From: Candidatus Gastranaerophilales bacterium
Lineage (GTDB): Bacteria > Cyanobacteriota > Vampirovibrionia > Gastranaerophilales > Gastranaerophilaceae
Reading direction: 5' to 3'
NCBI GenBank assembly: GCA_944322725.1
Contig: CALUPU010000002.1
Coordinates: forward strand, 124,001 to 188,000
Length of the DNA stretch: 64,000 nt
This document shows positions 1 to 64,000 of this stretch, piece after piece (within the stretch, counting starts at the first letter, position 1; each line of letters opens with the position of its first letter). Below the pieces are notes generated by a model. That model had not been told where the DNA came from. It did not search any database and was given only the letters and a program-made list of their open reading frames with translations. The position numbers and the translations under genes are program-made.

Positions 1-1
1 G

Positions 2-994
2 TCGTTTAACAATGATGAAGTTTATGTTGCGATTGCTCAGGCAGCTTCAGCAGTTCTGGATAAATATCCTACGGATAAATTGATGATAATCAGTGAATCC
101 AATGATGTAAGTTCAGAGATTCTTGCTATTCAGTTAAAACAGCCCGGTGATGTAATATTTTTGGAATGCAACCAGTATTCAAAACAGCCGATTATGGATG
201 TTGATTTGAATGTGCTTCCTCATTACATCAAGGCAATTACACCGGAAGCTATTGGTGCTGCCGTATATAGAGCAAGAGAGTTCGGTGTAAAACTTAATTT
301 CCTTGCACAGACAGATTACCATGCTCCTGATACTGTTAATGTAATGGGCTTTGACCTTACTAAAGAACAGCTTATTATTTATACAGCATTAATTGGTGCT
401 GCGATTTTAGGCGTGTGTTTCCTTTGTTCTCTTGCTGTAGGAACATACGGTGCAAGTCTTGAAAATAAACGTTCTGCACTTGAACAGGAAGCACAGGCTC
501 AGGAAGCCGAGCTGGCTCAATTGAGAAAAAGCAGCGGCAAAATTGATATTTATTCTGCAGCAAAGTCTATAGATAAGAGTATGGCTGACAAGATTTTGTA
601 TTATGATTCTCTTGGCTCGGATATTCCGTCTAAAGTCTGGCTGACATCTTTCTATGCAGATACTAACGGTGCCTACGGCATAAAGGGTCAGACAACTTCT
701 GTTGATGATGTTTATCTCTTCTTCAGAAATATAAAAGGTCATGTACCAGATTCTGATCTTATTTTATCGAAACTCGGTGTTGATGATAACGGTGGTGTTA
801 TTGATATTGAAAAAACACCTAATGCAACATATACATTTGAATTGACAAATAATGCTTTCGGCTCAGTAAAACAGGATAATCCAAATCCTCAGACGGATAA
901 AGCAAATGCTCAATCTCCGGCACAGGGTGCTTCTGCACCATCTGAAGCCGCAGCTAATCCGAATGTTCCGACTTTACCGGAGTTGCCGCAATAA
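2..994 (+). CDS. Type IV pilus PilM/PilN-like fusion protein, 5' end cut by window
   Basis: The reading frame is open from base 2, so the gene starts upstream; 330 codons are visible. The first ~115 visible residues look like the end of an actin-like PilM-type domain. They are followed by one transmembrane helix (visible residues ~124-146, IYTALIGAAILGVCFL), a coiled coil rich in E/Q/A, and a PilN-type periplasmic domain with the family pattern IPSKVWLTSF followed by YGIKGQTTSVDDVYLFFRNI. The tail is rich in P, A, Q and N. PilM and PilN are normally separate inner-membrane alignment proteins of the type IV pilus or type II secretion machine; here they appear to be one polypeptide. The PilO-like gene follows 36 bp downstream, as in pilMNO operons. 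The PilM part is only seen as its C-terminus, so that half of the call is less certain. Confidence 0.68.
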   Translation, partial: SFNNDEVYVAIAQAASAVLDKYPTDKLMIISESNDVSSEILAIQLKQPGDVIFLECNQYSKQPIMDVDLNVLPHYIKAITPEAIGAAVYRAREFGVKLNFLAQTDYHAPDTVNVMGFDLTKEQLIIYTALIGAAILGVCFLCSLAVGTYGASLENKRSALEQEAQAQEAELAQLRKSSGKIDIYSAAKSIDKSMADKILYYDSLGSDIPSKVWLTSFYADTNGAYGIKGQTTSVDDVYLFFRNIKGHVPDSDLILSKLGVDDNGGVIDIEKTPNATYTFELTNNAFGSVKQDNPNPQTDKANAQSPAQGASAPSEAAANPNVPTLPELPQ

Positions 995-1030
995 GTTAAT
1001 CCTGATAAAAAGTGAAAGGGTAAAATTAAA

Positions 1031-1660
1031 GTGAACAATAATCAGCAAAGTATTTATATAGTTATACTTCTGTTCTGCTTAATAGGCGGATTGTATTTGA
1101 TATTTCAAAAGGCTCAGCCTGCATACAATGCTTATCAGGATGTAAAAACAAAAACAGTTGCCGTTGAAGATACGAAAAAACAAATAGAAGATCTCAAAGC
1201 TAAACAGGCAGCTTATGAACGTGAAGAAAAAGTTTCTACAAAACCTGTATATAAAAGCGACCTGGCAACTATGGATCAAATGTCCTCTTTCGGTGTAATG
1301 TTTGAGGATGTGATTCAATCTGCAAAATATAACGGTTTGAAATTGCGTTCAATTTCATACAATCTATCACCTGCGAATGATATTGTCGTAAAAAATATAG
1401 TCAGTGATTATAATATATGTGCGATTAATATGCAGCTTATAGGCAACTATATGCAGTTTCGTTCATATTTTCAGGATATATATAACTATCCTTATCTTAT
1501 CAATCTTGATAAAATCAGTATTACCCCATATGAAGGCAATAAAAAAATTCTTATAGCAGATATTACTGTTATACTTTATTCTGTAAAGAATGATTTGCAA
1601 AAAGCTGCTCTGCAGGCTGCGCAAAGTGCTCAAACAGATGATGCGGGTTCGGGACAGTAA
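1031..1660 (+). CDS. PilO-like type IV pilus inner-membrane protein
   Basis: 209 aa with a GTG start; a weak purine tract (GAAAGGG) lies ~15 nt upstream. Layout: short cytoplasmic N-terminus, one transmembrane helix at about residues 8-25 (IYIVILLFCLIGGLYLIF), a coiled coil at about 35-70 (KTKTVAVEDTKKQIEDLKAK), then an alpha/beta periplasmic domain. This is the bitopic architecture of PilO, which pairs with PilN to align the pilus machine. It follows the PilM/PilN-like gene by 36 bp in the same direction, which is the main support for the call. Sequence similarity to PilO is only visible at the level of architecture (for example the MQLIGNYMQFRSYFQDI segment typical of PilO-like domains). 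Confidence 0.62.
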   Translation: MNNNQQSIYIVILLFCLIGGLYLIFQKAQPAYNAYQDVKTKTVAVEDTKKQIEDLKAKQAAYEREEKVSTKPVYKSDLATMDQMSSFGVMFEDVIQSAKYNGLKLRSISYNLSPANDIVVKNIVSDYNICAINMQLIGNYMQFRSYFQDIYNYPYLINLDKISITPYEGNKKILIADITVILYSVKNDLQKAALQAAQSAQTDDAGSGQ

Positions 1661-1664
1661 TATT

Positions 1665-2513
1665 ATGAATTTTCAAGAAAGTCTTGGTCCGTTTTTAAGC
1701 CGGAATTGGATAGGTTCTGTTGACAATTACAGTGATTCCGATATTGTAATGATAGGTCTTCCTTTTGACGGTACTTGTTCTTATCGTCCGGGCAGCAGAT
1801 TTGCTCCGGAAAGGCTGCGTATCGCCAGCTGGGGGCTGGAGGATTATTCTCCGGTTTATGACAAACATCTTGATGATGTAAAATTTTACGATGCCGGAGA
1901 GTTGGAATTTCCTCTTGGCAATACTCAAAAATCAATGGACTTGATTGAGAAAAATGCCCGTAAAGTTTTTGCAGACAATAAAAAGTACCTTGGAATAGGG
2001 GGAGAACATCTCGTTACTTATCCTGCAGTTAAAGCATGTTTTGAGAAATATAAAGATTTAGCTGTTATCCATTTTGATGCACATACGGATTTGAGAGAAG
2101 ATTATCTCGGTGAAAAATTGTCTCACGCATCTGTTATGAGAAGAATAGGAGAAACAATAGGCTTTGAAAATATAAAACAAATTGGTATTCGTTCAGGATT
2201 AAAAGAAGAATTTGATTTGATGAAAGAGTTTAATACACTTGTTCAAATGTCTTCTGATTTGGACTCGATAAAGAATAAAAAAATATTTTTGACAATTGAC
2301 GTGGATGTTCTGGATCCTGCTTATATGCCCGGTACCGGTACACCTGAACCTGACGGGCTTACGTATAGAGAACTTGCGCTATGGATTCAGTACCTCAAAG
2401 ATTTTGATATTGTAGGTGCAGATATAGTAGAACTCGCTCCCGATTATGACAAGAGCGAGGTCTCAACAGCTGTTGTTACGAAGATTGTTCGTGATGTTTT
2501 GATGATTTTATAA
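1665..2513 (+). CDS. speB: Agmatinase / ureohydrolase family enzyme
   Basis: 282 aa from the ATG at 1665, 4 nt after the PilO-like stop; the open frame runs further upstream, but only inside the previous gene. Ureohydrolases hydrolyse agmatine (or arginine or guanidino compounds) to release urea using a Mn2 cluster. The metal ligands are all visible: GGEH near residue 112, DAHTD at 138-142 and DVDVLDPAY at 212-220, followed by GTGTPEPDG, typical of SpeB-type enzymes. Length fits agmatinase (280-310 aa). Agmatinase makes putrescine for polyamine synthesis. The family also contains guanidinobutyrase and formiminoglutamase, which cannot be excluded from sequence alone, but the short length and PEPGG-like loop favour agmatinase. 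Confidence 0.85.
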   Translation: MNFQESLGPFLSRNWIGSVDNYSDSDIVMIGLPFDGTCSYRPGSRFAPERLRIASWGLEDYSPVYDKHLDDVKFYDAGELEFPLGNTQKSMDLIEKNARKVFADNKKYLGIGGEHLVTYPAVKACFEKYKDLAVIHFDAHTDLREDYLGEKLSHASVMRRIGETIGFENIKQIGIRSGLKEEFDLMKEFNTLVQMSSDLDSIKNKKIFLTIDVDVLDPAYMPGTGTPEPDGLTYRELALWIQYLKDFDIVGADIVELAPDYDKSEVSTAVVTKIVRDVLMIL

Positions 2514-2690
2514 TCAGAACATTTCTAAACCTGCGTATTTTGTTCTTGCAATATTAGCAGTATTTTCTATTGCCATTGTAAGAATTTTTTCTACAACATT
2601 GCGAACTTTTGCAATATCTTGTTTTAGTTCTTCATGTCTTTCTTCTTCAGCTTTTTTTAATGCTTTTTGGAATTTTTCAAAACCTGCCAT
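2514..2690 (-). CDS. Small uncharacterised protein, 58 aa
   Basis: 58 codons on the minus strand starting ATG at 2690, preceded by a good ribosome binding site (AAAGGGAG, 7-8 nt upstream). The product is a highly charged helical protein: MAGFEKFQKALKKAEEERHE, then a K/V/E-rich amphipathic helix and a C-terminus ending YAGLEMF. No signal peptide or membrane segment. Its stop codon abuts the agmatinase stop (2511-2513), so the two genes converge without a single base between them. I do not recognise a family. Support is the strong Shine-Dalgarno, the coherent amphipathic composition and the exact fit between neighbours. Confidence 0.6.
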   Translation of the reverse strand: MAGFEKFQKALKKAEEERHEELKQDIAKVRNVVEKILTMAIENTANIARTKYAGLEMF

Positions 2691-2819
2691 TGTGAATACT
2701 CCCTTTTCATTTACGACTTACAGTATACTTATCGGTTTTACCATCTCAAAACTTTAGTTTTTTCGTTTTGTTTATTAACATTTAGTTACAATTTAACAAC
2801 ATATACTGTAAAAAATTAT

Positions 2820-2848
2820 TTGCCTATACCTGAAAGTAGCATTATAAT
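2820..2848 (+). promoter_or_regulatory. Promoter of nanE (leaderless arrangement)
   Basis: TTGCCT (2820-2825), 17-nt spacer, TATAAT (2843-2848). Only 7 nt separate the -10 hexamer from the ATG at 2856, so transcription should start at or next to the start codon. No Shine-Dalgarno precedes the ATG, consistent with a leaderless mRNA. Confidence 0.7.
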
Positions 2849-2855
2849 TATATTT

Positions 2856-3533
2856 ATGGATATAATTTCGCAAATAAAAAATAAAGTAATAGTATCAGTT
2901 CAGGCAATGCCGTCAGAGCCTTTGTACAGAGAAGAATGTATGATAGCAATGATGCAGTCTGTTGTAAAAGGCGGTGCAGCTGCCCTGAGGGTTGCAGGAG
3001 TCAGAGATGTTATCAATGCGAAAAAACTGTTTAATATTCCTGTCATCGGCATAACCAAACCGGAAGTTATTCCGCCCAACTGGCGTGAGATTGTCTATAT
3101 TACGCCTACAATAAAAGACGCCAAGGATTTGATACAGGCAGGTGCGGATATAGTTGCACTGGATGGTACATCAAGACCCAGAGGCGAAAATAATCTTAAA
3201 CAGATAATCAAATTTATTAAAATAAATAAAAAAATAGTAATGGCTGATGTTTCAACACTTCAAGAGGGAATTAATGCAAGACTGCTCGGAGCGGATATAA
3301 TATCTACAACTCTGTCAGGCTATACACTTGAGTCTCCTGAAAATACTGATGAGCCTGATTTTGATCTTTTAAAAGGACTGGTTGAAGCAGTTGATTGTCC
3401 GGTAATACTTGAAGGTCGTATTTGGACACCCGAGCAGGTTGATAAAGCTTTTGAAATCGGTGCTCATTCCGTTGTGATAGGTTCTGCAATTACACGTCCT
3501 CAGTTGATTACAAAAAGATTCATAAACAGATAA
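2856..3533 (+). CDS. nanE: N-acylglucosamine-6-phosphate 2-epimerase (NanE)
   Basis: 225 aa. TIM-barrel enzyme that converts ManNAc-6-P to GlcNAc-6-P in amino-sugar/sialic acid catabolism. Visible family features: VSVQAMPSEPLYREECMIAM near the N-terminus, GGAAALRV, PVIGITK, GADIVALDGT with the catalytic-region TSRPRG, MADVSTLQEG, GADIISTTLSGYT, and the C-terminal phosphate-binding VILEGRIWTPEQV plus GAHSVVIGSAITRP. Length matches NanE. The frame extends upstream to 2667, but that part would overlap the 58-aa minus-strand gene; the promoter fixes the start at 2856. The ROK kinase follows after 24 bp, giving a nanE-nanK type pair. No sialic acid lyase is visible, so the source of substrate is unknown. 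Confidence 0.88.
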   Translation: MDIISQIKNKVIVSVQAMPSEPLYREECMIAMMQSVVKGGAAALRVAGVRDVINAKKLFNIPVIGITKPEVIPPNWREIVYITPTIKDAKDLIQAGADIVALDGTSRPRGENNLKQIIKFIKINKKIVMADVSTLQEGINARLLGADIISTTLSGYTLESPENTDEPDFDLLKGLVEAVDCPVILEGRIWTPEQVDKAFEIGAHSVVIGSAITRPQLITKRFINR

Positions 3534-3557
3534 ATACATAAATAGGGAAGTTTTATA

Positions 3558-4475
3558 ATGCATGCAAAAAAGGCGTTGGGGATTGATATAGGCGGTACAA
3601 AAATCTGCTACGGTATTGTAGATGAATGTGGGAATCTGCTTTCTGATGTTAAAAAAACACCTACGCCAAAATCTGCTGGTGAAATTTATAATAAACTGAA
3701 AAATATTGTAGAACACCACTATGATGAAATCGATGTTGTCGGGTTATCTTCAGCAGGGGCAGTCAATCTTGAAAATACAAAAGTTGTCAGTTCTACTCCT
3801 AATCTGCCTGCCGGATACAATGACATAGATTTTTCTACTCTTACAAATAAACCTGTATATGTTGAAAATGATGCAAACTGTGCAGCTTTTGCTGAATATA
3901 AAATGGGTGCGGCTAAAGGTTTTAAAACAGTTCTTATGATTACTATAGGAACAGGTATTGGCGGCGGGATTGTAAATGATGGCAAATTATATAGAGGTTC
4001 AACAGGTAATGCGCTTGAAGTAGGCAGTATGAAAATTTTTGCTGATAAAAGACAAAAATGTACCTGCGGACGATATGACTGCTGGGAGTCTTATGCTTCC
4101 GGAACCGGTTTGAAAAACTGTGCTGTTTATGGTGCAGGAAATTATCCTGAATTTGCTTCAAGTATTTATAAAGATAAACTTCTGGAAGAATTAACAACTT
4201 ATGATATTACAGACGGAGTTTTAAAAAACGATGAATTTTCTATAAAGGTGTTCAATCAGTGGCTGGAATATATCTTTGTGGGGCTTGTATCTCTTACAGA
4301 CATTTTTAATCCTGATTGTATTGTTATCTCGGGCGGAATGTGTGCTTTTATTAATACTCAGGATATGGAAAGACGTATTAACGCGGAGTCTGTTGTTACA
4401 AATGTTACTGTAAAGACTGCTATGACTGAGAATCGTGCAGGTATGATTGGTGCAGGGCTTCTTGCCTTAGGTTAA
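3558..4475 (+). CDS. ROK family sugar kinase, probable N-acetylmannosamine kinase or glucokinase
   Basis: 305 aa, ATG with a GGGAAG ribosome binding site. ROK kinases phosphorylate hexoses or N-acetylhexosamines with ATP. Seen: N-terminal phosphate-1 loop GIDIGGTKICYG, sugar-binding ENDANCAAFAEYKMG, adenosine/phosphate-2 loop TIGTGIGGGIV, the ROK zinc motif CTCGRYDCWESYASG, and near the end the VISGGM segment. No N-terminal helix-turn-helix, so a kinase rather than a ROK repressor. Downstream of nanE in the same operon, which suggests ManNAc kinase (NanK), although ROK glucokinases are very similar; the substrate is inferred only from context. Confidence 0.82.
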   Translation: MHAKKALGIDIGGTKICYGIVDECGNLLSDVKKTPTPKSAGEIYNKLKNIVEHHYDEIDVVGLSSAGAVNLENTKVVSSTPNLPAGYNDIDFSTLTNKPVYVENDANCAAFAEYKMGAAKGFKTVLMITIGTGIGGGIVNDGKLYRGSTGNALEVGSMKIFADKRQKCTCGRYDCWESYASGTGLKNCAVYGAGNYPEFASSIYKDKLLEELTTYDITDGVLKNDEFSIKVFNQWLEYIFVGLVSLTDIFNPDCIVISGGMCAFINTQDMERRINAESVVTNVTVKTAMTENRAGMIGAGLLALG

Positions 4476-4513
4476 TACTTTTGGCTGAAAAACATTAGTA
4501 AATAATATTTCTC

Positions 4514-4544
4514 AAAAAAAAGCCCGGTACTTATTGTCCCGGGC
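4514..4544 (-). terminator. Rho-independent terminator of the first flagellin gene
   Basis: Read on the minus strand: GCCCGG stem, 11-nt loop, CCGGGC, followed by eight T. It lies 63 bp beyond the flagellin stop at 4607. On the plus strand there is no T tract, so it serves the flagellin rather than the ROK kinase. Confidence 0.85.
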
Positions 4545-4606
4545 AAGTTGCCATCACCTATTATTGTAAAAATTTATCTATTGTTATTTTTTAATTATTT
4601 AATCGT

Positions 4607-5464
4607 TTACTGGATTAAGTTCAATGCCAATGAAGGCAGTTGGTTAGCTTGAACCAGCAGTGATGCTGATGTTTGTTGAAGAATCTGCTGTTTTGTATAT
4701 TCAGCTGATTCTTCAGCGATATCAGCGTCCATGATAGTTGATTTAGCTGCTGTAGCGTTTTCGATTGTAGTTGTTAAAGAAGATGCTGCAGCTTCAAGTC
4801 TGTTTTGAATAGCACCGATTGTAGACTTGTTAGTATTGATTATGTTGATTGCTGCGTCTACTGTTTCAAGATATGCTGCTGCTGCACTGGGATCTTTGAA
4901 TGTAGCGGCTACAGCATCAGTTGTACCCAATGCTAATGCACCGTTAGCGCTCATGCAGGCAAATACATCTTTTGATACGTGGATACAGTTTGCCAAAGGA
5001 TCTGCATCTGAACCTACCTGAAGTCTGAGGTCATTTGTAATGCTTCCGTTTAAGAGGTTAAGACCGTTGAAGTTAGCTGAGTTAGAGATTCTTGTGATTT
5101 CATCCATACGAGCAGCGACTTCGTCAGACATAGCTTTTTGTGAATCCTCATCATATACACCGTTGGAAGCCTGAACGGTCAAGTCTCTGATACGATTAAG
5201 GTTATCTAAGATTACATCGAGGTTTCCTTCTACTGTACTTAATACGTTATTTCCTGTTTCAACGTTCGATTGAGCAATTTTTGAACCGCTGATTTGTTTA
5301 GAGAGGTTTGTAGCTACGTATAAACCTGCAGCGTCATCTTTTGCACTGTTGATTTTAGAACCTGTAGACATTCTTTCCAATGCCGTGTTCAATGCGTTTG
5401 TAGCTTTGTTCAAATTATTTTGAGTTTTCAAAGCTGACATGTTTGTGTTAACGATAATTGCCAT
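4607..5464 (-). CDS. fliC: Flagellin 1
   Basis: 285 aa, start ATG at 5464 with AAAGGAGA 6 nt upstream. Flagellin is the filament subunit exported through the flagellar type III apparatus. The N-terminal D0/D1 block (MAIIVNTNMSALKTQNNLNK, then LERMSTGSKINSAKDDAAGL) and the C-terminal D1/D0 block (ADIAEESAEYTKQQILQQTS, LVQANQLPSLALNLIQ) are both present; the variable middle (about residues 145-215) is short, so the filament has minimal D2/D3 domains. The first ~130 residues match flagellin 2 almost exactly, as does the DNA. Own terminator and own upstream region show it is monocistronic. The residues equivalent to the TLR5-contacting R/L/E set (RIRDLTVQ and DEVAARMDEI) are present. Confidence 0.96.
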   Translation of the reverse strand: MAIIVNTNMSALKTQNNLNKATNALNTALERMSTGSKINSAKDDAAGLYVATNLSKQISGSKIAQSNVETGNNVLSTVEGNLDVILDNLNRIRDLTVQASNGVYDEDSQKAMSDEVAARMDEITRISNSANFNGLNLLNGSITNDLRLQVGSDADPLANCIHVSKDVFACMSANGALALGTTDAVAATFKDPSAAAAYLETVDAAINIINTNKSTIGAIQNRLEAAASSLTTTIENATAAKSTIMDADIAEESAEYTKQQILQQTSASLLVQANQLPSLALNLIQ

Positions 5465-5620
5465 ACGATTCTCCTTTCGGCATAACCCTAATTTACATCC
5501 TGTAAATTAAAATAGACTGTAATACTATTTTTAATCTAATAGCTATATTTCCCTATTTAGACTGTGAATTTAAGTTGACACCTGTTCTTCACATACATAT
5601 AATATCGCTTTGTATATATG

Positions 5621-5640
5621 AACTTAATTCTTATAAAGTT
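5621..5640 (-). promoter_or_regulatory. Conserved near-palindromic element upstream of flagellin 1
   Basis: On the minus strand this reads AACTTTATAAGAATTAAGTT. A closely similar block occurs upstream of flagellin 2 at 6699-6719. The sequence following it (minus strand) contains AAAGCGATATTATA, which could hold a -10 region; a sigma-28 box (consensus GCCGATAA) is only weakly matched by GCGATATT. The role as promoter or activator site is inferred. Confidence 0.35.
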
Positions 5641-5685
5641 AGAACTTTTTAATACTTTGGTATGAAAAAAAGTAAAATTTAAATG

Positions 5686-5712
5686 AAAAAAAGCCGGAGA
5701 TTGCTCTCCGGC
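5686..5712 (-). terminator. Rho-independent terminator of the second flagellin gene
   Basis: Minus strand: perfect 8-bp stem GCCGGAGA / TCTCCGGC closed by a GCAA tetraloop (GNRA type), followed by seven T. It sits 50 bp after the stop at 5763 and upstream of the flagellin 1 promoter, insulating the two copies. Confidence 0.9.
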
Positions 5713-5762
5713 GTGTAATTATCGTTAACTCTTTATACATCTGTAATTAACTTATTATTAAA

Positions 5763-6623
5763 CTAGCCTGCAATAAGATTCAAAGCGAGTGACGGCATAG
5801 CATTTGCCTGAACCAGCAGTGTTGCCGATGTTTGTCTTAGAATCTGCTGTTTAGTGTATTCAGCTGATTCTGCCGCAATGTCAGCGTCCATGATAGTTGA
5901 TTTAGCTGCTGTAGCGTTTTCGATTGTAGTTGTTAAAGAAGATGCTGCAGCATCAAGTCTGTTTTGAATAGCACCTATTGTAGACTTGTTTTTATTAACA
6001 AGGGTGATTGCCGCGTCTACTGTTTTGATATATTCTGCAGCAGCACTGGGATCTTTGAATTTTGTAGCAATATCAGCTGCTGCCCCGAGTTTGAGAGCAC
6101 CGTTAGCGCTCATGCAGGCAAATACATCTTTTGATACGTGGATACAGTTTGCTGTTGCATCTGAATTTGCACCAACCTGTAGCCTTAAGTCATTTGTTAT
6201 GCTTCCGTTGATTAATTTCATACCGTTGAACTCTGCTGAGTTAGAGATTCTTGTGATTTCATCCATACGAGCAGCAACTTCATCAGACATAGCTTTTTGT
6301 GAATCCTCATCATATACACCGTTGGAAGCCTGAACGGTCAAGTCTCTGATACGATTAAGGTTATCTAAGATTACATCGAGGTTTCCTTCTACTGTACTTA
6401 ATACGTTATTTCCTGTTTCAACGTTCGATTGAGCAATTTTTGAACCGCTGATTTGTTTAGAGAGGTTTGTAGCTACGTATAAACCTGCAGCGTCATCTTT
6501 TGCACTGTTGATTTTAGAACCTGTAGACATTCTTTCCAATGCCGTGTTTAGGGCATTAGTTGCATTATTCAAATTGTTCTGTGTCTTCAAAGAAGACATG
6601 TTTGTGTTAACGATAATTGCCAT
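5763..6623 (-). CDS. fliC: Flagellin 2
   Basis: 286 aa, start ATG at 6623 with a GAAAGGAG ribosome binding site. Same domain plan as flagellin 1: conserved D0/D1 N-terminus, short variable centre (about residues 145-215), conserved C-terminus with ADIAAESAEYTKQQILRQTS and a final SLALNLIAG. The DNA from about 6246 to 6559 differs from the equivalent stretch of flagellin 1 at only a few bases, including synonymous positions, while the centre has diverged; this points to recent duplication or gene conversion. Separate terminator and upstream region indicate independent transcription. Confidence 0.96.
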   Translation of the reverse strand: MAIIVNTNMSSLKTQNNLNNATNALNTALERMSTGSKINSAKDDAAGLYVATNLSKQISGSKIAQSNVETGNNVLSTVEGNLDVILDNLNRIRDLTVQASNGVYDEDSQKAMSDEVAARMDEITRISNSAEFNGMKLINGSITNDLRLQVGANSDATANCIHVSKDVFACMSANGALKLGAAADIATKFKDPSAAAEYIKTVDAAITLVNKNKSTIGAIQNRLDAAASSLTTTIENATAAKSTIMDADIAAESAEYTKQQILRQTSATLLVQANAMPSLALNLIAG

Positions 6624-6698
6624 TGCATTATCTCCTTTCGCATATCCTGTGTATAACGTCCCTGTTCGGTACTATCATATTAAGGCATTGAAAGGTGG

Positions 6699-6719
6699 AA
6701 ATTAATTCTTATTAAGTTT
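6699..6719 (-). promoter_or_regulatory. Conserved element upstream of flagellin 2
   Basis: On the minus strand this reads AAACTTAATAAGAATTAATTT, matching the flagellin 1 element at 5621-5640 at most positions. Further downstream both genes share GAACAGG. A TAATAT hexamer lies in between. Function inferred. Confidence 0.33.
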
Positions 6720-6840
6720 GAGATTTCTACAACTTAAGTATATAAAATATAAAAAATTGCACGCAAAAGTATACTATTGTATAGAACATACAACTTTTAA
6801 ACAGCTTGAAATAAGGTTTTTTACAACCTTTGGTGCAAAG

Positions 6841-7716
6841 TTAGCCAAGAGCATTAACAAGTTTGAGAGCCAGAACACCTTCCATCTGGTTTGCCTGTGT
6901 CAGCATAGAAGACGCTGTCTGCATTAGCAGCTGATTCTTTATAAAGTTCGAAGTTTCGGCTGCTATATCTGCATCCATAACCGTGCTGTAGGCACTGTTG
7001 AGGTTTTCATTCTGTGTCATAAGAGCATTGCTTATTGACTCAAGTCTTGACTGATAAATACCTGCCGTTGTAATTCTTTCGGTAATAAGATCTGCCGATG
7101 CCTGTGCTATATCAATAAATTCAGCGGCTGTACTTGCTGTTGCAAAAGCTGCAGATACCGTAGCGAATTTGCTTGTACCGCCGAAAAGATTAATTGACTC
7201 TGTGTCTGACTTCTCAAAAACTCCTTCTATACGAAGCGAATTAGTGGAAGGATCAGCATTTGCACCTATTTGAATTCTTACTCCTCCTGATTTTGTACCG
7301 TCAAGAAGGTTCAATTTATTGAATTTGGATTCTTTCGCTATTCTGTTAATCTCGTCAACCCTTTGCTGAACTTCGTTTGTAATAGCTGTTTTTTCCTCGG
7401 TTGTCAATGTTTCGTTTGCATACTGGGTTGCAAGGTCTTTGATTCTTTCAACCTGATCGTTTATTGAATCAAGGTCTCCTGATGCGGTTTGGAGCATATT
7501 GTTAGCAAGAGAAACATTTTGATAAGCGATTTTTGAACCTCTTATCTGAGAATCTAAACCTGCGGCATAATATGAACCCGCAGGGTCATCTTTTGCACTG
7601 TTGATTCTGCTTCCTGTAGACAATCTTTGAAGGCTTGTGTTCAAACTCCATGATGCACGTGTAAGTGCATTCTGCGCACGAATAGCCGGCATATTTGTGT
7701 TTATGACGATAGACAT
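6841..7716 (-). CDS. Flagellin 3 (divergent paralogue)
   Basis: 291 aa from ATG at 7716. Flagellin D0/D1 signatures are clear (MSIVINTNMPAIRAQNALTR, LQRLSTGSRINSAKDDPAG; C-terminal MDADIAAETSNFIKNQLL and SMLTQANQMEGVLALKLV), but it differs from flagellins 1 and 2 throughout and has a different upstream region. It may be a minor or positional filament subunit, as in bacteria with multi-flagellin filaments. An obvious rho-independent terminator is not visible in the 217 bp before flagellin 2, so read-through into the flagellin 2 promoter region is possible. Confidence 0.94.
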   Translation of the reverse strand: MSIVINTNMPAIRAQNALTRASWSLNTSLQRLSTGSRINSAKDDPAGSYYAAGLDSQIRGSKIAYQNVSLANNMLQTASGDLDSINDQVERIKDLATQYANETLTTEEKTAITNEVQQRVDEINRIAKESKFNKLNLLDGTKSGGVRIQIGANADPSTNSLRIEGVFEKSDTESINLFGGTSKFATVSAAFATASTAAEFIDIAQASADLITERITTAGIYQSRLESISNALMTQNENLNSAYSTVMDADIAAETSNFIKNQLLMQTASSMLTQANQMEGVLALKLVNALG

Positions 7717-7963
7717 TATAAATCCCTTTATTAACTTTTAGACCTATCCTTAGGCCTTCTGACGATACTTTTCTAAAGTTTCTTTTGGGGAAAAGTGTAC
7801 TTTAGTTGTATGGTTGTACAATAGATAAATCAGGAAGTTTTTACTTTCCCTACAACTTTAGTATAGATTTTTTTTCTTAATACATGAAGTCTAATTTGAA
7901 TAAGTTTTACAAAAGTACATATATTGTTTATATACATATGTAATATATAAGATAATCTCCTCC
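7717..7963. other. Intergenic region between flagellin 3 and adk promoter
   Basis: AT-rich, no open reading frame with a ribosome binding site. It must hold the flagellin 3 promoter (minus strand), but no convincing -35/-10 or sigma-28 box was identified. The string CTACAACTTTAGTATA (7851-7866) has a close relative at 6731-6746 before flagellin 2 (CTACAACTTAAGTATA), so it could be another shared flagellar regulatory site. Confidence 0.4.
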
Positions 7964-7992
7964 TTGTTATCGGCTTGCCGGCGTGATAGAAT
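7964..7992 (+). promoter_or_regulatory. adk-map promoter
   Basis: TTGTTA (7964-7969), 17-nt spacer, TAGAAT (7987-7992), 38 nt before the adk start. The leader contains AGGAG and AAAGGG purine tracts before the ATG. Confidence 0.7.
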
Positions 7993-8030
7993 GATTTCGG
8001 AAATAAATATTATTAGGAGTTAAAGGGTAA

Positions 8031-8687
8031 ATGAAAAAAGAATTAATTTTTATGGGACCTCCGGCGAGCGGAAAAGGTACACAGACAAAAAAACTCGCTG
8101 CTGATACAGGATTTATTCACGTTGATACAGGCTCCCTTTTAAGAGCGGCAATGGCAGAAGGTACAGAAGCCGGTAAAATTGCTAAAGATTATGTAGAAAA
8201 AGGTGCGCTTGTTCCTGTTGAAGTTGTTGCACAGATTATTAAAGACAGACTATCTAAAGATGATGTGCAGAATGGTTTTATTCTCGATGGCTTCCCCAGA
8301 AGCATTGAACAGGCAAATATGCTCGATGAAATGCTGAAAGAAATTGATGCAGGCAAGGAAGTTTCTACAAAAGTAATTTACTTTGACGTACCTATAGACA
8401 ATCTTATGGAAAGAATCATTTACAGACGTTCCTGCCCTGCCTGCGGTGCTATTTATAATTTAAAAACTATGCCTATCAAGCAGGAAGGCATCTGTGATGC
8501 TTGCGGTGCAGAACTTGTACAAAGAAAAGATGACACCGAAGAAATTGCTAAGAATAGATTTGACACATACTTTGCCCAGACTGCTCCGCTTATTGATTTT
8601 TATGAAAAAAGAGGCGTATTATCAAAAATAGACGCAACAGGCTCAATAGATGAGATATATGAAAAACTGAAAGAAGTGATTAAATAA
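8031..8687 (+). CDS. adk: Adenylate kinase
   Basis: 218 aa, full length. Cytosolic enzyme interconverting ATP+AMP and 2 ADP. P-loop GPPASGKGTQ at residues 9-18, AMP-binding DTGSLLRAAM, GFILDGFPR at about 82-90, and a zinc-binding LID with four cysteines (C135, C138, C155, C158), i.e. the long, zinc-type bacterial enzyme. Start ATG at 8031 follows AAAGGG. The stop overlaps the map start in TAATG, so the two are translationally coupled; the adk-map order is the classic one at the end of ribosomal protein operons, although no ribosomal genes are upstream here. Confidence 0.97.
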   Translation: MKKELIFMGPPASGKGTQTKKLAADTGFIHVDTGSLLRAAMAEGTEAGKIAKDYVEKGALVPVEVVAQIIKDRLSKDDVQNGFILDGFPRSIEQANMLDEMLKEIDAGKEVSTKVIYFDVPIDNLMERIIYRRSCPACGAIYNLKTMPIKQEGICDACGAELVQRKDDTEEIAKNRFDTYFAQTAPLIDFYEKRGVLSKIDATGSIDEIYEKLKEVIK

Positions 8688-9439
8688 TGGCAGTACACAA
8701 AAAGTCACGTGAAGAAATAAAACTGATGAAAGAAGCCGGCAACATTGTTGCTTTGGTTCATCAGGAAATGAGAAGAATCATTGAACCCGGTGTTTCAACA
8801 AAATACCTTGATGATGCTGCAATGAGAATTATTAAGGAGCATAAAGCAATTCCTACGTTTTTAGGATACAATGGATTCCCTGCTTCGATTTGTGCATCGG
8901 TAAACGGTGAGGTAGTCCACGGAATCCCGAGAGAGACTTGTATCTTGAAAGAAGGCGACATTGTAAGTATTGATGTCGGTGCCACATACAGAGGACTTGT
9001 CGGAGACGGTGCGTGGACCTATCCTGTCGGAAATATTTCTGATGAATGCAAAATGCTTCTTGAAACAACAGAGAGAGCTCTTATGGCTGCGATTTCAGTT
9101 ATGAAGGACAATACACTTTTAGACGATGTTTCAGGTGCAGTCGAAGATGTTGCAAATGAAAAAGGGCTCGGCATTGTTCGTCAGTATGGCGGTCATGGTG
9201 TAGGTCGACAAATGCACGAGGATCCATTTGTGTTCAACTACAGAGTAGGCAATAAATTTGTCATTAAAAACGGTATGACAATTGCAATAGAACCTATGTT
9301 GAATCTCGGCTGTGATGATGTCCACACGCTGGAAGATGATTGGACTGTTGTTACAAATGACGGAAGACCTTCCGCTCACTTTGAACATACAATTCATGTA
9401 ACTGACGGTGATGCTGAAATTTTGACTAAATTGTTATAA
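8687..9439 (+). CDS. map: Methionine aminopeptidase, type I
   Basis: 250 aa. Removes the initiator methionine from nascent proteins. Metal ligand motifs are present: SIDVGATYRGLVGDGAWTY (two aspartates), YGGHGVGRQMHEDP (His), IAIEPML (Glu) and ARTIHVT-like EHTIHVTDGDAEILT (Glu region). Type I because there is no insertion between the C-terminal ligands. The start codon overlaps the adk stop by one base. A strong terminator follows. Confidence 0.97.
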   Translation: MAVHKKSREEIKLMKEAGNIVALVHQEMRRIIEPGVSTKYLDDAAMRIIKEHKAIPTFLGYNGFPASICASVNGEVVHGIPRETCILKEGDIVSIDVGATYRGLVGDGAWTYPVGNISDECKMLLETTERALMAAISVMKDNTLLDDVSGAVEDVANEKGLGIVRQYGGHGVGRQMHEDPFVFNYRVGNKFVIKNGMTIAIEPMLNLGCDDVHTLEDDWTVVTNDGRPSAHFEHTIHVTDGDAEILTKLL

Positions 9440-9451
9440 ATAAACTTAAAA

Positions 9452-9486
9452 ATACCCTTCTTTTTATAAGAGAAGGGTATTTTTTT
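9452..9486 (+). terminator. Rho-independent terminator of adk-map
   Basis: Perfect 10-bp stem ATACCCTTCT / AGAAGGGTAT with a 9-nt loop followed by six further T. Ends the adk-map transcript. Confidence 0.93.
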
Positions 9487-9515
9487 GTCTAATATCTATA
9501 AAAGTATGGTATAAA
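9485..9515 (+). promoter_or_regulatory. Promoter of the 9522 gene (extended -10, leaderless-like)
   Basis: Extended -10 TGG-TATAAA (TATAAA 9510-9515) with a weak -35 TTGTCT 19 nt upstream. Only 6 nt lie between the -10 and the ATG at 9522 and there is no Shine-Dalgarno, so the message is probably leaderless. Confidence 0.5.
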
Positions 9516-9521
9516 GATATT

Positions 9522-10022
9522 ATGATAATTGATTGCACGCACCTTGCTTTAAATAATCCCGATGATATACTGCCTTATCCTTCATACAAGTCGGGTTTGC
9601 TTGATGAAGATAAAGGCTATATAAAATTTGGTTATCCTTCTTCCTCGTATCCTATTTTAAATATGCCTTATATTCTTGAGGACTTTGATGGCAATACAAT
9701 TCCTCCCGGGCATTATCAGATTGTTCTCTCACCGAATAGAAAAACGCTCTATTTTGTTGAGTCAAATCAAATAAGAGCATCTGTTCCTGTTGCAAAGCTT
9801 GTAGAGAAGATGGTTTCACAGGAAGAGGAACGGGAACGCATAAAAGAACGGGAAAAACAGGCTAAAAAGTATAAAAATAACAAAAGAAAAAAGCCTCTTG
9901 ACCAAACAGAACGCAAGCATCAGGCGAGTATGGAGGCTTCAATTGACGCCTCAAATCCAGAATATTACATTTTAAACTACAAAAACGGCAATATAAAGGC
10001 TACAGGATATATATTGAAGTAA
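9522..10022 (+). CDS. Uncharacterised protein with charged coiled tail, 166 aa
   Basis: No recognised family. The first ~95 residues look like a small beta-rich domain (LPYPSYKSGLLDEDKGYIKF, then GNTIPPGHYQIVLSPNRKTL) ending in a predicted strand ASVPVAKLVEKM. It continues into a very charged stretch of E, R and K (about 100-130, QEEERERIKEREKQAKKYKN) and a short C-terminal domain (YYILNYKNGNIKATGYILK). No signal peptide or membrane segment, so cytoplasmic. It is a single-gene unit between terminators. The promoter supports the start at 9522. Confidence 0.7.
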   Translation: MIIDCTHLALNNPDDILPYPSYKSGLLDEDKGYIKFGYPSSSYPILNMPYILEDFDGNTIPPGHYQIVLSPNRKTLYFVESNQIRASVPVAKLVEKMVSQEEERERIKEREKQAKKYKNNKRKKPLDQTERKHQASMEASIDASNPEYYILNYKNGNIKATGYILK

Positions 10023-10041
10023 TTTATGTTTTTATTATCAG

Positions 10042-10080
10042 TTCGGCGGGAGTTACGTCCCGCCTCACAGGATGTGCTCG
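10042..10080 (+). repeat. REP-like hairpin element, copy 1
   Basis: Begins GTTCGGCGGGAGTTACGTCC and continues with CGCCTCACAGG. It folds into a 7-bp stem GGCGGGA / TCCCGCC with loop GTTACG. The reverse complement of 11728-11768 is nearly the same sequence, with paired substitutions in the stem, so this is a dispersed palindromic element. The two copies flank mnmE in opposite orientation. Confidence 0.6.
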
Positions 10081-10105
10081 CTCCAACTCGCTAAGAAAAG
10101 AAGGC

Positions 10106-10151
10106 AAAAAAAAACCGGAACTCTTAATGAATTCCGGATGAATCTTTTTTT
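10106..10151. terminator. Bidirectional terminator between the 9522 gene and mnmE
   Basis: Stem CCGGAA / TTCCGG (10115-10120 and 10132-10137) flanked by nine A on the left and seven T on the right, the right-hand run beginning 7 nt after the stem. Ends transcription from the 9522 gene; the left-hand A run would make it work on the minus strand too. Confidence 0.65.
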
Positions 10152-10158
10152 GATTCCT

Positions 10159-10213
10159 CGTGTGTGTAAGTAAGTAGTAAGTGTAGGTTAGTGTGGTAGG
10201 TCAGTGTGTATGT
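10159..10213. other. G/T-rich, C-poor tract
   Basis: About 55 nt composed almost only of G, T and A with repeated GTAAGTA and GTGTG units. The opposite strand is C-rich and G-poor with no obvious pairing, like a rho utilisation (rut) site. Part of the 339-bp gene-free interval 10023-10361, which also holds the REP-like copy, a terminator and the mnmE promoter. Confidence 0.4.
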
Positions 10214-10325
10214 ATAAATTAAATCTTTTTCTCTCGGTCTCTTTGTATTTCTTGTATATATATAAAGTATTTACTTAAGAAATAATTGCCTTTTTGAAAA
10301 GAAATTGGTTAATATTTCTTAACGT

Positions 10326-10354
10326 TTGCATGAAATCCGTATTAATACTAATAT
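10326..10354 (+). promoter_or_regulatory. Promoter of mnmE (leaderless arrangement)
   Basis: TTGCAT (10326-10331), 17-nt spacer, TAATAT (10349-10354), then 7 nt to the ATG at 10362. No Shine-Dalgarno is present. The in-frame TTG at 10326 is part of the -35 and therefore not the start. Confidence 0.68.
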
Positions 10355-10361
10355 TACAAAT

Positions 10362-11699
10362 ATGAATATTAACTATGAATTTGAAACAATATCCGCAATT
10401 GCAACCCCTCTTGGTATTGGCGGGGTCGGTGTAATTAGGATTTCAGGCGATAAAGCTTTTGAAATTGCAGAAAAAATTTTTTCATCAAAAAAACTAGAAG
10501 CCGGTAAAATACACCATGGCTGGATACTGGATAATGAACAAAAGGTGGATGAGGTTATTGTCCTGCCTTTTAAAAACCCTCACAGCTATACGGGCGAGGA
10601 TGTTGTAGAAATTCAGTGCCATGGCGGTCCTAAGGTTGTGAAAAAGATTCTCGACCTTACATTGCAAAACGGCGCAAGAATGGCACAGAAAGGCGAATTT
10701 ACAAAGCGCGCATTTTTAAATAAAAAACTTGATTTGTCGCAGGCAGAGGCTGTCTTAGATATTATTCATGCCAAAACTTCAAACTTTGCACAAAAAAGCG
10801 CAAACAACCTCTCTGGTATGCTTGCTCGAAAAATTAAAGAAATAAAAGATTCTCTTTTTCTTTTGTATTCAAGAATCATTGCTGCCGTGGATTTTCCTGA
10901 GGATGTAAAAGAGCCTGAGTATTCATATTTAATAGAAGAAATTGAAAAGAATATAAAAAAAATAACAGATATTTTAAAAAATGCAAATGCTTCCAATATA
11001 ATGCGTCAGGGTATTAAAATAGCTATTGCGGGATGCCCCAATGCCGGTAAATCCTCTTTGTTCAATGCTTTGCTGAACCTTGAACGGGCTATTGTAACAG
11101 AAATTCCCGGTACAACAAGAGATGTTATACAGGAGTCTTTAGATATTGATGGTATTCCTGCTACTCTTATTGATACGGCGGGCATTAGAGACAACGATGA
11201 GGTTGATAAGGTAGAGGCAATAGGTATTGAGTATACCAAAAACTGTGTTGAAAACTCGGACTTGATACTGTTTTTGTTTGACTGGAGCAAGGGCTTTGAT
11301 GAGAACGATGCTCTGATATATGAAATGATAGAGAATAAACCCCATATCAAAATTGCTGCAAAGTCTGACCTTGCAGAGGTTCCGAACCCCGAGGCTTTAA
11401 ATATTTCTTCAAAAACAGGATACAACATAGAAGAATTAAAAGAAAAAATCAAAGAAGCAGTACTCGATAAAGATGCTATGGAAACAGAGTTTGTGACCAA
11501 CCGGAGACAGGAAGAATGCCTTCGTAATGCGAAAAACGCTCTGTCTAATGCGCTGATTGCCGCACAAAACGGAGAATTGCAGGATTTGATATCAATAGAT
11601 ATTAAAACAGCACTGCTTGCTTTAGACGAAATCACCGGTGAAGTTATCACCGATGAAATCTTAGAAAATATATTCGAGCATTTTTGTATAGGTAAATAG
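10362..11699 (+). CDS. mnmE: tRNA modification GTPase MnmE
   Basis: 445 aa. With MnmG it makes the cmnm5U/nm5U modification at tRNA wobble uridine 34. N-terminal folate-binding domain begins ISAIATPLGIGGVGVIRISG, followed by a helical domain and an inserted G domain: P-loop GCPNAGKSS, G2/G3 region GTTRDV and DTAG, G4-type AKSD. The C-terminus ends FCIGK, the invariant CxGK motif with the catalytic cysteine. Start set at 10362: the family N-terminus begins just before this ISAIATP block, and the promoter's -10 ends 7 nt upstream; the alternative TTG at 10326 would add 12 unsupported residues. Flanked by two inverted REP-like elements. Confidence 0.96.
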   Translation: MNINYEFETISAIATPLGIGGVGVIRISGDKAFEIAEKIFSSKKLEAGKIHHGWILDNEQKVDEVIVLPFKNPHSYTGEDVVEIQCHGGPKVVKKILDLTLQNGARMAQKGEFTKRAFLNKKLDLSQAEAVLDIIHAKTSNFAQKSANNLSGMLARKIKEIKDSLFLLYSRIIAAVDFPEDVKEPEYSYLIEEIEKNIKKITDILKNANASNIMRQGIKIAIAGCPNAGKSSLFNALLNLERAIVTEIPGTTRDVIQESLDIDGIPATLIDTAGIRDNDEVDKVEAIGIEYTKNCVENSDLILFLFDWSKGFDENDALIYEMIENKPHIKIAAKSDLAEVPNPEALNISSKTGYNIEELKEKIKEAVLDKDAMETEFVTNRRQEECLRNAKNALSNALIAAQNGELQDLISIDIKTALLALDEITGEVITDEILENIFEHFCIGK

Positions 11700-11710
11700 C
11701 GGATTTTCGC

Positions 11711-11768
11711 GGGCGCGTATCGAAGAGAGCGCCCATGTGAGGTCGGACGTTACTCCGACCGAACGCAA
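11711..11768 (-). repeat. REP-like hairpin element, copy 2 (inverted)
   Basis: Contains GGTCGGA / TCCGACC (11741-11747, 11754-11760) with loop CGTTAC, and a second stem GGGCGC / GCGCCC (11711-11716, 11729-11734). Read on the minus strand, it matches copy 1 at 10042: CGTTCGGTCGGAGTAACGTC then CGACCTCACA. Differences in the stem are compensated on the other arm. Lies 12-70 bp after mnmE. Confidence 0.6.
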
Positions 11769-11790
11769 ATAATCAAAGAGGCGGATTTTG

Positions 11791-12363
11791 TTATCTTGCA
11801 CTATCCACATATTTTCTTGCACAGTCAAACATTGCGTCAATAAGCCCGTTATTTGTCTGGAGGTTCATTCCTGCAGTTTGAAACAGTTGTCTTGCTCTTT
11901 CCTCCCAGAAAGGGTATATTTCTTCTTTGCTGATATCCAAGACCTGCGCTATCAGGGAAAGTTCTTTCCAATCTAGCGGTATAGGTCTTGCCCCTCTTAA
12001 GATATCAACAATTTCCACACGTTTTTTTCTCGGAAAACTTTTTAACAACTGTACTGTCGAAATGCCTTTTTGCTGTTGTTTGTCTTTTAAAAATTCAACA
12101 GATTCGTCAATGATAATAGGTTCCTGCGGAATTTTGTATTCAACAAATTCTTCCGGCTCCACATCCATTACTGTTGCAATTCTCTCTAAAGTTATCCCTC
12201 TGGTAGAAAAAGGGATGGCATTGTCTATCAAATTGTATACGTATGAAAGTGTGACTCCTATCATCTCTGCAAAATCTTTTTTATGCAGATGATTTGATTC
12301 AAGAAAATTCGCAACCTTTTCACTGCTTTTCAAGTTTACTATGGCTTTGCTTTTGGTTGACAT
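11791..12363 (-). CDS. Helix-turn-helix (XRE-type) transcriptional regulator
   Basis: 190 aa, ATG at 12363 with GGAGGAG. The N-terminal half contains a lambda repressor-like HTH (about residues 17-75: ANFLESNHLHKKDFAEMIGV, SYVYNLI, ITLERIATVMDVEPEEF). A second, more degenerate XRE-like helical segment follows at about 105-160 (LLKSFPRKKRVEIVDILRGA, ELSLIAQVLDISKEEIYPF). No effector domain is recognised. Divergent from pth and convergent with mnmE. Target and signal are unknown; two HTH units in one chain would allow contact with a bipartite site as a monomer. Confidence 0.75.
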   Translation of the reverse strand: MSTKSKAIVNLKSSEKVANFLESNHLHKKDFAEMIGVTLSYVYNLIDNAIPFSTRGITLERIATVMDVEPEEFVEYKIPQEPIIIDESVEFLKDKQQQKGISTVQLLKSFPRKKRVEIVDILRGARPIPLDWKELSLIAQVLDISKEEIYPFWEERARQLFQTAGMNLQTNNGLIDAMFDCARKYVDSAR

Positions 12364-12501
12364 TAGTCTCCTCCGTCCCTAAAATATATTTGGAAAAGTT
12401 TTAAAAATATGTTTTAATTTAAACTCACATTATATTGATAAACTGCTTTTAACTTTTTGTTATTGGTAAAAAGGACGTAACACTTAGAGTAATTTTATTT
12501 T

Positions 12502-12529
12502 TTGATAAAGTTCAAACAAAATTTATATA
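12502..12529 (+). promoter_or_regulatory. Probable pth promoter
   Basis: TTGATA (12502-12507), 16-nt spacer, TATATA (12524-12529), 12 nt before the pth ATG at 12542. The leader is very short and lacks a good Shine-Dalgarno. Confidence 0.45.
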
Positions 12530-12541
12530 GAAAGTAAAACC

Positions 12542-13102
12542 ATGAAATTAATAACAGGTCTGGGTAATCCGGGTGATAAATACAAATTTACACGCCATAA
12601 TGCAGGTTTTATGGCGCTTGATTATTTGAGTTATCAGTGGAACTTTGATTTTAAATTCGAATCAAAATTTAACGGCGAAATTGCAAAAATTAATAAAGAC
12701 GGCGAGTCTTTAATACTTTTGAAACCTCATACTTTTATGAACCTTTCAGGACAGTCGCTGATTGCGGTTATGAATTTTTATAAGATTCAAAGAGAAGACA
12801 TTCTTGTGATATATGATGATATTGCTATGCCTGTCGGAAAACTTCGCTTTCGTGCCAAGGGCTCTGACGGCGGGCATAACGGTATCAAGTCCGTTATAAA
12901 TGTTCTGGGCGGGAATAACAGCTTTGACCGTTTGAAAATAGGCATAGGCCCACAGCCTCCTTTGCCCTCCGAGGTATATGTAATGCAAAATTTTTCACAG
13001 GAACAACTCACAGAACTGAAAACAGAACTGCCTGTTATAAAAGATGCTGTTGAAGCGTACCTGTCTGACGGCTTGTCCTCTGCTCAAAGCCGCTTTAATT
13101 AA
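12542..13102 (+). CDS. pth: Peptidyl-tRNA hydrolase
   Basis: 186 aa, full length. Frees tRNA from peptidyl-tRNA dropped by ribosomes. Motifs: GLGNPGDKYKFTRHNAGF with catalytic His and Asn, KPHTFMNLSGQS, DDIAMPVGKLRFR with catalytic Asp, and SDGGHNGIKS. Its TAA stop overlaps the alaS stop on the other strand in the palindrome TTAA at 13099-13102, so the two convergent genes share their last bases and no terminator hairpin is visible between them. Confidence 0.97.
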   Translation: MKLITGLGNPGDKYKFTRHNAGFMALDYLSYQWNFDFKFESKFNGEIAKINKDGESLILLKPHTFMNLSGQSLIAVMNFYKIQREDILVIYDDIAMPVGKLRFRAKGSDGGHNGIKSVINVLGGNNSFDRLKIGIGPQPPLPSEVYVMQNFSQEQLTELKTELPVIKDAVEAYLSDGLSSAQSRFN

Positions 13103-15771
13103 AGCAGCTTTATGTCTTTTTCAATTTGAGCCAATACTGTATCGAGGTTGGCTGCATTGGAGCCTGCACCCTGTGCAAAGTTCGGACGGCCGCCGCCTTT
13201 GCCTTCTGTTGCCGCAGCAATCTGTCCTACGATTTTGCCTGCATTAACACCTTTTTGAACAAAGTTATCGGAAACTTTTACCATGATAAAGACACCGCCG
13301 TCTTTTTTGAGCGAACCTATTACAATAATGCTGTTGCCGAGTTTATCGGATAATTTTTCCACAAACTCTTTTACCATTGCAGGTTCAAAGTCTTCAATTT
13401 TTGAAATAAACAACTTGCCGTCTTTGATTTCTTGAGTTTTGCTCAAGAAAGTAGAAAATTTTGCGTTTGCTATTTCTTTCTGAAGTTCAACTGTGCGTTT
13501 TGTCAGGTTTTTGTTTGTTTCAATAAGCTTGTCAACACGCTCGCCTATTTCTCCTACTTGAGATTTGAAAAGATGTGCGAGTTTTTCTGCTTCTTTTGCT
13601 CTGTCGTTGAGGAATTTGAATGCCGCATCTGCAACAACAACCTCAATACGTCTTGAACCTGCTGAAATTGCAGATTCCTGTACAACTTTGGCGAGTCTGA
13701 TTTCTGCCGTGTTGTTTACGTGAGTACCGCCGCAGAGTTCGCGTGAAACAAAATTGCCTTTTTTGTCTTTTACTCCGACAACCCTTACCTTGTCGCCGTA
13801 TTTTTCACCGAATAATGCCATTGCTCCGCATTTTTTAGCTTCTTCAGCGTCCATTACATCTGTGTGCTGTTCAAGCCCCTGTGAAATCCAATCGTTCATT
13901 AAAGCTTCGACCTGTTCGATTTCAGAAGCTGTCATTGCTCTGTCAAAAGAGAAGTCAAAACGTGTTTTGTCCGGTTCTACCTGAGAACCTGCCTGTTTAA
14001 CACCATCACCGAGTACTTTTTGCAATGCTGACTGCAAAAGGTGGGCTGTTGTGTGGTGGGCAGTGATTTGTTTTCTTCTGTATTCATCAATAGCCGCACA
14101 AACTGTGTCATCTGTTTTTACTGTGCCTTCTGTAATTTCGGCTCTGTGAGCGTAGAGATTGTCTACTTTAAAGGTGTTTAAAACTTTTGCTTTAAAGTTT
14201 TTACCTTCAATCACGCCTGAGTCACCAACCTGACCGCCGCATTCTGCATAGAAGGGTGTTGTGTCTAAAATAATATCAACGGTTTCTCCTTCGTCAGCAG
14301 TATCAATTTTTTGCGCGTCTTTTACGAGTGCAGCTACTTTGCCTTCGCCGCAAGTTTTTTCATAGCCTGTGAACACAGTCTCGCCTTTTTCTTTTTCAAT
14401 ATCTATATAGATAAGGTCGTCAGTTAATATAATTTTTTGAGCAGCTGCTTTGGCTCTTTCTTTCTGCTCTTTCATACATTTTTTAAAGCCTTCTTCATCA
14501 ACGGAAATGCCTTTTTCTTGAGCAATTTCAACTGTCAATTCAAGAGGGAAACCGTATGTGTCATAGAGTTTGAAAGCATTTTCTCCACTGATTTCTTTTG
14601 ATCCGTCTGAAAGAAGGTCATCCAGCAGTTTTTGCCCTCTATCAAGAGTCTGTTTAAACTTTTCTTCTTCTTTTTTAATAACATCTTTGATTTTTTGACG
14701 GTTTTCTTCGAGTTCAGGATAAGCTTCTTTGTAGTTGTCTACAACTGTATCAACGATGTTGTAAAGGAAAGGAAGTTCTAAGCCAAGCATTTTTCCGTGG
14801 CGAAGAGCACGTCTCATAATCATACGCAGAACATAATTTCTTCCCTCGTTACCCGGTACAATTCCGTCTGAAATCATAAACGACACACATCTTGCGTGGT
14901 CTGTGATTATCCTTAATGATATATCTGTTTTGTTATCCTGTTTGTATTTTTTGCCTGTCATTTCACAGACTTTATTCAAAATAGGCGTTAAAAGGTCTGT
15001 TTCAAAAGTTGAAGTTTTGCCTTGAACAACCATTGCAATTCTTTCAAGACCCATGCCTGTATCAACATTTTTCTTTTCAAGCGGAGTGAAGTTGCCTTCT
15101 TTGTCTTTGAAAAGTTCTGTGAATACAAGGTTCCAGATTTCAACCCATCTGTCGCACTCGCATGTCGCAACAGAACAGTCATCGCAGCATTTCATATCTT
15201 CGCCAAGGTCATAGTGAATTTCAGAGCAAGGACCGCAGGAGCCTACGTCTGATACAGGACCCCAGAAATTGTCTTTTTTGCCTTTTCTGAATATTTTTTC
15301 GGCAGGGATTCCGACTTTGTTATGCCAGATATCAAAAGCTTCATCATCGTCTTTATATATAGTGATGTAGAGTCTTTCAGGGTCTAAGTGAAGGTAATTT
15401 GTGACAAAGTCCCACGCCCAGGGAATAACTTCATCTTTGTAATAATCACCGAAAGAGAAGTTCCCTAGCATTTCGAAAAAAGTATGGTGGCGGGGTGTTC
15501 TTCCTACGTTTTCGATGTCAGAATCTTTTCCGCCGGCGCGTGCGCATTTCTGGCAGGTTGTGATTCTTTTAGGGTCATAGGGGCATTCTTCATAACCCAG
15601 GAAATACGGCACAAATTGGAGCATTCCCGCTGTTGTCAAAAGTACTGTCGGGTTGTCAGGCACCAGTGAAGAACTTTTTACAATTGTTGACTGATGTTTT
15701 TCTGCAAAGAATTTTAAAAATGCTTCTCTGATTTGTGCGCCTGTGAGCGGTTTATGTTGTAATTCTGACAT
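13099..15771 (-). CDS. alaS: Alanyl-tRNA synthetase
   Basis: 890 aa, ATG at 15771. Class II synthetase charging tRNA-Ala. Catalytic core with GRTPRHHTFFEMLGNFSFGD (about residues 68-87) and GMGLERIAMV, then the editing domain with HTTAHLL and the distal zinc site CGGTHV, and a C-terminal DHHA1/C-Ala domain with GKGGGRPNFAQGAG near the end. Cysteine-rich CCDDCSVATCECDRW near 198-212 is an unusual cluster within the catalytic domain region. Preceded by AAGGAA about 7 nt before the start and a TATAAA hexamer ~26 nt upstream. Confidence 0.97.
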   Translation of the reverse strand: MSELQHKPLTGAQIREAFLKFFAEKHQSTIVKSSSLVPDNPTVLLTTAGMLQFVPYFLGYEECPYDPKRITTCQKCARAGGKDSDIENVGRTPRHHTFFEMLGNFSFGDYYKDEVIPWAWDFVTNYLHLDPERLYITIYKDDDEAFDIWHNKVGIPAEKIFRKGKKDNFWGPVSDVGSCGPCSEIHYDLGEDMKCCDDCSVATCECDRWVEIWNLVFTELFKDKEGNFTPLEKKNVDTGMGLERIAMVVQGKTSTFETDLLTPILNKVCEMTGKKYKQDNKTDISLRIITDHARCVSFMISDGIVPGNEGRNYVLRMIMRRALRHGKMLGLELPFLYNIVDTVVDNYKEAYPELEENRQKIKDVIKKEEEKFKQTLDRGQKLLDDLLSDGSKEISGENAFKLYDTYGFPLELTVEIAQEKGISVDEEGFKKCMKEQKERAKAAAQKIILTDDLIYIDIEKEKGETVFTGYEKTCGEGKVAALVKDAQKIDTADEGETVDIILDTTPFYAECGGQVGDSGVIEGKNFKAKVLNTFKVDNLYAHRAEITEGTVKTDDTVCAAIDEYRRKQITAHHTTAHLLQSALQKVLGDGVKQAGSQVEPDKTRFDFSFDRAMTASEIEQVEALMNDWISQGLEQHTDVMDAEEAKKCGAMALFGEKYGDKVRVVGVKDKKGNFVSRELCGGTHVNNTAEIRLAKVVQESAISAGSRRIEVVVADAAFKFLNDRAKEAEKLAHLFKSQVGEIGERVDKLIETNKNLTKRTVELQKEIANAKFSTFLSKTQEIKDGKLFISKIEDFEPAMVKEFVEKLSDKLGNSIIVIGSLKKDGGVFIMVKVSDNFVQKGVNAGKIVGQIAAATEGKGGGRPNFAQGAGSNAANLDTVLAQIEKDIKLL

Positions 15772-15940
15772 AACTTCATTCCTTATTCTTAACTGTTTTA
15801 TAGCAAAATTTTACTATAAAAATAACTTGTAAAAAACTTTTTTAAAAAGCTTGCCGCTAACGGCTAGCCTGCTTCGGGCATAGTTCTGATTGTGAATTTG
15901 TATAAAATTATCAGATAAGTACGCAATCAGAGGAAAAAAT

Positions 15941-16753
15941 ATGGAAAAACATAATCTGTACAAAATATGTGCACTTACTGTGACATTAGGATTTTCGGCA
16001 GTAATGACATTTGCTGCAATTAACGGAAATGTAGAAAAAACAGGCACAGGAGATTACAATCAGGTAATTGACTCGCACACACAAGCACCTGTTTCACAGG
16101 CTGACGTTGCACTTCCGTCCAAAGGGTATCATACACGTACGGATGATGAGGGAAGATTTAATCTGGGGGCAAAAATAGATGCTCCGACAATTATGTCCGT
16201 GCAAAAAGACGGATACAAACCTTTTTCTCTTACAGTAGACGGAACTTCCACATCAAAACCTATTGTTATCGGTATTGAAAAGACAAATCCCCACGATATT
16301 ATTATTGACACAGATATGTATCATATAGGTGATGATAATTATTCTGAAAATTCTGCCAATGCCGGTGAATTCAGAGTTAAAGCAATAGGACCTTTTTATA
16401 CAAAAAACTTTAAGGTCGGAAATATCCCGCCAAATGAAGATGTTTATCTTGTTATCGGTTCTGTAATAGGTATTGATACAAAAATGGCAAGAGATATGGG
16501 ACAGTCAAAAGTCAAAACAGCTTATGCTGCACCGCCTCAGGTTTACTTTAACGGAAATATGATTGCAGAACTTAACCTTAACGGAGACAATCAACAGATT
16601 AAGATTCCACGCGGGCTTGTAAAACCTAACAGTACAAACCAGCTGACAATTAAATCCGGCAAAAACCTTTTCCAAATGGCTTATATTGACTATGACGACA
16701 TAGAATTGATGAATCTTTTTATTGAGACAAAATCACAAATTGCACAGGAATAA
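15941..16753 (+). CDS. Exported protein with carboxypeptidase regulatory-like (CarboxypepD_reg) domain
   Basis: 270 aa; ATG at 15941 after AGAGGAAAA. Begins with a signal peptide (MEKHNLYKICALTVTLGFSA, cleavage likely after FAA). Residues ~40-110 have the transthyretin-like pattern of CarboxypepD_reg domains: VIDSHTQAPVSQADVALPSK, then TRTDDEGRFNL and SVQKDGYKPFSL. Residues ~130-260 form a second beta-rich domain with GEFRVKAIGPFYTKNFKVGN and an LTIKSGKN segment. Likely periplasmic or surface-attached; role unknown. Single-gene unit ending at a strong terminator. Confidence 0.72.
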   Translation: MEKHNLYKICALTVTLGFSAVMTFAAINGNVEKTGTGDYNQVIDSHTQAPVSQADVALPSKGYHTRTDDEGRFNLGAKIDAPTIMSVQKDGYKPFSLTVDGTSTSKPIVIGIEKTNPHDIIIDTDMYHIGDDNYSENSANAGEFRVKAIGPFYTKNFKVGNIPPNEDVYLVIGSVIGIDTKMARDMGQSKVKTAYAAPPQVYFNGNMIAELNLNGDNQQIKIPRGLVKPNSTNQLTIKSGKNLFQMAYIDYDDIELMNLFIETKSQIAQE

Positions 16754-16756
16754 GTG

Positions 16757-16794
16757 AAAAAAGAGCCGCTTTATACGGCTCTTTTGCTTTTTTA
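16757..16794. terminator. Bidirectional terminator between the 15941 gene and apt
   Basis: Stem AGAGCCG / CGGCTCT (16762-16768 and 16776-16782), loop CTTTATA, with A-run on the left and T-rich run on the right. It serves the plus-strand exported gene and the minus-strand metY-apt unit. Confidence 0.88.
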
Positions 16795-16803
16795 TTATTA
16801 AAA

Positions 16804-17331
16804 TTATAAACCTTTATACTGAATCATTGACGTAACTTCAATACCTTCGAGTTTTTTTCTTCCGCCGAGGTCTGAAAGTTCGATTATAAATCCTGCCCCT
16901 ACAACATTTGCACCTGCTTTTTTAAGAAGTTTGCAGGCCGCGTCAACAGTACCGCCCGTTGCAAGAAGGTCATCAATAACAAGCACATTTTTACCGGCTT
17001 CAACAGCGTCTGCATGCATTTCAATCTTGTCTGTACCGTATTCAAGAGCATACTCCTGTGAAATAACATCAGCAGGGAGTTTTCCGGGTTTTCTTACAAC
17101 GACAAATCCTGCGCCGAGTTTGTATGCAAGAGGTGCGCCGAAGATAAATCCGCGTGACTCAATGCCTACAACGTAATCAATTTTTTTATCTTCATACTGC
17201 TGTACAAGAAAATCTACCATAAACTGTAGTGCTTTAGGGTCTTTTACCGCAGTTGTAATGTCTCTGAATATAATCCCTTTTTTAGGAAAATCCACAATGT
17301 CTCTAACCTTTGATTGAACGTAATTTTGCAT
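16804..17331 (-). CDS. apt: Adenine phosphoribosyltransferase
   Basis: 175 aa from ATG at 17331; an in-frame TTG three codons upstream (17340) lies closer to an AAAGGA tract and is an alternative start. Salvages adenine to AMP using PRPP. PRPP-binding loop VLVIDDLLATGGT is intact, as are VDFPKKGIIFRDITT at the N-terminus and YVVGIESRGFIFGAPLA. Located 26 bp after metY on the same strand, so the two are probably cotranscribed. Confidence 0.95.
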   Translation of the reverse strand: MQNYVQSKVRDIVDFPKKGIIFRDITTAVKDPKALQFMVDFLVQQYEDKKIDYVVGIESRGFIFGAPLAYKLGAGFVVVRKPGKLPADVISQEYALEYGTDKIEMHADAVEAGKNVLVIDDLLATGGTVDAACKLLKKAGANVVGAGFIIELSDLGGRKKLEGIEVTSMIQYKGL

Positions 17332-17357
17332 CTTTTTCAATATTCCTTTTCTCTAAA

Positions 17358-18620
17358 TTAATTCATTGCCTGCTCAATATCTTTAATTATATCATCAACA
17401 TCCTCAAGACCAACAGAAAGTCTCATGAAGTCATCTGATATGCCGCAGGCTTTAAGCTGTTCATCATTCAGCTGTCTGTGAGTAGTCAGACACGGATATG
17501 TGATAATTGAACGGGAGTCGCCGATGTTTGTTGCATGGATTAAGAGTTTTACATTTTCTATAAACTTAATTCCCGCTTCTCTTCCGCCTTTGATACCAAA
17601 GCTGATAATGGATGATGCACCTTTGGGCATGTATTTTTTCACCATCGGGTAATACTCGTTGTCTTCAAGACCCGGGTAGTTTACCCATTCAATATTTGGA
17701 TGATTCTTAAGGTGTTTTGCAACTTTGAGAGCAGTATCTGAAACGCGCTGCATCCTTAAATGCAAAGTCTCAAGCCCGAGCAGAGTTAAATATGAATTAA
17801 ACGGGCTAATGCAGGAGCCGAAGTCTCGTAAAAGCTGACCTCTTGCTTTTACTATAAAAGCTGCTTTGCCAAATGATTCTGTGTAGCTTAAACCGTGATA
17901 ACTTTCGTCAGGCTCAACAAGTTCCGGAAATTTACCCGAAGCTTTCCAGTCAAAATTGCCCGAATCTACTATCATACCGCCCATAGAGTTGCCGTGGCCG
18001 GATATATATTTTGTCAATGAATGAACAATTATATCAGCCCCCCATTCAAAAGGACGGCAAAGGTATGGTGAAGGTACGGTATTGTCTACGATGAGCGGAA
18101 TATTGTGTTTGTGTGCAGCTTTTGCTGCTGCTTCAATATCCAGAACATTAAGTTTTGGATTCCCTACCATTTCAGTAAACAGGCATCTTGTTTTGGGTGT
18201 TATTGCTTTTTCGTAATCTTCAAAGGTCTCGCCTTTCACAAATATAGTGTTTATTCCGAGTTTTCTCAATGTAGAATGAAGCAGGTTGAAGGTTCCTCCG
18301 TATAAAGTGGATGATGCAACCATGTCATCGCCTGCTTTTGCAATGTTTAAAACTGCAATTAAAGATGCAGACTGTCCGGAAGACACAGCAAGTGCACCTG
18401 CTCCGCCTTCAAGTGCGGCAACACGTTCTTCCAGCACCTGTGTTGTCGGGTTTGATATTCTTGTATAAATATCTCCTGCTGTTTTTAAATCAAATAAATC
18501 CGCTGCGTATTGTACATTATCAAAGTCAAAAGCCGTTGTTTGATAAATGGGTACCGGTATACAATGTCTGTTGTCTTTTGCCTGATGAAACCCTTGCACG
18601 GCAATGCTGTCAAACTTCAT
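17358..18620 (-). CDS. metY: O-acetylhomoserine sulfhydrylase (MetY) family PLP enzyme
   Basis: 420 aa from ATG at 18620 (GAGAGGA 7 nt upstream; a TTG one codon earlier is possible). Cys/Met metabolism PLP-dependent family: converts O-acetylhomoserine plus sulfide to homocysteine. Visible: YTRISNPTTQVLEERVAALE near residue 53, SSGQSASLIAVLNIA, FTEMVGNPKLNVLDIEA, VDNTVPSPYLCRPFEWGADI, and the PLP lysine in HSLTKYISGHGNSMGG. The ~420-aa length and the GHGN motif favour O-acetylhomoserine sulfhydrylase over cystathionine synthase/lyase (~390 aa). Confidence 0.92.
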   Translation of the reverse strand: MKFDSIAVQGFHQAKDNRHCIPVPIYQTTAFDFDNVQYAADLFDLKTAGDIYTRISNPTTQVLEERVAALEGGAGALAVSSGQSASLIAVLNIAKAGDDMVASSTLYGGTFNLLHSTLRKLGINTIFVKGETFEDYEKAITPKTRCLFTEMVGNPKLNVLDIEAAAKAAHKHNIPLIVDNTVPSPYLCRPFEWGADIIVHSLTKYISGHGNSMGGMIVDSGNFDWKASGKFPELVEPDESYHGLSYTESFGKAAFIVKARGQLLRDFGSCISPFNSYLTLLGLETLHLRMQRVSDTALKVAKHLKNHPNIEWVNYPGLEDNEYYPMVKKYMPKGASSIISFGIKGGREAGIKFIENVKLLIHATNIGDSRSIITYPCLTTHRQLNDEQLKACGISDDFMRLSVGLEDVDDIIKDIEQAMN

Positions 18621-18649
18621 CAACTATCCTCTCTGTTTTTGTTACTAAA

Positions 18650-19072
18650 TTAAAACTGACCTCTTAAGTTTGTTTTAATAATATCAGAAACCCAGGGAAC
18701 ATAGCTGTCCGAGCCTCTCAATACACCCAGAATCAAATAAACTACAAAAACAAAATAAACAAAAGTAACAACAGAAAAACCGAAAAATAAAGGTGTGTTC
18801 AAAAAGAAAGTGAGCATTCCGACAAGATTTTTTACCAAAGGAATATAACTCAAAAGATTCATAGCAAATGTAAGACCTGTGATAACTAACCACAGCGCAA
18901 ATGCAATAAATATAGACTGAAAGATATGATATTTTAAAAACGGTTTCATATCTTTTTTCATAAGTGCTGTAATGATAATAAATATAAAGCCGACAAGCGG
19001 GCAAATATATGATACTGAGGCAACTATTTTTTCAAATAAAGAGGGATGGACATAATTTCTAGGATATGACAC
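18650..19072 (-). CDS. Small multi-pass membrane protein, Tic20/Ycf60-like
   Basis: 140 aa with a GTG start at 19072 placed 6 nt after AGGAG. Four predicted transmembrane segments (about residues 17-37, 50-70, 78-95, 97-118). The segment KPFLKYHIFQSIFIAFAL and the later SYVPWVSDII resemble the Tic20/Ycf60/DUF4870-like pattern in which an F-N/H-x-x-Q motif opens the second helix. Tic20 homologues are widespread in cyanobacteria and were the ancestor of the plastid import channel; their bacterial role is unclear. The start overlaps the end of the upstream TPR gene by 14 nt, indicating coupled translation. Confidence 0.6.
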   Translation of the reverse strand: MSYPRNYVHPSLFEKIVASVSYICPLVGFIFIIITALMKKDMKPFLKYHIFQSIFIAFALWLVITGLTFAMNLLSYIPLVKNLVGMLTFFLNTPLFFGFSVVTFVYFVFVVYLILGVLRGSDSYVPWVSDIIKTNLRGQF

Positions 19073-20144
19073 TTTTTTCTCCTGAAGATTCAGCTTCTTT
19101 TCTGTTTATGTATTCCTGTAAGATTTCTATATATACAAGTTTGTTTTCCTGCGCTTGTTCATTATGCGCAAGCGCGGTTCTGTAAGTATGAATGGCATTT
19201 TCTAAATCATTAAGCATAAAGTAGGTATTGCCTATAAAGGTATATGTTTTTGCATCATTCGGGTTGATTTCAGATGCTTTTTTGTAGCAGTCCAGTGCCT
19301 CAAGATATTTGTGCTGCTCAACATAAATGTTACCGAGCAGAATGTAGGCATTAGGCATATTCGGATTAACTGTTATGGCTTCTTTATACTTGTCAATTGC
19401 CAGGTCTGTCCTGCCTGCATCAGAGTATGCAATAGCGTGGCATACATAAACCTGATAAACATTTTTGTCTATTTTGTAGCACTTTTCAAAAAACTTTTCT
19501 GCATCATCAAAATCTTTCAAAGATGCATAACAGTTGGCTGTGCAGATTAAAGCTTTCATATTGGTTTTGTCATGTGAAATTGCTTTTTTTAATGTTTTAA
19601 CAGCCTCTCTGTACATATGCATAGACATTTGGGCACTTGCTTTGTTTATATAATTTTCAGGGTCCTGCTCATCTAAAGCTATTGCTCTGTCATAGTTGAC
19701 AATAGCACTCAGATAATCTTTGTTGTCTTGATAAAGCAATCCTATTGCATTGAATAAAGCCGCGCTGTTACTTTCGAGTTCCAGTGCTTTTGTGTAATTT
19801 TTCATTGCCTTGTTAAAATCACCAAGTTCAGCATAAGCGTTCCCAAGGTTCATATAAACAGAAAAACTGTTTGATTCTATTTCTGTGGCACGCGTGTAGT
19901 AGTCAATAGATTTGTTGAGATTTTTGAAATAAAAATACAAACTTCCTGCATTTATTAACGCCTGTGAATTAAAAGGGTTAACTTTTAAAAGCGATTCATA
20001 TACACCGAGTGCTTCTTCAAAATTCTGCTCACCCAGATAAAGTTTGCTGAGTTCAATATAATTTTCTTCCTCAGCGGGATTTTTGCTTATTTTGTCAATA
20101 AGCTGCTCTTTTATATCTTTTTCATTATTATTGCTAATTTCCAT
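19059..20144 (-). CDS. Tetratricopeptide repeat protein
   Basis: 361 aa made almost entirely of about nine TPR units from residue ~17 to ~345 (for example NFEEALGVYESLLKVNPFNS, SIDYYTRATEIESNSFSVYM, AMKNYTKALELESNSAALFN). No signal peptide or transmembrane helix, so a cytoplasmic scaffold. It overlaps the Tic20-like gene, so the two may work together at the membrane, as TPR proteins commonly present clients to translocons; this is inference. A TAATAT hexamer ends 6 nt before the ATG and there is no Shine-Dalgarno, so this may be another leaderless gene. Confidence 0.85.
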   Translation of the reverse strand: MEISNNNEKDIKEQLIDKISKNPAEEENYIELSKLYLGEQNFEEALGVYESLLKVNPFNSQALINAGSLYFYFKNLNKSIDYYTRATEIESNSFSVYMNLGNAYAELGDFNKAMKNYTKALELESNSAALFNAIGLLYQDNKDYLSAIVNYDRAIALDEQDPENYINKASAQMSMHMYREAVKTLKKAISHDKTNMKALICTANCYASLKDFDDAEKFFEKCYKIDKNVYQVYVCHAIAYSDAGRTDLAIDKYKEAITVNPNMPNAYILLGNIYVEQHKYLEALDCYKKASEINPNDAKTYTFIGNTYFMLNDLENAIHTYRTALAHNEQAQENKLVYIEILQEYINRKEAESSGEKSVIS

Positions 20145-20187
20145 AGCAATATATTACTACAATTACAAAAAAAGAGAAATAGCATTA

Positions 20188-20219
20188 AAAAAGCAGAAAC
20201 GCTATGTTCTGCTTTTTTT
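20188..20219 (-). terminator. Terminator of the LysM gene
   Basis: Stem GCAGAA / TTCTGC extended by five A-T pairs, with T-rich tail on the minus strand. Directly after the LysM protein stop at 20224; the A/T flanks make it possibly bidirectional. Confidence 0.85.
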
Positions 20220-20223
20220 GTAA

Positions 20224-20757
20224 TTATTTACCTAATCTGATTCTGTCTGCAGGAATTGTTACAGTGTATTCCGGAGGCAGTAAATAGCTGTCATATTTTC
20301 CTTTATAACCTGTGAAAGAACAAATTTGTTTATCGAACCATTGCAAGATACTTTCACCAATACTTTTGTCCGGATCGTTGTTAGGAATTTTGGGATCTGT
20401 TTTTAACTGCGGGTTAAAATTTATCAAATCTCCTGCACGCAGATTAAAGTCGTTTTTTATGTCGCAGAAGAACATTCCGAAATTCTTGGGTGCAATTTTT
20501 ACATCTTCCGAATCAAAATCCTTTTTAATTATATAGTTATCTTTTTTGTCACCCAGTGCATTATTTAATTTTGCAAGATATTCTTCATCCTGCGGTTTTC
20601 CGTCTGCCGGGATTATAATTTTTGAATCTGCTTTAATACTTGTTGATTTGCCCATTTTATTTGCAGCTTGAATATCTGCAACAGTTACGCCGTATTTTTG
20701 TGCAAGTCCTGATAAAGTTTCACCTGATTGTACTGTTACGCTAATGCCTGTAGTCAT
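20224..20757 (-). CDS. LysM domain protein
   Basis: 177 aa from the ATG at 20757, which has GAGGAG 7 nt upstream; the frame is open further upstream but without start support. Residues ~5-55 form a LysM domain (VTVQSGETLSGLAQKYGVTV, ADIQAANKMG, KIIIPADG). The rest is unrecognised; it includes NLRAGDLINFNPQLKTDP, a short cysteine-containing stretch and a C-terminal TVTIPADRIRLGK. No signal peptide, so either cytoplasmic or exported by a non-Sec route (LysM domains without signals occur in phage baseplate-type proteins), but no phage genes are nearby. Confidence 0.8.
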   Translation of the reverse strand: MTTGISVTVQSGETLSGLAQKYGVTVADIQAANKMGKSTSIKADSKIIIPADGKPQDEEYLAKLNNALGDKKDNYIIKKDFDSEDVKIAPKNFGMFFCDIKNDFNLRAGDLINFNPQLKTDPKIPNNDPDKSIGESILQWFDKQICSFTGYKGKYDSYLLPPEYTVTIPADRIRLGK

Positions 20758-20936
20758 GGTTTTCTCCTCTAAAAAATATCCGTTATACTTATAAAAACAT
20801 TTGTGATTAGAAAATTGCTTTTTTATATAAACTTTTGTTAACAAATTTATATTTAGAAATGATAAAATAGCAAAAAAATACTTTTTGTTTATTTATAATT
20901 ATGGTATTATTAAATAATAATGTGTGGAGATAATTT

Positions 20937-22124
20937 ATGTCTGAAAAAACTGCATCAAGTACCGGCTTTGAAAAAATAGAAAAGTCTGAATTAAAAAGGA
21001 TTGAAATTTCTCAACTCCCGAAAGATATTCCTAACTTTAAAAATTCTTTTGAGTCTAAAGACTCTGTTATTAAAAAATGGCTTACTGATTGGATTACTTC
21101 AGGTGTGAAAAAGGGTAAACTGCAGCAGAATACGCTTTTACCTAAAAAATCCGATCTTGCATATTATCTTGGAGTAAGTGTGGGTACTGTGCAGAATGCT
21201 ATCCGTTCTGTAGAAGATGCCGGTTTTTTAGAGTCAAAACAGAGAATAGGCACCATTATCAGGGATGTTAATACATCAAATCCTATTATCAGAAAAGCTT
21301 CTTCAAAAAGAGAAAAAGTTATTGTTCTGATAAAAAAATATATATTGGATAATAACATAAATGTCGGTGATTCTCTTCCATCAGCAAGAGCATTGTCTGC
21401 TGTCATCGGAAATTCTACGAATACAACAAGACTCGCTCTGGATTACCTGCATTCTCAGGGCATAATCGAAGCAAAGGCTTTTCGTTCAAATGAATCCAAC
21501 TGGGTTTTGAAAAAATTACCGGAAATAAGTGATTTTGAAAAAAATTCGATTCAAAATGAAGAACTTGCAGCAGAAACTCTTGTTGTCAAAGTTGAAAATG
21601 AGTTAAAAGAATATATTAAAAATAATCTGAAAGTCGGAGATAAACTGCCTGCACATCAGGAGTTGTCCAATATTTGGAAAGTAAGCATAAAAACAGTGCA
21701 CGATGCTATGAAAAATTTAATTGATGAAGGATATCTTCTTGCCAGACGCGGGCGATACGGTACAAGTGTAATAAAGATTCCTGATGAAAAAGTATTACAG
21801 CCGTTGAATGAAACATCAATTTTTGCAAAAGCGGAAGAGGCTGCATTCTACAGCTATCAGAGAATTGAAAATAATATAAAAAAATATGTTAAAGATAATT
21901 ATGAAATTGGTGACAAACTGCCTTCAATGGATGCGTTGTCAAAACATTTTGATGTATCATCAAACACAATAAGAAAAGCACTTCAAAATCTTTCAAAACA
22001 AGGATTTGTGAATTTTTCCAGAGGCAGATACGGCGGAACTTTTGTAGTGGATTTGCCTGATGATGATATGGAAGAAACTTTCCGCTGGCTTGCTGTAAGC
22101 CCTGATTATACAATTTTACAATAA
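20937..22124 (+). CDS. Regulator built of four tandem GntR-type winged helices
   Basis: 395 aa, ATG at 20937 after GGAGATAATTT. Four GntR-like winged-helix domains in series at about residues 41-108, 122-192, 212-283 and 305-375. Each repeats the same signature: a helix (VIKKWLTDWITSGVKKGKLQ), a G-D-x-L-P-S/A-type strand (NVGDSLPSARALSAVIGNST; KVGDKLPAHQELSNIWKVSI; EIGDKLPSMDALSKHFDVSS), then the recognition helix with N/T-T-x-x-x-A-L/I-x-x-L and a wing ending GRYGG/T-type. There is no FCD, UTRA or aminotransferase effector domain. I know no described family with four GntR DNA-binding domains and nothing else. The metalloprotease-like gene follows after 18 nt. Confidence 0.85.
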   Translation: MSEKTASSTGFEKIEKSELKRIEISQLPKDIPNFKNSFESKDSVIKKWLTDWITSGVKKGKLQQNTLLPKKSDLAYYLGVSVGTVQNAIRSVEDAGFLESKQRIGTIIRDVNTSNPIIRKASSKREKVIVLIKKYILDNNINVGDSLPSARALSAVIGNSTNTTRLALDYLHSQGIIEAKAFRSNESNWVLKKLPEISDFEKNSIQNEELAAETLVVKVENELKEYIKNNLKVGDKLPAHQELSNIWKVSIKTVHDAMKNLIDEGYLLARRGRYGTSVIKIPDEKVLQPLNETSIFAKAEEAAFYSYQRIENNIKKYVKDNYEIGDKLPSMDALSKHFDVSSNTIRKALQNLSKQGFVNFSRGRYGGTFVVDLPDDDMEETFRWLAVSPDYTILQ

Positions 22125-22142
22125 CAAACGCGGTTATAAAGT

Positions 22143-22886
22143 ATGTCGCCTATTTCACCAGTATTCACCAATATTTCATCAGGTATTGAAAAATACAAAT
22201 GGAAAACACTTATGACTGACCCTGTTGAGCAAAGACGGGCTCAGTCTATAGATGTTCTCCACGATATGCCATGGATTAATGACAAAGCTATTGCAACGGC
22301 ATTGACGGAGTTAAAACAACTGGATTTTGCACCTGAAGATTTAAGATACTTAAAAAGTATGGGGGTTGAAATTCCGTTTAATTCCGGAAAGGAAGCTGTA
22401 GACTTTATAGAAAAAGAAAATATACGTATTCTTTTTGACAAACCGGCAGAACAGGGCGTACATGCTCAATACGATTTTTATAAAAATATTATTACTATAA
22501 ATAATGCATACAAAAATACTGACGACTTTGCCGTAATGCTTGCTATAGGAGAAGCTGTGCTGCATGAAGCAGGTCATGCAAAAGATAAAGACGGTTACAG
22601 TTCTATTCAGGAGGAATTAAGCTTTTTAGGTATGAATGCCGTAGCGCACCGCGCTTTTTTAAAAAAATACGGTGATATCTTTTCTGATTCTTCAGCCCCG
22701 ATAATTCAAGACGGTGTGAGCCTGTATGCAAAATTGTTTTTTGATCCTGACCCTGAAAAAAAGGCTCTAATTCAAAGAATACGTGACAAATACGGAGACC
22801 TTCCTTCTGGTGACAGGCTTCATCCGCCAGGTATTATTGCAAGAAATGCAAAAAAAAACAAATATACTAACAGTTTATTAGTTTAA
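22143..22886 (+). CDS. Putative zinc metalloprotease-like protein with HEAGH motif
   Basis: 247 aa. The central segment AIGEAVLHEAGHAKDKDGYS (about residues 138-157) carries HExxH, the zinc-binding and catalytic signature of zincins; SIQEELSFLGMNAVAH ~15 residues later offers a third ligand (Glu or His). A preceding beta strand with YDFYKNIITINNAYK fits the fold, as in wss-like or M48/ImmA-like minimal peptidases. No signal peptide and no transmembrane helix, so probably cytoplasmic. N- and C-terminal parts are unrecognised. In an operon with the four-GntR regulator; ImmA-like proteases often cleave a partner regulator, which makes a functional link worth testing. Confidence 0.6.
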   Translation: MSPISPVFTNISSGIEKYKWKTLMTDPVEQRRAQSIDVLHDMPWINDKAIATALTELKQLDFAPEDLRYLKSMGVEIPFNSGKEAVDFIEKENIRILFDKPAEQGVHAQYDFYKNIITINNAYKNTDDFAVMLAIGEAVLHEAGHAKDKDGYSSIQEELSFLGMNAVAHRAFLKKYGDIFSDSSAPIIQDGVSLYAKLFFDPDPEKKALIQRIRDKYGDLPSGDRLHPPGIIARNAKKNKYTNSLLV

Positions 22887-22905
22887 AAAGATACATTTCT
22901 TTAAA

Positions 22906-22938
22906 TTTACTCAAATTTTAGCAAAAAATTTTGTTTAC
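22906..22938. repeat. Short shared AT-rich motif, copy 1
   Basis: TTTACTCAAATTTTAGCAAA followed by AAATTTTGTTTAC. A similar string occurs at 31339-31368 (TTTACTCAAATGTAACAAAA then ATTTTTGTTTA), each ending in a CAAAAWWTTTTTG palindrome. Both precede genes whose products are uncharacterised (23058 and 31387). Confidence 0.35.
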
Positions 22939-22984
22939 AAGTTTTACAATTATAGTAAATGGTGTAGCAAACAAGACTGAATTG

Positions 22985-22993
22985 TGATATAAT
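22985..22993 (+). promoter_or_regulatory. Extended -10 promoter of the 52-aa gene
   Basis: TGA-TATAAT (TATAAT 22988-22993) with no good -35, typical of an extended -10 promoter, ~65 nt before the ATG at 23058. Confidence 0.5.
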
Positions 22994-23057
22994 TAACTCA
23001 ATAGGTCAGGTTTGATATTATATATATTTTTTTACAATTCTTTTAAAGGAGGCTCAT

Positions 23058-23216
23058 ATGTCTACTAAAACTGCATCACACGAAGTGAAAGAAATTAAAT
23101 CAAAATTTAATGATGAGTTTGACAATTATTTGAAAAAACAATGTTTAAAAACAACATTCAACGGTTTGGAACTTGAAACATTTAGCTGGTACAAAAAAAT
23201 GCTTGGTTTAGTATAA
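23058..23216 (+). CDS. Small uncharacterised protein, 52 aa
   Basis: ATG at 23058 preceded by a perfect AAAGGAGG 6 nt upstream, one of the best ribosome binding sites in the window. The product (MSTKTASHEVKEIKSKFNDE, then FDNYLKKQCLKTTFNGLELE) is charged and helical with one cysteine and a C-terminus WYKKMLGLV. No signal peptide. It has its own promoter and a strong terminator, so it is a monocistronic, probably well-expressed small protein. Family unknown. Confidence 0.7.
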   Translation: MSTKTASHEVKEIKSKFNDEFDNYLKKQCLKTTFNGLELETFSWYKKMLGLV

Positions 23217-23260
23217 AGACAAGCTATCAGTTATTAAATTAAAAAGTTAAAATTTACTTC

Positions 23261-23302
23261 AAAAACAAAAAAGAGGACTTTTGTCCCTTTTTTTGTTTTT
23301 TT
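23261..23302. terminator. Bidirectional terminator after the 52-aa gene and nitroreductase
   Basis: GGAC / GTCC stem with TTTT loop, extended by long A and T arms with a single bulge (GaGGAC / GTCCc). It works in both directions between the convergent 52-aa gene and the nitroreductase. Confidence 0.85.
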
Positions 23303-23310
23303 AACCTTGT

Positions 23311-23973
23311 TTAATCGACGATTCTAAATACTTCATCGAGTGTTTTTTTAGGAGGTCTTGAGAAATTATCTCCGTCCGGATAACCTACAGTAAGAAGGCT
23401 CACAACTTTATTTTCTTTTCCAATCTTTAAAAGTTCGCTGAATTCCTGATATGCGACAAGCGGTGCACACATCCAGCAGGTGGCAAGCCCCAGAGCAGTT
23501 GCTGCTAGTGACATATTTTCCACAGCTGCTCCTATACTGAGGATTGAAGAACGGTTGTCATAGTTACTCAACTCTTCTTTTGTCATACCTGAGTTTTGGA
23601 GGATTGTAAGCATTGTTGAAACGCGCTTTTTTTCAACAATTGCAAATACCACAGGTGCTTTTGTAAAAAACATGGAGTAGTATTTATAACCGTTAAGCTT
23701 TGCTTTATCAATATCGTTATTTACTCTGCTCTGGAGTTCGTCATATTTTTTCTCAACACAATGAGCCATCTTGTTTTTCAGATTGTCATCATAAATGGCA
23801 ATAAATTCCCAGTTCTGGGTATTGGTCGCACTGGGTGCCTGTCTGCCTGCATCGGCAATAATCTTTATAGCCTCAATAGGGGGTATTTTATTTGTATATT
23901 TTCTGATAGTTTTACGAGTATTAAGTACATCAAAAAAATCACGCTTCGGTGTTTCAAATATATTATCAGACAT
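23311..23973 (-). CDS. Nitroreductase family flavoprotein
   Basis: 220 aa, ATG at 23973 with AGGAG 8 nt upstream. FMN-dependent oxidoreductase fold: N-terminal FFDVLNTRKTIRKYTNKIPP, APSATNTQNWEFIAIYDD, then the dimer helix MSLAATALGLATCWMCAPLV and a C-terminal VSLLTVGYPDGDNFSRPPKK. The arginine-rich RKTIRKY and the SATNTQNW loop bind FMN in the family. The substrate cannot be told. Its start codon lies only 18 nt from the divergent start of the vWA gene. Confidence 0.88.
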   Translation of the reverse strand: MSDNIFETPKRDFFDVLNTRKTIRKYTNKIPPIEAIKIIADAGRQAPSATNTQNWEFIAIYDDNLKNKMAHCVEKKYDELQSRVNNDIDKAKLNGYKYYSMFFTKAPVVFAIVEKKRVSTMLTILQNSGMTKEELSNYDNRSSILSIGAAVENMSLAATALGLATCWMCAPLVAYQEFSELLKIGKENKVVSLLTVGYPDGDNFSRPPKKTLDEVFRIVD

Positions 23974-23991
23974 ACACAGACTCCTAAACTT

Positions 23992-24717
23992 ATGAATTTT
24001 TATTCCAGAAAACTTATATATATATTTATAATATTTTTTGCATTATTTGTAAATACCCTCTGTGCAAATTCTTCGGTGCAAAAAGGATGTGCGACAAAAG
24101 ATAATAATGAAGAGTTTATATTGTTTATTGTCGATTTTTCTAACAGTATGACAGAGAAACTGCATGGAACAAAGAAAATCAACATGGTTTTGGATACAAT
24201 GCAGGAACTTCTGCCCAAAATACCTCTTTCAAAGAGAGTGGGGTTAAGAGTATACGGGCACAAGGGCGGTTATGCTGTGCCCGGTCTTGCGTGTAAGGCG
24301 AGCAGTCTGATTGTGCCTATGATAAAAGGAAGTGCACCGCAAATTCAGAGTGCACTATTTTCTCTAAAACCTACAGGATGGACTCCTATTACCTATTCAT
24401 TAAAGCAGGCAGTAAATTCTGATTTTGCCGGAGTTCCGGGGAAAAAACGAATAATACTGCTGACGGACGGAGGCGAAAACTGTGATGAAAGCCCCTGTGA
24501 CTATGTTATGGAGCTGACAAAGACACGTCAGGATATATTTATTGATGTTATAGCCTTTAATATTTATGACAGAGAAGCTAATAACCAGCTGAAATGTACT
24601 GCTCTTGTAACCAGCGGAAAATTTTATTCGGCAAATACAGCAGCAGAATTGATGAACAGCCTTCAGAAATCTTTGAATGTACAAAAAGAAGTACAGGGGG
24701 TAATTATTACGCATTAG
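23992..24717 (+). CDS. Exported von Willebrand factor A domain protein
   Basis: 241 aa from ATG at 23992; the frame continues upstream only through the nitroreductase. N-terminal signal peptide (IFIIFFALFVNTLCA, about residues 10-24). A vWA domain follows with an intact MIDAS: DFSNSM near residue 50 (DxSxS), GWTPIT near 130 (Thr), and LTDGGENCD near 160 (Asp). Four cysteines around the last motif could form disulfides, fitting a periplasmic or surface location. vWA domains bind metal and proteins; no partner AAA ATPase (MoxR) is nearby. No Shine-Dalgarno is visible, and the promoter must lie inside the nitroreductase 5' end. Confidence 0.82.
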   Translation: MNFYSRKLIYIFIIFFALFVNTLCANSSVQKGCATKDNNEEFILFIVDFSNSMTEKLHGTKKINMVLDTMQELLPKIPLSKRVGLRVYGHKGGYAVPGLACKASSLIVPMIKGSAPQIQSALFSLKPTGWTPITYSLKQAVNSDFAGVPGKKRIILLTDGGENCDESPCDYVMELTKTRQDIFIDVIAFNIYDREANNQLKCTALVTSGKFYSANTAAELMNSLQKSLNVQKEVQGVIITH

Positions 24718-24821
24718 TAATATTTCAATATTTTTGCTATAAAAAATGACAAAAATAATTGTATTCTTGTTTTATAATAAATGTGTGAAGTTTTCGATTA
24801 AATTAACGGCAGGTGTGTGAA

Positions 24822-25364
24822 ATGTCTGAAGAAATTGATTTGAATGCATATATTACCTCTCCTTACTCGTCTGATTTGAAAAAGCAAAGAGATGCTGCAT
24901 TTGAAAGTGCGAAAAATATCAGAAAAGTAACGGAAACTCCTGAAGAATACCGTATAAGAATGGCTCAGCAGGAAATTGCACATCAGGAAGAGTTGAGGCG
25001 TGAAAATACGGATGTATTAAAACAGCGCCTGGCTAATATAGACATTGCTTCAATTGGAACAAAAAACAGGGCTGCCATTGAGAATATGATTCGCGAGGCA
25101 GAATCGATAAAGTTTTTTGCTTTATACAATAATTACGATATGAATGCAATCGATTTTAGAACGCTTGACAAGGCTGTAAAAGCAGCACAGCTTCGTTTAC
25201 AGAGTTTGAAAAAAGGCGAAGATAAAAGAGATATAGGTACAGGCATTTTTGCCGATACATACAGAAAATCTTCTGATAATAATGATAATTTTTCGTATAA
25301 GTATTCAGGTTCAGCAATTTCCAATCAAAACAACAGCCTTAAAAACAATCTTTTTATAAAATAA
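24822..25364 (+). CDS. Uncharacterised coiled-coil protein, 180 aa
   Basis: ATG at 24822 (a GTG three codons upstream is possible). The region ~20-125 is strongly helical and charged (KKQRDAAFESAKNIRKVTET, QQEIAHQEELRRENTDVLKQ, LDKAVKAAQLRLQSLKKGED); the C-terminus is low in order and rich in S, N and Y. No signal peptide. A TATAAT hexamer lies ~40 nt upstream. Family unknown. It sits between two exported proteins of unknown function. Confidence 0.7.
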   Translation: MSEEIDLNAYITSPYSSDLKKQRDAAFESAKNIRKVTETPEEYRIRMAQQEIAHQEELRRENTDVLKQRLANIDIASIGTKNRAAIENMIREAESIKFFALYNNYDMNAIDFRTLDKAVKAAQLRLQSLKKGEDKRDIGTGIFADTYRKSSDNNDNFSYKYSGSAISNQNNSLKNNLFIK

Positions 25365-25387
25365 ATTAGATTCCGGTTTTTATAAGC

Positions 25388-25416
25388 TTGATTTGTTCTC
25401 TAATGACTGGTATTAT
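25388..25416 (+). promoter_or_regulatory. Promoter of the 25448 gene
   Basis: TTGATT (25388-25393), exactly 17 nt, TATTAT (25411-25416), with an upstream TGG extension of the -10. The start codon is 31 nt downstream. Confidence 0.65.
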
Positions 25417-25447
25417 TATTTTGTAATTGGCGTTTTAGAATTAATTT

Positions 25448-26176
25448 ATGCAGAAAACTATAAAATATCTGTTTATTTTGTTGATTTTGTCTTGTAATAT
25501 GGCTGTTAGTTTTGCCAGAGATTTTTCATTTGATGAATCATTTATAAAAATGAACGATTTGTTCAATCAAAAAAAATATTCTAAAGCTTTGAAACTTGCA
25601 ATGAAAGTTAAAAAAGAAGATTTGACAGCAGAACAAAAAGACTTGTTAAAGCAATTTATGGAAACTGCTGTTATAAAAAAACAGATGGATGACGCGATAA
25701 AAACCTTCAGCGTCAGATATGACCAGTACGAAAATTTCTATGTTTATTCCCCTACATTTATTTATGCTCCCAGTATAACTCCATATATTTATTCATTTGA
25801 AAATCACACAATTTATAAATTAAAATTTAATGGATATTACCATTCCAGAACGCGAATGTCTCCAAATCTTGTGATATTGAATTCTGACGGCAAAAATTTA
25901 ATATTTAAGCCTTTTTCGGGCGATGATGTGCTTTTGAACTATAATACACGTGAACGCAGAGTAACTGCATGGGTAAATCTTTCTGATAAAGAGGTTTATA
26001 GTGTTGTAAAAGCTATGAATGGCAGAAATGTATCTTTTAAGATAAAGGATACAGAAACATCTAAAGAGGTTGTATCTCAGGTTTTTGCGTCAGAAAAAGA
26101 AAAGATTAAAAACGGATTTTGGCTGTATGCCTCATTGAGGGATAAGCTTTTGGAACCCGGAAAAAACAGGTTTTAA
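25448..26176 (+). CDS. Exported uncharacterised protein, 242 aa
   Basis: Signal peptide at residues 1-23 (IKYLFILLILSCNMAVSFAR). Residues ~30-80 look like a helical-repeat hairpin (MNDLFNQKKYSKALKLAMKV, similar to one TPR/Sel1 unit). The rest is a beta-rich domain with many Tyr, Phe and Asn (YVYSPTFIYAPSITPYIYSF). No family recognised. Its stop is separated by a single base from the stop of the convergent 26178 gene, which is also exported. Confidence 0.72.
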   Translation: MQKTIKYLFILLILSCNMAVSFARDFSFDESFIKMNDLFNQKKYSKALKLAMKVKKEDLTAEQKDLLKQFMETAVIKKQMDDAIKTFSVRYDQYENFYVYSPTFIYAPSITPYIYSFENHTIYKLKFNGYYHSRTRMSPNLVILNSDGKNLIFKPFSGDDVLLNYNTRERRVTAWVNLSDKEVYSVVKAMNGRNVSFKIKDTETSKEVVSQVFASEKEKIKNGFWLYASLRDKLLEPGKNRF

Positions 26177-26177
26177 G

Positions 26178-26732
26178 TTAAAACTTTACTTCCTGAGCTT
26201 TCCAAGTTTTTTTACCTTTTGCACTATATCCGTAATCACCTAATCTGTGCACTATGAGTTTTTGATTTTTATCATAGAGGTAGCCTTCGTTCTCTGATAT
26301 ATGGATACCGGCAGCAATCAGTTTTCCTTTTGTATTATAACGATAAACTTTTACCGGATATTTGAAATTTTGTTTCTTATTATTTTTATCAATAAATAAT
26401 AATGTTCCTCCTAGTTTTGAGTAGTAAAGAACAGTGTTTTTATCTGAATTATAAGTAACAGAGTATGCTAACTTTAGTTTTCCTTTTTTATATAATTCTA
26501 TTGTTCTGTCTGAGGGAGAAATTTCATATTTTATAAAATCTCGATTTGCTTTGTAATCAGGATCCAGCATATATTTTTGAATAGATGACACGGGAATTTC
26601 AGTTTTGGCTCCTTCAAAAGTTGCCACCCTCGCTGATTCGACCGTGTAAGTAATACCCCCTTTTAACATTTCTGCATAAGAGAGATTTGTTGTTATAAAT
26701 ATTGAAAATATTAAACATAATAATCTTTTCAC
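26178..26732 (-). CDS. Exported uncharacterised protein, 184 aa
   Basis: Signal peptide at residues 1-20 (MKRLLCLIFSIFITTNLSYA). The mature part is a run of short strands resembling MORN/YD-type repeats (TIELYKKGKLKLAYSVTYNS, PVKVYRYNTKGKLIAAGIHI, LYDKNQKLIVHRLGDYGY), which suggests a repeat-built beta structure. No catalytic motif. Located 7 bp downstream of the LOG gene on the same strand, so cotranscription is likely. Confidence 0.7.
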   Translation of the reverse strand: MKRLLCLIFSIFITTNLSYAEMLKGGITYTVESARVATFEGAKTEIPVSSIQKYMLDPDYKANRDFIKYEISPSDRTIELYKKGKLKLAYSVTYNSDKNTVLYYSKLGGTLLFIDKNNKKQNFKYPVKVYRYNTKGKLIAAGIHISENEGYLYDKNQKLIVHRLGDYGYSAKGKKTWKAQEVKF

Positions 26733-26738
26733 TGTTTT

Positions 26739-27362
26739 TTACCTTGCATAGATATCTTCTTTTTTTATGGAAAAATCTTCGGGTTTGTAGTTTCTAAGAT
26801 AGTTTATAGCTTGTTGGGGCGTGTCTGCTACATAATAGAGATTTGCAGCTTTTTTGTTTGCAAATTTTTGTTCGATAATGTCATCGAAAAATCTTAGCAT
26901 ATTATCATAAAACCCGTTTGTATTCAGTATTACAATTGCTTTGTTATTGTATCCAAGCTGTTTTTGAACAATCATTTCGCTCAATTCCTCAAGCGTTCCA
27001 AACCCTCCCGGAAGAGCAATTAATGCTTCTGAAAGTTCGTCCATTTTGGCTTTTCTGCTCCTCATACAGGGCGTGAGGATAAATTCATCGCAGTAATCGG
27101 AATATACGTCAAATTCTTTGAGTTTTTCAGGCATGACGCCTATTATTTTGCTTCCGTTGTCTTTTACTTCTTTTGCACAAGCCCACATTAGCCCCAGACA
27201 GCTGCCGCCGTAGACCATATCCATCTTCGCCTGCGCAAGAAGTTTTCCTAACTCATTAGCATCTTTATAATATATGTCCTCCAGAAAATTGCACGAGGAG
27301 GCAAATACACAAACATTTTTTATCATAAACCTAATCCTTGAATCTAATTCCTGCTTAGTCAT
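26739..27362 (-). CDS. LOG family protein (cytokinin riboside 5'-monophosphate phosphoribohydrolase-like)
   Basis: 207 aa from ATG at 27362 (GAGG 6 nt upstream); the internal ATG at 27326 just before VCVFASS is an alternative (195 aa). LOG enzymes release the base from nucleoside monophosphates. Signature motifs: VYGGSCLGLMWACAKEV, MRSRKAKMDELSEALIALPG, and PGGFGTLEELSEMIV, the PGGxGTxxE motif. Older databases call this family lysine decarboxylase, which is not correct. The precise nucleotide substrate is unknown. Confidence 0.88.
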   Translation of the reverse strand: MTKQELDSRIRFMIKNVCVFASSCNFLEDIYYKDANELGKLLAQAKMDMVYGGSCLGLMWACAKEVKDNGSKIIGVMPEKLKEFDVYSDYCDEFILTPCMRSRKAKMDELSEALIALPGGFGTLEELSEMIVQKQLGYNNKAIVILNTNGFYDNMLRFFDDIIEQKFANKKAANLYYVADTPQQAINYLRNYKPEDFSIKKEDIYAR

Positions 27363-27398
27363 ATAATACCTCAAAATCAGTATTATTTTTATAATTAC

Positions 27399-27426
27399 TT
27401 GCCTATTGTGCCTGCACAAGTATAAA
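27399..27426 (+). promoter_or_regulatory. Promoter of the 27435 TPR gene (leaderless arrangement)
   Basis: TTGCCT (27399-27404), 16-nt spacer, TATAAA (27421-27426), 8 nt before ATG. The -35 is identical to that of nanE. No Shine-Dalgarno. Confidence 0.6.
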
Positions 27427-27434
27427 ATAAATGT

Positions 27435-28604
27435 ATGAAATTTCTTAAAAAACTTTTTAAAAAGACAGTTCCAAAGGTAATAGCAGGTGTACTTATTATC
27501 CTGTTTGCTCTGTCTGTCTTTGTTTTCTGGGGCTGGTATGTAAAACAGGTCAACAAAGTATTCGGACTTTACTATGTATATCAGGGTGATAAGGCATATA
27601 AGGCTCATAAACTGGAAAAGGCTATAAAATTTTATAAAGAAGGACTCAGAAGATATCCGGAGCATTCGCTTGCACGGTGCAACCTCGGTAATATTTATGT
27701 AAAGTATGAGGACTATTTTTCTGCGGTTGATGAGTATGAAGAAGCTCTAAAACACGACCCCAAATTTATTGTGTGCCGTATGAATCTCGGTATAGTTTCT
27801 GCGGAAAAACTCTCTGATTTTGATAAAGCAATAAGAGAATATCAGACTATTATTGATACTAAAAGACTTACTTTTCATATACCTTTGATTTTCGACAGTG
27901 TAAAAAGCACACGTGAGAATAAAACAATAGCCTTGTATAATATGGGGTTGGCATATCGCGGGAAATCAATGCTCATAGGAGAAAAAACACACGCTTCAAA
28001 CGAGTATCTTGAAAAATCTGCTGCGGCATATAAAAAAGCACTTAAACGAAAAAAACATAGTTACAACATCAATTATAACTATGCTCTTGTAAATCATCTC
28101 CTCGGTAATTATAAGGAAGCCGGTCTTAGCTATTGCCGTGCAATAGAAGAAGAGCCAATGGCTTTTGATGCTCATTACAATCTGGCAATTCTGCTTAGAA
28201 AAATCGGCAAGCTGCGCGAATCTCAAGAAGAACTTGAAAAATCTATGCTTATTGTAAATACACAGCAGAATCCGTATATTGCAAAATACATCTTTGATAT
28301 CTATTCACAGGTTGTGGAAAAATCTACTCTTAATGACAGAGTGAGGTCTCCCAGAGGGATTGCACCCGAGTCACAGGTAAAAGAAGGTATGAAAACGCCT
28401 CAGATAGTTTCTGAGGAAGTTGAAAATATCGATGATCCTCTGGGTGTAAATCACATTACATATGTTAATGGCAAAGTTGTGGCGGACTCGGAAGAAGCAG
28501 ACAAGTTTATGAAAAAAAGCTTTAAAAAATGTACGGCAAAAAAAATATTTGAAGACTATGAAGAGGAAGAACTCTATAATGGCAGATACAGCAAAGAATT
28601 CTAA
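27435..28604 (+). CDS. Membrane-anchored TPR protein
   Basis: 389 aa. One transmembrane helix at about residues 15-36 (VIAGVLIILFALSVFVFWGW), then TPR units between ~50 and ~290 (YKAHKLEKAIKFYKEGLRRY, YFSAVDEYEEALKHDPKFIV, YKEAGLSYCRAIEEEPMAFD, HYNLAILLRKIGKLRESQEE). The C-terminal ~90 residues are charged and disordered. The C-terminus overlaps the GGDEF gene by 26 nt, so the two proteins are probably made together and the TPR protein could localise the cyclase. The divergent LOG gene lies upstream. Confidence 0.82.
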   Translation: MKFLKKLFKKTVPKVIAGVLIILFALSVFVFWGWYVKQVNKVFGLYYVYQGDKAYKAHKLEKAIKFYKEGLRRYPEHSLARCNLGNIYVKYEDYFSAVDEYEEALKHDPKFIVCRMNLGIVSAEKLSDFDKAIREYQTIIDTKRLTFHIPLIFDSVKSTRENKTIALYNMGLAYRGKSMLIGEKTHASNEYLEKSAAAYKKALKRKKHSYNINYNYALVNHLLGNYKEAGLSYCRAIEEEPMAFDAHYNLAILLRKIGKLRESQEELEKSMLIVNTQQNPYIAKYIFDIYSQVVEKSTLNDRVRSPRGIAPESQVKEGMKTPQIVSEEVENIDDPLGVNHITYVNGKVVADSEEADKFMKKSFKKCTAKKIFEDYEEEELYNGRYSKEF

Positions 28605-30069
28605 AAGATGTACTGATACCATGGATTTTCTCTGGGAGGTTTCAAGTACTCTTGCCTCTGTCAATGACGCAAAGCTTTTGACTGATGCTTTAAAATCAAT
28701 TTTTGAAAAATATTTCAGTGTGAATAATTTTCAGGTTTATATAAAAGACGAAAATACTTTTACTCTGAGAGATTTTGTTAAAAGCTGGATTATTATTGAA
28801 AAAAATCTTCAGCATGAACTTGTCGAAAATATTTTTAACACACTGAAATCAGTAAACAATAACGGTTTTATTTTGAATAATAAAATCCTTAAATATTCAT
28901 CAAAAAAACTCAATGAACAATTTGATGCATTGCTTACAGATAGCAAAAATCTTATTTACTTCCCTGTATTAAATGAAAATAACCTTGCAGGTGTTATAGA
29001 AATTAACTTTGACAGTATTTCAGAAAGTATTAAAAATATTGATTTCTTGCTGTCTTTAAGAATTGCAGTGTCTCAAATCAGTACGGTTATTGTTAACAAG
29101 ATACTTAACAGGCAGCTTTTGAGGCATATAAAATTTCAAAAAGTAATGAAAAGTATAGCTAAACTCATTGAAACACAGTTTGATCTTGATTATATCCTGC
29201 CGATTATAGGTGAATTAATAGACAGATTTGTGTCAGAACATTTGATTTATATTTTTACAAGGAATGATGAGGGTAAATTTGAGTTGTTCTGGCCTTTGGA
29301 TTGTCAGGATTCAGGTATAATGAAACTTCTGCCAAAACTAAAAGACGATAAAGCCTCTGTTATATCAAAAGACGGCAAAACCGGCTTGTTTGCAATAAGA
29401 AACGAAGAAAAAACAATAGGAGTAATAGCTGCAAGCAGCAACATTGATAAACTTTCTCAGACTGATATAGATTATCTTTCAAAATTGAGTGTGCAGGCTT
29501 CTGTTACAACACAGAGAGCAAATTCCTATGCACAGGTTTTGAAGTATGCAACACTTGACGCTCTGACAGGTCTTAATAACAGAAGACAGTTTGAAACCCG
29601 TCTTAAACAGGAAACTGCAAATGCAAAAAGAAATAAAAAATCTTTGTGTTGCATAATGCTTGATATTGATTATTTCAAACACGTTAATGACACATGGGGG
29701 CACAGTGCAGGTGATTGTGTTTTGAAAAATGTAGCAAAAATAATAATCGGTGAACTGCGTGAGTATGATATTGCCTCCCGCTACGGCGGTGAAGAGTTTT
29801 GTATACTTTTGCCCGACACTAAGATAAAAGAAGCTGTTTTTGTTGCACAAAGATTGAGAAAAGCTGTTGAAAAGGCGGATATTAATATCTCAGAGGATCA
29901 GGTGCTCGGTGTTGATACTCTGAATGTAACAATAAGCGTTGGTGTGAGTGAATATGATGATGATTGCGATGTGCCCGAAAAACTTCATCAGACAGCTGAT
30001 ATTGCTCTGTATGAGGCAAAACGCAGGGGCAGAAACCGTGTTGTTGTCTATGATGAGGCACTGGAGTAG
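28579..30069 (+). CDS. GAF-type sensor diguanylate cyclase (GGDEF)
   Basis: 496 aa from ATG at 28579; an earlier in-frame start at 28549 is less supported. Two N-terminal GAF-like regions (about 10-160 and 185-320) precede a GGDEF domain at about 330-490. The active site reads GGEEF in SRYGGEEFCILLPD, and DALTGLNNRRQFETRLKQET plus DIDYFKHVNDTWGHSAGD show a complete metal- and GTP-binding site, so it should make c-di-GMP. An inhibitory RxxD site is not evident upstream of GGEEF. No EAL partner is in the window; the PilZ-like C-terminus of the giant exoprotein is the only other c-di-GMP related fold seen. Confidence 0.9.
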   Translation: MADTAKNSKRCTDTMDFLWEVSSTLASVNDAKLLTDALKSIFEKYFSVNNFQVYIKDENTFTLRDFVKSWIIIEKNLQHELVENIFNTLKSVNNNGFILNNKILKYSSKKLNEQFDALLTDSKNLIYFPVLNENNLAGVIEINFDSISESIKNIDFLLSLRIAVSQISTVIVNKILNRQLLRHIKFQKVMKSIAKLIETQFDLDYILPIIGELIDRFVSEHLIYIFTRNDEGKFELFWPLDCQDSGIMKLLPKLKDDKASVISKDGKTGLFAIRNEEKTIGVIAASSNIDKLSQTDIDYLSKLSVQASVTTQRANSYAQVLKYATLDALTGLNNRRQFETRLKQETANAKRNKKSLCCIMLDIDYFKHVNDTWGHSAGDCVLKNVAKIIIGELREYDIASRYGGEEFCILLPDTKIKEAVFVAQRLRKAVEKADINISEDQVLGVDTLNVTISVGVSEYDDDCDVPEKLHQTADIALYEAKRRGRNRVVVYDEALE

Positions 30070-30198
30070 ACTCTTTTTGAGTAGAATGTTAATAAATGTT
30101 AAAAAATTGGCATGGCTTATTTCTTTGATATTATAAAGATGTTGAGGATATCGTTAAAAAATATCTTTTGTAAAAAATATAATCTTGGGTTGTTTATA

Positions 30199-30501
30199 AT
30201 GCAAAAAATTTATATTCACTCCTGGCTGAATAAAGAAAATTCGGCTGCGGGGCTTATTCAAAATGCCGATAGCGATGTTTCACTTGATTTTTCTAATGTA
30301 GAAGAAATCTCTTTGAAAGATATCGAACGTCTTTTAGACCTGCAAAAAATTGCGGTTTTTAACGAACTTCGAATCCATGTGGAAAACATGCGGCCTCATA
30401 TTTCAAGGATTTTTGAACAAACAGGGCTCTATAGACTGCTTACTTTCGGCAATCCTTCCGCACAAAAAATCAGAAAACGTCAGGGGCTTGCATTTGAGTA
30501 A
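30199..30501 (+). CDS. STAS-like small protein, 100 aa
   Basis: ATG at 30199. The pattern SDVSLDFSNVEEISLKDIER then LRIHVENMRPHISRIFEQTG and YRLLTFGN matches the alternating strand-helix order of STAS domains (anti-sigma antagonist fold), with a short form of ~95 aa. No phosphorylatable serine motif of SpoIIAA type is clear. Its 3' end overlaps the rsmI start by 8 nt. It follows the GGDEF gene, which suggests a signalling role, but that is inference. Confidence 0.55.
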   Translation: MQKIYIHSWLNKENSAAGLIQNADSDVSLDFSNVEEISLKDIERLLDLQKIAVFNELRIHVENMRPHISRIFEQTGLYRLLTFGNPSAQKIRKRQGLAFE

Positions 30502-31324
30502 AAATAATGACGCACAGGTTTATATAGTTGCAACTCCAATAGGCAATAAATCCGATATTTCACAAAGAGCCGTTGAAGCCTTAAAAAACGCGGATATTAT
30601 TGCGTGTGAAGATTCCAGAACAAGCGCCAATCTTCTCAAAGATTACGGCATTGATACAAAACTTGTCAGCTATCATAAATTTAACGAAAAATCCCGGACT
30701 TTAGAGTTTGTAAAACTTATTGAGCAGGGCAAAAAAATTGCACTGATTTCTGATGCAGGCACTCCGTGTGTATCAGACCCGGGCAGAGTTCTTGTAAAAG
30801 AACTCTTTGATAAAGGTGTCAAAATTACTTCCATACCCGGAGCAAGCGCGGTTACCACATTTGTTTCAATGATACCAAGAGATAGTGAGGAATTTGCTTT
30901 TGCGGGCTTTTTGCCAAGGGTTAAAAATCAGCAGGCAAAAGTTTTTGAAAAGTTTTTGAGTACGGATTTGGTTTTTTATGAATCCCCGCTGCGTTTGATT
31001 GAAACGCTTAACAATATAAAAGATATCCGCGGAGAAAAGGCTCGTGTGGCTGTCGGAAGAGAACTTACAAAGATGTTTGAGGAAGTTAAAGCAGGCAGTG
31101 TAAGTGAAATTATAGATTATTATGAGCACAATACCCTTAAAGGCGAAATTGTTTGTATGCTCTATGCTTCAGATAATTCTGATATTGAAGAAAGTGCAAT
31201 TCTTGAAAAAATTAAAAAACTAAAGGCTTTAAACTTTTCGGACAAAGATATTTCTCAAATAATAAGCACACTTTATGACCTGAACAAAAATAAGGTCTAT
31301 AAATTGTCTTTGAATGTAAAATAA
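30494..31324 (+). CDS. rsmI: 16S rRNA (cytidine-1402-2'-O)-methyltransferase
   Basis: 276 aa from a TTG start at 30494, chosen because AGGGG lies 7 nt upstream and the protein family begins right there (QVYIVATPIGN). The longer frame from 30350 only overlaps the STAS-like gene. SAM-dependent tetrapyrrole-methylase fold: ATPIGN, CEDSRTSANLLKDYGI, SDAGTPCVSDPG, IPGASAVTTF, FVFYESPLR-like VFYESPLRLIETL and GRELTKMFEE. Methylates the 2'-OH of C1402 in 16S rRNA. Translation is coupled to the upstream gene by overlap. Confidence 0.92.
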   Translation: MSKNNDAQVYIVATPIGNKSDISQRAVEALKNADIIACEDSRTSANLLKDYGIDTKLVSYHKFNEKSRTLEFVKLIEQGKKIALISDAGTPCVSDPGRVLVKELFDKGVKITSIPGASAVTTFVSMIPRDSEEFAFAGFLPRVKNQQAKVFEKFLSTDLVFYESPLRLIETLNNIKDIRGEKARVAVGRELTKMFEEVKAGSVSEIIDYYEHNTLKGEIVCMLYASDNSDIEESAILEKIKKLKALNFSDKDISQIISTLYDLNKNKVYKLSLNVK

Positions 31325-31338
31325 ACTTATGTAAATTT

Positions 31339-31368
31339 TTTACTCAAATGTAACAAAAATTTTTGTTT
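31339..31368. repeat. Short shared AT-rich motif, copy 2
   Basis: TTTACTCAAATGTAACAAAA then ATTTTTGTTT; related to 22906-22938. Contains the palindrome ACAAAAATTTTTGT. It ends 19 nt before the ATG at 31387. Confidence 0.35.
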
Positions 31369-31386
31369 ATGTTTTTTGGGGCAAAT

Positions 31387-32205
31387 ATGCAAGTACAGAG
31401 TAATTATAACTTTTTTACTAATCAACAACCTGTGAAAAAACAGAGTTTCGGAGCTGCAAAAGATATAACGCTGAAATATGTTTATGAGAATCGAATGCAT
31501 CTTTTGCCGCCGAGGATGAAGCTGCTTGTTGCTGATATTGTAGAGAACAATAAAGATATATATGAGCCGTTAAGAGATTTACATTTACGTACTTATGCGC
31601 CTCTGCGTAAATACAGGAATCTTGAAAAGATACAGAGTCTTTTTCCGGAATTTGCTCATGTTTTACAGGCTGATAATGTAGTAAAACGCAAAACGCATAA
31701 TATGCGTGCAATAATGGAGTCTATTCCTCTTGAAAAATTCTCTGTATTTATGTTAAAAGAGCGCTGGGGAAAGTTAAAAAGTCTGGATGAAATTGCACAA
31801 GAACTCGGTATTAAAGACAGGAGTGCTTTATCGTGGTTTGTAGCAAAGATAGGGCTGCCTGATATTGACAAGAATTATCAGATACTTGTCAAAGCAAGTG
31901 ATGCAAAATTGAATGCAAAAATTGCAGGAAAAACCCGCGCGTATAATACAGAACACAAACAATTTGTTATTGATAGAAACAGACAGTTAAGCGAGCAGAA
32001 TAAAGGATTAAACAGAGAAATTGCTCGTGAAGCCTGGAGAAGACTTCCTCATATCAGAGAGGCATTGAGCGAACATTCGGCTCATACATCATCTTCTGAA
32101 AGATTTGCTTCCTTCTGGAGCAAATACCCTGAATACGCCGGTGAATACGGTGCAATGAAAAGACAGATTGCAAAAGAAATCAGAGACAAGAAAAATAATT
32201 TGTAA
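31387..32205 (+). CDS. Uncharacterised protein with N-terminal SFGA motif and HTH-like segment
   Basis: 272 aa from ATG at 31387, preceded by GGGG 5 nt upstream. N-terminus QVQSNYNFFTNQQPVKKQSF is followed by GAAKDITL; from memory, a short Asn/Gln-rich leader ending in (S/N)FGA is common in proteins of this bacterial group. Residues ~125-165 (KLKSLDEIAQELGIKDRSAL, SWFVAKIGL) form a convincing helix-turn-helix; the rest is basic and helical (RQLSEQNKGLNREIAREAWR). Probably a DNA-binding protein of unknown role. No signal peptide recognised. Confidence 0.68.
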   Translation: MQVQSNYNFFTNQQPVKKQSFGAAKDITLKYVYENRMHLLPPRMKLLVADIVENNKDIYEPLRDLHLRTYAPLRKYRNLEKIQSLFPEFAHVLQADNVVKRKTHNMRAIMESIPLEKFSVFMLKERWGKLKSLDEIAQELGIKDRSALSWFVAKIGLPDIDKNYQILVKASDAKLNAKIAGKTRAYNTEHKQFVIDRNRQLSEQNKGLNREIAREAWRRLPHIREALSEHSAHTSSSERFASFWSKYPEYAGEYGAMKRQIAKEIRDKKNNL

Positions 32206-32313
32206 CGATATTATAAAATTAGCCCCATGTGATATAGAAAATATAACTTATTGATGTATAATAGCATGGTGAAGTTGCTCTAAACAGACTATTAATCATC
32301 AAAAGGAGACAAA

Positions 32314-32502
32314 ATGGCAAGAATATTGGTATCAATGCCCGATGAATTTTTAAACAAAATCGATCAGGTAGCAGGCAGCGAACAAAGAACCAGAAGCGAA
32401 CTGGTACGCGAAGCTTTGAGAAGCTACATTAAACGTACAAAATTGCCAAGCCCTCAAAAAGCTATCAGCAACGCTAAAATCCTCGAAGAAATTCTTGACT
32501 AG
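32314..32502 (+). CDS. CopG/ribbon-helix-helix DNA-binding protein
   Basis: 62 aa, ATG with AAAGGAGA 5 nt upstream. The sequence RILVSMPDEFLNKIDQVAGS followed by EQRTRSELVREALRSYIK is a canonical ribbon-helix-helix: one strand that sits in the major groove as a dimer, then two helices. No toxin gene is adjacent, so it is more likely a stand-alone regulator than an antitoxin. A TATAAT lies ~55 nt upstream. Downstream gene (CMP-sugar synthetase) follows after 33 nt. Confidence 0.85.
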   Translation: MARILVSMPDEFLNKIDQVAGSEQRTRSELVREALRSYIKRTKLPSPQKAISNAKILEEILD

Positions 32503-32535
32503 GAATCCATTCACACAAATTTAACGGAAGATTAT

Positions 32536-33243
32536 ATGGAAGTTCTTGCAATTATTCCTGTAAGAGGCGGTTCAAAGGGAATACCCGGAAAAAATATTAA
32601 ACCTCTTGCCGGACGACCTCTTGTAGCTTATACGATTGATGCTGCACATAACTCGAAATATGTAACAAGAACGATTGTTTCTACAGAGAATAAAACAATA
32701 AAAGATACTGCATTATCTCTTGGTGCGGAGGTTCTGGACAGACCTATAGAATTGGCTCAGGACGAAACAAAAACAGCACCTGTTCTTTTGCATGTTCTTG
32801 ATGAACTTGAAAAACAAAATTATCACCCTGATGTTGTTGTTCTGCTTCAGGCAACCTGTCCTTTAAGAGATTCTAAAGAACTGGATGAGGCTTTTGAACT
32901 GTTTTTGAAAAATGAAAAAAATGGCTGTGACTCTGTATTTGCAGGCAAAAGACTAGGTGTAACACATTCTAAATGGCGTCAGGATCCTGATACAGGGGAA
33001 TATGAATGCTTGTTTGACTACAGACACCGTCCGCGCCGTCAGGATGTGGACAGGCATTATCCGCTTCTTTGTGAGACAGGTGCAACATATATTATAAAAA
33101 CTGATGTCTTAAAAGAAGTTAAAGATTTTATCGGCAAAAAACCGCTCGTTTACTTTGACGGCCTGTGTGTTGATATTGATACGGAACAAGATTTCGAAAC
33201 TGCTGCACAAATAATAGAACAAAGACGCAGAGAAAAGAATTAA
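32536..33243 (+). CDS. CMP-nonulosonate (acylneuraminate/pseudaminate/legionaminate) cytidylyltransferase family
   Basis: 235 aa. Activates a nine-carbon nonulosonic acid with CTP before transfer to surface glycans. N-terminal IIPVRGGSKGIPGKNIKPLA is the CTP-binding loop of the NeuA/PseF/LegF/KdsB-like family; LLQATCPLRDSKELDEAFEL and FDGLCVDIDTEQDF provide the central and metal-binding segments. The exact sugar cannot be read from sequence. In many flagellated bacteria this enzyme supplies pseudaminic or legionaminic acid for flagellin glycosylation, and three flagellins are in this window, but the other biosynthesis genes (PseB/C/H/G/I) are not seen. Confidence 0.82.
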   Translation: MEVLAIIPVRGGSKGIPGKNIKPLAGRPLVAYTIDAAHNSKYVTRTIVSTENKTIKDTALSLGAEVLDRPIELAQDETKTAPVLLHVLDELEKQNYHPDVVVLLQATCPLRDSKELDEAFELFLKNEKNGCDSVFAGKRLGVTHSKWRQDPDTGEYECLFDYRHRPRRQDVDRHYPLLCETGATYIIKTDVLKEVKDFIGKKPLVYFDGLCVDIDTEQDFETAAQIIEQRRREKN

Positions 33244-33245
33244 TA

Positions 33246-33809
33246 ATGAGTAATAAGGAATTTTTTTATACTGACTTTAACAGCCTGGGCAATGTTATGA
33301 ACACTGTTTTGAATGCTCCTGCTCTCAAAAACAGTATGAAAAAAGCAACACTGTTCAAATTTTGGGCAAAGATTGCGGGCAAAAAGTTTGAAAAATATTC
33401 AAGGATAGAGTCTCTTACCGCTCACAATGTTCTTGTTGTTGCGTGTGCAAACGCTGCTGTGAGTTCTGAACTTTTGATGTTTAAGTCTGATTTGCTCAAA
33501 AAGCTAAATGAGTATGCGATTCCTCTGGGACTTGAGATAGAGGATATAAATTTTTCTCATAAAATATGGAAAAATGACATTCTGAATAAGGAAGAAATGC
33601 CGCAGACTGAAGTAAATCCGCACAAACCGGATTTGTCAGGCTTTAACCCTGATAACATAGAATTGGATGAAGAAGAAGTGGCTTCCATAAGAAAAAGCGT
33701 TGATAACAATAAATTTGCCTCTGAAGAACAGCGAAAAAAAATGTTTGATGCAATTATTCTTGACCTGAAAACGCAGAAATATATAAAGGAAAACGGGTTA
33801 GCCCATTGA
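33246..33809 (+). CDS. DUF721/DciA family protein
   Basis: 187 aa; ATG 2 nt after the cytidylyltransferase stop, so coupled. Residues ~25-105 match the DUF721 pattern: LFKFWAKIAGKKFEKYSRIE, HNVLVVACANAAVSSELLMF, KLNEYAIPLGLEIEDI. DciA proteins load the replicative helicase DnaB in bacteria lacking DnaC, which includes cyanobacteria. The C-terminal extension (~110-187) is acidic and unrecognised. Last 12 nt overlap bioY on the opposite strand. Confidence 0.75.
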   Translation: MSNKEFFYTDFNSLGNVMNTVLNAPALKNSMKKATLFKFWAKIAGKKFEKYSRIESLTAHNVLVVACANAAVSSELLMFKSDLLKKLNEYAIPLGLEIEDINFSHKIWKNDILNKEEMPQTEVNPHKPDLSGFNPDNIELDEEEVASIRKSVDNNKFASEEQRKKMFDAIILDLKTQKYIKENGLAH

Positions 33810-34457
33810 AAGCCAGAGAATTTGTTTTACGGGTTTTGACAAAAGAATTGCAAAATATCCGAACATGAAGTCATAGACCATTTTTGCACCTGTCTGCATA
33901 ATAATCCAGCCGGATACATGAGAGAATGGGTCTCTGTGTATTATCGCCATTAAAATGAGGTAAAATACCCCTATTATATGTATTGTCAAAACCCCGAGCA
34001 AAGATGCTTTTGCAACCGTTGCATAGTTGAATTTGTCTTTTAGAGTAAACGATACGATAAAGATTGCAGGTATATAAGCAAGAATATAACCGAAATTGTA
34101 TTCAAAAATATACCCGATACCGCCCCCCAGTGCAAAAACAGGGAAGAATGTAAGCCCGAGCAGTATGTATATGAGCACTGCCGTTATTCCGAATCTTTTA
34201 CCGATTAACGCTGCAATAAAAAAGATAACAGGAACCTGCGGGATATAAATACAATGTTTTAATTTCAAAAAATTTTCATCAGAAGGGTTCAGCGAATTGA
34301 TGATATAATGTGAAAAATCAAACTGTGTAAATGTTGCAATAATAATTAGAAAAACGCACCATCCCATTACCACAAGTGTACCCATTGTGATTTTAAGTTT
34401 TTTGTTCTCTGCATTAAATGCATCAAGTTCTTCTTTTAGGCGTTTTGTGTTAATCAT
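33798..34457 (-). CDS. bioY: BioY biotin transporter S component
   Basis: 219 aa with about six transmembrane segments. Central motif IPQVPVIFFIAALIGKRFGI, ILLGLTFFPVFALGGGIGYI and NFGYILAYIPAIFIVSF match BioY: the Px(V/Q)P opening, the G-x-FPVFA block, and the (F/T)GY-x-x-A/G signature. BioY can import biotin alone or with an ECF energising module (not in the window). The ATG overlaps the stop of rimI by 4 nt. bioD lies 3 kb downstream, fitting a cell that both makes and imports biotin. Confidence 0.82.
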   Translation of the reverse strand: MINTKRLKEELDAFNAENKKLKITMGTLVVMGWCVFLIIIATFTQFDFSHYIINSLNPSDENFLKLKHCIYIPQVPVIFFIAALIGKRFGITAVLIYILLGLTFFPVFALGGGIGYIFEYNFGYILAYIPAIFIVSFTLKDKFNYATVAKASLLGVLTIHIIGVFYLILMAIIHRDPFSHVSGWIIMQTGAKMVYDFMFGYFAILLSKPVKQILWLSMG

Positions 34458-34960
34458 CTGGTTTGAAACTCCTGATGCAATTTATTATATAATGTTTTGA
34501 ATTTTTCGTACCATATATTTTCCGTAAACATAATCAACGCATTTTCGTTGTTGTCCTGATAGTAGCCTTTTCTTGTACCGATGGATTTGAATCCGTTTTT
34601 TTCATAAAGCGATATTGCTGCTATGTTTGATTCTCTTACTTCAAGTGTAATGTATTTAATCTTGTTTTTGTAGCAGTCATCTATTATTTGAAATAAAAGT
34701 AGTTGCGCAACTCCCTGTTTTCTGTGTTCAGGGTGTACAGAGAGAGTTGTTATATGCGCTTCTTCAAAAATATGCCAGCAACCTGCATATCCGATGAGTT
34801 TTTTTTCTTCTGTGACAGCACAATAGTAGTGAGCGAGGTTGTTAGCCAGTTCATTGTAAAAAGACTCTTTAGACCAGTGATGTTCGCCGTAAGAAAGAGT
34901 CTCGAGTTTAATTACCTCGTCTACGTCTGATTTTTCCATTCTTCTGATATGCACATTCAT
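34454..34960 (-). CDS. rimI: GNAT N-acetyltransferase, RimI-like
   Basis: 168 aa from the ATG at 34960. Acetyl-CoA motif A: HITTLSVHPEHRKQGVAQLL (Q/RxxGxA), followed by the RimI-typical YITLEVRESNIAAISLYEKN and YEKNGFKSIGTRKGYYQDNN. These match the ribosomal protein S18 alanine N-acetyltransferase family. Start set by the promoter: the -10 ends 7 nt before this ATG. An alternative upstream ATG at 34996 would extend into the -35 and is rejected. Product stop overlaps the bioY start. Confidence 0.88.
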   Translation of the reverse strand: MNVHIRRMEKSDVDEVIKLETLSYGEHHWSKESFYNELANNLAHYYCAVTEEKKLIGYAGCWHIFEEAHITTLSVHPEHRKQGVAQLLLFQIIDDCYKNKIKYITLEVRESNIAAISLYEKNGFKSIGTRKGYYQDNNENALIMFTENIWYEKFKTLYNKLHQEFQTR

Positions 34961-34967
34961 AGGTAAA

Positions 34968-34996
34968 ATTTTAGCAAAACTGTATTTAAAACTCAA
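34968..34996 (-). promoter_or_regulatory. rimI-bioY promoter (leaderless arrangement)
   Basis: Minus strand: TTGAGT, exactly 17 nt, TAAAAT, then 7 nt to the ATG. No Shine-Dalgarno. Lies back to back with the PBP1A promoter (22 bp between the -35 elements). Confidence 0.65.
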
Positions 34997-35018
34997 TCAG
35001 GCTTAAAAATAGGTTACG

Positions 35019-35047
35019 TTGTATTTATATATATTCTTTGTTAGAAT
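35019..35047 (+). promoter_or_regulatory. Promoter of the PBP1A gene
   Basis: TTGTAT (35019-35024), 17 nt, TAGAAT (35042-35047), giving a leader of about 28 nt before the ATG at 35082. Confidence 0.65.
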
Positions 35048-35081
35048 ACACCTATATTATTTAGATTATGGATTGAGATTT

Positions 35082-37166
35082 ATGTCAGAATTTGAAATGC
35101 CTAAAAAATTTAAAAATCCTAAAAAATTGGGACCAATAAGACAATTTTTTGTAATGCTGTTTTCATTTTTGCTTGCAGGTTTTATCGGTGTGAACCTTTA
35201 TCTTACTTCGCAGCCGCCTATTCAGCATCTCGAAGATTTTAAGCCTAATGTTGTTACAAAATTTTATTCCAGTGACGGCGAGGTTATCAAAACTTTTACT
35301 GCATATAAGTTTGAAAAAGTTGATATATCTGAAGTTCCGGATTATATCAAGGAAGCAATCATTGCAACCGAAGATAAAAACTTTTACCACCACCACGGCT
35401 ACGACCCTGTAGGGGTTGCGCGTTCAATGGTTGTTAACCTTACAACAGGCGGGCTTACACAGGGTGCGAGTACTATTACGCAGCAGCTTGCAAGGATTTT
35501 GTTCCTGAGCAATGAAAAAACTTTTGACAGGAAAATAAAAGAGTTTATTGTAGCAGCAAGAATTGAAAAAACAATTCCTAAAGATAAAATTCTTGAAATG
35601 TACTTAAACAACGTATATCTGGGCTCAGGTGCTTACGGTGTTGCTGGTGCTGCTCAGATATATTTTAACAAGCCGCTTAAGAACCTTACTCTTGCGGAAT
35701 GCGCGTTGATTGCAGGTCTTCCGCAGGCGCCTTCTGTTTATTCACCTTACAATGATAAAAAACTTGCTGTTGAAAGACGCAATCAGGTTCTTGGCAGAAT
35801 GCTCAAGATGCGCTATATAACAAAAGAACAATACAAGCAGGCACTGGAAGAAGAACTGCATTTGAATCCTAACCCCAGTATTTATTCTTTAAACAGGGCT
35901 CCTTACTTTGTTGATTATGCAATGAAAGAACTTGAAGAACTTGGCTTTGATGAAACAGAGATTTCTCAGGGAGGATATAAAGTTGTTACAACACTCAATT
36001 ATGCTGCACAGTCAGCTGCAGAAAATGCTATCAACTCACAGGTAGGCAACCGACAGGCCGCAGTATTTTCATTCTCGCCGATAACAGGTGAAATATATGT
36101 TTATATCGGCGGTAAAAATTACTTCAAGAGCCAGTATGACCGTGTAACACAATCTGTAAGACCTCCCGGGTCTTCATTCAAACCGTTTGTTTATGCCGCA
36201 GCTATTGAAAAAGGATGGGGACCTAATGATATTCTTGAGGATACTCCTGTAAATATAAACGGCTGGAGACCGCACAACTACAATAACAGATACAGAGGAC
36301 AAATGCCTTTGTTTATGGGGCTTATGCTTTCCTCTAATGTTATGGCGGCAAGACTTATCAAAGATGTCGGAGTCCGTTCTGTAATCGGAATCGCACGCTC
36401 TATGGGTATTACAACTCCTATGGAGTATGATATGACAATTGCGCTCGGCTCAAACGGCGTAAAATTATATGAAATGACAATTGCATACGGTGCTTTTGCT
36501 AACGGCGGTTTCAAAGTTAAACCGTATGCTGTTGAAAGAGTTGAGACCTCGCGCGGCAAAGTTATTTATCAGGCCCCCAAGACCCGTGTAATGAAGGTTC
36601 TTAATATGAATACAGCAGCCGTTATTACCGCAATGTTGAAAACAGTAATAGAAAGCGGAACCGGACGTTCTGCCAGCATAGGTAAACCCGCTGCAGGTAA
36701 AACGGGTACAACAGATGACAGCAAAGATGCTTCATTCTACGGCTATACTCCTGATGTAGTTACAGGTGTGTGGGTCGGTAATGATGATAACTCTAAAATG
36801 GGCAGTGTATACGGCAGTACGATTCCTGCTGCAATATGGAAAGCAGCTATGAAGGTAGCCACGGAAAAATTCGGTAATTCGGATTTTGATTATCCAGCAA
36901 TAGAACTGAAGCGCTATTCTACGGGTGCGGCAAAAACAATCAGTGACGAAGATGTTACGGATGAACCGCCTAAACCAGAACTCCCTAAAAATGAAGATAT
37001 AACAGGTGATATGCTAAATACGCAGCCTTCTGTTCAAACGCAGAATCCTGTATCTTTTAACAATACATTTTTAGAGCCTGCTGCAAAAACGCAGCCGAAG
37101 CAGCTTCCTTCAGCACAGCCTGCAGCACCGGTTAATCCGCCTGTGCCTCCGCTGCCTGTCAGATAA
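35082..37166 (+). CDS. Class A penicillin-binding protein 1A
   Basis: 694 aa from ATG at 35082 (GGATTGAGATTT upstream); the frame from 35019 overlaps the promoter and is rejected. Short cytoplasmic N-terminus, one transmembrane helix (FVMLFSFLLAGFIGVNLYLT), then a glycosyltransferase domain with EDKNFYHHHGYDPVGVARSM and GASTITQQLARILFL, RKIKEFIVAARIEK, and LAECALIAGLPQAP. The transpeptidase domain has SSFKPF (SxxK), SSN in MLSSNVMAARLIKD and KTGTT near residue 550. C-terminal ~70 residues are rich in P, Q and N and look disordered. It builds and crosslinks peptidoglycan. Confidence 0.95.
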   Translation: MSEFEMPKKFKNPKKLGPIRQFFVMLFSFLLAGFIGVNLYLTSQPPIQHLEDFKPNVVTKFYSSDGEVIKTFTAYKFEKVDISEVPDYIKEAIIATEDKNFYHHHGYDPVGVARSMVVNLTTGGLTQGASTITQQLARILFLSNEKTFDRKIKEFIVAARIEKTIPKDKILEMYLNNVYLGSGAYGVAGAAQIYFNKPLKNLTLAECALIAGLPQAPSVYSPYNDKKLAVERRNQVLGRMLKMRYITKEQYKQALEEELHLNPNPSIYSLNRAPYFVDYAMKELEELGFDETEISQGGYKVVTTLNYAAQSAAENAINSQVGNRQAAVFSFSPITGEIYVYIGGKNYFKSQYDRVTQSVRPPGSSFKPFVYAAAIEKGWGPNDILEDTPVNINGWRPHNYNNRYRGQMPLFMGLMLSSNVMAARLIKDVGVRSVIGIARSMGITTPMEYDMTIALGSNGVKLYEMTIAYGAFANGGFKVKPYAVERVETSRGKVIYQAPKTRVMKVLNMNTAAVITAMLKTVIESGTGRSASIGKPAAGKTGTTDDSKDASFYGYTPDVVTGVWVGNDDNSKMGSVYGSTIPAAIWKAAMKVATEKFGNSDFDYPAIELKRYSTGAAKTISDEDVTDEPPKPELPKNEDITGDMLNTQPSVQTQNPVSFNNTFLEPAAKTQPKQLPSAQPAAPVNPPVPPLPVR

Positions 37167-37178
37167 AGATAATAAGAA

Positions 37179-37227
37179 ATAAAAATGCCGGAGTTTATAA
37201 AGACAAATTAAGCTTCGGTATTTTTAT
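37179..37227. terminator. Long-stem terminator straddling the end of bioD
   Basis: 15-bp stem ATAAAAATGCCGGAG / CTTCGGTATTTTTAT (37179-37193 and 37213-37227) with two G-U pairs on the plus strand. The right arm codes for the last residues of bioD (KIPKL) and stays base-paired through that coding sequence. It is downstream of PBP1A and beyond the bioD stop on the other strand, so it can serve both. Confidence 0.75.
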
Positions 37228-37917
37228 TCTGAATATTTTTTCTATATCAACACTGTTTATTAAAATATTTATTAAAGCACCGGGTTTTATATTTTCAAAA
37301 TTTGGAATATCAGGAATAATCCCGAGAATACTAGAATCAGAATATTCTTCTATTAGCCTTGGCGCTGTTTTAATTGCAATATCAGTTGTTCCAGAAGGAT
37401 ATCTGTTTATAATCACTCCTGCAATATCCAGTCCTGCCTGTTTAGCCTGATTTATTGTTAACAGTGTGTGGTTTATTGTCCCGAGGTCGGGACGTGCAAC
37501 AACAAGCAGCGGTATGTCGAGCATTTTTGCAATATCAATCATTAAGGATTCTTTTGTCACAGGCACCATAAGTCCGCCTGCTCCTTCTACAAAAACTACT
37601 TCACATGTTTGTTTTATGGACTGGTATTCCCTGTTTATGGCATTCAGATTTATGCTTACACCGTCAATCTCTGCTGCAATGCGTGGTGCTGTCGGTGGTT
37701 TTAAAAGGTATGTGCAAAGTGTTTCTACGTAAAAATCGAGTTTTTTGACATAAGACAGGTCAGGCGAGATAAGAAAACCGTTTTTTTCTTCGGCTCCGCT
37801 TTGAATGGGTTTGTACACTCCTGCCTTGTAACCGAGCGACTGCATAACTGCTGCCAGTCCTGCTGTGACAACTGTTTTCCCTATATCAGTATCTGTACCT
37901 GTTACAAAAACTTGCAT
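37195..37917 (-). CDS. bioD: Dethiobiotin synthetase
   Basis: 240 aa. Carboxylates 7,8-diaminopelargonic acid to dethiobiotin with ATP. P-loop GTDTDIGKTVVTAGLAAVMQ at residues 6-25, the CO2/DAPA site region YLLKPPTAPRIAAE, and VEGAGGLMVPV at about 110-120. Start ATG overlaps the rluB stop by one base (TAATG), so bioD is the second gene of a coupled pair. No bioA/B/F is nearby; bioY upstream shows uptake is also possible. Confidence 0.94.
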   Translation of the reverse strand: MQVFVTGTDTDIGKTVVTAGLAAVMQSLGYKAGVYKPIQSGAEEKNGFLISPDLSYVKKLDFYVETLCTYLLKPPTAPRIAAEIDGVSINLNAINREYQSIKQTCEVVFVEGAGGLMVPVTKESLMIDIAKMLDIPLLVVARPDLGTINHTLLTINQAKQAGLDIAGVIINRYPSGTTDIAIKTAPRLIEEYSDSSILGIIPDIPNFENIKPGALINILINSVDIEKIFRIKIPKLNLSL

Positions 37918-38690
37918 TATTTTTGTTCCTTTAGATTCTGTTTTTCGAGTTTTTGAATCTGTTTTAAAAGGTCACTTATTTCTCTTGGTTTAATATATTT
38001 GAATTGACCTTTTTTCAAGCCCTGTATATTTATTGTTCCGTGAGAAATTCTTTTTAATGAGATAACCGGAAAACCCAGAGAATCCAGCATTTTTCTTATC
38101 TGTCTGTTCATTCCCTGATAGAGAACTATTTGAAGAACCGTATTTTTGCCTTCGTAATCAAGGATTGAAGAATCTGCATAAGCAATTTTTCCTTTTTCAA
38201 TTTCTATACCTTTTGCCATTTGCAAAAGATGCTGCTGATTCATTTTACCTTCTGCTGTTACTCTGTAAATTTTAGGGATTTTTATAGACGGATGAGTAAC
38301 TTTGTTGATAAAATCACCGTCATTAGTCATAATCAAAAGACCTGTAGAATCTTTGTCCAGTCTGCCTGCGGGTTTGAGTTCTTTTACTTCATCAGGAAGA
38401 ATGTCGTAAATTGTTTTTCTTCCTTTTTCGTCACTCATTGTTGTTATATAGCCTGCAGGTTTATAGTATTTTATATAGACAAAATTGCCTTTTTTAACAG
38501 GCTGTCCGTTGACAGTCACTTTGTCTTTTGTGGTTACGCTATAGCCGAGTTCTTTTATGGTGATGCCGTTTACCTTAACGACACCCTGCTCAATGAGTTC
38601 ATCTGCTTTTCTTCTGGAACAAAGACCGGAAGAAGCGATGAATTTATTGAGTCTGACCTGTTCAATTTTTTTATTTTTTCTGTTAAACAT
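37917..38690 (-). CDS. RsuA/RluB family 23S/16S rRNA pseudouridine synthase
   Basis: 257 aa from ATG at 38690. N-terminal S4 RNA-binding domain (VRLNKFIASSGLCSRRKADE, QGVVKVNGITIKELGYSV), then the catalytic core with PAGRLDKDSTGLLIMTNDGD, where the aspartate in RLD is the nucleophile, and LQIVLYQGMNRQIRKMLDSL near the end. RluB (U2605), RluF and RsuA share this plan; the exact position modified cannot be told. Basic, Q/K/E-rich C-terminus. Weak AAGAGAA ribosome binding site. Confidence 0.9.
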   Translation of the reverse strand: MFNRKNKKIEQVRLNKFIASSGLCSRRKADELIEQGVVKVNGITIKELGYSVTTKDKVTVNGQPVKKGNFVYIKYYKPAGYITTMSDEKGRKTIYDILPDEVKELKPAGRLDKDSTGLLIMTNDGDFINKVTHPSIKIPKIYRVTAEGKMNQQHLLQMAKGIEIEKGKIAYADSSILDYEGKNTVLQIVLYQGMNRQIRKMLDSLGFPVISLKRISHGTINIQGLKKGQFKYIKPREISDLLKQIQKLEKQNLKEQK

Positions 38691-38821
38691 AGTAATTCTC
38701 TTACAGCCATCATGAATAAAAATCACTAAAATTGCAACATTTTAGAACATTGAAAAAATAATAGCTGAAAGTGTTTTATATTTTTTGTTAGAATATAGCA
38801 ATAGAAATGAGCGGGTGTAAT

Positions 38822-40465
38822 ATGAGTTTTATTAAAAAAGAATATAAACAGTTATTAATAATACTTGTGTTATTTTTATCAGGCTTGTTCCTGTATACGG
38901 GCAAAATGATTAATCCTTATATTGACTTCGGGGATGAAATTTCTTATCCGGTCTCAATTCTTAAAAATTTTGTGCTTTATAAAGATTTGTATGTGCCTTT
39001 CGGACCTTTATCTTATCTTTTTAATGCATTTTTGCTTAAGTTTTTCTCTGTCAACCTGACTACTTATTATTTTATTGGCTCTTTGAATGTATTTGTTATT
39101 TTGAATCTTTTATATGGTATAAGCAGGTTTTTTCTGGATAAAACTTTCTCATTGCTTATTGTCCTGTATGTAATGGGCAATTGTGTTTTTGTTCCGCATG
39201 TTATGAACTACATAACACCGTATTCATATTCTATTGTATACGGGCTAAGCAGTTGTTTTTTATCAGTGCTGATGTTTTTAAATTATTTAAAAACAGATAA
39301 AAATTTATTTTTATCTGTATCCTGTCTGTTTGCCGGAGTTGCTGCCGTATGCAAATATGAATTTTGTCTGTACAGTGTGTTATTGTTAATTTTTATTTTT
39401 TATAAAAGTTATAAACATTCTAAATTCACTGTGTTTTTGAAAAACGCTTCTGTATGCTTTTGTACATTTATAAGCATTCCTTTTCTGACTTTTGCCGGCT
39501 TATTTTACAGAGGTTTGACTTTTGCGGACTTACAGGGATATTTTATTAATCTTAAAACTTTTGCCGGTTCGCAGCAGCTTGCGGATTTGTATAAAGGGTC
39601 ATTTTATTTTTCCGCTGATATTTTTCTTATTATGCTTTCAATAACCTTTCTTGCTTTTGTTCTTGCAATGCTTGCTTATAAGATAGTAAAAGTTTTTTCT
39701 TCCCAAAATTCTGTAAAAATTTCCTGGGCGGGTTATATATTTGTTTTTGCATTGCTTTTGTTTATCGGTTTTAAATTTAATATTTTTTATATTTATATAT
39801 TTGCGCTGCTTCCTATAATCGTGACGATTTTATATATTTTTAAAATCGGAAAAATAAACAGGAATTTATCTTCTGCTTTTCTGGTTATTTCTGCTATAGG
39901 TATAAGTATTAAAAGTTATTGGAGTTTAAATATGTTTTTGTACGGGAGATATTTTCTTCCGTTGTTGCTAATTGCATTCTTTGTTTTAATCTTCTTTTAT
40001 ATCAGACAAAACAGGCTTTTGAGAAAAACTCTGGTAATTTTTATGCTGGCTCTGTGTGTTAGTTCTCCGTTAATGAACTCCGGCGTATTAGAAAATATCA
40101 GTTTTAAAGTCAAATCAGATTACGGGGCATTTATGGCTGTTGAAAAAGATGCTTATATTTTTAATAAAATTATCGAATACTTTGAAACAGAAAATGCGCC
40201 GAATAAAACCATTGCTGCTTTGCCCGTTAACGGGCTGATAAACTTTGTTACGGGAACGGATTTTATTTTCAGTGCCGGTTGTGATACTGTTGATTTTTTT
40301 GAAAAGACTAAACCGGATTATGTTGTGGTCATACGCAATAAGCAGAATGAACATTTATTCCTGCCTCGCACCGTAAAGACTCTTGAGTGGGTAAATTTTA
40401 ATTATAAAACAGATACTGCTTTTCAAAAAGGCGACAATCAGGTTTTAATATTCAAAAAAATATGA
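38822..40465 (+). CDS. Polytopic membrane protein, GT-C glycosyltransferase-like
   Basis: 547 aa; ATG at 38822 (an ATG five codons upstream at 38807 is also possible). About eleven transmembrane helices and a C-terminal soluble domain of ~110 aa. The first external loop after helix 1 has acidic residues in NPYIDFGDEISYPVS, as in GT-C (ArnT/PMT/GT39-like) enzymes, where Asp/Glu here binds metal and acceptor; these enzymes transfer sugars from polyprenyl phosphates. No closer family can be assigned. Upstream TAGAAT lies 12 nt before 38807. Confidence 0.6.
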   Translation: MSFIKKEYKQLLIILVLFLSGLFLYTGKMINPYIDFGDEISYPVSILKNFVLYKDLYVPFGPLSYLFNAFLLKFFSVNLTTYYFIGSLNVFVILNLLYGISRFFLDKTFSLLIVLYVMGNCVFVPHVMNYITPYSYSIVYGLSSCFLSVLMFLNYLKTDKNLFLSVSCLFAGVAAVCKYEFCLYSVLLLIFIFYKSYKHSKFTVFLKNASVCFCTFISIPFLTFAGLFYRGLTFADLQGYFINLKTFAGSQQLADLYKGSFYFSADIFLIMLSITFLAFVLAMLAYKIVKVFSSQNSVKISWAGYIFVFALLLFIGFKFNIFYIYIFALLPIIVTILYIFKIGKINRNLSSAFLVISAIGISIKSYWSLNMFLYGRYFLPLLLIAFFVLIFFYIRQNRLLRKTLVIFMLALCVSSPLMNSGVLENISFKVKSDYGAFMAVEKDAYIFNKIIEYFETENAPNKTIAALPVNGLINFVTGTDFIFSAGCDTVDFFEKTKPDYVVVIRNKQNEHLFLPRTVKTLEWVNFNYKTDTAFQKGDNQVLIFKKI

Positions 40466-40509
40466 TACTATAATTGAAATACTTATACTTTTATGAGGTC
40501 TTTTTTGAA

Positions 40510-41181
40510 ATGAGATTATTCAAACCCCACAACTTGCCGGGAACATTAATTTGTGTTGAAGGAATTGACGGCTCCGGTAAATCCACTCAGCTTGCAATAT
40601 TGAGAGACTGGCTTAAATCAAAGAATCTTGATGTTATTTTTACCGAATGGAACTCTTCTGATTTGATTTCTCAAACAACCAAAAAGGCTAAGAAGAAAAA
40701 TCTCTTGAGCCCTCGTACGTTCAGCCTTCTTCACGCTGTTGATTTTGCTGACAGGCTCGAGCAGGTGATTATTCCGGCAATGAAGGCGGGCTTTATTGTT
40801 CTTGCAGACAGATATGTATACACAGCCTTTGCCCGTGATGTTGCCAGAGGTGTGGACAAAGACTGGGTTAGAAATATGTACGGATTTGCCGTAAAACCGG
40901 ATTTGACGCTGTATTATAGTATTTCTGCGGAAGTCTCTCTTGAAAGAATTTGTGCGAATCGTGCTCCGTCTTTTTATGAGGCAGGCATGGACTTGAAACT
41001 GAGCAACAACCCTTATAAAAGTTATGTTATTTTCCAGAGCCGTGTCAACGAAGAATATGCCAATATGGTAGATGAATTCGGGCTTGTAAAAATAGATGCA
41101 AATGACACAATCCACTCTAAGCAGGTTAAGCTGAGAGAATATGTGACACAGGTATTAAGCGCAAAAGGGATAAATATCTAA
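40510..41181 (+). CDS. Thymidylate kinase-like P-loop kinase, copy A
   Basis: 223 aa from ATG at 40510. P-loop GIDGSGKSTQ near residue 18, lid/substrate motif ADRYVYTAFARDVARGVDKD near 100, and LHAVDFADRLEQ. These are the layout of TMP kinase (ATP + dTMP to dTDP), but the canonical DRY-x-x-S-x-x-A-Y-Q is replaced by DRYVYTAFARD, so nucleotide specificity is uncertain. The next gene is a paralogue that starts in the TAATG overlap of this stop codon, so both are coupled. Confidence 0.8.
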   Translation: MRLFKPHNLPGTLICVEGIDGSGKSTQLAILRDWLKSKNLDVIFTEWNSSDLISQTTKKAKKKNLLSPRTFSLLHAVDFADRLEQVIIPAMKAGFIVLADRYVYTAFARDVARGVDKDWVRNMYGFAVKPDLTLYYSISAEVSLERICANRAPSFYEAGMDLKLSNNPYKSYVIFQSRVNEEYANMVDEFGLVKIDANDTIHSKQVKLREYVTQVLSAKGINI

Positions 41182-41855
41182 TGGATAACTGTATACATAA
41201 CAAACATAATCACAAAGGGCTTCTTATTGTTATAGAAGGTACTGACGGCTCCGGTAAGTCTACACAGATTGAAAAGCTGCGCAGATGGATTGAGGATAAA
41301 AGCTACGGATGTATGGTTTCCGAGTGGAAAACCTCACGACTTATTGCAAATGTTATTGATGACGCCAAGGACAGAAACCTTTTGAATGCTACGACTTTCA
41401 GCCTTTTGTACGCTGCTGACTTTGCTGATAGGATGGAAAACACAATTGTTCCTGCTCTGGATTCAGGGTTTGTGGTTTTACTCGACAGATATACTTATAC
41501 CGCATTTGCACGTGATGTGGTAAGGGGGCTTGATATTGACTGGGTTAAAAAGTTATACAACTATGCACCGCAGCCGGATCTGGTCTTTTATCTTGATATG
41601 CCTATTGATACATTGTTGAAACGCGTTATCGGCACCACAGGGCTTGATTATTGGGAATCAGGAAGAGACATAGGCTTGAGTACGGATTTTTATGAAAGCT
41701 TTAAAATCTATCAGGCAAAGTGTCTTGAGGAATACAATAAAATGAAACCCGAGTACAATTTTGTCAGCATAGACGGTACTCTTCCCCGTGAAGATATTCA
41801 TAATGTTATGATTCAACACGTTGAAAAACTGCTCAATACCGGTAAGCTGGATTAG
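41181..41855 (+). CDS. Thymidylate kinase-like P-loop kinase, copy B
   Basis: 224 aa, starting one base inside the stop codon of copy A. P-loop GTDGSGKSTQ near residue 19, same LDRYTYTAFARDVVRGLDID motif, and FADRMENTIVPALDSGFVVL. It shares roughly the same core as copy A but differs elsewhere, so this is an old tandem duplication rather than a recent one. The two could be subunits of one heterodimer or act on different monophosphates. Convergent with argS: stop codons only 2 nt apart. Confidence 0.8.
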   Translation: MDNCIHNKHNHKGLLIVIEGTDGSGKSTQIEKLRRWIEDKSYGCMVSEWKTSRLIANVIDDAKDRNLLNATTFSLLYAADFADRMENTIVPALDSGFVVLLDRYTYTAFARDVVRGLDIDWVKKLYNYAPQPDLVFYLDMPIDTLLKRVIGTTGLDYWESGRDIGLSTDFYESFKIYQAKCLEEYNKMKPEYNFVSIDGTLPREDIHNVMIQHVEKLLNTGKLD

Positions 41856-41857
41856 GC

Positions 41858-43612
41858 TTACATTCTTTCCGGTGCTTCTACCGCTAGAATATCCAGTGAT
41901 GTTTTTATAACTGTTGATACTGCTTTAACAAGTGCAAGTCTCGCGGCAGAGAGGTTTTTGTCCTCTGTCAAAACTCTTGAGAATGTGTAGAACTGGTGGA
42001 AGCAGCCTGCGAGTTCCTGCAAATATTTGCAGATAAGATAAGGCGCTCTGTTTCTTGCAGCCATTTGTATAATAAATTTGAATTCTTCTAGTTTTAAAAT
42101 CAGTTTTTTAGCAGAAGCCGCAGCCTTTTCATCGCTTTCTTTCCATAATAGGTCTAAATCCGCATTCAGGATTGCCAGATTTAACTCTTCTTCTTCAAAA
42201 AGCGGTGCGATTTTTTCTTTTGTTTCTACGTTTACACGTTCATTTTTAGCATTTCTGAAAATGGAGCAGGCTCTTGCATGTGCGTACTGTACATAGAATA
42301 CAGGGTTTTCGTCTGTTTTTGATTTTGCAAGTTCAATGTCAAAATCGAGCGTTGTGTCAATGCTTCTTATAATCATCCAGTATCTTGTTGCATCAACGCC
42401 TACTTCGTCAATAAGGTCTTCCAGTGTGACCATGTTTTTACGTTTGCCCATGCGCATTGCTTCACCGTTCAGGACAATATTAACAAGCTGCCCGAGTAAT
42501 ACTTCCAGCTTATTCGGGTCATCTCCCAGTGCTTCTATAGATGCCTTCATTCTGGGTACATATCCGTGGTGGTCTGCTCCCCAGATATTTATAAGCTTGT
42601 CAAAACCGCGCTGTATTTTGTCATGGTGGTAAGCTATATCGGCAGTCAAGTATGTGTTAGAACCGTCTGTTTTTCTAAGCACTCTGTCCTGGTCATCGCC
42701 GAACATTGAAGACTTAAACCACAGTGCGCCTTCTTTTTCATAAAGCATGCCTTTTGCTCTCAGTTTTTCAACGCAAGCTTCTACCTTGCCTGATTTGTGC
42801 AGGTCGGTTTCAGAGTAGAAATTGTCAAAATGAGTGTTGAATTTGTTCAGCAGTTCTTTTTGCAGTTCAAGCATTCTTGCTTTTGCAAATGAGGACAGTA
42901 TATCAAGCTGTTCTTGAGTTAAATCTTTTGTTAAAGTCTTTGCAAAGTCGGACTGTGTTTTAACAAACTCTTTTGCAACAGGGATAAGGTATTCTCCGGG
43001 GTAAAAGGATTTTCTCTCAATTTCGTCTGCCGGAAAATCTATTTTTTCTCCCATTTCCTGTAAAACTCTTATATGCAGCGAGCGTCCGAGATTTTTTATC
43101 TGGTTGCCTGCATCATTTATGTAAAATTCCTGATAAACATCATAGCCGGCAAATTTTAACAGGTTTGCAAGCGCACTGCCCATAGCAGCCCATCTTCCAT
43201 GTCCGATATGGAAAGGTCCTGTCGGGTTTGCTGATACGTATTCGAGTATGACTTTTTGTCCTTCGCCATAATTATTGGAACCGTATTCGCTTTTGAGGTT
43301 CATAATATCTTTTACAATAGTGTTTAAGAAGGTTTTTCCGAGTTTAAAATTAATAAAACCGGCAACTGTGTTGATTTCACAATCTTCAACTTTTATAAAT
43401 TCTGCAACTGACTGCGCTATAGCAGGAGGTGCCATTTTTGAAAATCTGGCAAGAGAAGATACGTTGACGGCAAAGTCGCCGAAATCCTCGTTTTTCGGAG
43501 TTTCCGCATTAAGAGTAAACTCATCATCTGCTTTCATCTGATTGAGTTTACCATTTTTTACTGCTTCTTTTATAGCCTGTGTTGTAATATCAATAATATA
43601 CTGTTTTAACAT
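41858..43612 (-). CDS. argS: Arginyl-tRNA synthetase
   Basis: 584 aa, ATG at 43612. Class I synthetase. N-terminal Add-1 domain, then the HIGH motif in ANPTGPFHIGHGRWAAMGSA, RMGKRKNMVTLEDLI in the KMSKS-equivalent position, and the C-terminal DALR domain ending APERM, the typical PERM tail. No separate editing domain, as usual for ArgRS. Upstream region has no clear operon partner; the small 54-aa gene lies 84 bp upstream. Confidence 0.97.
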   Translation of the reverse strand: MLKQYIIDITTQAIKEAVKNGKLNQMKADDEFTLNAETPKNEDFGDFAVNVSSLARFSKMAPPAIAQSVAEFIKVEDCEINTVAGFINFKLGKTFLNTIVKDIMNLKSEYGSNNYGEGQKVILEYVSANPTGPFHIGHGRWAAMGSALANLLKFAGYDVYQEFYINDAGNQIKNLGRSLHIRVLQEMGEKIDFPADEIERKSFYPGEYLIPVAKEFVKTQSDFAKTLTKDLTQEQLDILSSFAKARMLELQKELLNKFNTHFDNFYSETDLHKSGKVEACVEKLRAKGMLYEKEGALWFKSSMFGDDQDRVLRKTDGSNTYLTADIAYHHDKIQRGFDKLINIWGADHHGYVPRMKASIEALGDDPNKLEVLLGQLVNIVLNGEAMRMGKRKNMVTLEDLIDEVGVDATRYWMIIRSIDTTLDFDIELAKSKTDENPVFYVQYAHARACSIFRNAKNERVNVETKEKIAPLFEEEELNLAILNADLDLLWKESDEKAAASAKKLILKLEEFKFIIQMAARNRAPYLICKYLQELAGCFHQFYTFSRVLTEDKNLSAARLALVKAVSTVIKTSLDILAVEAPERM

Positions 43613-43696
43613 ACTTCACCTTTGCAAAATTTCTAATCTTACAAAAATTATAGTTAAAACAAAATAATAATAAAATGCCCGCGCGTAAAATACCTG

Positions 43697-43861
43697 CTAG
43701 TTCTGATTTGACCCTGCAAGCATCTGTCTTTTGAGGGTGTAGCAATAGAAATTATCAATGTTTTCAATACAGTCATCCAGCACACCGATTAACTTTATGA
43801 GGTCTGCCTGCATTTTTATATGTTTTTGCTGTTCTTCTGAGTATTCGTTATCGAATTCCAT
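43697..43861 (-). CDS. Small uncharacterised protein, 54 aa
   Basis: ATG at 43861 with AGGGA about 7 nt upstream. Composition: MEFDNEYSEEQQKHIKMQAD, LIKLIGVLDDCIENIDNFYC, YTLKRQMLAGSNQN; a charged helical protein with two cysteines. No signal peptide. It lies 84 bp upstream of argS on the same strand and could be cotranscribed. Family unknown; support is the ribosome binding site and the absence of any competing frame. Confidence 0.5.
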   Translation of the reverse strand: MEFDNEYSEEQQKHIKMQADLIKLIGVLDDCIENIDNFYCYTLKRQMLAGSNQN

Positions 43862-43979
43862 AATTTATCCCTATAACTCAACATATAATTTATCGGCATA
43901 ATTTGTAAAAACTTTATAAAAATCTCTACCAGTGTAAAGATATGTAAATAACCATACAGGGGACTTTTTGTCAGATTGC

Positions 43980-44022
43980 TTGACAAATCCGTTTTTTTTC
44001 TATAGTGTTAGTCATGCCTAAC
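43980..44022 (+). promoter_or_regulatory. Promoter with GTTAG-N6-CTAAC operator before the 44048 gene
   Basis: TTGACA (43980-43985), TATAGT (44001-44006, 15-nt spacing; TAGTGT at 17-nt spacing is an alternative). GTTAG-TCATGC-CTAAC at 44007-44022 starts right after the -10, where RNA polymerase would initiate, as expected for repression. The same palindrome is found twice at the TolC promoter (48660-48675 and 48689-48704). Confidence 0.6.
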
Positions 44023-44047
44023 ATTTTAAAACCGAAAGGAACGTAAC

Positions 44048-45091
44048 ATGAATCTTTCAGCTATTGGAAGGTGTATTGACCAGCCTGTTATATTAAACAA
44101 ACTGCAGAAAAAAATGCCTCTATTGCTAATCGGGGCAGGTGGCGGCTATGGAGTTTATGATACTTATAAATCAACAAAGCGAAAACCAAAAGCATATAGA
44201 AAACAAAAGGCGATTAAAAATACTATTATTATTTCAACAACAATTGCTGCATCTTTAATTGGGGCAAACGGTTTAAAAATAGCGGGTAAACAGATTGTTC
44301 CGAGACTTCTTGAAAAATCGTCTATGAAGGAAATTTTGCAAAATAATAAAAATGCGGTTGAACACTTTATGCAGGAAACAAAACCTGTAAAAAAGATTGA
44401 AAATATATTGAATAAAACAAAATCAGAAGCATTGTCGAGAAAAGAAGTTGAAACAGTTTTAAATGAAATACCGGAGACGGAATCAAAGAATAAACTGTTG
44501 TCCGTACTTCTTCCGCAGCCGGAAAATTTGGATGCCAAAGGTATTTTTTCTGAAATAGGCAGATTGTCTCTTCTCGGTGCGATACCTGTAGTCGGCGGTA
44601 TATTGGGCGGCATTATGGCAGATAAGGTGACGAAAACAGGTTCAAAAAAATCTACTGCTAACAAAATAAAAGAAGGCTTTTATCAATATTTTGCCAATAT
44701 CTTTCTTTGTAATGTCGGTGCATGCGCTGCGTTATTTGCGGCAGAAGGGCTTCAAAAATCAAAAATTATAAAACCATTGTCCCCTCTTAAAAAAATGTGC
44801 GTGATTCTTGCCGGAATCACAGCAACCGGCATTGTCGGCGGAAGTTACATTGCAAATAAAATGAGCCAGAAGATTATTGATCCGTTGTTTGAGGGGAAAA
44901 AAGGTAAAAAATCTTCTCTTAACCATAAAGGTGTTTACGATGAGCGCAGACCGGAACTTGCTGATATTGCTCTTCATGCCGATGATATTGCAACAGCCGG
45001 TGTTCTGTCAGGTTTTAAATGGATTGAACCGGCTTTGCCTTTAATGTATTTTGTTTCGGGTTACAGGGCAGGAATAGGTTATCGAAATTGA
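44048..45091 (+). CDS. Multi-pass membrane protein of unknown function, 347 aa
   Basis: ATG at 44048 with GAAAGGAAC upstream. About four to five hydrophobic segments (MPLLLIGAGGGYGVY near 25, TIIISTTIAASLIGANGLKI near 60, LLGAIPVVGGILGGIMADKV near 180, ILAGITATGIVGGSYIANKM near 265, plus one near the C-terminus at LPLMYFVSGYRAGIG). A charged cytoplasmic or periplasmic loop lies at 85-155. No family recognised. Expression is probably under the same regulator as the TolC-like gene (GTTAG-N6-CTAAC). Confidence 0.72.
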   Translation: MNLSAIGRCIDQPVILNKLQKKMPLLLIGAGGGYGVYDTYKSTKRKPKAYRKQKAIKNTIIISTTIAASLIGANGLKIAGKQIVPRLLEKSSMKEILQNNKNAVEHFMQETKPVKKIENILNKTKSEALSRKEVETVLNEIPETESKNKLLSVLLPQPENLDAKGIFSEIGRLSLLGAIPVVGGILGGIMADKVTKTGSKKSTANKIKEGFYQYFANIFLCNVGACAALFAAEGLQKSKIIKPLSPLKKMCVILAGITATGIVGGSYIANKMSQKIIDPLFEGKKGKKSSLNHKGVYDERRPELADIALHADDIATAGVLSGFKWIEPALPLMYFVSGYRAGIGYRN

Positions 45092-45198
45092 CAATATATT
45101 TCTGAATTTCAGAAAATTTAGCGTAGCAGTTGCAAGGTTTTTTGCATTTTGAAAATGCCCTAAACATTGAGACATCTTAATGTTTGATAATTTTTTAT

Positions 45199-45228
45199 TT
45201 GACAAAATTCACTAAAATTAATTATTAT
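45199..45228 (+). promoter_or_regulatory. rpsA promoter
   Basis: TTGACA (45199-45204), 18-nt spacer, TATTAT (45223-45228), about 43 nt before the rpsA start, with AGGGAGAG before the ATG. Confidence 0.75.
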
Positions 45229-45271
45229 AAGTATAGCAAAAGCTAGGATTGTACAGTAAGGGAGAGAACTA

Positions 45272-46324
45272 ATGGTCGCAAAAGCATACACCGATGATGA
45301 ATTTGAGTCTTTGATGTCTCAGTATGACTATAAATTTCAAAAAGGTGATCTGGTAAAAGGAATAGTTTGCGGATATGATTCTGAAGGAGTAATTGTTGAC
45401 ATAGGTGCAAAAACTTCTGCAGTGGTGCCCGAAAGAGAAGCAAGAATTGATGTTTCCGTTCCTGTAAAGGATGCTCTTGAAAAAGGTCAGGTATATGAAT
45501 TTTTAATTATCAGAGAAGAAGATGAAGAAGGCAAGTTTATGCTTTCTCATAAAAAAGTTGCCATGGCTTATGCATGGAAAGAACTCGAAGCACTTAAAGA
45601 TGAAGACGCTATAGTTGAAGGAACAGTTGTTTCTGTTGTAAAAGGCGGTGTTCTTGTTGAAGTAAAAGGAGTTAGAGGTTTTGTTCCTTCAAGCCACCTT
45701 AGAGCAAAGGATACTGAAAACATAGTCGGTGAAAAAATTGAGTTAAAAATTCTTTCTCTTGACCCTGCTCAAAATAACTTTATACTTTCAAACAAAAAAG
45801 TATACTCTGATGCTCAGGAAGAAACAAAGGAAAATATGTTCAGCAATCTTGAAGTCGGTCAGGTTGTAAAAGGCGAGGTTGTAAGAATTACGGACTTTGG
45901 TGCATTTATTGATATAGGCGGAATGGACGGACTTCTTCCTTTGTCTCAGATGTCTTGGAGATGGGTAGATCATCCGTCAGATATCCTGAAAATTGCTGAT
46001 ACAATTGATGTTGAGGTAATCGGTATTGACCATGACAAACAGCGTGTAAGCTTAAGCCTTAAAAATCTCGAAGCTGACCCCTGGATTGAGGCAAAAAATA
46101 AAATCAAAGAAAATGATAAAGTCGAAGGTACTATTACCCGAATCAAACACTTTGGTGCGTTTGTAGAGGTATTCCCCGGTGTGGAAGCGCTTCTTCCTAA
46201 CAATGAAGTTGTTGAATACCAGAACAAAAATAATTGCATCCTTGCTTCCGGTGATAAAATTAAAACAACGATTATCAAATTTAATCCTGATGACAGAAGA
46301 ATCAGCCTCAGCATTGAAGAATAA
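45272..46324 (+). CDS. rpsA: 30S ribosomal protein S1, short form with four S1 domains
   Basis: 350 aa. Four S1 RNA-binding domains at about residues 19-90, 106-172, 192-262 and 277-349; the last two are the best matches (GQVVKGEVVRITDFGAFIDI; NDKVEGTITRIKHFGAFVEV). E. coli S1 has six domains and ~557 aa; cyanobacterial S1 proteins are short like this one. S1 binds mRNA and helps initiation, notably where Shine-Dalgarno sequences are weak, which fits the many genes here without one. Ends at a strong terminator. Confidence 0.93.
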   Translation: MVAKAYTDDEFESLMSQYDYKFQKGDLVKGIVCGYDSEGVIVDIGAKTSAVVPEREARIDVSVPVKDALEKGQVYEFLIIREEDEEGKFMLSHKKVAMAYAWKELEALKDEDAIVEGTVVSVVKGGVLVEVKGVRGFVPSSHLRAKDTENIVGEKIELKILSLDPAQNNFILSNKKVYSDAQEETKENMFSNLEVGQVVKGEVVRITDFGAFIDIGGMDGLLPLSQMSWRWVDHPSDILKIADTIDVEVIGIDHDKQRVSLSLKNLEADPWIEAKNKIKENDKVEGTITRIKHFGAFVEVFPGVEALLPNNEVVEYQNKNNCILASGDKIKTTIIKFNPDDRRISLSIEE

Positions 46325-46334
46325 TAAAACAAGA

Positions 46335-46359
46335 AGCGGGGTAATAATCCCGCTTTTTT
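46335..46359 (+). terminator. Terminator of rpsA
   Basis: AGCGGG / CCCGCT stem with 8-nt loop GTAATAAT and six T. Confidence 0.9.
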
Positions 46360-46433
46360 GTAAAAAAATATGAACTTACGCAATATTTTTGATATTTCTG
46401 TTTTTATTTCTTTATACAGTCTCGTGGTATTTT

Positions 46434-47048
46434 ATGATTAATGCAGTGAATACTATAAATAATAATACAAAGCTGACAATGGCATCTCCTCTTGCCGTTT
46501 ATAAACAGGCGCAAAATCTGACAGCAGTTCTTTCTTCACTTGTCTATCAATCCATTTCAATTTTATCCGGCGGAGATGAAAACGGTGTAACACGTCAGCA
46601 GCTAACGGATTTCATTACCGTTCTTGAGAACGAAAATCTTTCAAAAACCAATGCATATAAACTTGTAAATACAATGGTCGATAAATTTGATGTATTATCA
46701 TCAAACGGTAAAACTATCACTGAAGCTGATTTTCTTGCTGTTATGAAATTTTCTGTGGCTCAAAGTTTTTCACAAAGCGGTTTGTTAAACTCATTAATAA
46801 AAGACGGAAGCCTTAGTATTTCCGATTCACTGCTTTCTCAATTCGGGGCGGATAATGCAAATACACTGGCATTGATGAGTTTTCTGGATGAACTGTCTGA
46901 GGATACTGTAGCCAAAGTTGCATACGGAATGAAGAATGCAAAAGCCAGAGCGTCTGCTGACCATAGAATCTATGCTTCATCAGATTTTCAGGATTATACA
47001 ACAGTGACGAAACAACAGGTAACTTTGCCGATTAATATTGCTGTTTAG
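46434..47048 (+). CDS. Uncharacterised protein, 204 aa
   Basis: ATG at 46434 chosen because TTGATA and TATACA at 18-nt spacing lie 15 nt upstream and the preceding frame (from 46389) overlaps this promoter. The protein starts MINAVNTINNNTKLTMASPL and contains helical segments with an EF-hand-like stretch (GGDENGVTRQQLTDFITVLE; D-x-N-G-x-x at ~48). It may bind calcium, but only one such loop is seen. No signal peptide. The 3' end overlaps the TolC gene by 17 nt on the other strand. Confidence 0.6.
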   Translation: MINAVNTINNNTKLTMASPLAVYKQAQNLTAVLSSLVYQSISILSGGDENGVTRQQLTDFITVLENENLSKTNAYKLVNTMVDKFDVLSSNGKTITEADFLAVMKFSVAQSFSQSGLLNSLIKDGSLSISDSLLSQFGADNANTLALMSFLDELSEDTVAKVAYGMKNAKARASADHRIYASSDFQDYTTVTKQQVTLPINIAV

Positions 47049-48537
47049 CTTTTTGTTCCTGTTCTGTTTTTAAACCTTTGTAGTTTAGCAAAAGAGTTCT
47101 TGGACTGATTATTCCGGTGTCAAAGAGCATTTGCGCCTGTGCCTTGTTATAAGCAATGATGGAACTTATCAATTGTTGTCGTGCCTGTGTTTTTTCGGTT
47201 TGAGATGTCAGTACGTCAATAAATGTGTTTTCTCCCACGTCAAAACCTATAAGGGAAAACTTTAGACCTTCGTCAGCAGCAAGAACCTGCTTTTTATTTG
47301 CTTCTATTCTTTCAAGGGCTGTTCTTGAACTGTAGTATGAGCCTACAATACTTTCTTTGACCTGTCTTTCAAGATTTGTCAGTTCATACCTTGCGGTTTT
47401 GATTTTTGCAAGATCTGCATTTTTTTGCGTTATAGTTCCTACACCCATTTTTTTCCCTAACGGTACTGTTACGTTAAGGCTCCAGGTATGGTTCGTCCTT
47501 AAACTCTGATTCCCAGTTACACCGACTTTTGCAAACTCATAAGTCAAATCTATGTACGGGAAAAAATCTGCATAGTTTTTGTTTTTTAAGTTCACTAGAG
47601 AGCGAATTTGCGCCCTTTTGGTTTTAATATCTTCTCTTGATTGCAGTGCAACATTATATAAACAATCAATGTTGTTTTTCTTGTCTATAAGTTCTCTTGC
47701 CTGTGCACCATGTTCAAAAGGATAAAGCGTTAATGTAACTTCAATACCCATAATATTTGCCAGCTTTGCCTGTTTCAGTCTTAAGGTGTTCAGTGCTGTT
47801 ATCAATTCCTGTTTTGCATCTGCATATTGTGCGTCTGCCCTTAAAATATCGTATTTTGAACCTATCCCTATTTGATAACGTGCCTGCATCAGTTTTAACT
47901 GTTCGTGTCTGTCTCTTAAATTTGAAAGCAGTACTTCAATGTTTAATTTAGACTCAAGCAGTTCATAGTAATAGAGCGTAGTATTTAAAAGAAGTTCACT
48001 TTGAGTGTATTTTACATTATGCTTTTGCGACTTATAAAGGTTGCTTCGGCTTGCCATATCATAGAAAACAGTACCGTTTCCGAGCGGATAATCTACCGTA
48101 ATACCGCTGTAAATAGGATTTTGTCTGATAACTCTAGGGAGAATATCCCCTACAAGAAATTCACCGTTAAGTGCCTGTATCCTGTATCTGTAATAAAAAT
48201 CCGGAAGCAAATCGGCTGCTGCTCTTGCATAAAGCCATTTTGCTTCCTGTGCATTTGTTTTTGCAATTTTTATATCATAGTTGTTTTTTAACGCAACGCA
48301 CAGACAGGTTTCCAAATCTACAGGAAGGAGATTAATGTCCAAACCTTCTTTTATCTGCCTGTCCAGATCTCTTTGTGTTGTTTCGTCGAATATTCCGTTT
48401 CCTTCTTTGAGGGATTCCAAAAATCTGTCAGAACGATAATTCCAGATAAGACCTTCTTCTTCTGACTCGCAAAAAACCGGCAAAGCAGGCATGGAGATGA
48501 AAAAACTGATAAGTAAAGATATTATGAATTTTTCCAT
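47032..48537 (-). CDS. TolC family outer-membrane efflux protein
   Basis: 501 aa, ATG at 48537 with GGGGAGA 4 nt upstream. Signal peptide at residues 1-23 (FIISLLISFFISMPALPVFC). Two long TolC-type repeats are visible, with the family hallmark LETCLCVALKNNYDIKIAKT near residue 80, TLYYYELLESKLNIEVLLSN, DILRADAQYADAKQELITAL and near the end IGFDVGENTFIDVLTSQTEK. TolC forms the trimeric channel that links inner-membrane pumps to the outside. No MFP or pump gene is adjacent, so the partner is elsewhere. Its promoter carries two GTTAG-N6-CTAAC operators. Confidence 0.9.
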   Translation of the reverse strand: MEKFIISLLISFFISMPALPVFCESEEEGLIWNYRSDRFLESLKEGNGIFDETTQRDLDRQIKEGLDINLLPVDLETCLCVALKNNYDIKIAKTNAQEAKWLYARAAADLLPDFYYRYRIQALNGEFLVGDILPRVIRQNPIYSGITVDYPLGNGTVFYDMASRSNLYKSQKHNVKYTQSELLLNTTLYYYELLESKLNIEVLLSNLRDRHEQLKLMQARYQIGIGSKYDILRADAQYADAKQELITALNTLRLKQAKLANIMGIEVTLTLYPFEHGAQARELIDKKNNIDCLYNVALQSREDIKTKRAQIRSLVNLKNKNYADFFPYIDLTYEFAKVGVTGNQSLRTNHTWSLNVTVPLGKKMGVGTITQKNADLAKIKTARYELTNLERQVKESIVGSYYSSRTALERIEANKKQVLAADEGLKFSLIGFDVGENTFIDVLTSQTEKTQARQQLISSIIAYNKAQAQMLFDTGIISPRTLLLNYKGLKTEQEQKAKQQY

Positions 48538-48601
48538 TATCTCCCCATTTTCAAGTGCTTCTACACATAAGAAAGCTTATTTGAAAATGACGGAAATTCT
48601 T

Positions 48602-48617
48602 ATAGCCGAACGGCTAT
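48602..48617. promoter_or_regulatory. Palindrome in the TolC leader
   Basis: ATAGCCGAACGGCTAT: a perfect 7-bp inverted repeat with a 2-nt centre, in the transcribed leader ~65-80 nt upstream of the TolC start. Could be a protein-binding site or a small hairpin. Confidence 0.4.
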
Positions 48618-48659
48618 TTTCAAGGATAAATCAGTTATCTTATCTGTACTTGACAAATT

Positions 48660-48710
48660 GTTAGTTATGCCTTACTCTTATATTATAAGTTAGTTTAATC
48701 TAACTTATAA
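48660..48710 (-). promoter_or_regulatory. TolC promoter with two GTTAG-N6-CTAAC operators
   Basis: Minus-strand promoter: -35 TTATAA (48705-48710), 17-nt spacer, -10 TATAAT (48682-48687). A 16-bp operator GTTAG-TTTAAT-CTAAC (48689-48704) fills the spacer exactly and is the core of a perfect 11-bp inverted repeat (48683-48710). A second copy, GTTAG-TTATGC-CTTAC (48660-48675), covers the expected transcription start. Geometry fits a repressor dimer that blocks both polymerase binding and initiation. The half-site resembles DtxR/IdeR-type boxes, but the identity of the regulator is inferred. Confidence 0.7.
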
Positions 48711-48758
48711 CGGATTAATTCTTCAAATTTTTAGACCAATACCATAATTCACTTTGGC

Positions 48759-48789
48759 GGCTGCTAGTCTTTCTCCTGCAGCCTTTTTT
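48759..48789 (+). terminator. Plus-strand terminator-like hairpin
   Basis: GGCTGC / GCAGCC (48759-48764 and 48778-48783) with 13-nt loop and six T. It is oriented for a plus-strand transcript, yet no plus-strand gene ends here. See the finding on a possible small RNA from 48650. Confidence 0.55.
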
Positions 48790-48800
48790 ATCGTGCGAAG

Positions 48801-49088
48801 TTACCAGATTACCCTGAAACCTTTAAAAAAGTTTTTTGGAGTTACTTTTTCTTGAACAGGTATAGTGTTTTGTTCTCTGTATTCTGTCTTTGTAAGCGGA
48901 TTCTGCTTGTGTTCAAGATTCATGATTTCGCTGTTTGTAAAGTGTGTTCGCTCAAGTGTCTCCATAGGCTGTGCTGCCTGTGTGGAAAATATTCTTGAAT
49001 TAATTTGGGCAGAAACATCCATCGCACCTTCTGCAAATGCGGTTGAGGAAATTGTTGATAGTAATAGGATAGTTATAATTTTTTTCAT
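48801..49088 (-). CDS. Small exported protein encoded downstream of TpsB, 95 aa
   Basis: Signal peptide MKKIITILLLSTISSTAFA, cleavage after AFA. Mature ~75 residues are hydrophilic (SAQINSRIFSTQAAQPMETL, ERTHFTNSEIMNLEHKQNPL, TKTEYREQNTIPVQEKVTPK) and end FRVIW. No cysteine. The start is 21 nt from the TpsB stop, so the two form an operon. It may be a TPS accessory factor, chaperone or regulator, but no family is recognised. Confidence 0.7.
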   Translation of the reverse strand: MKKIITILLLSTISSTAFAEGAMDVSAQINSRIFSTQAAQPMETLERTHFTNSEIMNLEHKQNPLTKTEYREQNTIPVQEKVTPKNFFKGFRVIW

Positions 49089-49109
49089 AAAGACACCCTG
49101 CTTTTATTT

Positions 49110-51194
49110 TTATAAGTTTTCTTTTTTTTGTTTTTTAGGTCTGGGATTTCTTCCGGCAACAATTCTTCCTATATCAGGAGCACATGTTATGTCAAAATGG
49201 AATCTTCCCATTTTCTGGTCAACATCATATTTGTTGTTAAGCCCGAATCCCCAGTAAAAACGCGCGGCAAGGTCGCGTTTTAGATTTACTCTTAAACCCA
49301 GACCCCAACTCATAAGAAAATCACCGCTGTCAACAGCCTGACCGTCTTTGTATGGGAAAACCATACCGTTGTCCATAAACACAGCACCTTTTATCATTTC
49401 TCTCGGGTAAATATAACCCAGCCTGTCTGAACCGATAGCTTTTGGCAGAAACGGAAGAGGTGTTATAATTTCAGCACTGGCAAGGTAGCCGCTTTTACCG
49501 AGAAGAAGACCTTCCGAGTATCCTCTTACTGTTGAAAGACCGCCGATTTGGAATTGTTCCATCCAGGGAAGTCTGTCTTGCGGAGAGTACTGACCAGAAA
49601 CTCTGAATTGACCTATTATTCCGTGTCCGAAGTCATGCAGCCTTGTGATATTTCCTTCATATTTGAAGAAATCTTCGTCGCCGCCCAGTGCTTCAAATCC
49701 GACAGAACCGTAATGACCCGTGTACCAGATACCGCGTTCAGTATCTTTTTTTGCATTGAAGCCCTGCGTAACGGAGAATGTGCCGAGACTTGGCAATTTT
49801 ACGCCTGATATGTCTGTAGTTGAGCGTTTAATGCTGCTTGCTGTGTAGGAACTGAGATTAAAACCCTGTTTGTCGATTAAAGGATGTGTTAAGTAAACGC
49901 TGTAAACCTGTGAAGTACCGCCGATACCGAATTGTCTTAACGGGCCGTTGACAACTGATATGTTACCTGCTGAAACTGAAGCACCGAGTCTGGTTCCGTA
50001 TTTATTAATCGGAAAATTGTAATCAGCAAAGCCCACTCTGTTGCCGCTTCCGAGGTATCCGCCCAGCGACATTCTGTCGCGGTGACCGAATAAACTGTCG
50101 GCAGAAAGCATACCTCCCCATCTTGTTGTACCGATGGTTTGGCGGCCCTGATTGTCGGTCATAAATGCTATATGAAACGGAAACGGGTCTTCGGCATTCA
50201 GTGTAATATCTGTCTGACCCTGCTCTTCACCGGCAGAAAGACCGACTTTTAATTTTATAGGATTGTTGTTGTTGAATTTTATTACATCTTGTTCCAGTTC
50301 GCTGATTTTTAAAAGGTCACCGGGTTTTGGCGCAACGCGGCTTTCGATGTATCCTGTTTTAGTCCAGCGGTTATTTTTTACGGTAACTTTGCCTACCGTA
50401 CCTTCAAACAAACCGATTTTTAAAACACCGTTTGTAATGTCCTGCGGAGGCAGATAGGCTTTTGATGTAGCATAATCACCGAGAATATAGCACCTTGTAA
50501 TGCTGTTGACTACCTTGTGGATATCTTCAATTGTAACCGGCTGTGAAAGCAGAGGAGAAGCGAGTTTTTGCAGTTCTTCTTCCGTAAATACACGGGATGC
50601 AGGAAATTCAACTTTTGTAATAGTTGCTCTTACAGCGTCAGAATCTCCGGGTTTTGAAAGATTGTCTTCTACAATAACAGGCGGTCTGCCTGATTTTTTG
50701 TCTTTAAATTCTGCATACAGATTCAGCTTTTTCTCTTTGTTTTCCTGAGGAAGAGGATTTAACTCTGCCTGCAGCTTTTTGCTTTCATAGAGTTTGTATT
50801 TTTGCTGTTCCGGTGTTGTTTCAAGATAATCAGGCGCCGGTTTTGGTGCGGCTGCCTGCACGTGTTTCTCAGGCTGAATAGGAGTCTGATTATTTCCGGT
50901 TGCTTTTTCTGGGGATGAGTCGGAATTGTTTGAATTTGTTGTATTGTACTGCACAGCGGGTACAGGCACGGGAACTGTTGATGCTGTTTTAATTACCTGT
51001 TGTTGAACTTTGGGTTCAGCTTTTTGTACCTGTTTCACGGGCTTATCAGCAACGGTCTGAGGTTTAGGAATGGAAGTTTTGGCAGGTAAAGGTACAGGTA
51101 CTGCATTTTTTGCATTTCCCGCTGCACTCTCCGCTGCTATGGTAAAATTTTGACTTAATAAACAAAGGCTTATTAAGAATACTAATTTTTTCAT
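49110..51194 (-). CDS. TpsB outer-membrane transporter (ShlB/FhaC family)
   Basis: 694 aa from ATG at 51194 (an in-frame TTG at 51206 is possible). Signal peptide at ~1-20 (LVFLISLCLLSQNFTIAAES), then a long periplasmic linker rich in K, P, Q and V (~25-170), a POTRA-type region with ASPLLSQPVTIEDIHKVVNS and RCYILGDYATSKAYLPPQDI, and a 16-strand barrel of ~370 aa. The VRGY motif of the conserved loop L6 is intact in IGGLSTVRGYSEGLL. TpsB proteins export a partner exoprotein that has an N-terminal TPS domain, here the divergent 51384 gene. The linker is much longer than in ShlB/FhaC. Confidence 0.9.
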   Translation of the reverse strand: MKKLVFLISLCLLSQNFTIAAESAAGNAKNAVPVPLPAKTSIPKPQTVADKPVKQVQKAEPKVQQQVIKTASTVPVPVPAVQYNTTNSNNSDSSPEKATGNNQTPIQPEKHVQAAAPKPAPDYLETTPEQQKYKLYESKKLQAELNPLPQENKEKKLNLYAEFKDKKSGRPPVIVEDNLSKPGDSDAVRATITKVEFPASRVFTEEELQKLASPLLSQPVTIEDIHKVVNSITRCYILGDYATSKAYLPPQDITNGVLKIGLFEGTVGKVTVKNNRWTKTGYIESRVAPKPGDLLKISELEQDVIKFNNNNPIKLKVGLSAGEEQGQTDITLNAEDPFPFHIAFMTDNQGRQTIGTTRWGGMLSADSLFGHRDRMSLGGYLGSGNRVGFADYNFPINKYGTRLGASVSAGNISVVNGPLRQFGIGGTSQVYSVYLTHPLIDKQGFNLSSYTASSIKRSTTDISGVKLPSLGTFSVTQGFNAKKDTERGIWYTGHYGSVGFEALGGDEDFFKYEGNITRLHDFGHGIIGQFRVSGQYSPQDRLPWMEQFQIGGLSTVRGYSEGLLLGKSGYLASAEIITPLPFLPKAIGSDRLGYIYPREMIKGAVFMDNGMVFPYKDGQAVDSGDFLMSWGLGLRVNLKRDLAARFYWGFGLNNKYDVDQKMGRFHFDITCAPDIGRIVAGRNPRPKKQKKENL

Positions 51195-51224
51195 CCTAAT
51201 CAACAATTCCTACAAGTACTTTAA

Positions 51225-51254
51225 ATCATATATTATTAATTGTCAGCAAGTCAA
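51225..51254 (-). promoter_or_regulatory. Promoter of TpsB and the 95-aa gene
   Basis: Minus strand: TTGACT, 18-nt spacer, TATGAT, then ~30 nt to the TpsB ATG. The divergent TpsA promoter (-10 TATAAT at 51340-51345) is ~85 bp away. Confidence 0.55.
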
Positions 51255-51383
51255 CAAAAGTTAACAAAATTTGTTCTGTTAAGACGGTTATTTGAAGAAA
51301 ATCCTCCAAATTGTTTACTGCATATATTAATTAAGGTAGTATAATAGTAGAAAGTGATAGATTGGGGAGCAGTTTGGACAAGT

Positions 51384-54300
51384 ATGCAAAAGAATAAAAG
51401 AGGCAAAAAAGATATTGATTTTTTAAAGCTTTTTAAAAAATCACTTGCGTTGTCTTTGACCGTTGCCATATTTGGCATTCAGACATCTTATGCTACCAAT
51501 ATCACAGCAGGCGGCGGATATAATACCAATGTCGAAACCAACGGTAATACGACCAATATCACGGGCGGTCTTATAAACAACGGAACGGGATTCCATCACT
51601 TTACGGATTTTGATGTTTCAAGAGGGGATATAGCTAACCTTATTTTTGCGCAGGGGGCAGACAGATATGTAAACCTTGTTGATAAACAGGTAAGCATTTA
51701 CGGTATTTTTAATTCAATTAAAGGCGGAAATATCGGCGGTGATGTAATATTTGTTTCTCCTCTGGGGATGATTGTCGGAGCTTCCGGAGTAATGAATGTC
51801 GGAAGCCTGCAGACAATTACACCAGTACAGGGTACTTATAATTCTTTGCTTGACCTCGGTACAGGTATTTCCTATGAAAATAATATTCAAAATTTAAAAT
51901 CAGATATTAATAATGTTTCAATGACCAATATTCAGGGTAAAATTTTTGCGTCCGATTCCATTGATTTGTCTGATGGCAGAAATTTGATGATTGGCTCTAA
52001 TGCATCTCTTGTAACGGGGTTTAATGAAAACGGCTTTGCAAAAACCTCTGTAACAGGGTTCAATATGAATGATATTGTTAACTCTGACGGAATTGTTGCT
52101 GCCGAATATATGTCTGGCAGCGGCGGTGATATCAAGCTGGCTGCTGCTACAGTTAATGCAACAGGCGGTGTAATACAATCGCAGGGCAATGTCTCTTTTG
52201 ATGCTTATGACGGGGCAATAACTGTCGGCTCAAAAGTAGTATCCGACGGCAATGTCGACATAGGTGTAAATTCTTCTGCTACTACAAGAAAAATTACTAT
52301 AAATAATGATATAACAGCGCTCGGAGATGTAAATGTAACTACACAAAACAGAGATGTTGTTCAAAATACAGGCTCAAATATCAGTGCTTCAAAAGTTAAT
52401 ATTTCTTCGGGCAAACTCGGTATTGACGGTAATATTAAGGCGCAAGACGGTATTGATTTCAGAGCAACGGAATTTACTCAGGGCGATGATTCTTCTATTG
52501 TTAATAAAAACAGCGGAAATATTTCTATTTCTGCCACCTCTGATATTTCGTCAAATAAAATTACAAACGAAGCTGTAAACGGAAACATAAATATTGCAGG
52601 CAGTGAGATTCTCCTTAAAGACACAATAAAAACAAATTCGGGAAGTATAGAAGTTTCGGCTACATCAGATATTTCACAGAGTGATGACAGCTTTAATGGA
52701 TTTGATTCCGCAAAAAACCTGAATATTACTGCAGACTATAATGTAGGCTCTTCTTCTCAATCATTGAACCTTAACGTAGCAGGTAATGTTAATGTCTATG
52801 GTGCAGGTTCTGACGTTTATCTTGCAAGCAAAGATTCCGATTTAAGAATTGAAAATATTTCAAACGCTCAGAATGTTTCACTTGACAGTTCAAAAGCAAT
52901 AAATGTTTCTAACTCTATAGATGCAAATGATTCTGTCAATATAACTTCACAGGAAGGCTTTAATCAGTCGGAAAGTTCAACAATTAGCGTTCTTGGCGGA
53001 AATGGCGATGTATCAATAAAAAATAACGGTAGTGGCGATGTTAATATCAATAATGTTAATAACTACGGAAACGGCAATGTTGTAATAGAAAATACAAACA
53101 GCGGTTCTGCACCTACTCCGGGAAATGTTAATTTCAGCGGTAATGTATATACACAGGGAGAAGTTTCTGTTTCATCAGACGGTTCAATCTTACAGGCTAA
53201 TAACGGTGCTATTATTGATGCACAGGGGAATGTCAATTTATCCGCACAGGATAGTATCGGTACAAAAGAACAGACCGTTGTAATCTCTTCAGGAGGAAGC
53301 GTTATTGCTGATGCTGTTAACGGCGGTGTTAATCTGACAGGCGACAATACCGATATTGAACTCGTTAATATCAATGCAGGCACTGATTACAATATTACTG
53401 TTACCGGCAATAATGATATTATCTTTAATAAAGATTTGTCCAACGTCAACGGTGATTTGTCTTTTGCCGTTGATAACGACTTGAACATTGATTCAAGCAT
53501 TACTGCAAGCGGAGATGTTTCTCTTACGTCGAATAAAGGTGACGTTATATTAAACGCGCTTGTTTCTTCTACAGGAGAAAGCGTTGATTTGAACGCTCAA
53601 GGCGGTATTTATCAGGGTGACTCTTTTGATAATGTGGCAATTAATGCAAATAAAGATATAACACTAAATGCACAAACCGGAAATGTCGGTGCAGAAGGCA
53701 ACTCTTTGCAAATGACAGCAGGCGGAGTTGTTGATATAGAAGGCGGAAATATTTATATCCAGAGTCCCGGCAGCTTGAATATTGCAAATATTAACTCCTC
53801 CAAGGATGCACCTGATACTGTTGTAAATATTACAACCACCACGACTGATAACGGTAATATTAATTTTTCGGGTGCAATAAAAGGTTCTGATGTTAATGTA
53901 AATGCAGCGCAGGGAATCTCACAGTCAGTCGAAGGCAAGACTATTGACGCTTCCGGCAATCTCAGCTTAACTGCGCAAAACGGAAGCATAGGCGAAACGA
54001 ATCAAGCACTTAATTTTTCCGCGGAGGCTGTTTCTGCAAGCGCTTCAAAATCTGTTGTGCTGACAGGTATTGATACGGATATCAGAACTTCACAAATTCA
54101 GGCACAGGAAAATATTGATTTATCTACAAAAATTACATCAGAGGAATCTGAAAAAGGCAGTATAATTGTAGAAAATGATTTAATTGCGCAGGACGGTTAT
54201 ATCAAACTGGATTCTGCTAAAAATCTTGAAATTAATAATAATCTGTCAGCAGGTAATTCAATTACTCTTAATGCGACAGGCGGTATTACTCAGAGTTCCG

Positions 54301-57300
54301 ATGCTTCTATTACTAGCGGTACTTCTCAAAGTGCAGCGCAGGGCAGTGGAAATATTCTTATCTCAAACAACGGAACAGGAGACATTGTGCTCCATGATGT
54401 GACCTCTTCAAAAGGTGATATAAGCGTTGTTAATAATGCCGATGGGGCGGATATAATCTTAAATTCCGTGCTCCAATCTACTGATTCTGATATTATTTTA
54501 AATTCAGAAAATAATATAATTCAGACTTCAAAGGACTCTGCTTCATTGCTTGCTGCGGGAGATATTGTAGTAAATGCGATAAATGCAGGTTCACAAGCGG
54601 GTGAACTTCTTCTGAATGCGGGAGGCTCGCTTTATTCAACCTCTGACAATCTTTATGTAAGAGATACGGACGGGGATTTGACGCTTGGTGTTTTGAATAT
54701 TACAGATAACGCGAATATTACCGCGCAGGGAAATATTATACAGGATGATGCCTCAAGAGATTCAATTGTCTCTCAAAACGGTGTTATAAATCTTGTCAGC
54801 ACAGGCGGAGATATAGGCGCAGATAATGGTTTATCTTTAAATGTCGGAGGCAGGGTAAATGCTGATGCTTCAAATATTTACCTTAAAGGTACAAATGTAT
54901 CAACCGGACTTGTTAATGCGGATAATGCCGTAACTATTGATACAACGGCTTCAAACGGTACTGTTAATATTAAAGATAAAATAACTGCAGGAAGTGATAT
55001 TAATATTAATTCCGCAAAAGATGTTACACTGAATGCCGGTGATGCTCCTGTACTTAACTCTACGGGAGGAAATGTTATTATCACTGCGGTGAATGACATT
55101 TCTCAAACAGGAACTGCAGAATCTATTCTTGCGGCAGGCAATATTTCACTTACAAGCACAACAGGCTCTGTCGGTACTCAAGAACAATCAATGGTTGTAA
55201 AAACAACGGCAGGAAGTCTGGGTGCTAATGCGGCTGCGGGTTCTGTTTATTTAACCGGTATTGATACAAATATTTCTTCTTCTGATATTACTGCAGCAAA
55301 AGATATTGATTTAACCGTTACCGGAAGCGGAAATATTCTTATTGACGAAATTTTAAATACAAATGACGGGTATATTAAACTCACCACGGACAATGGAATA
55401 GATATCAACAACCTTATTTCTGCGTCAAAAGATGTCACTATTGATGCAAAGGGCGGTTCTGTCACACAGGCAGAAGGACTTGATAAAGCGATTTCTGCAG
55501 GCGGAAATCTTTCAATCAGTGCACATGGTGATATCGGTGGTGCAGAAAATCAGCACCTGTCTGTTACAGCAGGAGGCAAAGCTGATTTAACAGGTGATAA
55601 TGTTTATTTGAAAAGCCCTGAAAGTAATTTGACACTTGGTTCAGTAAACTCGTCCGGTGTGGTGGATATTAAGACAGAAACTTCCGGTAATATCAATCTT
55701 GACGGATTAGTTACAGGATCTCAAGTTTCTCTGAATGCTGCAGATGGAATTTATCAAAGTGCACAGGGCAAAACAATTGATACACAGGGTTCTCTTTCGC
55801 TTATTGCCAATAAAGAAAGCATAGGACAAAAAGGCAGTGCAATCAGCTTTTCAGCCGGTTCTGTTTCTGCGGATGCAGCAAAATCCGTAGTGCTGCTCGG
55901 TGAAAATACGGATATTAACACCCAATCGGTCAGAGCCACTGAAAATATTGACCTTACTACAACAGGTACCGGTAAAATTACTATTTCAAATGAGCTTTCT
56001 ACACGGAACGGATACATAAATCTTGATTCCGCACAGAATCTTGACATACAGCACAACTTGAGCGCAGGTGAGTATATTACTCTGAATGCAAACGGCGGTA
56101 TTGTCCAGCATGAAGGTGCTAAGATTGAGAGCGGTACTTCTTCTGCCGTAACAGACGGAAGTATTACCGTTACAAACTCCGGTACAGGCGGTATACAGCT
56201 TTCAGATGGTATTACATCACATAAAGGCAATATTACCGTTACAAATAATGCTTCCGGTGAAAATGCAAATATAGAAATAACCAGTGCAGTTGCATATGAC
56301 GGTACGGTAAATATTACAAATGGTTCTCAAAATAATGATATTATCCTGGGTTCGATTGTGTCAGACGGACAAAACGGTGAAGTAAACATTGATTCGGCAG
56401 GACAAATTCTTGGCAGTGGTAGCATTTTTTCTTCCGGTGATGTTAACCTCAATGCCCTATCAAATATAGGAGCAAGCAGCAGTTTGCTCGGCATTTCTGC
56501 ATCGGGTAATGTAAATGCAGCGGGTGATAATATTTATTTAGGCGGTGATTCCGGTGCATTTAATGTTGGTGACATAGCTGCAAACAATACTGTACGAATA
56601 GAAAATACCGGTACGGATATAAATATTAATGGCAGCATTCAAGGCAGTGATGTTATTTTGAAGGCTCAGAATAATATACTTCAAACATCGGCAGGTAAAA
56701 CAATTACCGCTGATAATCTTGAACTTTTTGCGGCAAACGGCAATATCGGAAGTATCGGACAGGCAATAGCTTTTGAAGCAGGAACTGTGAAAGCCGAAGC
56801 CGTTAACGGCTCTGTAATATTAAACGGAATAGATACAACAATAAATACAGGCTCAATAAAAGCAGGCTCCAATATAGACTTGAGCACTACAGGTTCGGGC
56901 GATATTAATGTAGACGAAGCAATAAATGCAAACGGATATATTGCGCTTAATGCCGCTGATAACCTTAATGTAAATCAAGGTATAACTTCAAGTGATACAA
57001 TCACTCTTACTGCAGCTGATAATGTACATGTTAACTCAACTGTACAGTCGCAAAATGATTTGTCCGTAAATACGCAGGGCGGAGATATTAGTTTAGGTGC
57101 ATTGCTTGAGTCAACAACAGGTTCGGTTGAACTTAATTCCGGCGGAAATATTTCACAAACTTTTGACGGAAAAGCGGTTCAGGCTGCAAACGGTATTACT
57201 ATTGATGCTGTAGGCGATATTGCTTCTGCGGGAAATGAACTTCAACTTAATACCTCAGGTGTTCTTAATGCAGATGCTTCTAATATCTATATAAAAAATA

Positions 57301-60300
57301 ATGAAGGCGGTTTGAATATCGGGCTTGTCGATGCAGAAAACAATATAAAACTTTCTGCTGCCGGTAATATAACCTCTGCTTCTTCTTCCTCTTCTGTAAA
57401 CGCCGGCGGAAATATTGATTTAAATGCGGCAGACGGCTATAATATCGGCACATCTTCATCCGACAGCTTAAAGGTTAATGCTGACGGTGTTGTTAATGCA
57501 AAAGCAGACAATATTTATCTTTCTTCGGATAATGATTTGAACACTGGAATTATTACTGCGGCTTCGGTTGCTGATATAAGAACAACAGGTACGGACAAAA
57601 ATATAAATATAACTGATTTGATTAAAGCTTCCGATGTATATCTGGAGGCATCGGGAAGTGTGCTTCAAAACAGTGTGCTTGCAAAAACTATCGAAACAAA
57701 CAACCTGACACTCATTGCTAATAACGGTAGTATAGGTGCAACAGGCAATGCAATTGATTTTTCCGCAACAGGACTTTTAAGAGCAGATGCGTCCGAAGCA
57801 GTTGTGTTAAACGGTGTAGGAAGAGATATTGATACTTCCTCTATCAATGCGGGCACAAGTATTGACCTTTCAACAGAAGGTTCGGGTAAAATCATAGTTT
57901 CCAGCAACTTAACAGCAAATAACGGATATATCAGTCTTAATGCTGCTGACGGACTGGATTTGAAAAATTACTATCTTACAGCATCTGATTATATCAATCT
58001 TGTTGCACAGTCAGGCGACATTCTGCTCAATTCAATGTTAAATGCAGGTACATATATAACAATTGATTCTGCGGGTGATATTTTACAGAGCGTAGATGCG
58101 GTTACTCTTACGGCAGGTACTGATATAACCCTTAAAGCAGGCGGTACTGTAGGTGAACTTAACAATGCTCTTCAATTGAAAGCGCAGGGCAATGTTAATG
58201 CGCAGGGTGCGGATATTTATTTGACAAGCCCTGAAACAGACATTAATCTGGGAAATATTAATGCATCGAATAATATTTCAATAAAAACAGAAACCAATAA
58301 CAGCAATATAAATATAAACGGAACAATTACAGGTAATAATATAACACTTGATGCCAATAATAATATCAGCCAAACATCACAGGAAAAAACAATAACTGCA
58401 TCAAATGACCTGAATCTTATATCGAGAAACGGAAATATCGGAACTACCGACAATGCAATAATATTTGAAGCGGGAACAATAACAGCAGAAGCACTCAACG
58501 GCTCTGTTGTGTTAAACGGAATAGACACAACAATCAATACCGGCTCAATAAAAGCAGGCTCCAATATAGACTTGAGTACTACAGGCTCCGGTGATATTAA
58601 TGTTGACAAAGAAATCAACGCAAACGGATACATCTCTCTTGACGCAGCAGATAATCTCAATGTTAATGAAAAAATAACTTCCAACAGTGAAATCACACTG
58701 GCAGCCTCTGATAAAGTGCTTCTCGGTGCGCTTGTAGAATCAACAAACGGCAATATAACAGTAAATGCAAATTCCGGAAGTATTGAGCAAAACTTTAGCG
58801 GTGTTGCTTTAAAATCCGGTAATGATATTACATTATCAGGTGCACAAATAGGTAGTGAATCACAGTATATTAATACTGATGCAGCAAATAAAGTTAACGC
58901 TGACGGTACGAATATTTATATAGAAAGCGACAGAGCAGTATTTAATATAGGTAATATAAATACCAATCCTGATATTGTGAATCAGACAGTCAACCTTCGT
59001 TCCAATACGGGTGATGTTAACTTTAAGAATACGGTTAACGGCAATATCGTTAATATTAATACGGCAAAAAATGTAACACAGGATGCTTCATTAAATAAAG
59101 CAATAGACGCAACTACTGTTAATTTTACTGCTCAGAACGGAAATATAGGTGCAGAAAATAATGCGATTGATATTAAAGCCTCTGACAGAGTGAATATTTC
59201 ACAGGCACAGAATGCTTATATAAACGGGGTCGAAGCAGACCTTAATACAGGTAATATCAATGTAGACTCAAATGCTAAAATTACTTCTGATAACGGCATA
59301 CATCTTGTTGATAAACTTACGGCACAGAATGTTAACTTAAGTGCACAGGGTGATATTACCCAGGACAGTGAACTTGCCAAATCAATTGAGGCACAGTCTC
59401 TTATTTTAAACAGTGCTTCCGGTGATATAGGTAAAACAGACAACGCAATAGCTTTCTCTGCAAATTCATTGTCTGCAAATGCACAGAACGGCTCTGTTGT
59501 ATTAAAGGGTATTGATACGGATATTTATACAAGTTCAATTGAAGCAGGAAAGAATATTGACCTTAGTACAACAGGTACCGCAGGCATAACAATTGATGAA
59601 GACACTTTATCTGCGAACGGTTATATCCGTCTGGATTCGGCACAGGGCTTGAACATAAATAAAAATGTAACTGCCTCCGATTATGTTGAACTTATTGCGA
59701 ATAACGGTAGTGTTCTTCTAAATTCCGTTATCAGCGGTACGGATGTGACAGTCAGTGCTGCTGACGGAATAACACAAACAGGCGGCGAACTTTTAAGTTC
59801 CGGTGTTAACGGCGTAACCGTTTCAAATTCTGCATCAGGCGGTATAACATTGACTGATGTAACGGCACAGAACGGTAATATTTCTGTTGCCAACAATGCT
59901 TCCGGTGATGCGGATGTTGTTTTAGGTACTTTAAGTGCCGGCGGTAATATTGATGTAGTAAACAACGCAAACGGTGAACTTATACTTAATGACACTCTTA
60001 CAGGTTCAGATATTTCCCTGACTTCTCAGAGGAATATTGTTCAGACAACAGATAAACTTGGTGTAAAAGCATCAAACAATCTTACTCTTTCTGCAGGTGA
60101 TTCTATCGGTACGCAGTCTCAATCATTGATTGTTAATGCGGGCAAAGATGTCAGCATTGAGGCTTCTGATATTTATCTTGAAAGCCCTGATTCCGACTTG
60201 AATATAGTAAGCATAAACGCAAACAGAGAGGATAAAACTCTTGGTGCTGTTGAGATTTCTACGAGCGGTTCAACAGGAGATATAACACTCGGGGATTCTA

Positions 60301-63300
60301 TAGTTGCGGATGAAATATCTCTATATTCAGCCGGTTCAGTAAGTGCAATGGATAACCTTTCTGCGAATACTGTTTCAATTACCGCAAATGACAATATATT
60401 AACTAACGGTAATGTTACGGCACAAGACGATATTAGCATAATAGGCGGCTCTATAACTCAAAATGCCAATACAATCATTTCTTCTCAGAACGGTGATATT
60501 TCATTAAGTGCGATGAATGGTGATATAGTTCTTAACGGTGATATCTCAAGCACAAACGGCAGAGTTTCTGTTTCTAATACTTCAACAGGGAATGCTTCTG
60601 TTACTGTTAATAACGTAAGTGCAGGCGACTTTTTCGCAATTTCTAATAATGCGGACGGACTCGTAACCGTAAACGGAACTTTGACCGGTGGCAATAATTC
60701 TCTTCTTAACGCACAAAACTCGGGTTCAGAGTCAGGTATAGTTGTTTCGGAAAATGCCGTAATTAACAGTAACGGTACATTTTCAATGTATAACGCGGGA
60801 GACAAAGGAATTCTTCTTGACGGTAAAATTAATAATGCTCAAACCGAAGGCTCTTCTGTTACTGTAGTAAATGATAAAGGCAGTATTCATATTAAAGCTG
60901 ATGTTGATAATGGGGAATCTAATTCATTTAATGTCCAAAACAATGGAACTGACGCAGACGGCAAAGGACTTGTTTTTGAAAACGGTATTATAAATAACTA
61001 CGGAACACTGGTATTAGAAAATAATGCAGGCTCTATGACACTTGACGGTGTTATTAATGCATATCTGGGTTCTGATAACAGCTTTGTAAACGGTTCTGAT
61101 TCGGATTTCCATATCAACGGTATATTTGAAAACAGAGGCAATACAGTAACATTTGAAAACAAGGGCGCAGGAAGCCTTATTGTTGACGAAGATGCTGTGC
61201 TTTCCGTATACAGTATACAGGACAGCGGCAATGTTTACACCGGAGTTTTGAACCTTCTTAATAATTCAACCACCACAAATGGCGGCGGTGTAACAATTAA
61301 CGGAACAATTAACAACGGCAGTAATATGATTTCCGGCGGTATATTGAATATAGTTAATGATACAAACGGCGGTGCAGGCGATTACGGTATTCTGATTTCA
61401 GATACAGGTGTTATAAATAACTATGCGGAATTGAATATAAATAACAATAATACAAACGGAAACGCATCAGGCGGAATTGTTATCAACGGAAATATTACGG
61501 GTGACAAAGGAACGATTTTGACTCCGTCTGCTGGTGCACCTATACCATCCAACAGTGTAAATATTTCAAATAACGCTCAATCTGCACAAAGCGGTATAGA
61601 ATTCGGTACAACATCAAATGTTGATGTCAAAGGCAATAAGCTGAATATCACAAATAACGGTCAGAAGGGTATTACCTTTAAAGAAGGTTCATCTGTCAGC
61701 AATACTGATACATTGACAGTCAACAACCTTGCAGGCTCTTTAAATATAGAAAATAATGCAACTGTTAAATCAGGCTCTGATTTGACCTTGATAAATTCTC
61801 AGGCAGGCAATTCCGTAAACATAGACGGTACTGTCCACGGTAAAAAGGTTACTGTTCAAAGTACCGGCTCTAATGTAAATATTGCCCATAACAATGAAGA
61901 AGGAAATATTATTTCAGACTCTGACGTTACGATTAATGTTACTGGCGGTGATATTTTAAATCATTCCGATTCGCAGACTGCTCTTGAAAATGCGCAGGGT
62001 ATAAAAGCAGCAGGCAATATTGAACTTAATGCTTCAAATATCGGCGAGACAGATTCTTCGTTGAGTGATATTGTGACCAACGGTTTTGACAACCTGAATC
62101 CTGACAATGCAATACATTTTACAGCTGGCGGAAAAGTTACTGCTAATGCAGAAAATAATTTGAATCTCCTTGCTATGAACGGAGATATGAATATAGACAC
62201 CGTCAAAGCAGGAAATGCTGTTTTGAGTGCTTTAAACGGCAACATAACAGCATCATCAATAGATACAACAGGTAATTTGTATATGTATGCTAAAGCAGAC
62301 AGCGCTGATATTATAGCAGACAGCGTGAAATCTGCTCTTCTTAGCGCTGAAGCCGGCAGAAATATTGATATAAATAGTCCTCAAAATCTTGATATAGAGT
62401 CAATGTTAAGCAGAAACGGCTCAATTAATCTGGATATAGACGGTGATTCTTATATCAGAGAGATTGCTGCTGCAAAAGATATTACAATTAATGCAGATGG
62501 TGAAAAACTGACTATAGTTAACCTTGGAAGAGTCGAACGTAATGACGGAATTATTCCTGAAACAGTCAACCTTACGGTAACTGATTCGCGTAACACATCC
62601 GGCAGCAAAAACAGTAAACTCGATATCTACAACGGCTATGTGAGAGATAAAGTAACCCTTAAGGCTGATACTATTACAGCACAGGCTTATGATATTTCTG
62701 ATTCTGCACAAAAAGGCGATATCAGAAAAGACAGCAAGTACGGTATAGATGCATCAGGATTCCATAATGCTAATACAAAAGGCGAATTGCTCGAATTTGA
62801 TATTCAGGGTGCAAACTATTCTCAAAAAGATGCCGGCTCAAATCCGAATAACCCGTATTACAAACCCGATGAGAATGATAAACACGCTTTAAATGTTCAT
62901 CTTACATTAGGTGATTCTGTGGGTGATGCACAGTACGGTGCAAACTTCAAGAAGCTTTATTCTGACTACGTGTTTATTGATTCTATAAATAAAGCAAATC
63001 CGGATGCTTTCTCTAAAATTGTTGTAGAAAGCGGCATTATAGGTGAATACGGCATATTCCGAAACAATAATCTTCGCCTTGATATAAATAACAATAATGC
63101 AACGGAATCCATAGTGGATGCTTATCCTATAAACAAACATTACGATGATAAAGCGGATAAAACAGTAAGTAACAATACATCATTCTATATGGAAATGGGT
63201 GACTCCATTAATATTGATGTGCCTTATAATCCCGATGTGCCTGTTGATCCGATAACAGGAAAAATTTATAACCCCCACAGAAATGTCGAAGATCCTGAAC

Positions 63301-63692
63301 TTACTGAAAAGACAAAAGCCGCTACTGCAAAAGATGCGGATAACTCTGCTGTAAAAGCTGATTCATCCACAGGAATCCGCCAGATTAACTGGGTAATCAG
63401 AGACAAGGATAACGAAATACTCGGTGCATCAGAACATGTTGAAAAACCTGTAATACAAACATTGCTAGGTATTTCTAAAAAAGGATTACTTGTTGTTGCT
63501 GATAAAAATTCGCCGGAACTTAAAAAAGGTGAAAAACTTCATATTGATATGAAATACAAAGATGTTGCATTTAATGTTGACGGTAAAGTAAAAGATATTA
63601 ACGGCAATGTTGTGGAAATATCTTTTGTAAATACAGATAAACTTACTTCAACGATTATGCTTTTCTTAAGTATGTATCAGGAAAATCTGTAG
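51384..63692 (+). CDS. Giant TpsA exoprotein (filamentous haemagglutinin/LktA-like adhesin) with PilZ-like C-terminus
   Basis: 4102 aa. ATG at 51384 (GGAC 5 nt upstream); a GTG ten codons earlier is possible. Signal: basic n-region (KNKRGKKDIDFLKLFKKSLA) and hydrophobic core, cleavage after SYA near residue 35. Residues ~38-150 form the TPS/haemagglutinin activation domain (GGYNTNVETNGNTTNITGGL, FHHFTDFDVSRGDIANLIFA, GGDVIFVSPLGMIVGASGVM), recognised by TpsB. Then ~3300 residues of short G/N/S/D-rich strands, the pattern of a right-handed beta-helix, with at least seven copies of a module that contains GSVVLNGIDT. No cysteine is apparent in this region. The final ~95 residues resemble a PilZ domain. 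Secreted adhesin or surface fibre is the likely role. Confidence 0.88.
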   Translation: MQKNKRGKKDIDFLKLFKKSLALSLTVAIFGIQTSYATNITAGGGYNTNVETNGNTTNITGGLINNGTGFHHFTDFDVSRGDIANLIFAQGADRYVNLVDKQVSIYGIFNSIKGGNIGGDVIFVSPLGMIVGASGVMNVGSLQTITPVQGTYNSLLDLGTGISYENNIQNLKSDINNVSMTNIQGKIFASDSIDLSDGRNLMIGSNASLVTGFNENGFAKTSVTGFNMNDIVNSDGIVAAEYMSGSGGDIKLAAATVNATGGVIQSQGNVSFDAYDGAITVGSKVVSDGNVDIGVNSSATTRKITINNDITALGDVNVTTQNRDVVQNTGSNISASKVNISSGKLGIDGNIKAQDGIDFRATEFTQGDDSSIVNKNSGNISISATSDISSNKITNEAVNGNINIAGSEILLKDTIKTNSGSIEVSATSDISQSDDSFNGFDSAKNLNITADYNVGSSSQSLNLNVAGNVNVYGAGSDVYLASKDSDLRIENISNAQNVSLDSSKAINVSNSIDANDSVNITSQEGFNQSESSTISVLGGNGDVSIKNNGSGDVNINNVNNYGNGNVVIENTNSGSAPTPGNVNFSGNVYTQGEVSVSSDGSILQANNGAIIDAQGNVNLSAQDSIGTKEQTVVISSGGSVIADAVNGGVNLTGDNTDIELVNINAGTDYNITVTGNNDIIFNKDLSNVNGDLSFAVDNDLNIDSSITASGDVSLTSNKGDVILNALVSSTGESVDLNAQGGIYQGDSFDNVAINANKDITLNAQTGNVGAEGNSLQMTAGGVVDIEGGNIYIQSPGSLNIANINSSKDAPDTVVNITTTTTDNGNINFSGAIKGSDVNVNAAQGISQSVEGKTIDASGNLSLTAQNGSIGETNQALNFSAEAVSASASKSVVLTGIDTDIRTSQIQAQENIDLSTKITSEESEKGSIIVENDLIAQDGYIKLDSAKNLEINNNLSAGNSITLNATGGITQSSDASITSGTSQSAAQGSGNILISNNGTGDIVLHDVTSSKGDISVVNNADGADIILNSVLQSTDSDIILNSENNIIQTSKDSASLLAAGDIVVNAINAGSQAGELLLNAGGSLYSTSDNLYVRDTDGDLTLGVLNITDNANITAQGNIIQDDASRDSIVSQNGVINLVSTGGDIGADNGLSLNVGGRVNADASNIYLKGTNVSTGLVNADNAVTIDTTASNGTVNIKDKITAGSDININSAKDVTLNAGDAPVLNSTGGNVIITAVNDISQTGTAESILAAGNISLTSTTGSVGTQEQSMVVKTTAGSLGANAAAGSVYLTGIDTNISSSDITAAKDIDLTVTGSGNILIDEILNTNDGYIKLTTDNGIDINNLISASKDVTIDAKGGSVTQAEGLDKAISAGGNLSISAHGDIGGAENQHLSVTAGGKADLTGDNVYLKSPESNLTLGSVNSSGVVDIKTETSGNINLDGLVTGSQVSLNAADGIYQSAQGKTIDTQGSLSLIANKESIGQKGSAISFSAGSVSADAAKSVVLLGENTDINTQSVRATENIDLTTTGTGKITISNELSTRNGYINLDSAQNLDIQHNLSAGEYITLNANGGIVQHEGAKIESGTSSAVTDGSITVTNSGTGGIQLSDGITSHKGNITVTNNASGENANIEITSAVAYDGTVNITNGSQNNDIILGSIVSDGQNGEVNIDSAGQILGSGSIFSSGDVNLNALSNIGASSSLLGISASGNVNAAGDNIYLGGDSGAFNVGDIAANNTVRIENTGTDININGSIQGSDVILKAQNNILQTSAGKTITADNLELFAANGNIGSIGQAIAFEAGTVKAEAVNGSVILNGIDTTINTGSIKAGSNIDLSTTGSGDINVDEAINANGYIALNAADNLNVNQGITSSDTITLTAADNVHVNSTVQSQNDLSVNTQGGDISLGALLESTTGSVELNSGGNISQTFDGKAVQAANGITIDAVGDIASAGNELQLNTSGVLNADASNIYIKNNEGGLNIGLVDAENNIKLSAAGNITSASSSSSVNAGGNIDLNAADGYNIGTSSSDSLKVNADGVVNAKADNIYLSSDNDLNTGIITAASVADIRTTGTDKNINITDLIKASDVYLEASGSVLQNSVLAKTIETNNLTLIANNGSIGATGNAIDFSATGLLRADASEAVVLNGVGRDIDTSSINAGTSIDLSTEGSGKIIVSSNLTANNGYISLNAADGLDLKNYYLTASDYINLVAQSGDILLNSMLNAGTYITIDSAGDILQSVDAVTLTAGTDITLKAGGTVGELNNALQLKAQGNVNAQGADIYLTSPETDINLGNINASNNISIKTETNNSNININGTITGNNITLDANNNISQTSQEKTITASNDLNLISRNGNIGTTDNAIIFEAGTITAEALNGSVVLNGIDTTINTGSIKAGSNIDLSTTGSGDINVDKEINANGYISLDAADNLNVNEKITSNSEITLAASDKVLLGALVESTNGNITVNANSGSIEQNFSGVALKSGNDITLSGAQIGSESQYINTDAANKVNADGTNIYIESDRAVFNIGNINTNPDIVNQTVNLRSNTGDVNFKNTVNGNIVNINTAKNVTQDASLNKAIDATTVNFTAQNGNIGAENNAIDIKASDRVNISQAQNAYINGVEADLNTGNINVDSNAKITSDNGIHLVDKLTAQNVNLSAQGDITQDSELAKSIEAQSLILNSASGDIGKTDNAIAFSANSLSANAQNGSVVLKGIDTDIYTSSIEAGKNIDLSTTGTAGITIDEDTLSANGYIRLDSAQGLNINKNVTASDYVELIANNGSVLLNSVISGTDVTVSAADGITQTGGELLSSGVNGVTVSNSASGGITLTDVTAQNGNISVANNASGDADVVLGTLSAGGNIDVVNNANGELILNDTLTGSDISLTSQRNIVQTTDKLGVKASNNLTLSAGDSIGTQSQSLIVNAGKDVSIEASDIYLESPDSDLNIVSINANREDKTLGAVEISTSGSTGDITLGDSIVADEISLYSAGSVSAMDNLSANTVSITANDNILTNGNVTAQDDISIIGGSITQNANTIISSQNGDISLSAMNGDIVLNGDISSTNGRVSVSNTSTGNASVTVNNVSAGDFFAISNNADGLVTVNGTLTGGNNSLLNAQNSGSESGIVVSENAVINSNGTFSMYNAGDKGILLDGKINNAQTEGSSVTVVNDKGSIHIKADVDNGESNSFNVQNNGTDADGKGLVFENGIINNYGTLVLENNAGSMTLDGVINAYLGSDNSFVNGSDSDFHINGIFENRGNTVTFENKGAGSLIVDEDAVLSVYSIQDSGNVYTGVLNLLNNSTTTNGGGVTINGTINNGSNMISGGILNIVNDTNGGAGDYGILISDTGVINNYAELNINNNNTNGNASGGIVINGNITGDKGTILTPSAGAPIPSNSVNISNNAQSAQSGIEFGTTSNVDVKGNKLNITNNGQKGITFKEGSSVSNTDTLTVNNLAGSLNIENNATVKSGSDLTLINSQAGNSVNIDGTVHGKKVTVQSTGSNVNIAHNNEEGNIISDSDVTINVTGGDILNHSDSQTALENAQGIKAAGNIELNASNIGETDSSLSDIVTNGFDNLNPDNAIHFTAGGKVTANAENNLNLLAMNGDMNIDTVKAGNAVLSALNGNITASSIDTTGNLYMYAKADSADIIADSVKSALLSAEAGRNIDINSPQNLDIESMLSRNGSINLDIDGDSYIREIAAAKDITINADGEKLTIVNLGRVERNDGIIPETVNLTVTDSRNTSGSKNSKLDIYNGYVRDKVTLKADTITAQAYDISDSAQKGDIRKDSKYGIDASGFHNANTKGELLEFDIQGANYSQKDAGSNPNNPYYKPDENDKHALNVHLTLGDSVGDAQYGANFKKLYSDYVFIDSINKANPDAFSKIVVESGIIGEYGIFRNNNLRLDINNNNATESIVDAYPINKHYDDKADKTVSNNTSFYMEMGDSINIDVPYNPDVPVDPITGKIYNPHRNVEDPELTEKTKAATAKDADNSAVKADSSTGIRQINWVIRDKDNEILGASEHVEKPVIQTLLGISKKGLLVVADKNSPELKKGEKLHIDMKYKDVAFNVDGKVKDINGNVVEISFVNTDKLTSTIMLFLSMYQENL
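54000..59640 (+). repeat. Repeated modules inside TpsA
   Basis: A module with the core (G/K)SVVL(N/T)GIDT(D/T)I followed by a helix-free strand run such as GSNIDLSTTGSGDI and an N-GYI-L-N/D-A-A-D/Q-L motif is found at about 54050, 55240, 55885, 56810, 57795, 58500 and 59490. Spacing varies (640-1190 bp), so units were rearranged after duplication. The copies at 56805-56941 and 58497-58633 are most alike, with identical runs such as GSIKAGSNIDLSTTGSGDIN. Confidence 0.75.
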
Positions 63693-63710
63693 TGTAATGT
63701 GATTAAAAAA

Positions 63711-64000
63711 CTAGTGTAATGACGGTGTGTCATTTTCATCATGAGATTTATGAAAATGACACCACTTAAATGACGGGTATGTTTCTTTCATCTGTTCCCA
63801 GTCAACATGTACGTCATAAGGAAGTGACTTTTCTTCTATCTCTGATGCGCGTTCCTTTTCCCATTCTTTAATAAAATCTATACAAGCATGGTCTATGTAA
63901 TAAAGACGTTCTGCACATAGCGTGATATTTTTGTCTCTTGGCAGGCTTTCCAATGCTTCTATTAAAGTCGGAAGCTGGATAAAAGTGATGTTACCATGTA
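63711..64000 (-). CDS. C-terminal part of a SulP family anion transporter, 5' end cut by window
   Basis: The minus-strand frame is open to the window edge, so only the last ~96 codons are visible; an in-frame TTG at 63953 is not a real start. The sequence HGNITFIQLPTLIEALESLP, then KNITLCAERLYYIDHACIDF, is the C-terminal STAS-like region of SulP permeases, which carries the conserved VDHT/IDHA segment. The last ~40 residues (EIEEKSLPYDVHVDWEQMKE and HFHKSHDENDTPSLH) are hydrophilic with several histidines, as in SulP proteins of the bicarbonate/sulfate group. Substrate unknown. Convergent with TpsA; no terminator is visible between them. Confidence 0.7.
   Translation of the reverse strand, partial: HGNITFIQLPTLIEALESLPRDKNITLCAERLYYIDHACIDFIKEWEKERASEIEEKSLPYDVHVDWEQMKETYPSFKWCHFHKSHDENDTPSLH

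Follow-up and report, generated by a model that had tools for sequence, protein, structure and literature searches.

The gene at position 44048 of a stretch of Gastranaerophilales DNA encodes a membrane protein of 347 aa and is preceded by a palindrome of the form GTTAG-N6-CTAAC, of which further copies lie near a tolC gene. Here we ask which regulator is likely to act on this palindrome, which genes it would control, and what the membrane protein may contribute. The 64,000-nucleotide stretch of DNA that was analysed is referred to as the window, and genome-wide searches were made in the genome from which it derives (1.91 Mb, 95.6% complete) and in its relatives.

A conserved palindrome in the predicted promoter of the 44048 gene

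The palindrome GTTAGTCATGCCTAAC occupies positions 44007-44022. Its 5-base arms are perfect, as an earlier note on this DNA had stated, and read as a 16-mer it is palindromic at 14 of 16 positions. A -35 hexamer (TTGACA) is located at 43980-43985 on the forward strand, where most of the aligned orthologue promoters carry TTGACA as well. The probable -10 is TAGTGT at 44003-44008 on the same strand, judging from a spacer of 17 nt and from the TA--GT pattern seen in the orthologue promoters. Given this spacer, the palindrome would overlap both the -10 and the start site of the 44048 gene; it had been described as starting right after the -10, a placement to be refined in that the putative TAGTGT shares two bases with it. 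A consensus promoter scan listed neither this promoter nor that of the small RNA described below, which counts against our reading. A further copy at 48660-48675 differs by two bases in 16, confirming the earlier count.

The exact GTTAG-N6-CTAAC sequence was found at two places in the genome, both within the window, versus one for the reversed control. With one mismatch allowed the genome contained 12 places versus 63 for the control. Three of the 12 were the window sites, and the nine others comprised six inside long ORFs (L092, L094-L097, L101), one within what reads as an apparent tRNA gene (L098), and two shortly upstream of a gene, namely a 123-aa ORF (L099; C10:47888-47903) and an MFS transporter (L100; C17:15496-15511). 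With two mismatches the window held 13 matches, fewer than the mean of 23.4 in shuffled sequences, so that the significance of the motif rests on its conservation and place and not on counting.

Conservation was evident upstream of the orthologues, where the earlier note had proposed to look for the motif. All 17 close orthologues (L003-L019; 54-100% identity) have a perfect palindrome 28-56 nt ahead of the matched start, despite variation in the N6 core and the spacers; at nine of these 17 loci a second site keeps at least 9 of the 10 arm bases. A wider scan covered 38 loci, 23 of them additional; as one (L326) begins at the match, 22 had upstream sequence, and all 22 have a perfect copy within 150 nt. 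Among 13 distant homologues (L020-L032), a perfect copy within 260 nt upstream was detected in only one (L027), a scarcity that counts against our reading, and L020 has a site in which 9 of 10 arm bases agree. In the 14 genomes that possess the small RNA, 27 of the 30 perfect copies genome-wide are situated at the promoter of either the 44048 gene or the small RNA; the other three are in genomes G005, G010 and G014. Together, these data support the palindrome as a putative conserved operator upstream of the 44048 gene.

Paired palindromes in front of a predicted small RNA

The copy at 48660-48675 (GTTAGTTATGCCTTAC, operator A), identified by sequence and locus comparison, is located in the spacer of a promoter on the forward strand and reaches into its -10. 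Sequence and locus alignment place the -35 of this promoter (TTGACA) at 48650-48655 and, after a 17-nt spacer, its -10 at 48673-48678, which reads TACTCT here and TACAAT in several relatives. The second copy, GTTAGTTTAATCTAAC (operator B, 48689-48704), recognised by sequence and genome search, is perfect and lies at the start of the predicted transcript. Based on the alignment of 13 loci, folding and direct reading, this transcript would extend on the forward strand from 48685, an approximate start, to 48789; it is about 105 nt long and contains no ATG. A 22-nt stretch at 48731-48752 (forward strand; TTAGACCAATACCATAATTCAC) is identical in 13 of 13 aligned loci and is a candidate pairing region. 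The transcript would end in a terminator-like hairpin (48759-48789, forward strand) with a GGCTGC/GCAGCC stem, a 13-nt loop and a subsequent TTTTTT, as judged by sequence, alignment and folding. A consensus scan missed this hairpin, its loop being longer than the limit of the scan; such a hairpin was present in 28 of 28 small-RNA loci, in favour of our reading, whereas the search was run without a shuffled control, a point against it. The stretch folds better than shuffled sequences (z = -3.2; -2.9, -1.8 and -2.1 in three relatives), with operator B contributing part of the effect, and the best Rfam scores on 48500-48900 were far below the gathering thresholds. In its sequence features, the predicted transcript is a short non-coding RNA with a regulated promoter and a terminator of its own. 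It is best read as an iron-repressed small RNA, apparently an undescribed one.

This arrangement bears directly on the earlier proposal that the 44048 gene and the TolC channel are co-regulated through the palindrome, both serving export or envelope stress. The two operators are indeed located about 120-150 nt upstream of tolC, and much of the genus retains the order 44048-rpsA-tolC-small RNA. However, the conserved promoter (TTGACA-17-TACAAT/TACTCT) and the terminator-like hairpin are directed away from tolC, so that the copy had been misassigned to that gene. Moreover, the interval between the promoter and tolC contains a separate block, judged conserved by eye, and in another genus (g13) a different small-RNA body follows the same element beside other genes. 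We rejected co-regulation with TolC as the best reading and consider it very unlikely.

The 22-nt stretch occurs once, without mismatch, in each of 14 of the 23 genomes of the genus. It is absent from nine; the eight of these that were read, all but G002, have a variant box (see below). In a draw of 286 genomes of the order it was matched 11 times, ten times in the genus and once within a coding sequence of G282. The g13 body is marked by a 29-mer found in 12 of the 286 genomes, all of g13; the stems of its hairpin differ in their letters and retain pairing. In genus g44 (two genomes) and genus g51 (one genome) the element is followed by further RNA bodies. Loci of this kind, with a predicted short terminated transcript of another body behind the same promoter element, are L264 and L283 (genus g44) and L258 (G226). 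On the opposite strand beside the small RNA, four relatives (L122-L124, L131) encode a small membrane protein whose translation reads like the fluoride channel CrcB.

Targets of the small RNA were sought by G-U-tolerant complementarity to the 22-nt stretch. In its own genome 45 matches were obtained, one being the RNA gene itself, versus 60 for the control. Two of the 29 placed non-self loci lie just upstream of an ORF start, with no obvious iron link, and 15 matches fell outside the placed set; the two best matches were intergenic and unconvincing. The 13 relatives gave 45 matches (13 of them the RNA gene itself) versus 40 for the control. Long complementarity was thus at or below the control level, and no target emerged from the placed loci of the own genome or from the match counts in the own genome and the 13 relatives, which counts against our reading.

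The promoter element across Gastranaerophilales

The element TTGACA-N4-GTTAG-N6-CTTAC-N2-T, with one mismatch allowed, was present in 143 of 286 genomes of the order versus 5 for the reversed control (counted from the table). In 68 fetched loci, of which 30 were chosen by the search tool and 38 by hand, 70 such promoters precede DtxR-family genes (31), small-RNA loci (15), DUF2023 genes (12), 44048 homologues (6) and others (6); the loci are not a random sample, which counts against our reading. Among the six others are two FeoA genes, two short Cys-containing ORFs and, after a weak match, a DMT-like permease. Since MarR-type sites also have such TTAG-N6-CTAA arms, the palindrome might be bound by another regulator, for instance of the MarR family, with the DtxR linkage being incidental. 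Against this, the related element immediately precedes the DtxR gene in 31 of the 70 promoters, as expected for autoregulation, and we regard the alternative as extremely improbable.

The palindrome resembles the iron box of DtxR and IdeR. A one-dimer IdeR box has been proposed as TTAGGNNNNCCTAA (excerpt of PMC8464063), with which the TTAG/CTAA arms and their spacing agree, while the inner GG/CC is matched in part (TTAGTNNNNCCTAA here). Eight genus members without the small RNA (L102-L109) have a regulator of another type, and upstream of its DtxR-family gene lies a variant box, GTTCGG-N4-CC(G/A/T)TAC. The left half GTTCGG occurs in all eight; the right half varies, with CCGTAC in four members, CCATAC in three and CCTTAC in the remaining one. 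The change of both halves in seven of the eight fits a dimer operator that would have drifted with its regulator. Elsewhere (L208 and L209, from position 1501; G046 and G041), a double-operator promoter precedes a conserved ORF of about 45 aa.

A DtxR-family protein as the candidate repressor

The genome contains one PF01325 match, a 145-aa protein encoded on contig C18, outside the window. Both DtxR domains exceed the Pfam cut-offs (PF01325, 58.7 bits, cut-off 26; PF02742, 53 bits, cut-off 27). Besides these two, Pfam lists weak HTH matches alone, and the protein ends at residue 145 with no C-terminal SH3-like domain. It is the only strong regulator candidate in this genome. No box was found in the promoter of its gene, which is on another contig than the window, and this counts against our reading. 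In relatives, a DtxR-family gene lies, by position, within 1 kb of the 44048 homologue (E <= 1e-40) in 21 of 42 genomes, and five distant homologues stand directly behind such a gene.

Among 27 aligned regulators, picked with Glu105 and His106 required and with position 102 limited to Cys or Glu, the residues Glu13, His79, Cys102, Glu105 and His106 are invariant and Asp10 is nearly so. The metal ligands described include Met10 and Cys102 for DtxR, and Asp or Asn together with Glu for MntR (excerpt of PMC10317159). The predicted ligands of the present regulator are a mix of the two sets. The C18 protein has Asp10 where IdeR has Met and thus lacks the Met10 of IdeR and of DtxR proper, a further point against our reading.

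If the regulator were MntR-like, the metal would be manganese and the programme one of manganese uptake. The size and two-domain plan of the protein, its best matches among solved structures (MntR) and the Asp10 and Glu13 that it shares with MntR are all consistent with this. By contrast, Cys102 in 27 of 27 aligned regulators replaces the metal ligand Glu99 of MntR, and the C18 protein scores 77.9 bits against the NCBIfam MntR model, below the cut-off of 138. The associations, too, are of the iron type: in relatives, 44048 homologues or the box occur with genes for DUF2023, flavodoxin, FeoB, FeoA, ferritin, Fur-family proteins and rubrerythrin. In three Bacteroidetes, DUF2023 and flavodoxin belong to the genes that iron represses most strongly (excerpt of PMC10434189). 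We therefore judge manganese to be unlikely; from these sequence data, iron is the best inference for the metal.

Because the operator is conserved, the element precedes DtxR genes, the box resembles that of IdeR, the C18 protein passes the Pfam cut-offs and DUF2023 and flavodoxin are iron-repressed elsewhere, we consider it probable that a small repressor of the DtxR family, most likely responsive to iron, uses the palindrome as its operator and governs the 44048 gene and the small RNA. Export, envelope stress and metal homeostasis had all been suggested as roles of the membrane protein. Metal homeostasis is favoured by the DtxR-family regulator and by the iron-gene associations in relatives, and the part derived from TolC is not supported. 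At L033 (1501-3016; G046) a pyruvate formate-lyase-like gene is preceded by a perfect palindrome, a possible iron-sparing switch.

The 44048 membrane protein

The gene (44048-45091, forward strand) encodes a candidate iron-starvation protein, as characterised by profile searches, homologues and a structural model. The 347-aa product matched no Pfam family and gave no meaningful NCBIfam match. Its model (pLDDT 88.8, pTM 0.85) is almost entirely helical. Foldseek against the PDB returned nothing at E <= 0.001 (best E 0.76), and a profile search of PDB sequences returned nothing below E 0.28. VIA gave a best Z of 6.3, which is in the range stated as common for helical models, with rhodopsins, receptors and others as rows. 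For this model, the missing fold match is no evidence of a new fold. The polar residues conserved in the family (34 sequences) include E169, E209, Q213, N217, C221, N222, N270, E303, D306, H310, D312, D313 and E327, and some of them are possible metal ligands.

No FeoB was detected in the own genome (95.6% complete), which makes an iron-uptake role of the 44048 protein plausible. In 59 relatives, FeoB (E <= 1.8e-45; open frames of 594 aa or more) was found in 28, namely in 18 of the 42 with a 44048 homologue (E <= 1e-40) versus 10 of the 17 without one, and hence with no clear link between the two. These counts do not support the 44048 protein as a strict substitute for FeoB. The same regulator can have FeoB or FeoA under its control or as its neighbour. 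The 44048 protein differs from FeoB in having no FeoB domain, no Pfam match and another predicted fold.

Proposed model and related systems

We propose that in the presence of iron the metal-loaded repressor dimer would cover the -10 and the start site of the 44048 gene and block it. At the small-RNA gene (48650-48789) the dimer would cover the spacer, the -10 and the start region, with the same outcome. A fall in iron would release both genes, upon which the membrane protein may assist in iron acquisition or handling, while the small RNA may lower the translation of dispensable iron proteins.

In this proposed logic of a metal-repressed promoter, a short RNA, an intrinsic terminator and an invariant unpaired stretch, the system is akin to RyhB, FsrA, IsaR1 and IsrR, which are Fur-controlled iron-starvation small RNAs, whereas the small RNA described here has a DtxR-family box. 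With the IdeR/DtxR regulons and mycobacterial MrsI it would share a DtxR-family regulator, a TTAG..CTAA box over the promoter and a box-bearing small RNA of about 100 nt (excerpts of PMC8628891 and PMC8464063). It differs from them in that the regulator is short, lacks the SH3-like domain and combines Asp10 with Cys102, that the boxes are 16 bp and single-dimer-like, that the RNA body is unrelated to any Rfam family, and that the organism belongs to a different bacterial phylum. A DtxR-box small RNA is a known kind, MrsI being the IdeR-box small RNA of mycobacteria (excerpt of PMC8628891), and the Gastranaerophilales case adds new parts. The regulon was not described among the matches listed for Gastranaerophilales with small RNA or iron, for Melainabacteria with DtxR, or for DtxR with sRNA, iron-responsive and FeoB.

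More tentatively, Gastranaerophilales may possess a modular iron-starvation programme in which one DtxR-type element is reused with differing small-RNA bodies across genera, together with a membrane iron transporter of a new class (the 44048 family) able to serve in genomes that lack FeoB; this broader scheme is possible rather than probable. The proposed regulon itself would show, at the level of a whole regulon, how metals are controlled in the non-photosynthetic relatives of cyanobacteria that live in the gut. It would also extend DtxR-controlled small RNAs beyond Actinobacteria and give a central part in iron starvation to a family of membrane proteins that has no recognised fold and whose role there is directly testable. 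The reassignment of the 48660 copy also corrects a misleading link to TolC.

Other features of the window

An outer-membrane protein of the two-partner-secretion type (ShlB, POTRA_2) is encoded at 49110-51206 on the reverse strand. Beside it, at 51354-63692 on the forward strand, is an ORF of 4112 aa, possibly its giant exported partner. By reading of the translations, three flagellin-like genes lie in a row at 4607-7716 on the reverse strand.

What the first reader, a model, noticed from the sequence alone, without database searches (positions are those of the whole stretch)
63390..63692. PilZ-like domain at the C-terminus of a secreted 4102-aa TPS exoprotein
The last ~95 residues of TpsA contain the PilZ-type order: GISKKGLLV (like D/N-x-S-x-x-G), KKGEKLHIDMKYKDV, FNVDGKVKDINGNVVEISFV, then a helix STIMLFLSMYQ. 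PilZ domains normally sit in the cytoplasm and bind c-di-GMP. Here the fold would end an exported adhesin. The RxxxR arginine arm is not visible, so it may not bind c-di-GMP and could be a structural or anchoring module. It could instead be a C-terminal stalling or retention domain that stays inside the cell while the rest is exported, which would allow c-di-GMP-gated release (as LapA-type adhesins are gated, but by a new route). A GGDEF cyclase is encoded in the window.
Basis: partly seen in the sequence, partly recalled or inferred. Interest (0 to 1): 0.7.

Follow-up and report, generated by a model that had tools for sequence, protein, structure and literature searches.

The report
Exported PilZ domain ending giant adhesins
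A protein domain that normally sits inside bacterial cells and binds the messenger c-di-GMP is instead found at the far end of giant exported adhesins in a family of gut bacteria; the copy in this window has lost the binding residues, but nearly all its relatives keep them, which suggests a new way of holding or releasing surface adhesins.

Summary
The last ~107 residues of the TpsA-type protein match Pfam PilZ above its cut-off (24.1 vs 22.5 bits). They are predicted to fold as a barrel plus helix (pLDDT 83.5), and the best PDB matches are c-di-GMP-bound PilZ domains of Alg44 (Foldseek prob 1.00, TM 0.66). It is not isolated: 173 of 294 good genomes of the family (Gastranaerophilales), in 26 of 36 genera, encode it. 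All 59 complete large ORFs examined begin with a hydrophobic, signal-peptide-like segment. Nine small standalone forms also look exported. RxxxR and (D/N)xSxxG are intact in all 107 other TPS-fused copies; RxxxR is absent from all 14 of the window's own lineage, which nests inside the motif-bearing set, so it was lost. The domain is Cys-poor, follows a Pro/Asp-rich linker, and tracks one TpsB clade, even where the PilZ is standalone beside TpsB. Best explanation: a folded C-terminal plug under the TpsB pore that holds the adhesin on the cell, with a ligand pocket kept in most members but dead in this protein. How c-di-GMP could reach an exported domain is unknown. LapG is absent, so this is not the known LapA/CdrA route. 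No prior report of an exported PilZ was found.

The parts
51354..63692 (+). TpsA-type exoprotein ORF, 4112 aa from GTG; 4102 aa from ATG at 51384
51384..51494 (+). Signal peptide (MQKNKRGKKDIDFLKLFKKSLALSLTVAIFGIQTSYA), followed by a TPS-like N-terminal domain (to about 52130)
   Evidence: Sequence reading; same pattern in 59 of 59 complete large relatives. No Pfam or NCBIfam TPS-domain hit
63220..63362 (+). Pro/Asp-containing linker between beta-helix and PilZ domain (limits approximate)
   Evidence: Linker Pro 11.5% vs 1.9% in the protein body across the family
63363..63689 (+). Exported PilZ domain (C-terminal); Pfam core 63450-63641
63375..63389 (+). Degenerate RxxxR site: IRQIN, Ile and Asn in place of the two Arg
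   Evidence: alignments
63468..63485 (+). Degenerate (D/N)xSxxG motif: GISKKG
49110..51206 (-). Divergent TpsB transporter (POTRA_2 + ShlB), member of the PilZ-associated TpsB clade
28549..30069 (+). GGDEF protein (GGEEF), one of 7 GGDEF matches in the genome; no signal peptide apparent by eye

Best explanation
The C-terminus is a true PilZ barrel of a Gastranaerophilales-specific, exported PilZ family. The protein is exported by Sec, its beta-helix passes through the neighbouring TpsB, and the PilZ barrel folds in the periplasm as a plug that cannot pass the TpsB pore; the flexible Pro/Asp linker threads the pore, so the adhesin stays on the cell. This plays the part that the disulfide knot plays in HMW1 and HxuA and the prodomain in FhaB. 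In most family members the plug keeps a c-di-GMP-type pocket and may be ligand-responsive; in this protein and its lineage the pocket was lost, so it would be a constitutive anchor. Shown: PilZ homology and fold, motif loss here and conservation elsewhere, family distribution, linker, link to a TpsB clade. Inferred: signal peptides (read from sequence and hydropathy only), periplasmic location, plugging, any ligand.
For: PilZ by profile and fold (canonical member). All 59 complete large ORFs have a hydrophobic N-terminal core and 52 have an (F/I)SPNG-type TPS motif. Nine standalone small forms have signal-peptide-like N-termini. Exported domains form one clade against cytoplasmic PilZ of the same genomes, support 100/98.9. 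Linker Pro 11.5% vs 1.9%; 120 of 132 domains have no Cys. All 13 sampled TpsB of PilZ-carrying systems or genomes group on one side of the TpsB tree against 10 from genomes without it; the two genomes that hold both kinds, G053 and G077, split accordingly. TpsB lies next to TPS-PilZ in at least 11 sampled cases and next to standalone PilZ in G077 and G082. Precedents for periplasmic C-terminal retention: PMC5422565, PMC8263021.
Against: No localisation or secretion data. The plug model alone does not explain why 107 of 107 other TPS-fused copies keep both c-di-GMP motifs. The branch that sets the 13 PilZ-type TpsB apart from the doubtful G050 has only 76% support (the branch with G050 included has 100). 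Many TPS-PilZ genes of 1000-2000 aa are not next to a TpsB. Standalone forms cannot be plugs in cis.
Confidence: 0.5

Rival explanations
1. In the canonical relatives the exported PilZ is a genuine extracytoplasmic receptor for c-di-GMP or a similar nucleotide, and ligand binding gates retention or release of the adhesin; the window protein is a receptor-dead offshoot. (This overlaps with the plug: it adds the ligand.)
For: RxxxR and (D/N)xSxxG in all 24 canonical representatives under 60% identity (mean pairwise identity 36%), the Arg columns ranking 3rd and 4th in conservation; both motifs, and a conserved Gly, change together in the one lineage that lost RxxxR, which suggests they serve a ligand rather than the fold; about 7 GGDEF matches per genome.
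Against: c-di-GMP is held to be cytosolic (PMC8472254); the five standalone GGDEF proteins examined show no signal peptide; no binding data.
Confidence: 0.25
2. The domain binds c-di-GMP in the cytoplasm before export; the ligand-bound fold resists Sec, leaving the C-terminus inside and the adhesin tethered across the envelope until c-di-GMP falls.
For: Would explain motif conservation without periplasmic c-di-GMP; long linkers in many members.
Against: Would be expected to jam Sec (own knowledge); standalone forms with signal peptides and the TpsB link point to a site after Sec; cannot apply as c-di-GMP gating to this protein, which lacks the motifs.
Confidence: 0.1
3. The domain is passed to the cell surface and acts as a surface or adhesin-adhesin interaction module; the motif binds some other phosphate-rich ligand.
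For: Export is indicated; RxxxR is a phosphate-binding arm in PilZ domains (own knowledge).
Against: The domain sits at or near the extreme C-terminus behind a linker, and is tied to a TpsB clade.
Confidence: 0.12
4. Control by the LapG/LapD route as for LapA and CdrA.
For: c-di-GMP-controlled retention of a TPS adhesin is known there (PMC4694147, PMC5422565).
Against: LapG family Peptidase_C93 absent from 12 of 12 genomes.
Confidence: 0.02

Closest known systems
PilZ domain family (PF07238), e.g. Alg44, BcsA, YcgR
   Same: Profile match over cut-off, barrel plus C-terminal helix, best structural match to c-di-GMP-bound Alg44 PilZ; canonical relatives keep RxxxR and (D/N)xSxxG
   Different: Exported rather than cytoplasmic; fused to TPS exoproteins; the window copy lacks both ligand motifs; separate clade from the cytoplasmic PilZ of the same genomes
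C-terminal periplasmic anchors of TpsA proteins (HMW1, HxuA, CdrA)
   Same: Small globular domain at the extreme C-terminus of a TPS exoprotein
   Different: HMW1 and HxuA are closed by a disulfide bond; this is a mostly Cys-free PilZ barrel
FhaB prodomain (Bordetella)
   Same: C-terminal part retained in the periplasm that holds the adhesin
   Different: About 1200 residues, processed by DegP and CtpA; not known as a PilZ fold
ExlA/ExlB and CdrA/CdrB control by c-di-GMP
   Same: Release of a TPS protein linked to c-di-GMP
   Different: There the effect is indirect (LapD/LapG for CdrA, unknown for ExlA); here a PilZ fold is on the exoprotein itself

Membership tests
PilZ domain (PF07238) | Profile match over the curated cut-off | tested here: met
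   24.1 vs 22.5 bits; all 43 members of A3 match at E <= 0.01
PilZ domain (PF07238) | Beta-barrel plus C-terminal helix fold | tested here: met
   (predicted structure)
c-di-GMP-binding PilZ | RxxxR arm in the window protein | tested here: not met
   Ile/Asn at the two Arg positions; 0 of 14 in the lineage
c-di-GMP-binding PilZ | (D/N)xSxxG in the window protein | tested here: not met
   GISKKG
c-di-GMP-binding PilZ | Both motifs in the other exported relatives | tested here: met
   107 of 107 TPS-fused and 10 of 11 small ORFs; the exception is a gene fragment
c-di-GMP-binding PilZ | Measured ligand binding | not testable with these tools
   needs a binding assay
TPS exoprotein (TpsA) | Signal peptide and adjacent TpsB | tested here: met
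   TpsB by Pfam POTRA_2 and ShlB; signal peptide read from sequence only
TPS exoprotein (TpsA) | Profile match to a TPS domain family | tested here: not met
   No Haemagg_act or other TPS model in Pfam or NCBIfam; the assignment rests on motif pattern and the adjacent TpsB, so it is an architecture-level assignment
LapA/CdrA c-di-GMP-gated adhesins | LapG-type protease in the genome | tested here: not met
   0 of 12 genomes

The most novel reading that the evidence does not exclude
A lineage-wide family of extracytoplasmic PilZ domains that bind c-di-GMP, or another cyclic dinucleotide, outside the cytoplasm and gate TPS adhesin retention directly, in cis as the adhesin's own C-terminus and in trans as standalone exported proteins.
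Probability: 0.25. Interest if true: 0.9.

Novelty: new variant of a known kind. Interest (0 to 1): 0.7.

Why it matters
PilZ domains are textbook cytoplasmic c-di-GMP receptors. A large exported family with an intact binding site either means that cyclic dinucleotides act outside the cytoplasm, or that a signalling fold was reused as a mechanical anchor while its pocket was kept for another ligand. Either answer is directly testable, and how c-di-GMP reaches TPS proteins such as ExlA is an open question (PMC8472254). The window lineage, with its natural loss of the pocket, is a built-in control.

Tried and rejected
A first genome-contig scan with the window domain alone found no relative, and the full 16-row alignment was too diverse to scan with; the canonical subset worked. 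LapG route: absent. The idea that these gut bacteria use a Cys-free barrel because they cannot form disulfides: not supported, VKOR is in 12 of 12 genomes. A secreted GGDEF partner: the standalone GGDEF proteins examined show no signal peptide. The second POTRA_2 hit in the own genome reads as a BamA-like protein, not a second TpsB. PDB search by sequence gave only weak hits. The DUF2345 hit in the body is below cut-off. Literature searches for exported, secreted or periplasmic PilZ, and for PilZ in Melainabacteria, returned nothing relevant.

Full report
What was checked. The window carries a 4112-codon ORF (51354..63692, +; 4102 aa from the Met at codon 11) with a signal-peptide-like start and a repeat-rich body, next to a divergent TpsB (49110..51206, -) that matches Pfam POTRA_2 and ShlB. 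The last 107 residues match Pfam PilZ at 24.1 bits against a cut-off of 22.5, and the place is found over cut-off in a six-frame search of the genome. An AlphaFold model built with 42 relatives has mean pLDDT 83.5 and shows seven strands and a C-terminal helix; the top PDB matches are Alg44 PilZ domains in complex with c-di-GMP (prob 1.00, TM 0.66), followed by BcsA, MapZ, PA4608 and other PilZ proteins. A canonical relative gives a lower-confidence model (68.3) with the same kind of matches.

The family. Searching with the window domain found matches in 53 of 118 related genomes, mostly at the end of very long ORFs. A profile of 16 members found it in 178 of 306 genomes of the family, 173 of 294 of good quality, 26 of 36 genera. 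In samples of the order, class and phylum the listed matches lie in this family plus one genus of a second family of the order. Named records are mostly Candidatus Gastranaerophilales and Melainabacteria assemblies. All 59 complete large ORFs have a hydrophobic N-terminal core and 52 have an (F/I)SPNG-like TPS motif. These are hydropathy and pattern readings, not a signal-peptide predictor, and no TPS-domain profile matched the window protein.

Standalone exported forms. Nine small ORFs (about 170-250 aa; in L018, L019, L049, L050, L055, L122, L134, L139, L154) have signal-peptide-like starts and a PilZ domain with both motifs. Five follow directly on a TPS-PilZ gene; two, in G077 and G082, lie beside a TpsB. 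Cytoplasmic YcgR-like PilZ proteins of the same genomes show no such start.

Ligand motifs. Outside the window's lineage RxxxR and (D/N)xSxxG are present in 107 of 107 TPS-fused copies and 10 of 11 small ORFs, the exception being a gene fragment. In the window lineage RxxxR is present in 0 of 14. At under 60% identity there are 24 canonical representatives with mean pairwise identity 36%; all 24 keep both Arg, whose columns rank 3rd and 4th in conservation. In the tree the exported domains are one clade against cytoplasmic PilZ (100/98.9), and the window lineage lies inside the motif-bearing set, next to members that keep RxxxR, so the motif was lost. The lineage remains under purifying selection, so the domain has a use that does not need the motif.

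Link to TpsB. The linker before the domain is rich in Pro (11.5% vs 1.9% in the body) and 120 of 132 domains have no Cys. TpsB-type matches are present in all 42 genomes tested. A tree of 27 TpsB proteins puts all 13 from PilZ-carrying systems on one side and the 10 from genomes without it on the other; genomes with several TpsB (G053, G077) have the PilZ-adjacent one in the first group and the rest in the second. This is the main evidence that the domain acts together with TpsB.

Mechanism. Some TPS proteins (HMW1, HxuA) keep a small globular disulfide-closed C-terminal domain in the periplasm that locks them in TpsB, and CdrA has a periplasmic C-terminal tail cut by LapG (PMC5422565; for the CdrA hook PMC8472254); FhaB keeps a prodomain there (PMC8263021). 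The simplest reading is that the exported PilZ barrel does the same job. It does not by itself explain the conserved ligand motifs; either a cyclic dinucleotide reaches the domain, before or after export, or the site binds something else. c-di-GMP is regarded as cytosolic (PMC8472254). LapG is absent, so the known CdrA route does not apply. I give 0.5 to the plug, 0.25 to an extracytoplasmic receptor (the two overlap), and less to cytoplasmic stalling or a surface role.

Limits. All data are computed from sequence, mostly from metagenome assemblies. Localisation, binding and release are untested. The literature library holds open-licence papers only, so an earlier description elsewhere cannot be excluded.

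Noticed in passing
L126 and L105: Records labelled Brachyspira sp. RUG745 and Fusobacterium sp. CAG:439 carry the Gastranaerophilales exported PilZ; probably mislabelled assemblies.
   Followed up: no
L043 (G054:C17) 11421..12685: A short TpsB fragment lies beside a 243-265 aa C-terminal TpsA-PilZ fragment, which looks like a deletion or an assembly break within a TPS pair.
   Followed up: no
L167 1..13598 (own genome C1): A 4532-aa ORF with an open end lies upstream of a BamA-like gene; not identified.
   Followed up: no
L130, L136, L143, L157: TPS-PilZ genes occur as tandem arrays of two or three.
   Followed up: partly
window 49110..51206 and related TpsB: TpsB proteins of PilZ systems often are longer and have a C-terminal tail of variable length beyond the last barrel strand.
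   Followed up: partly
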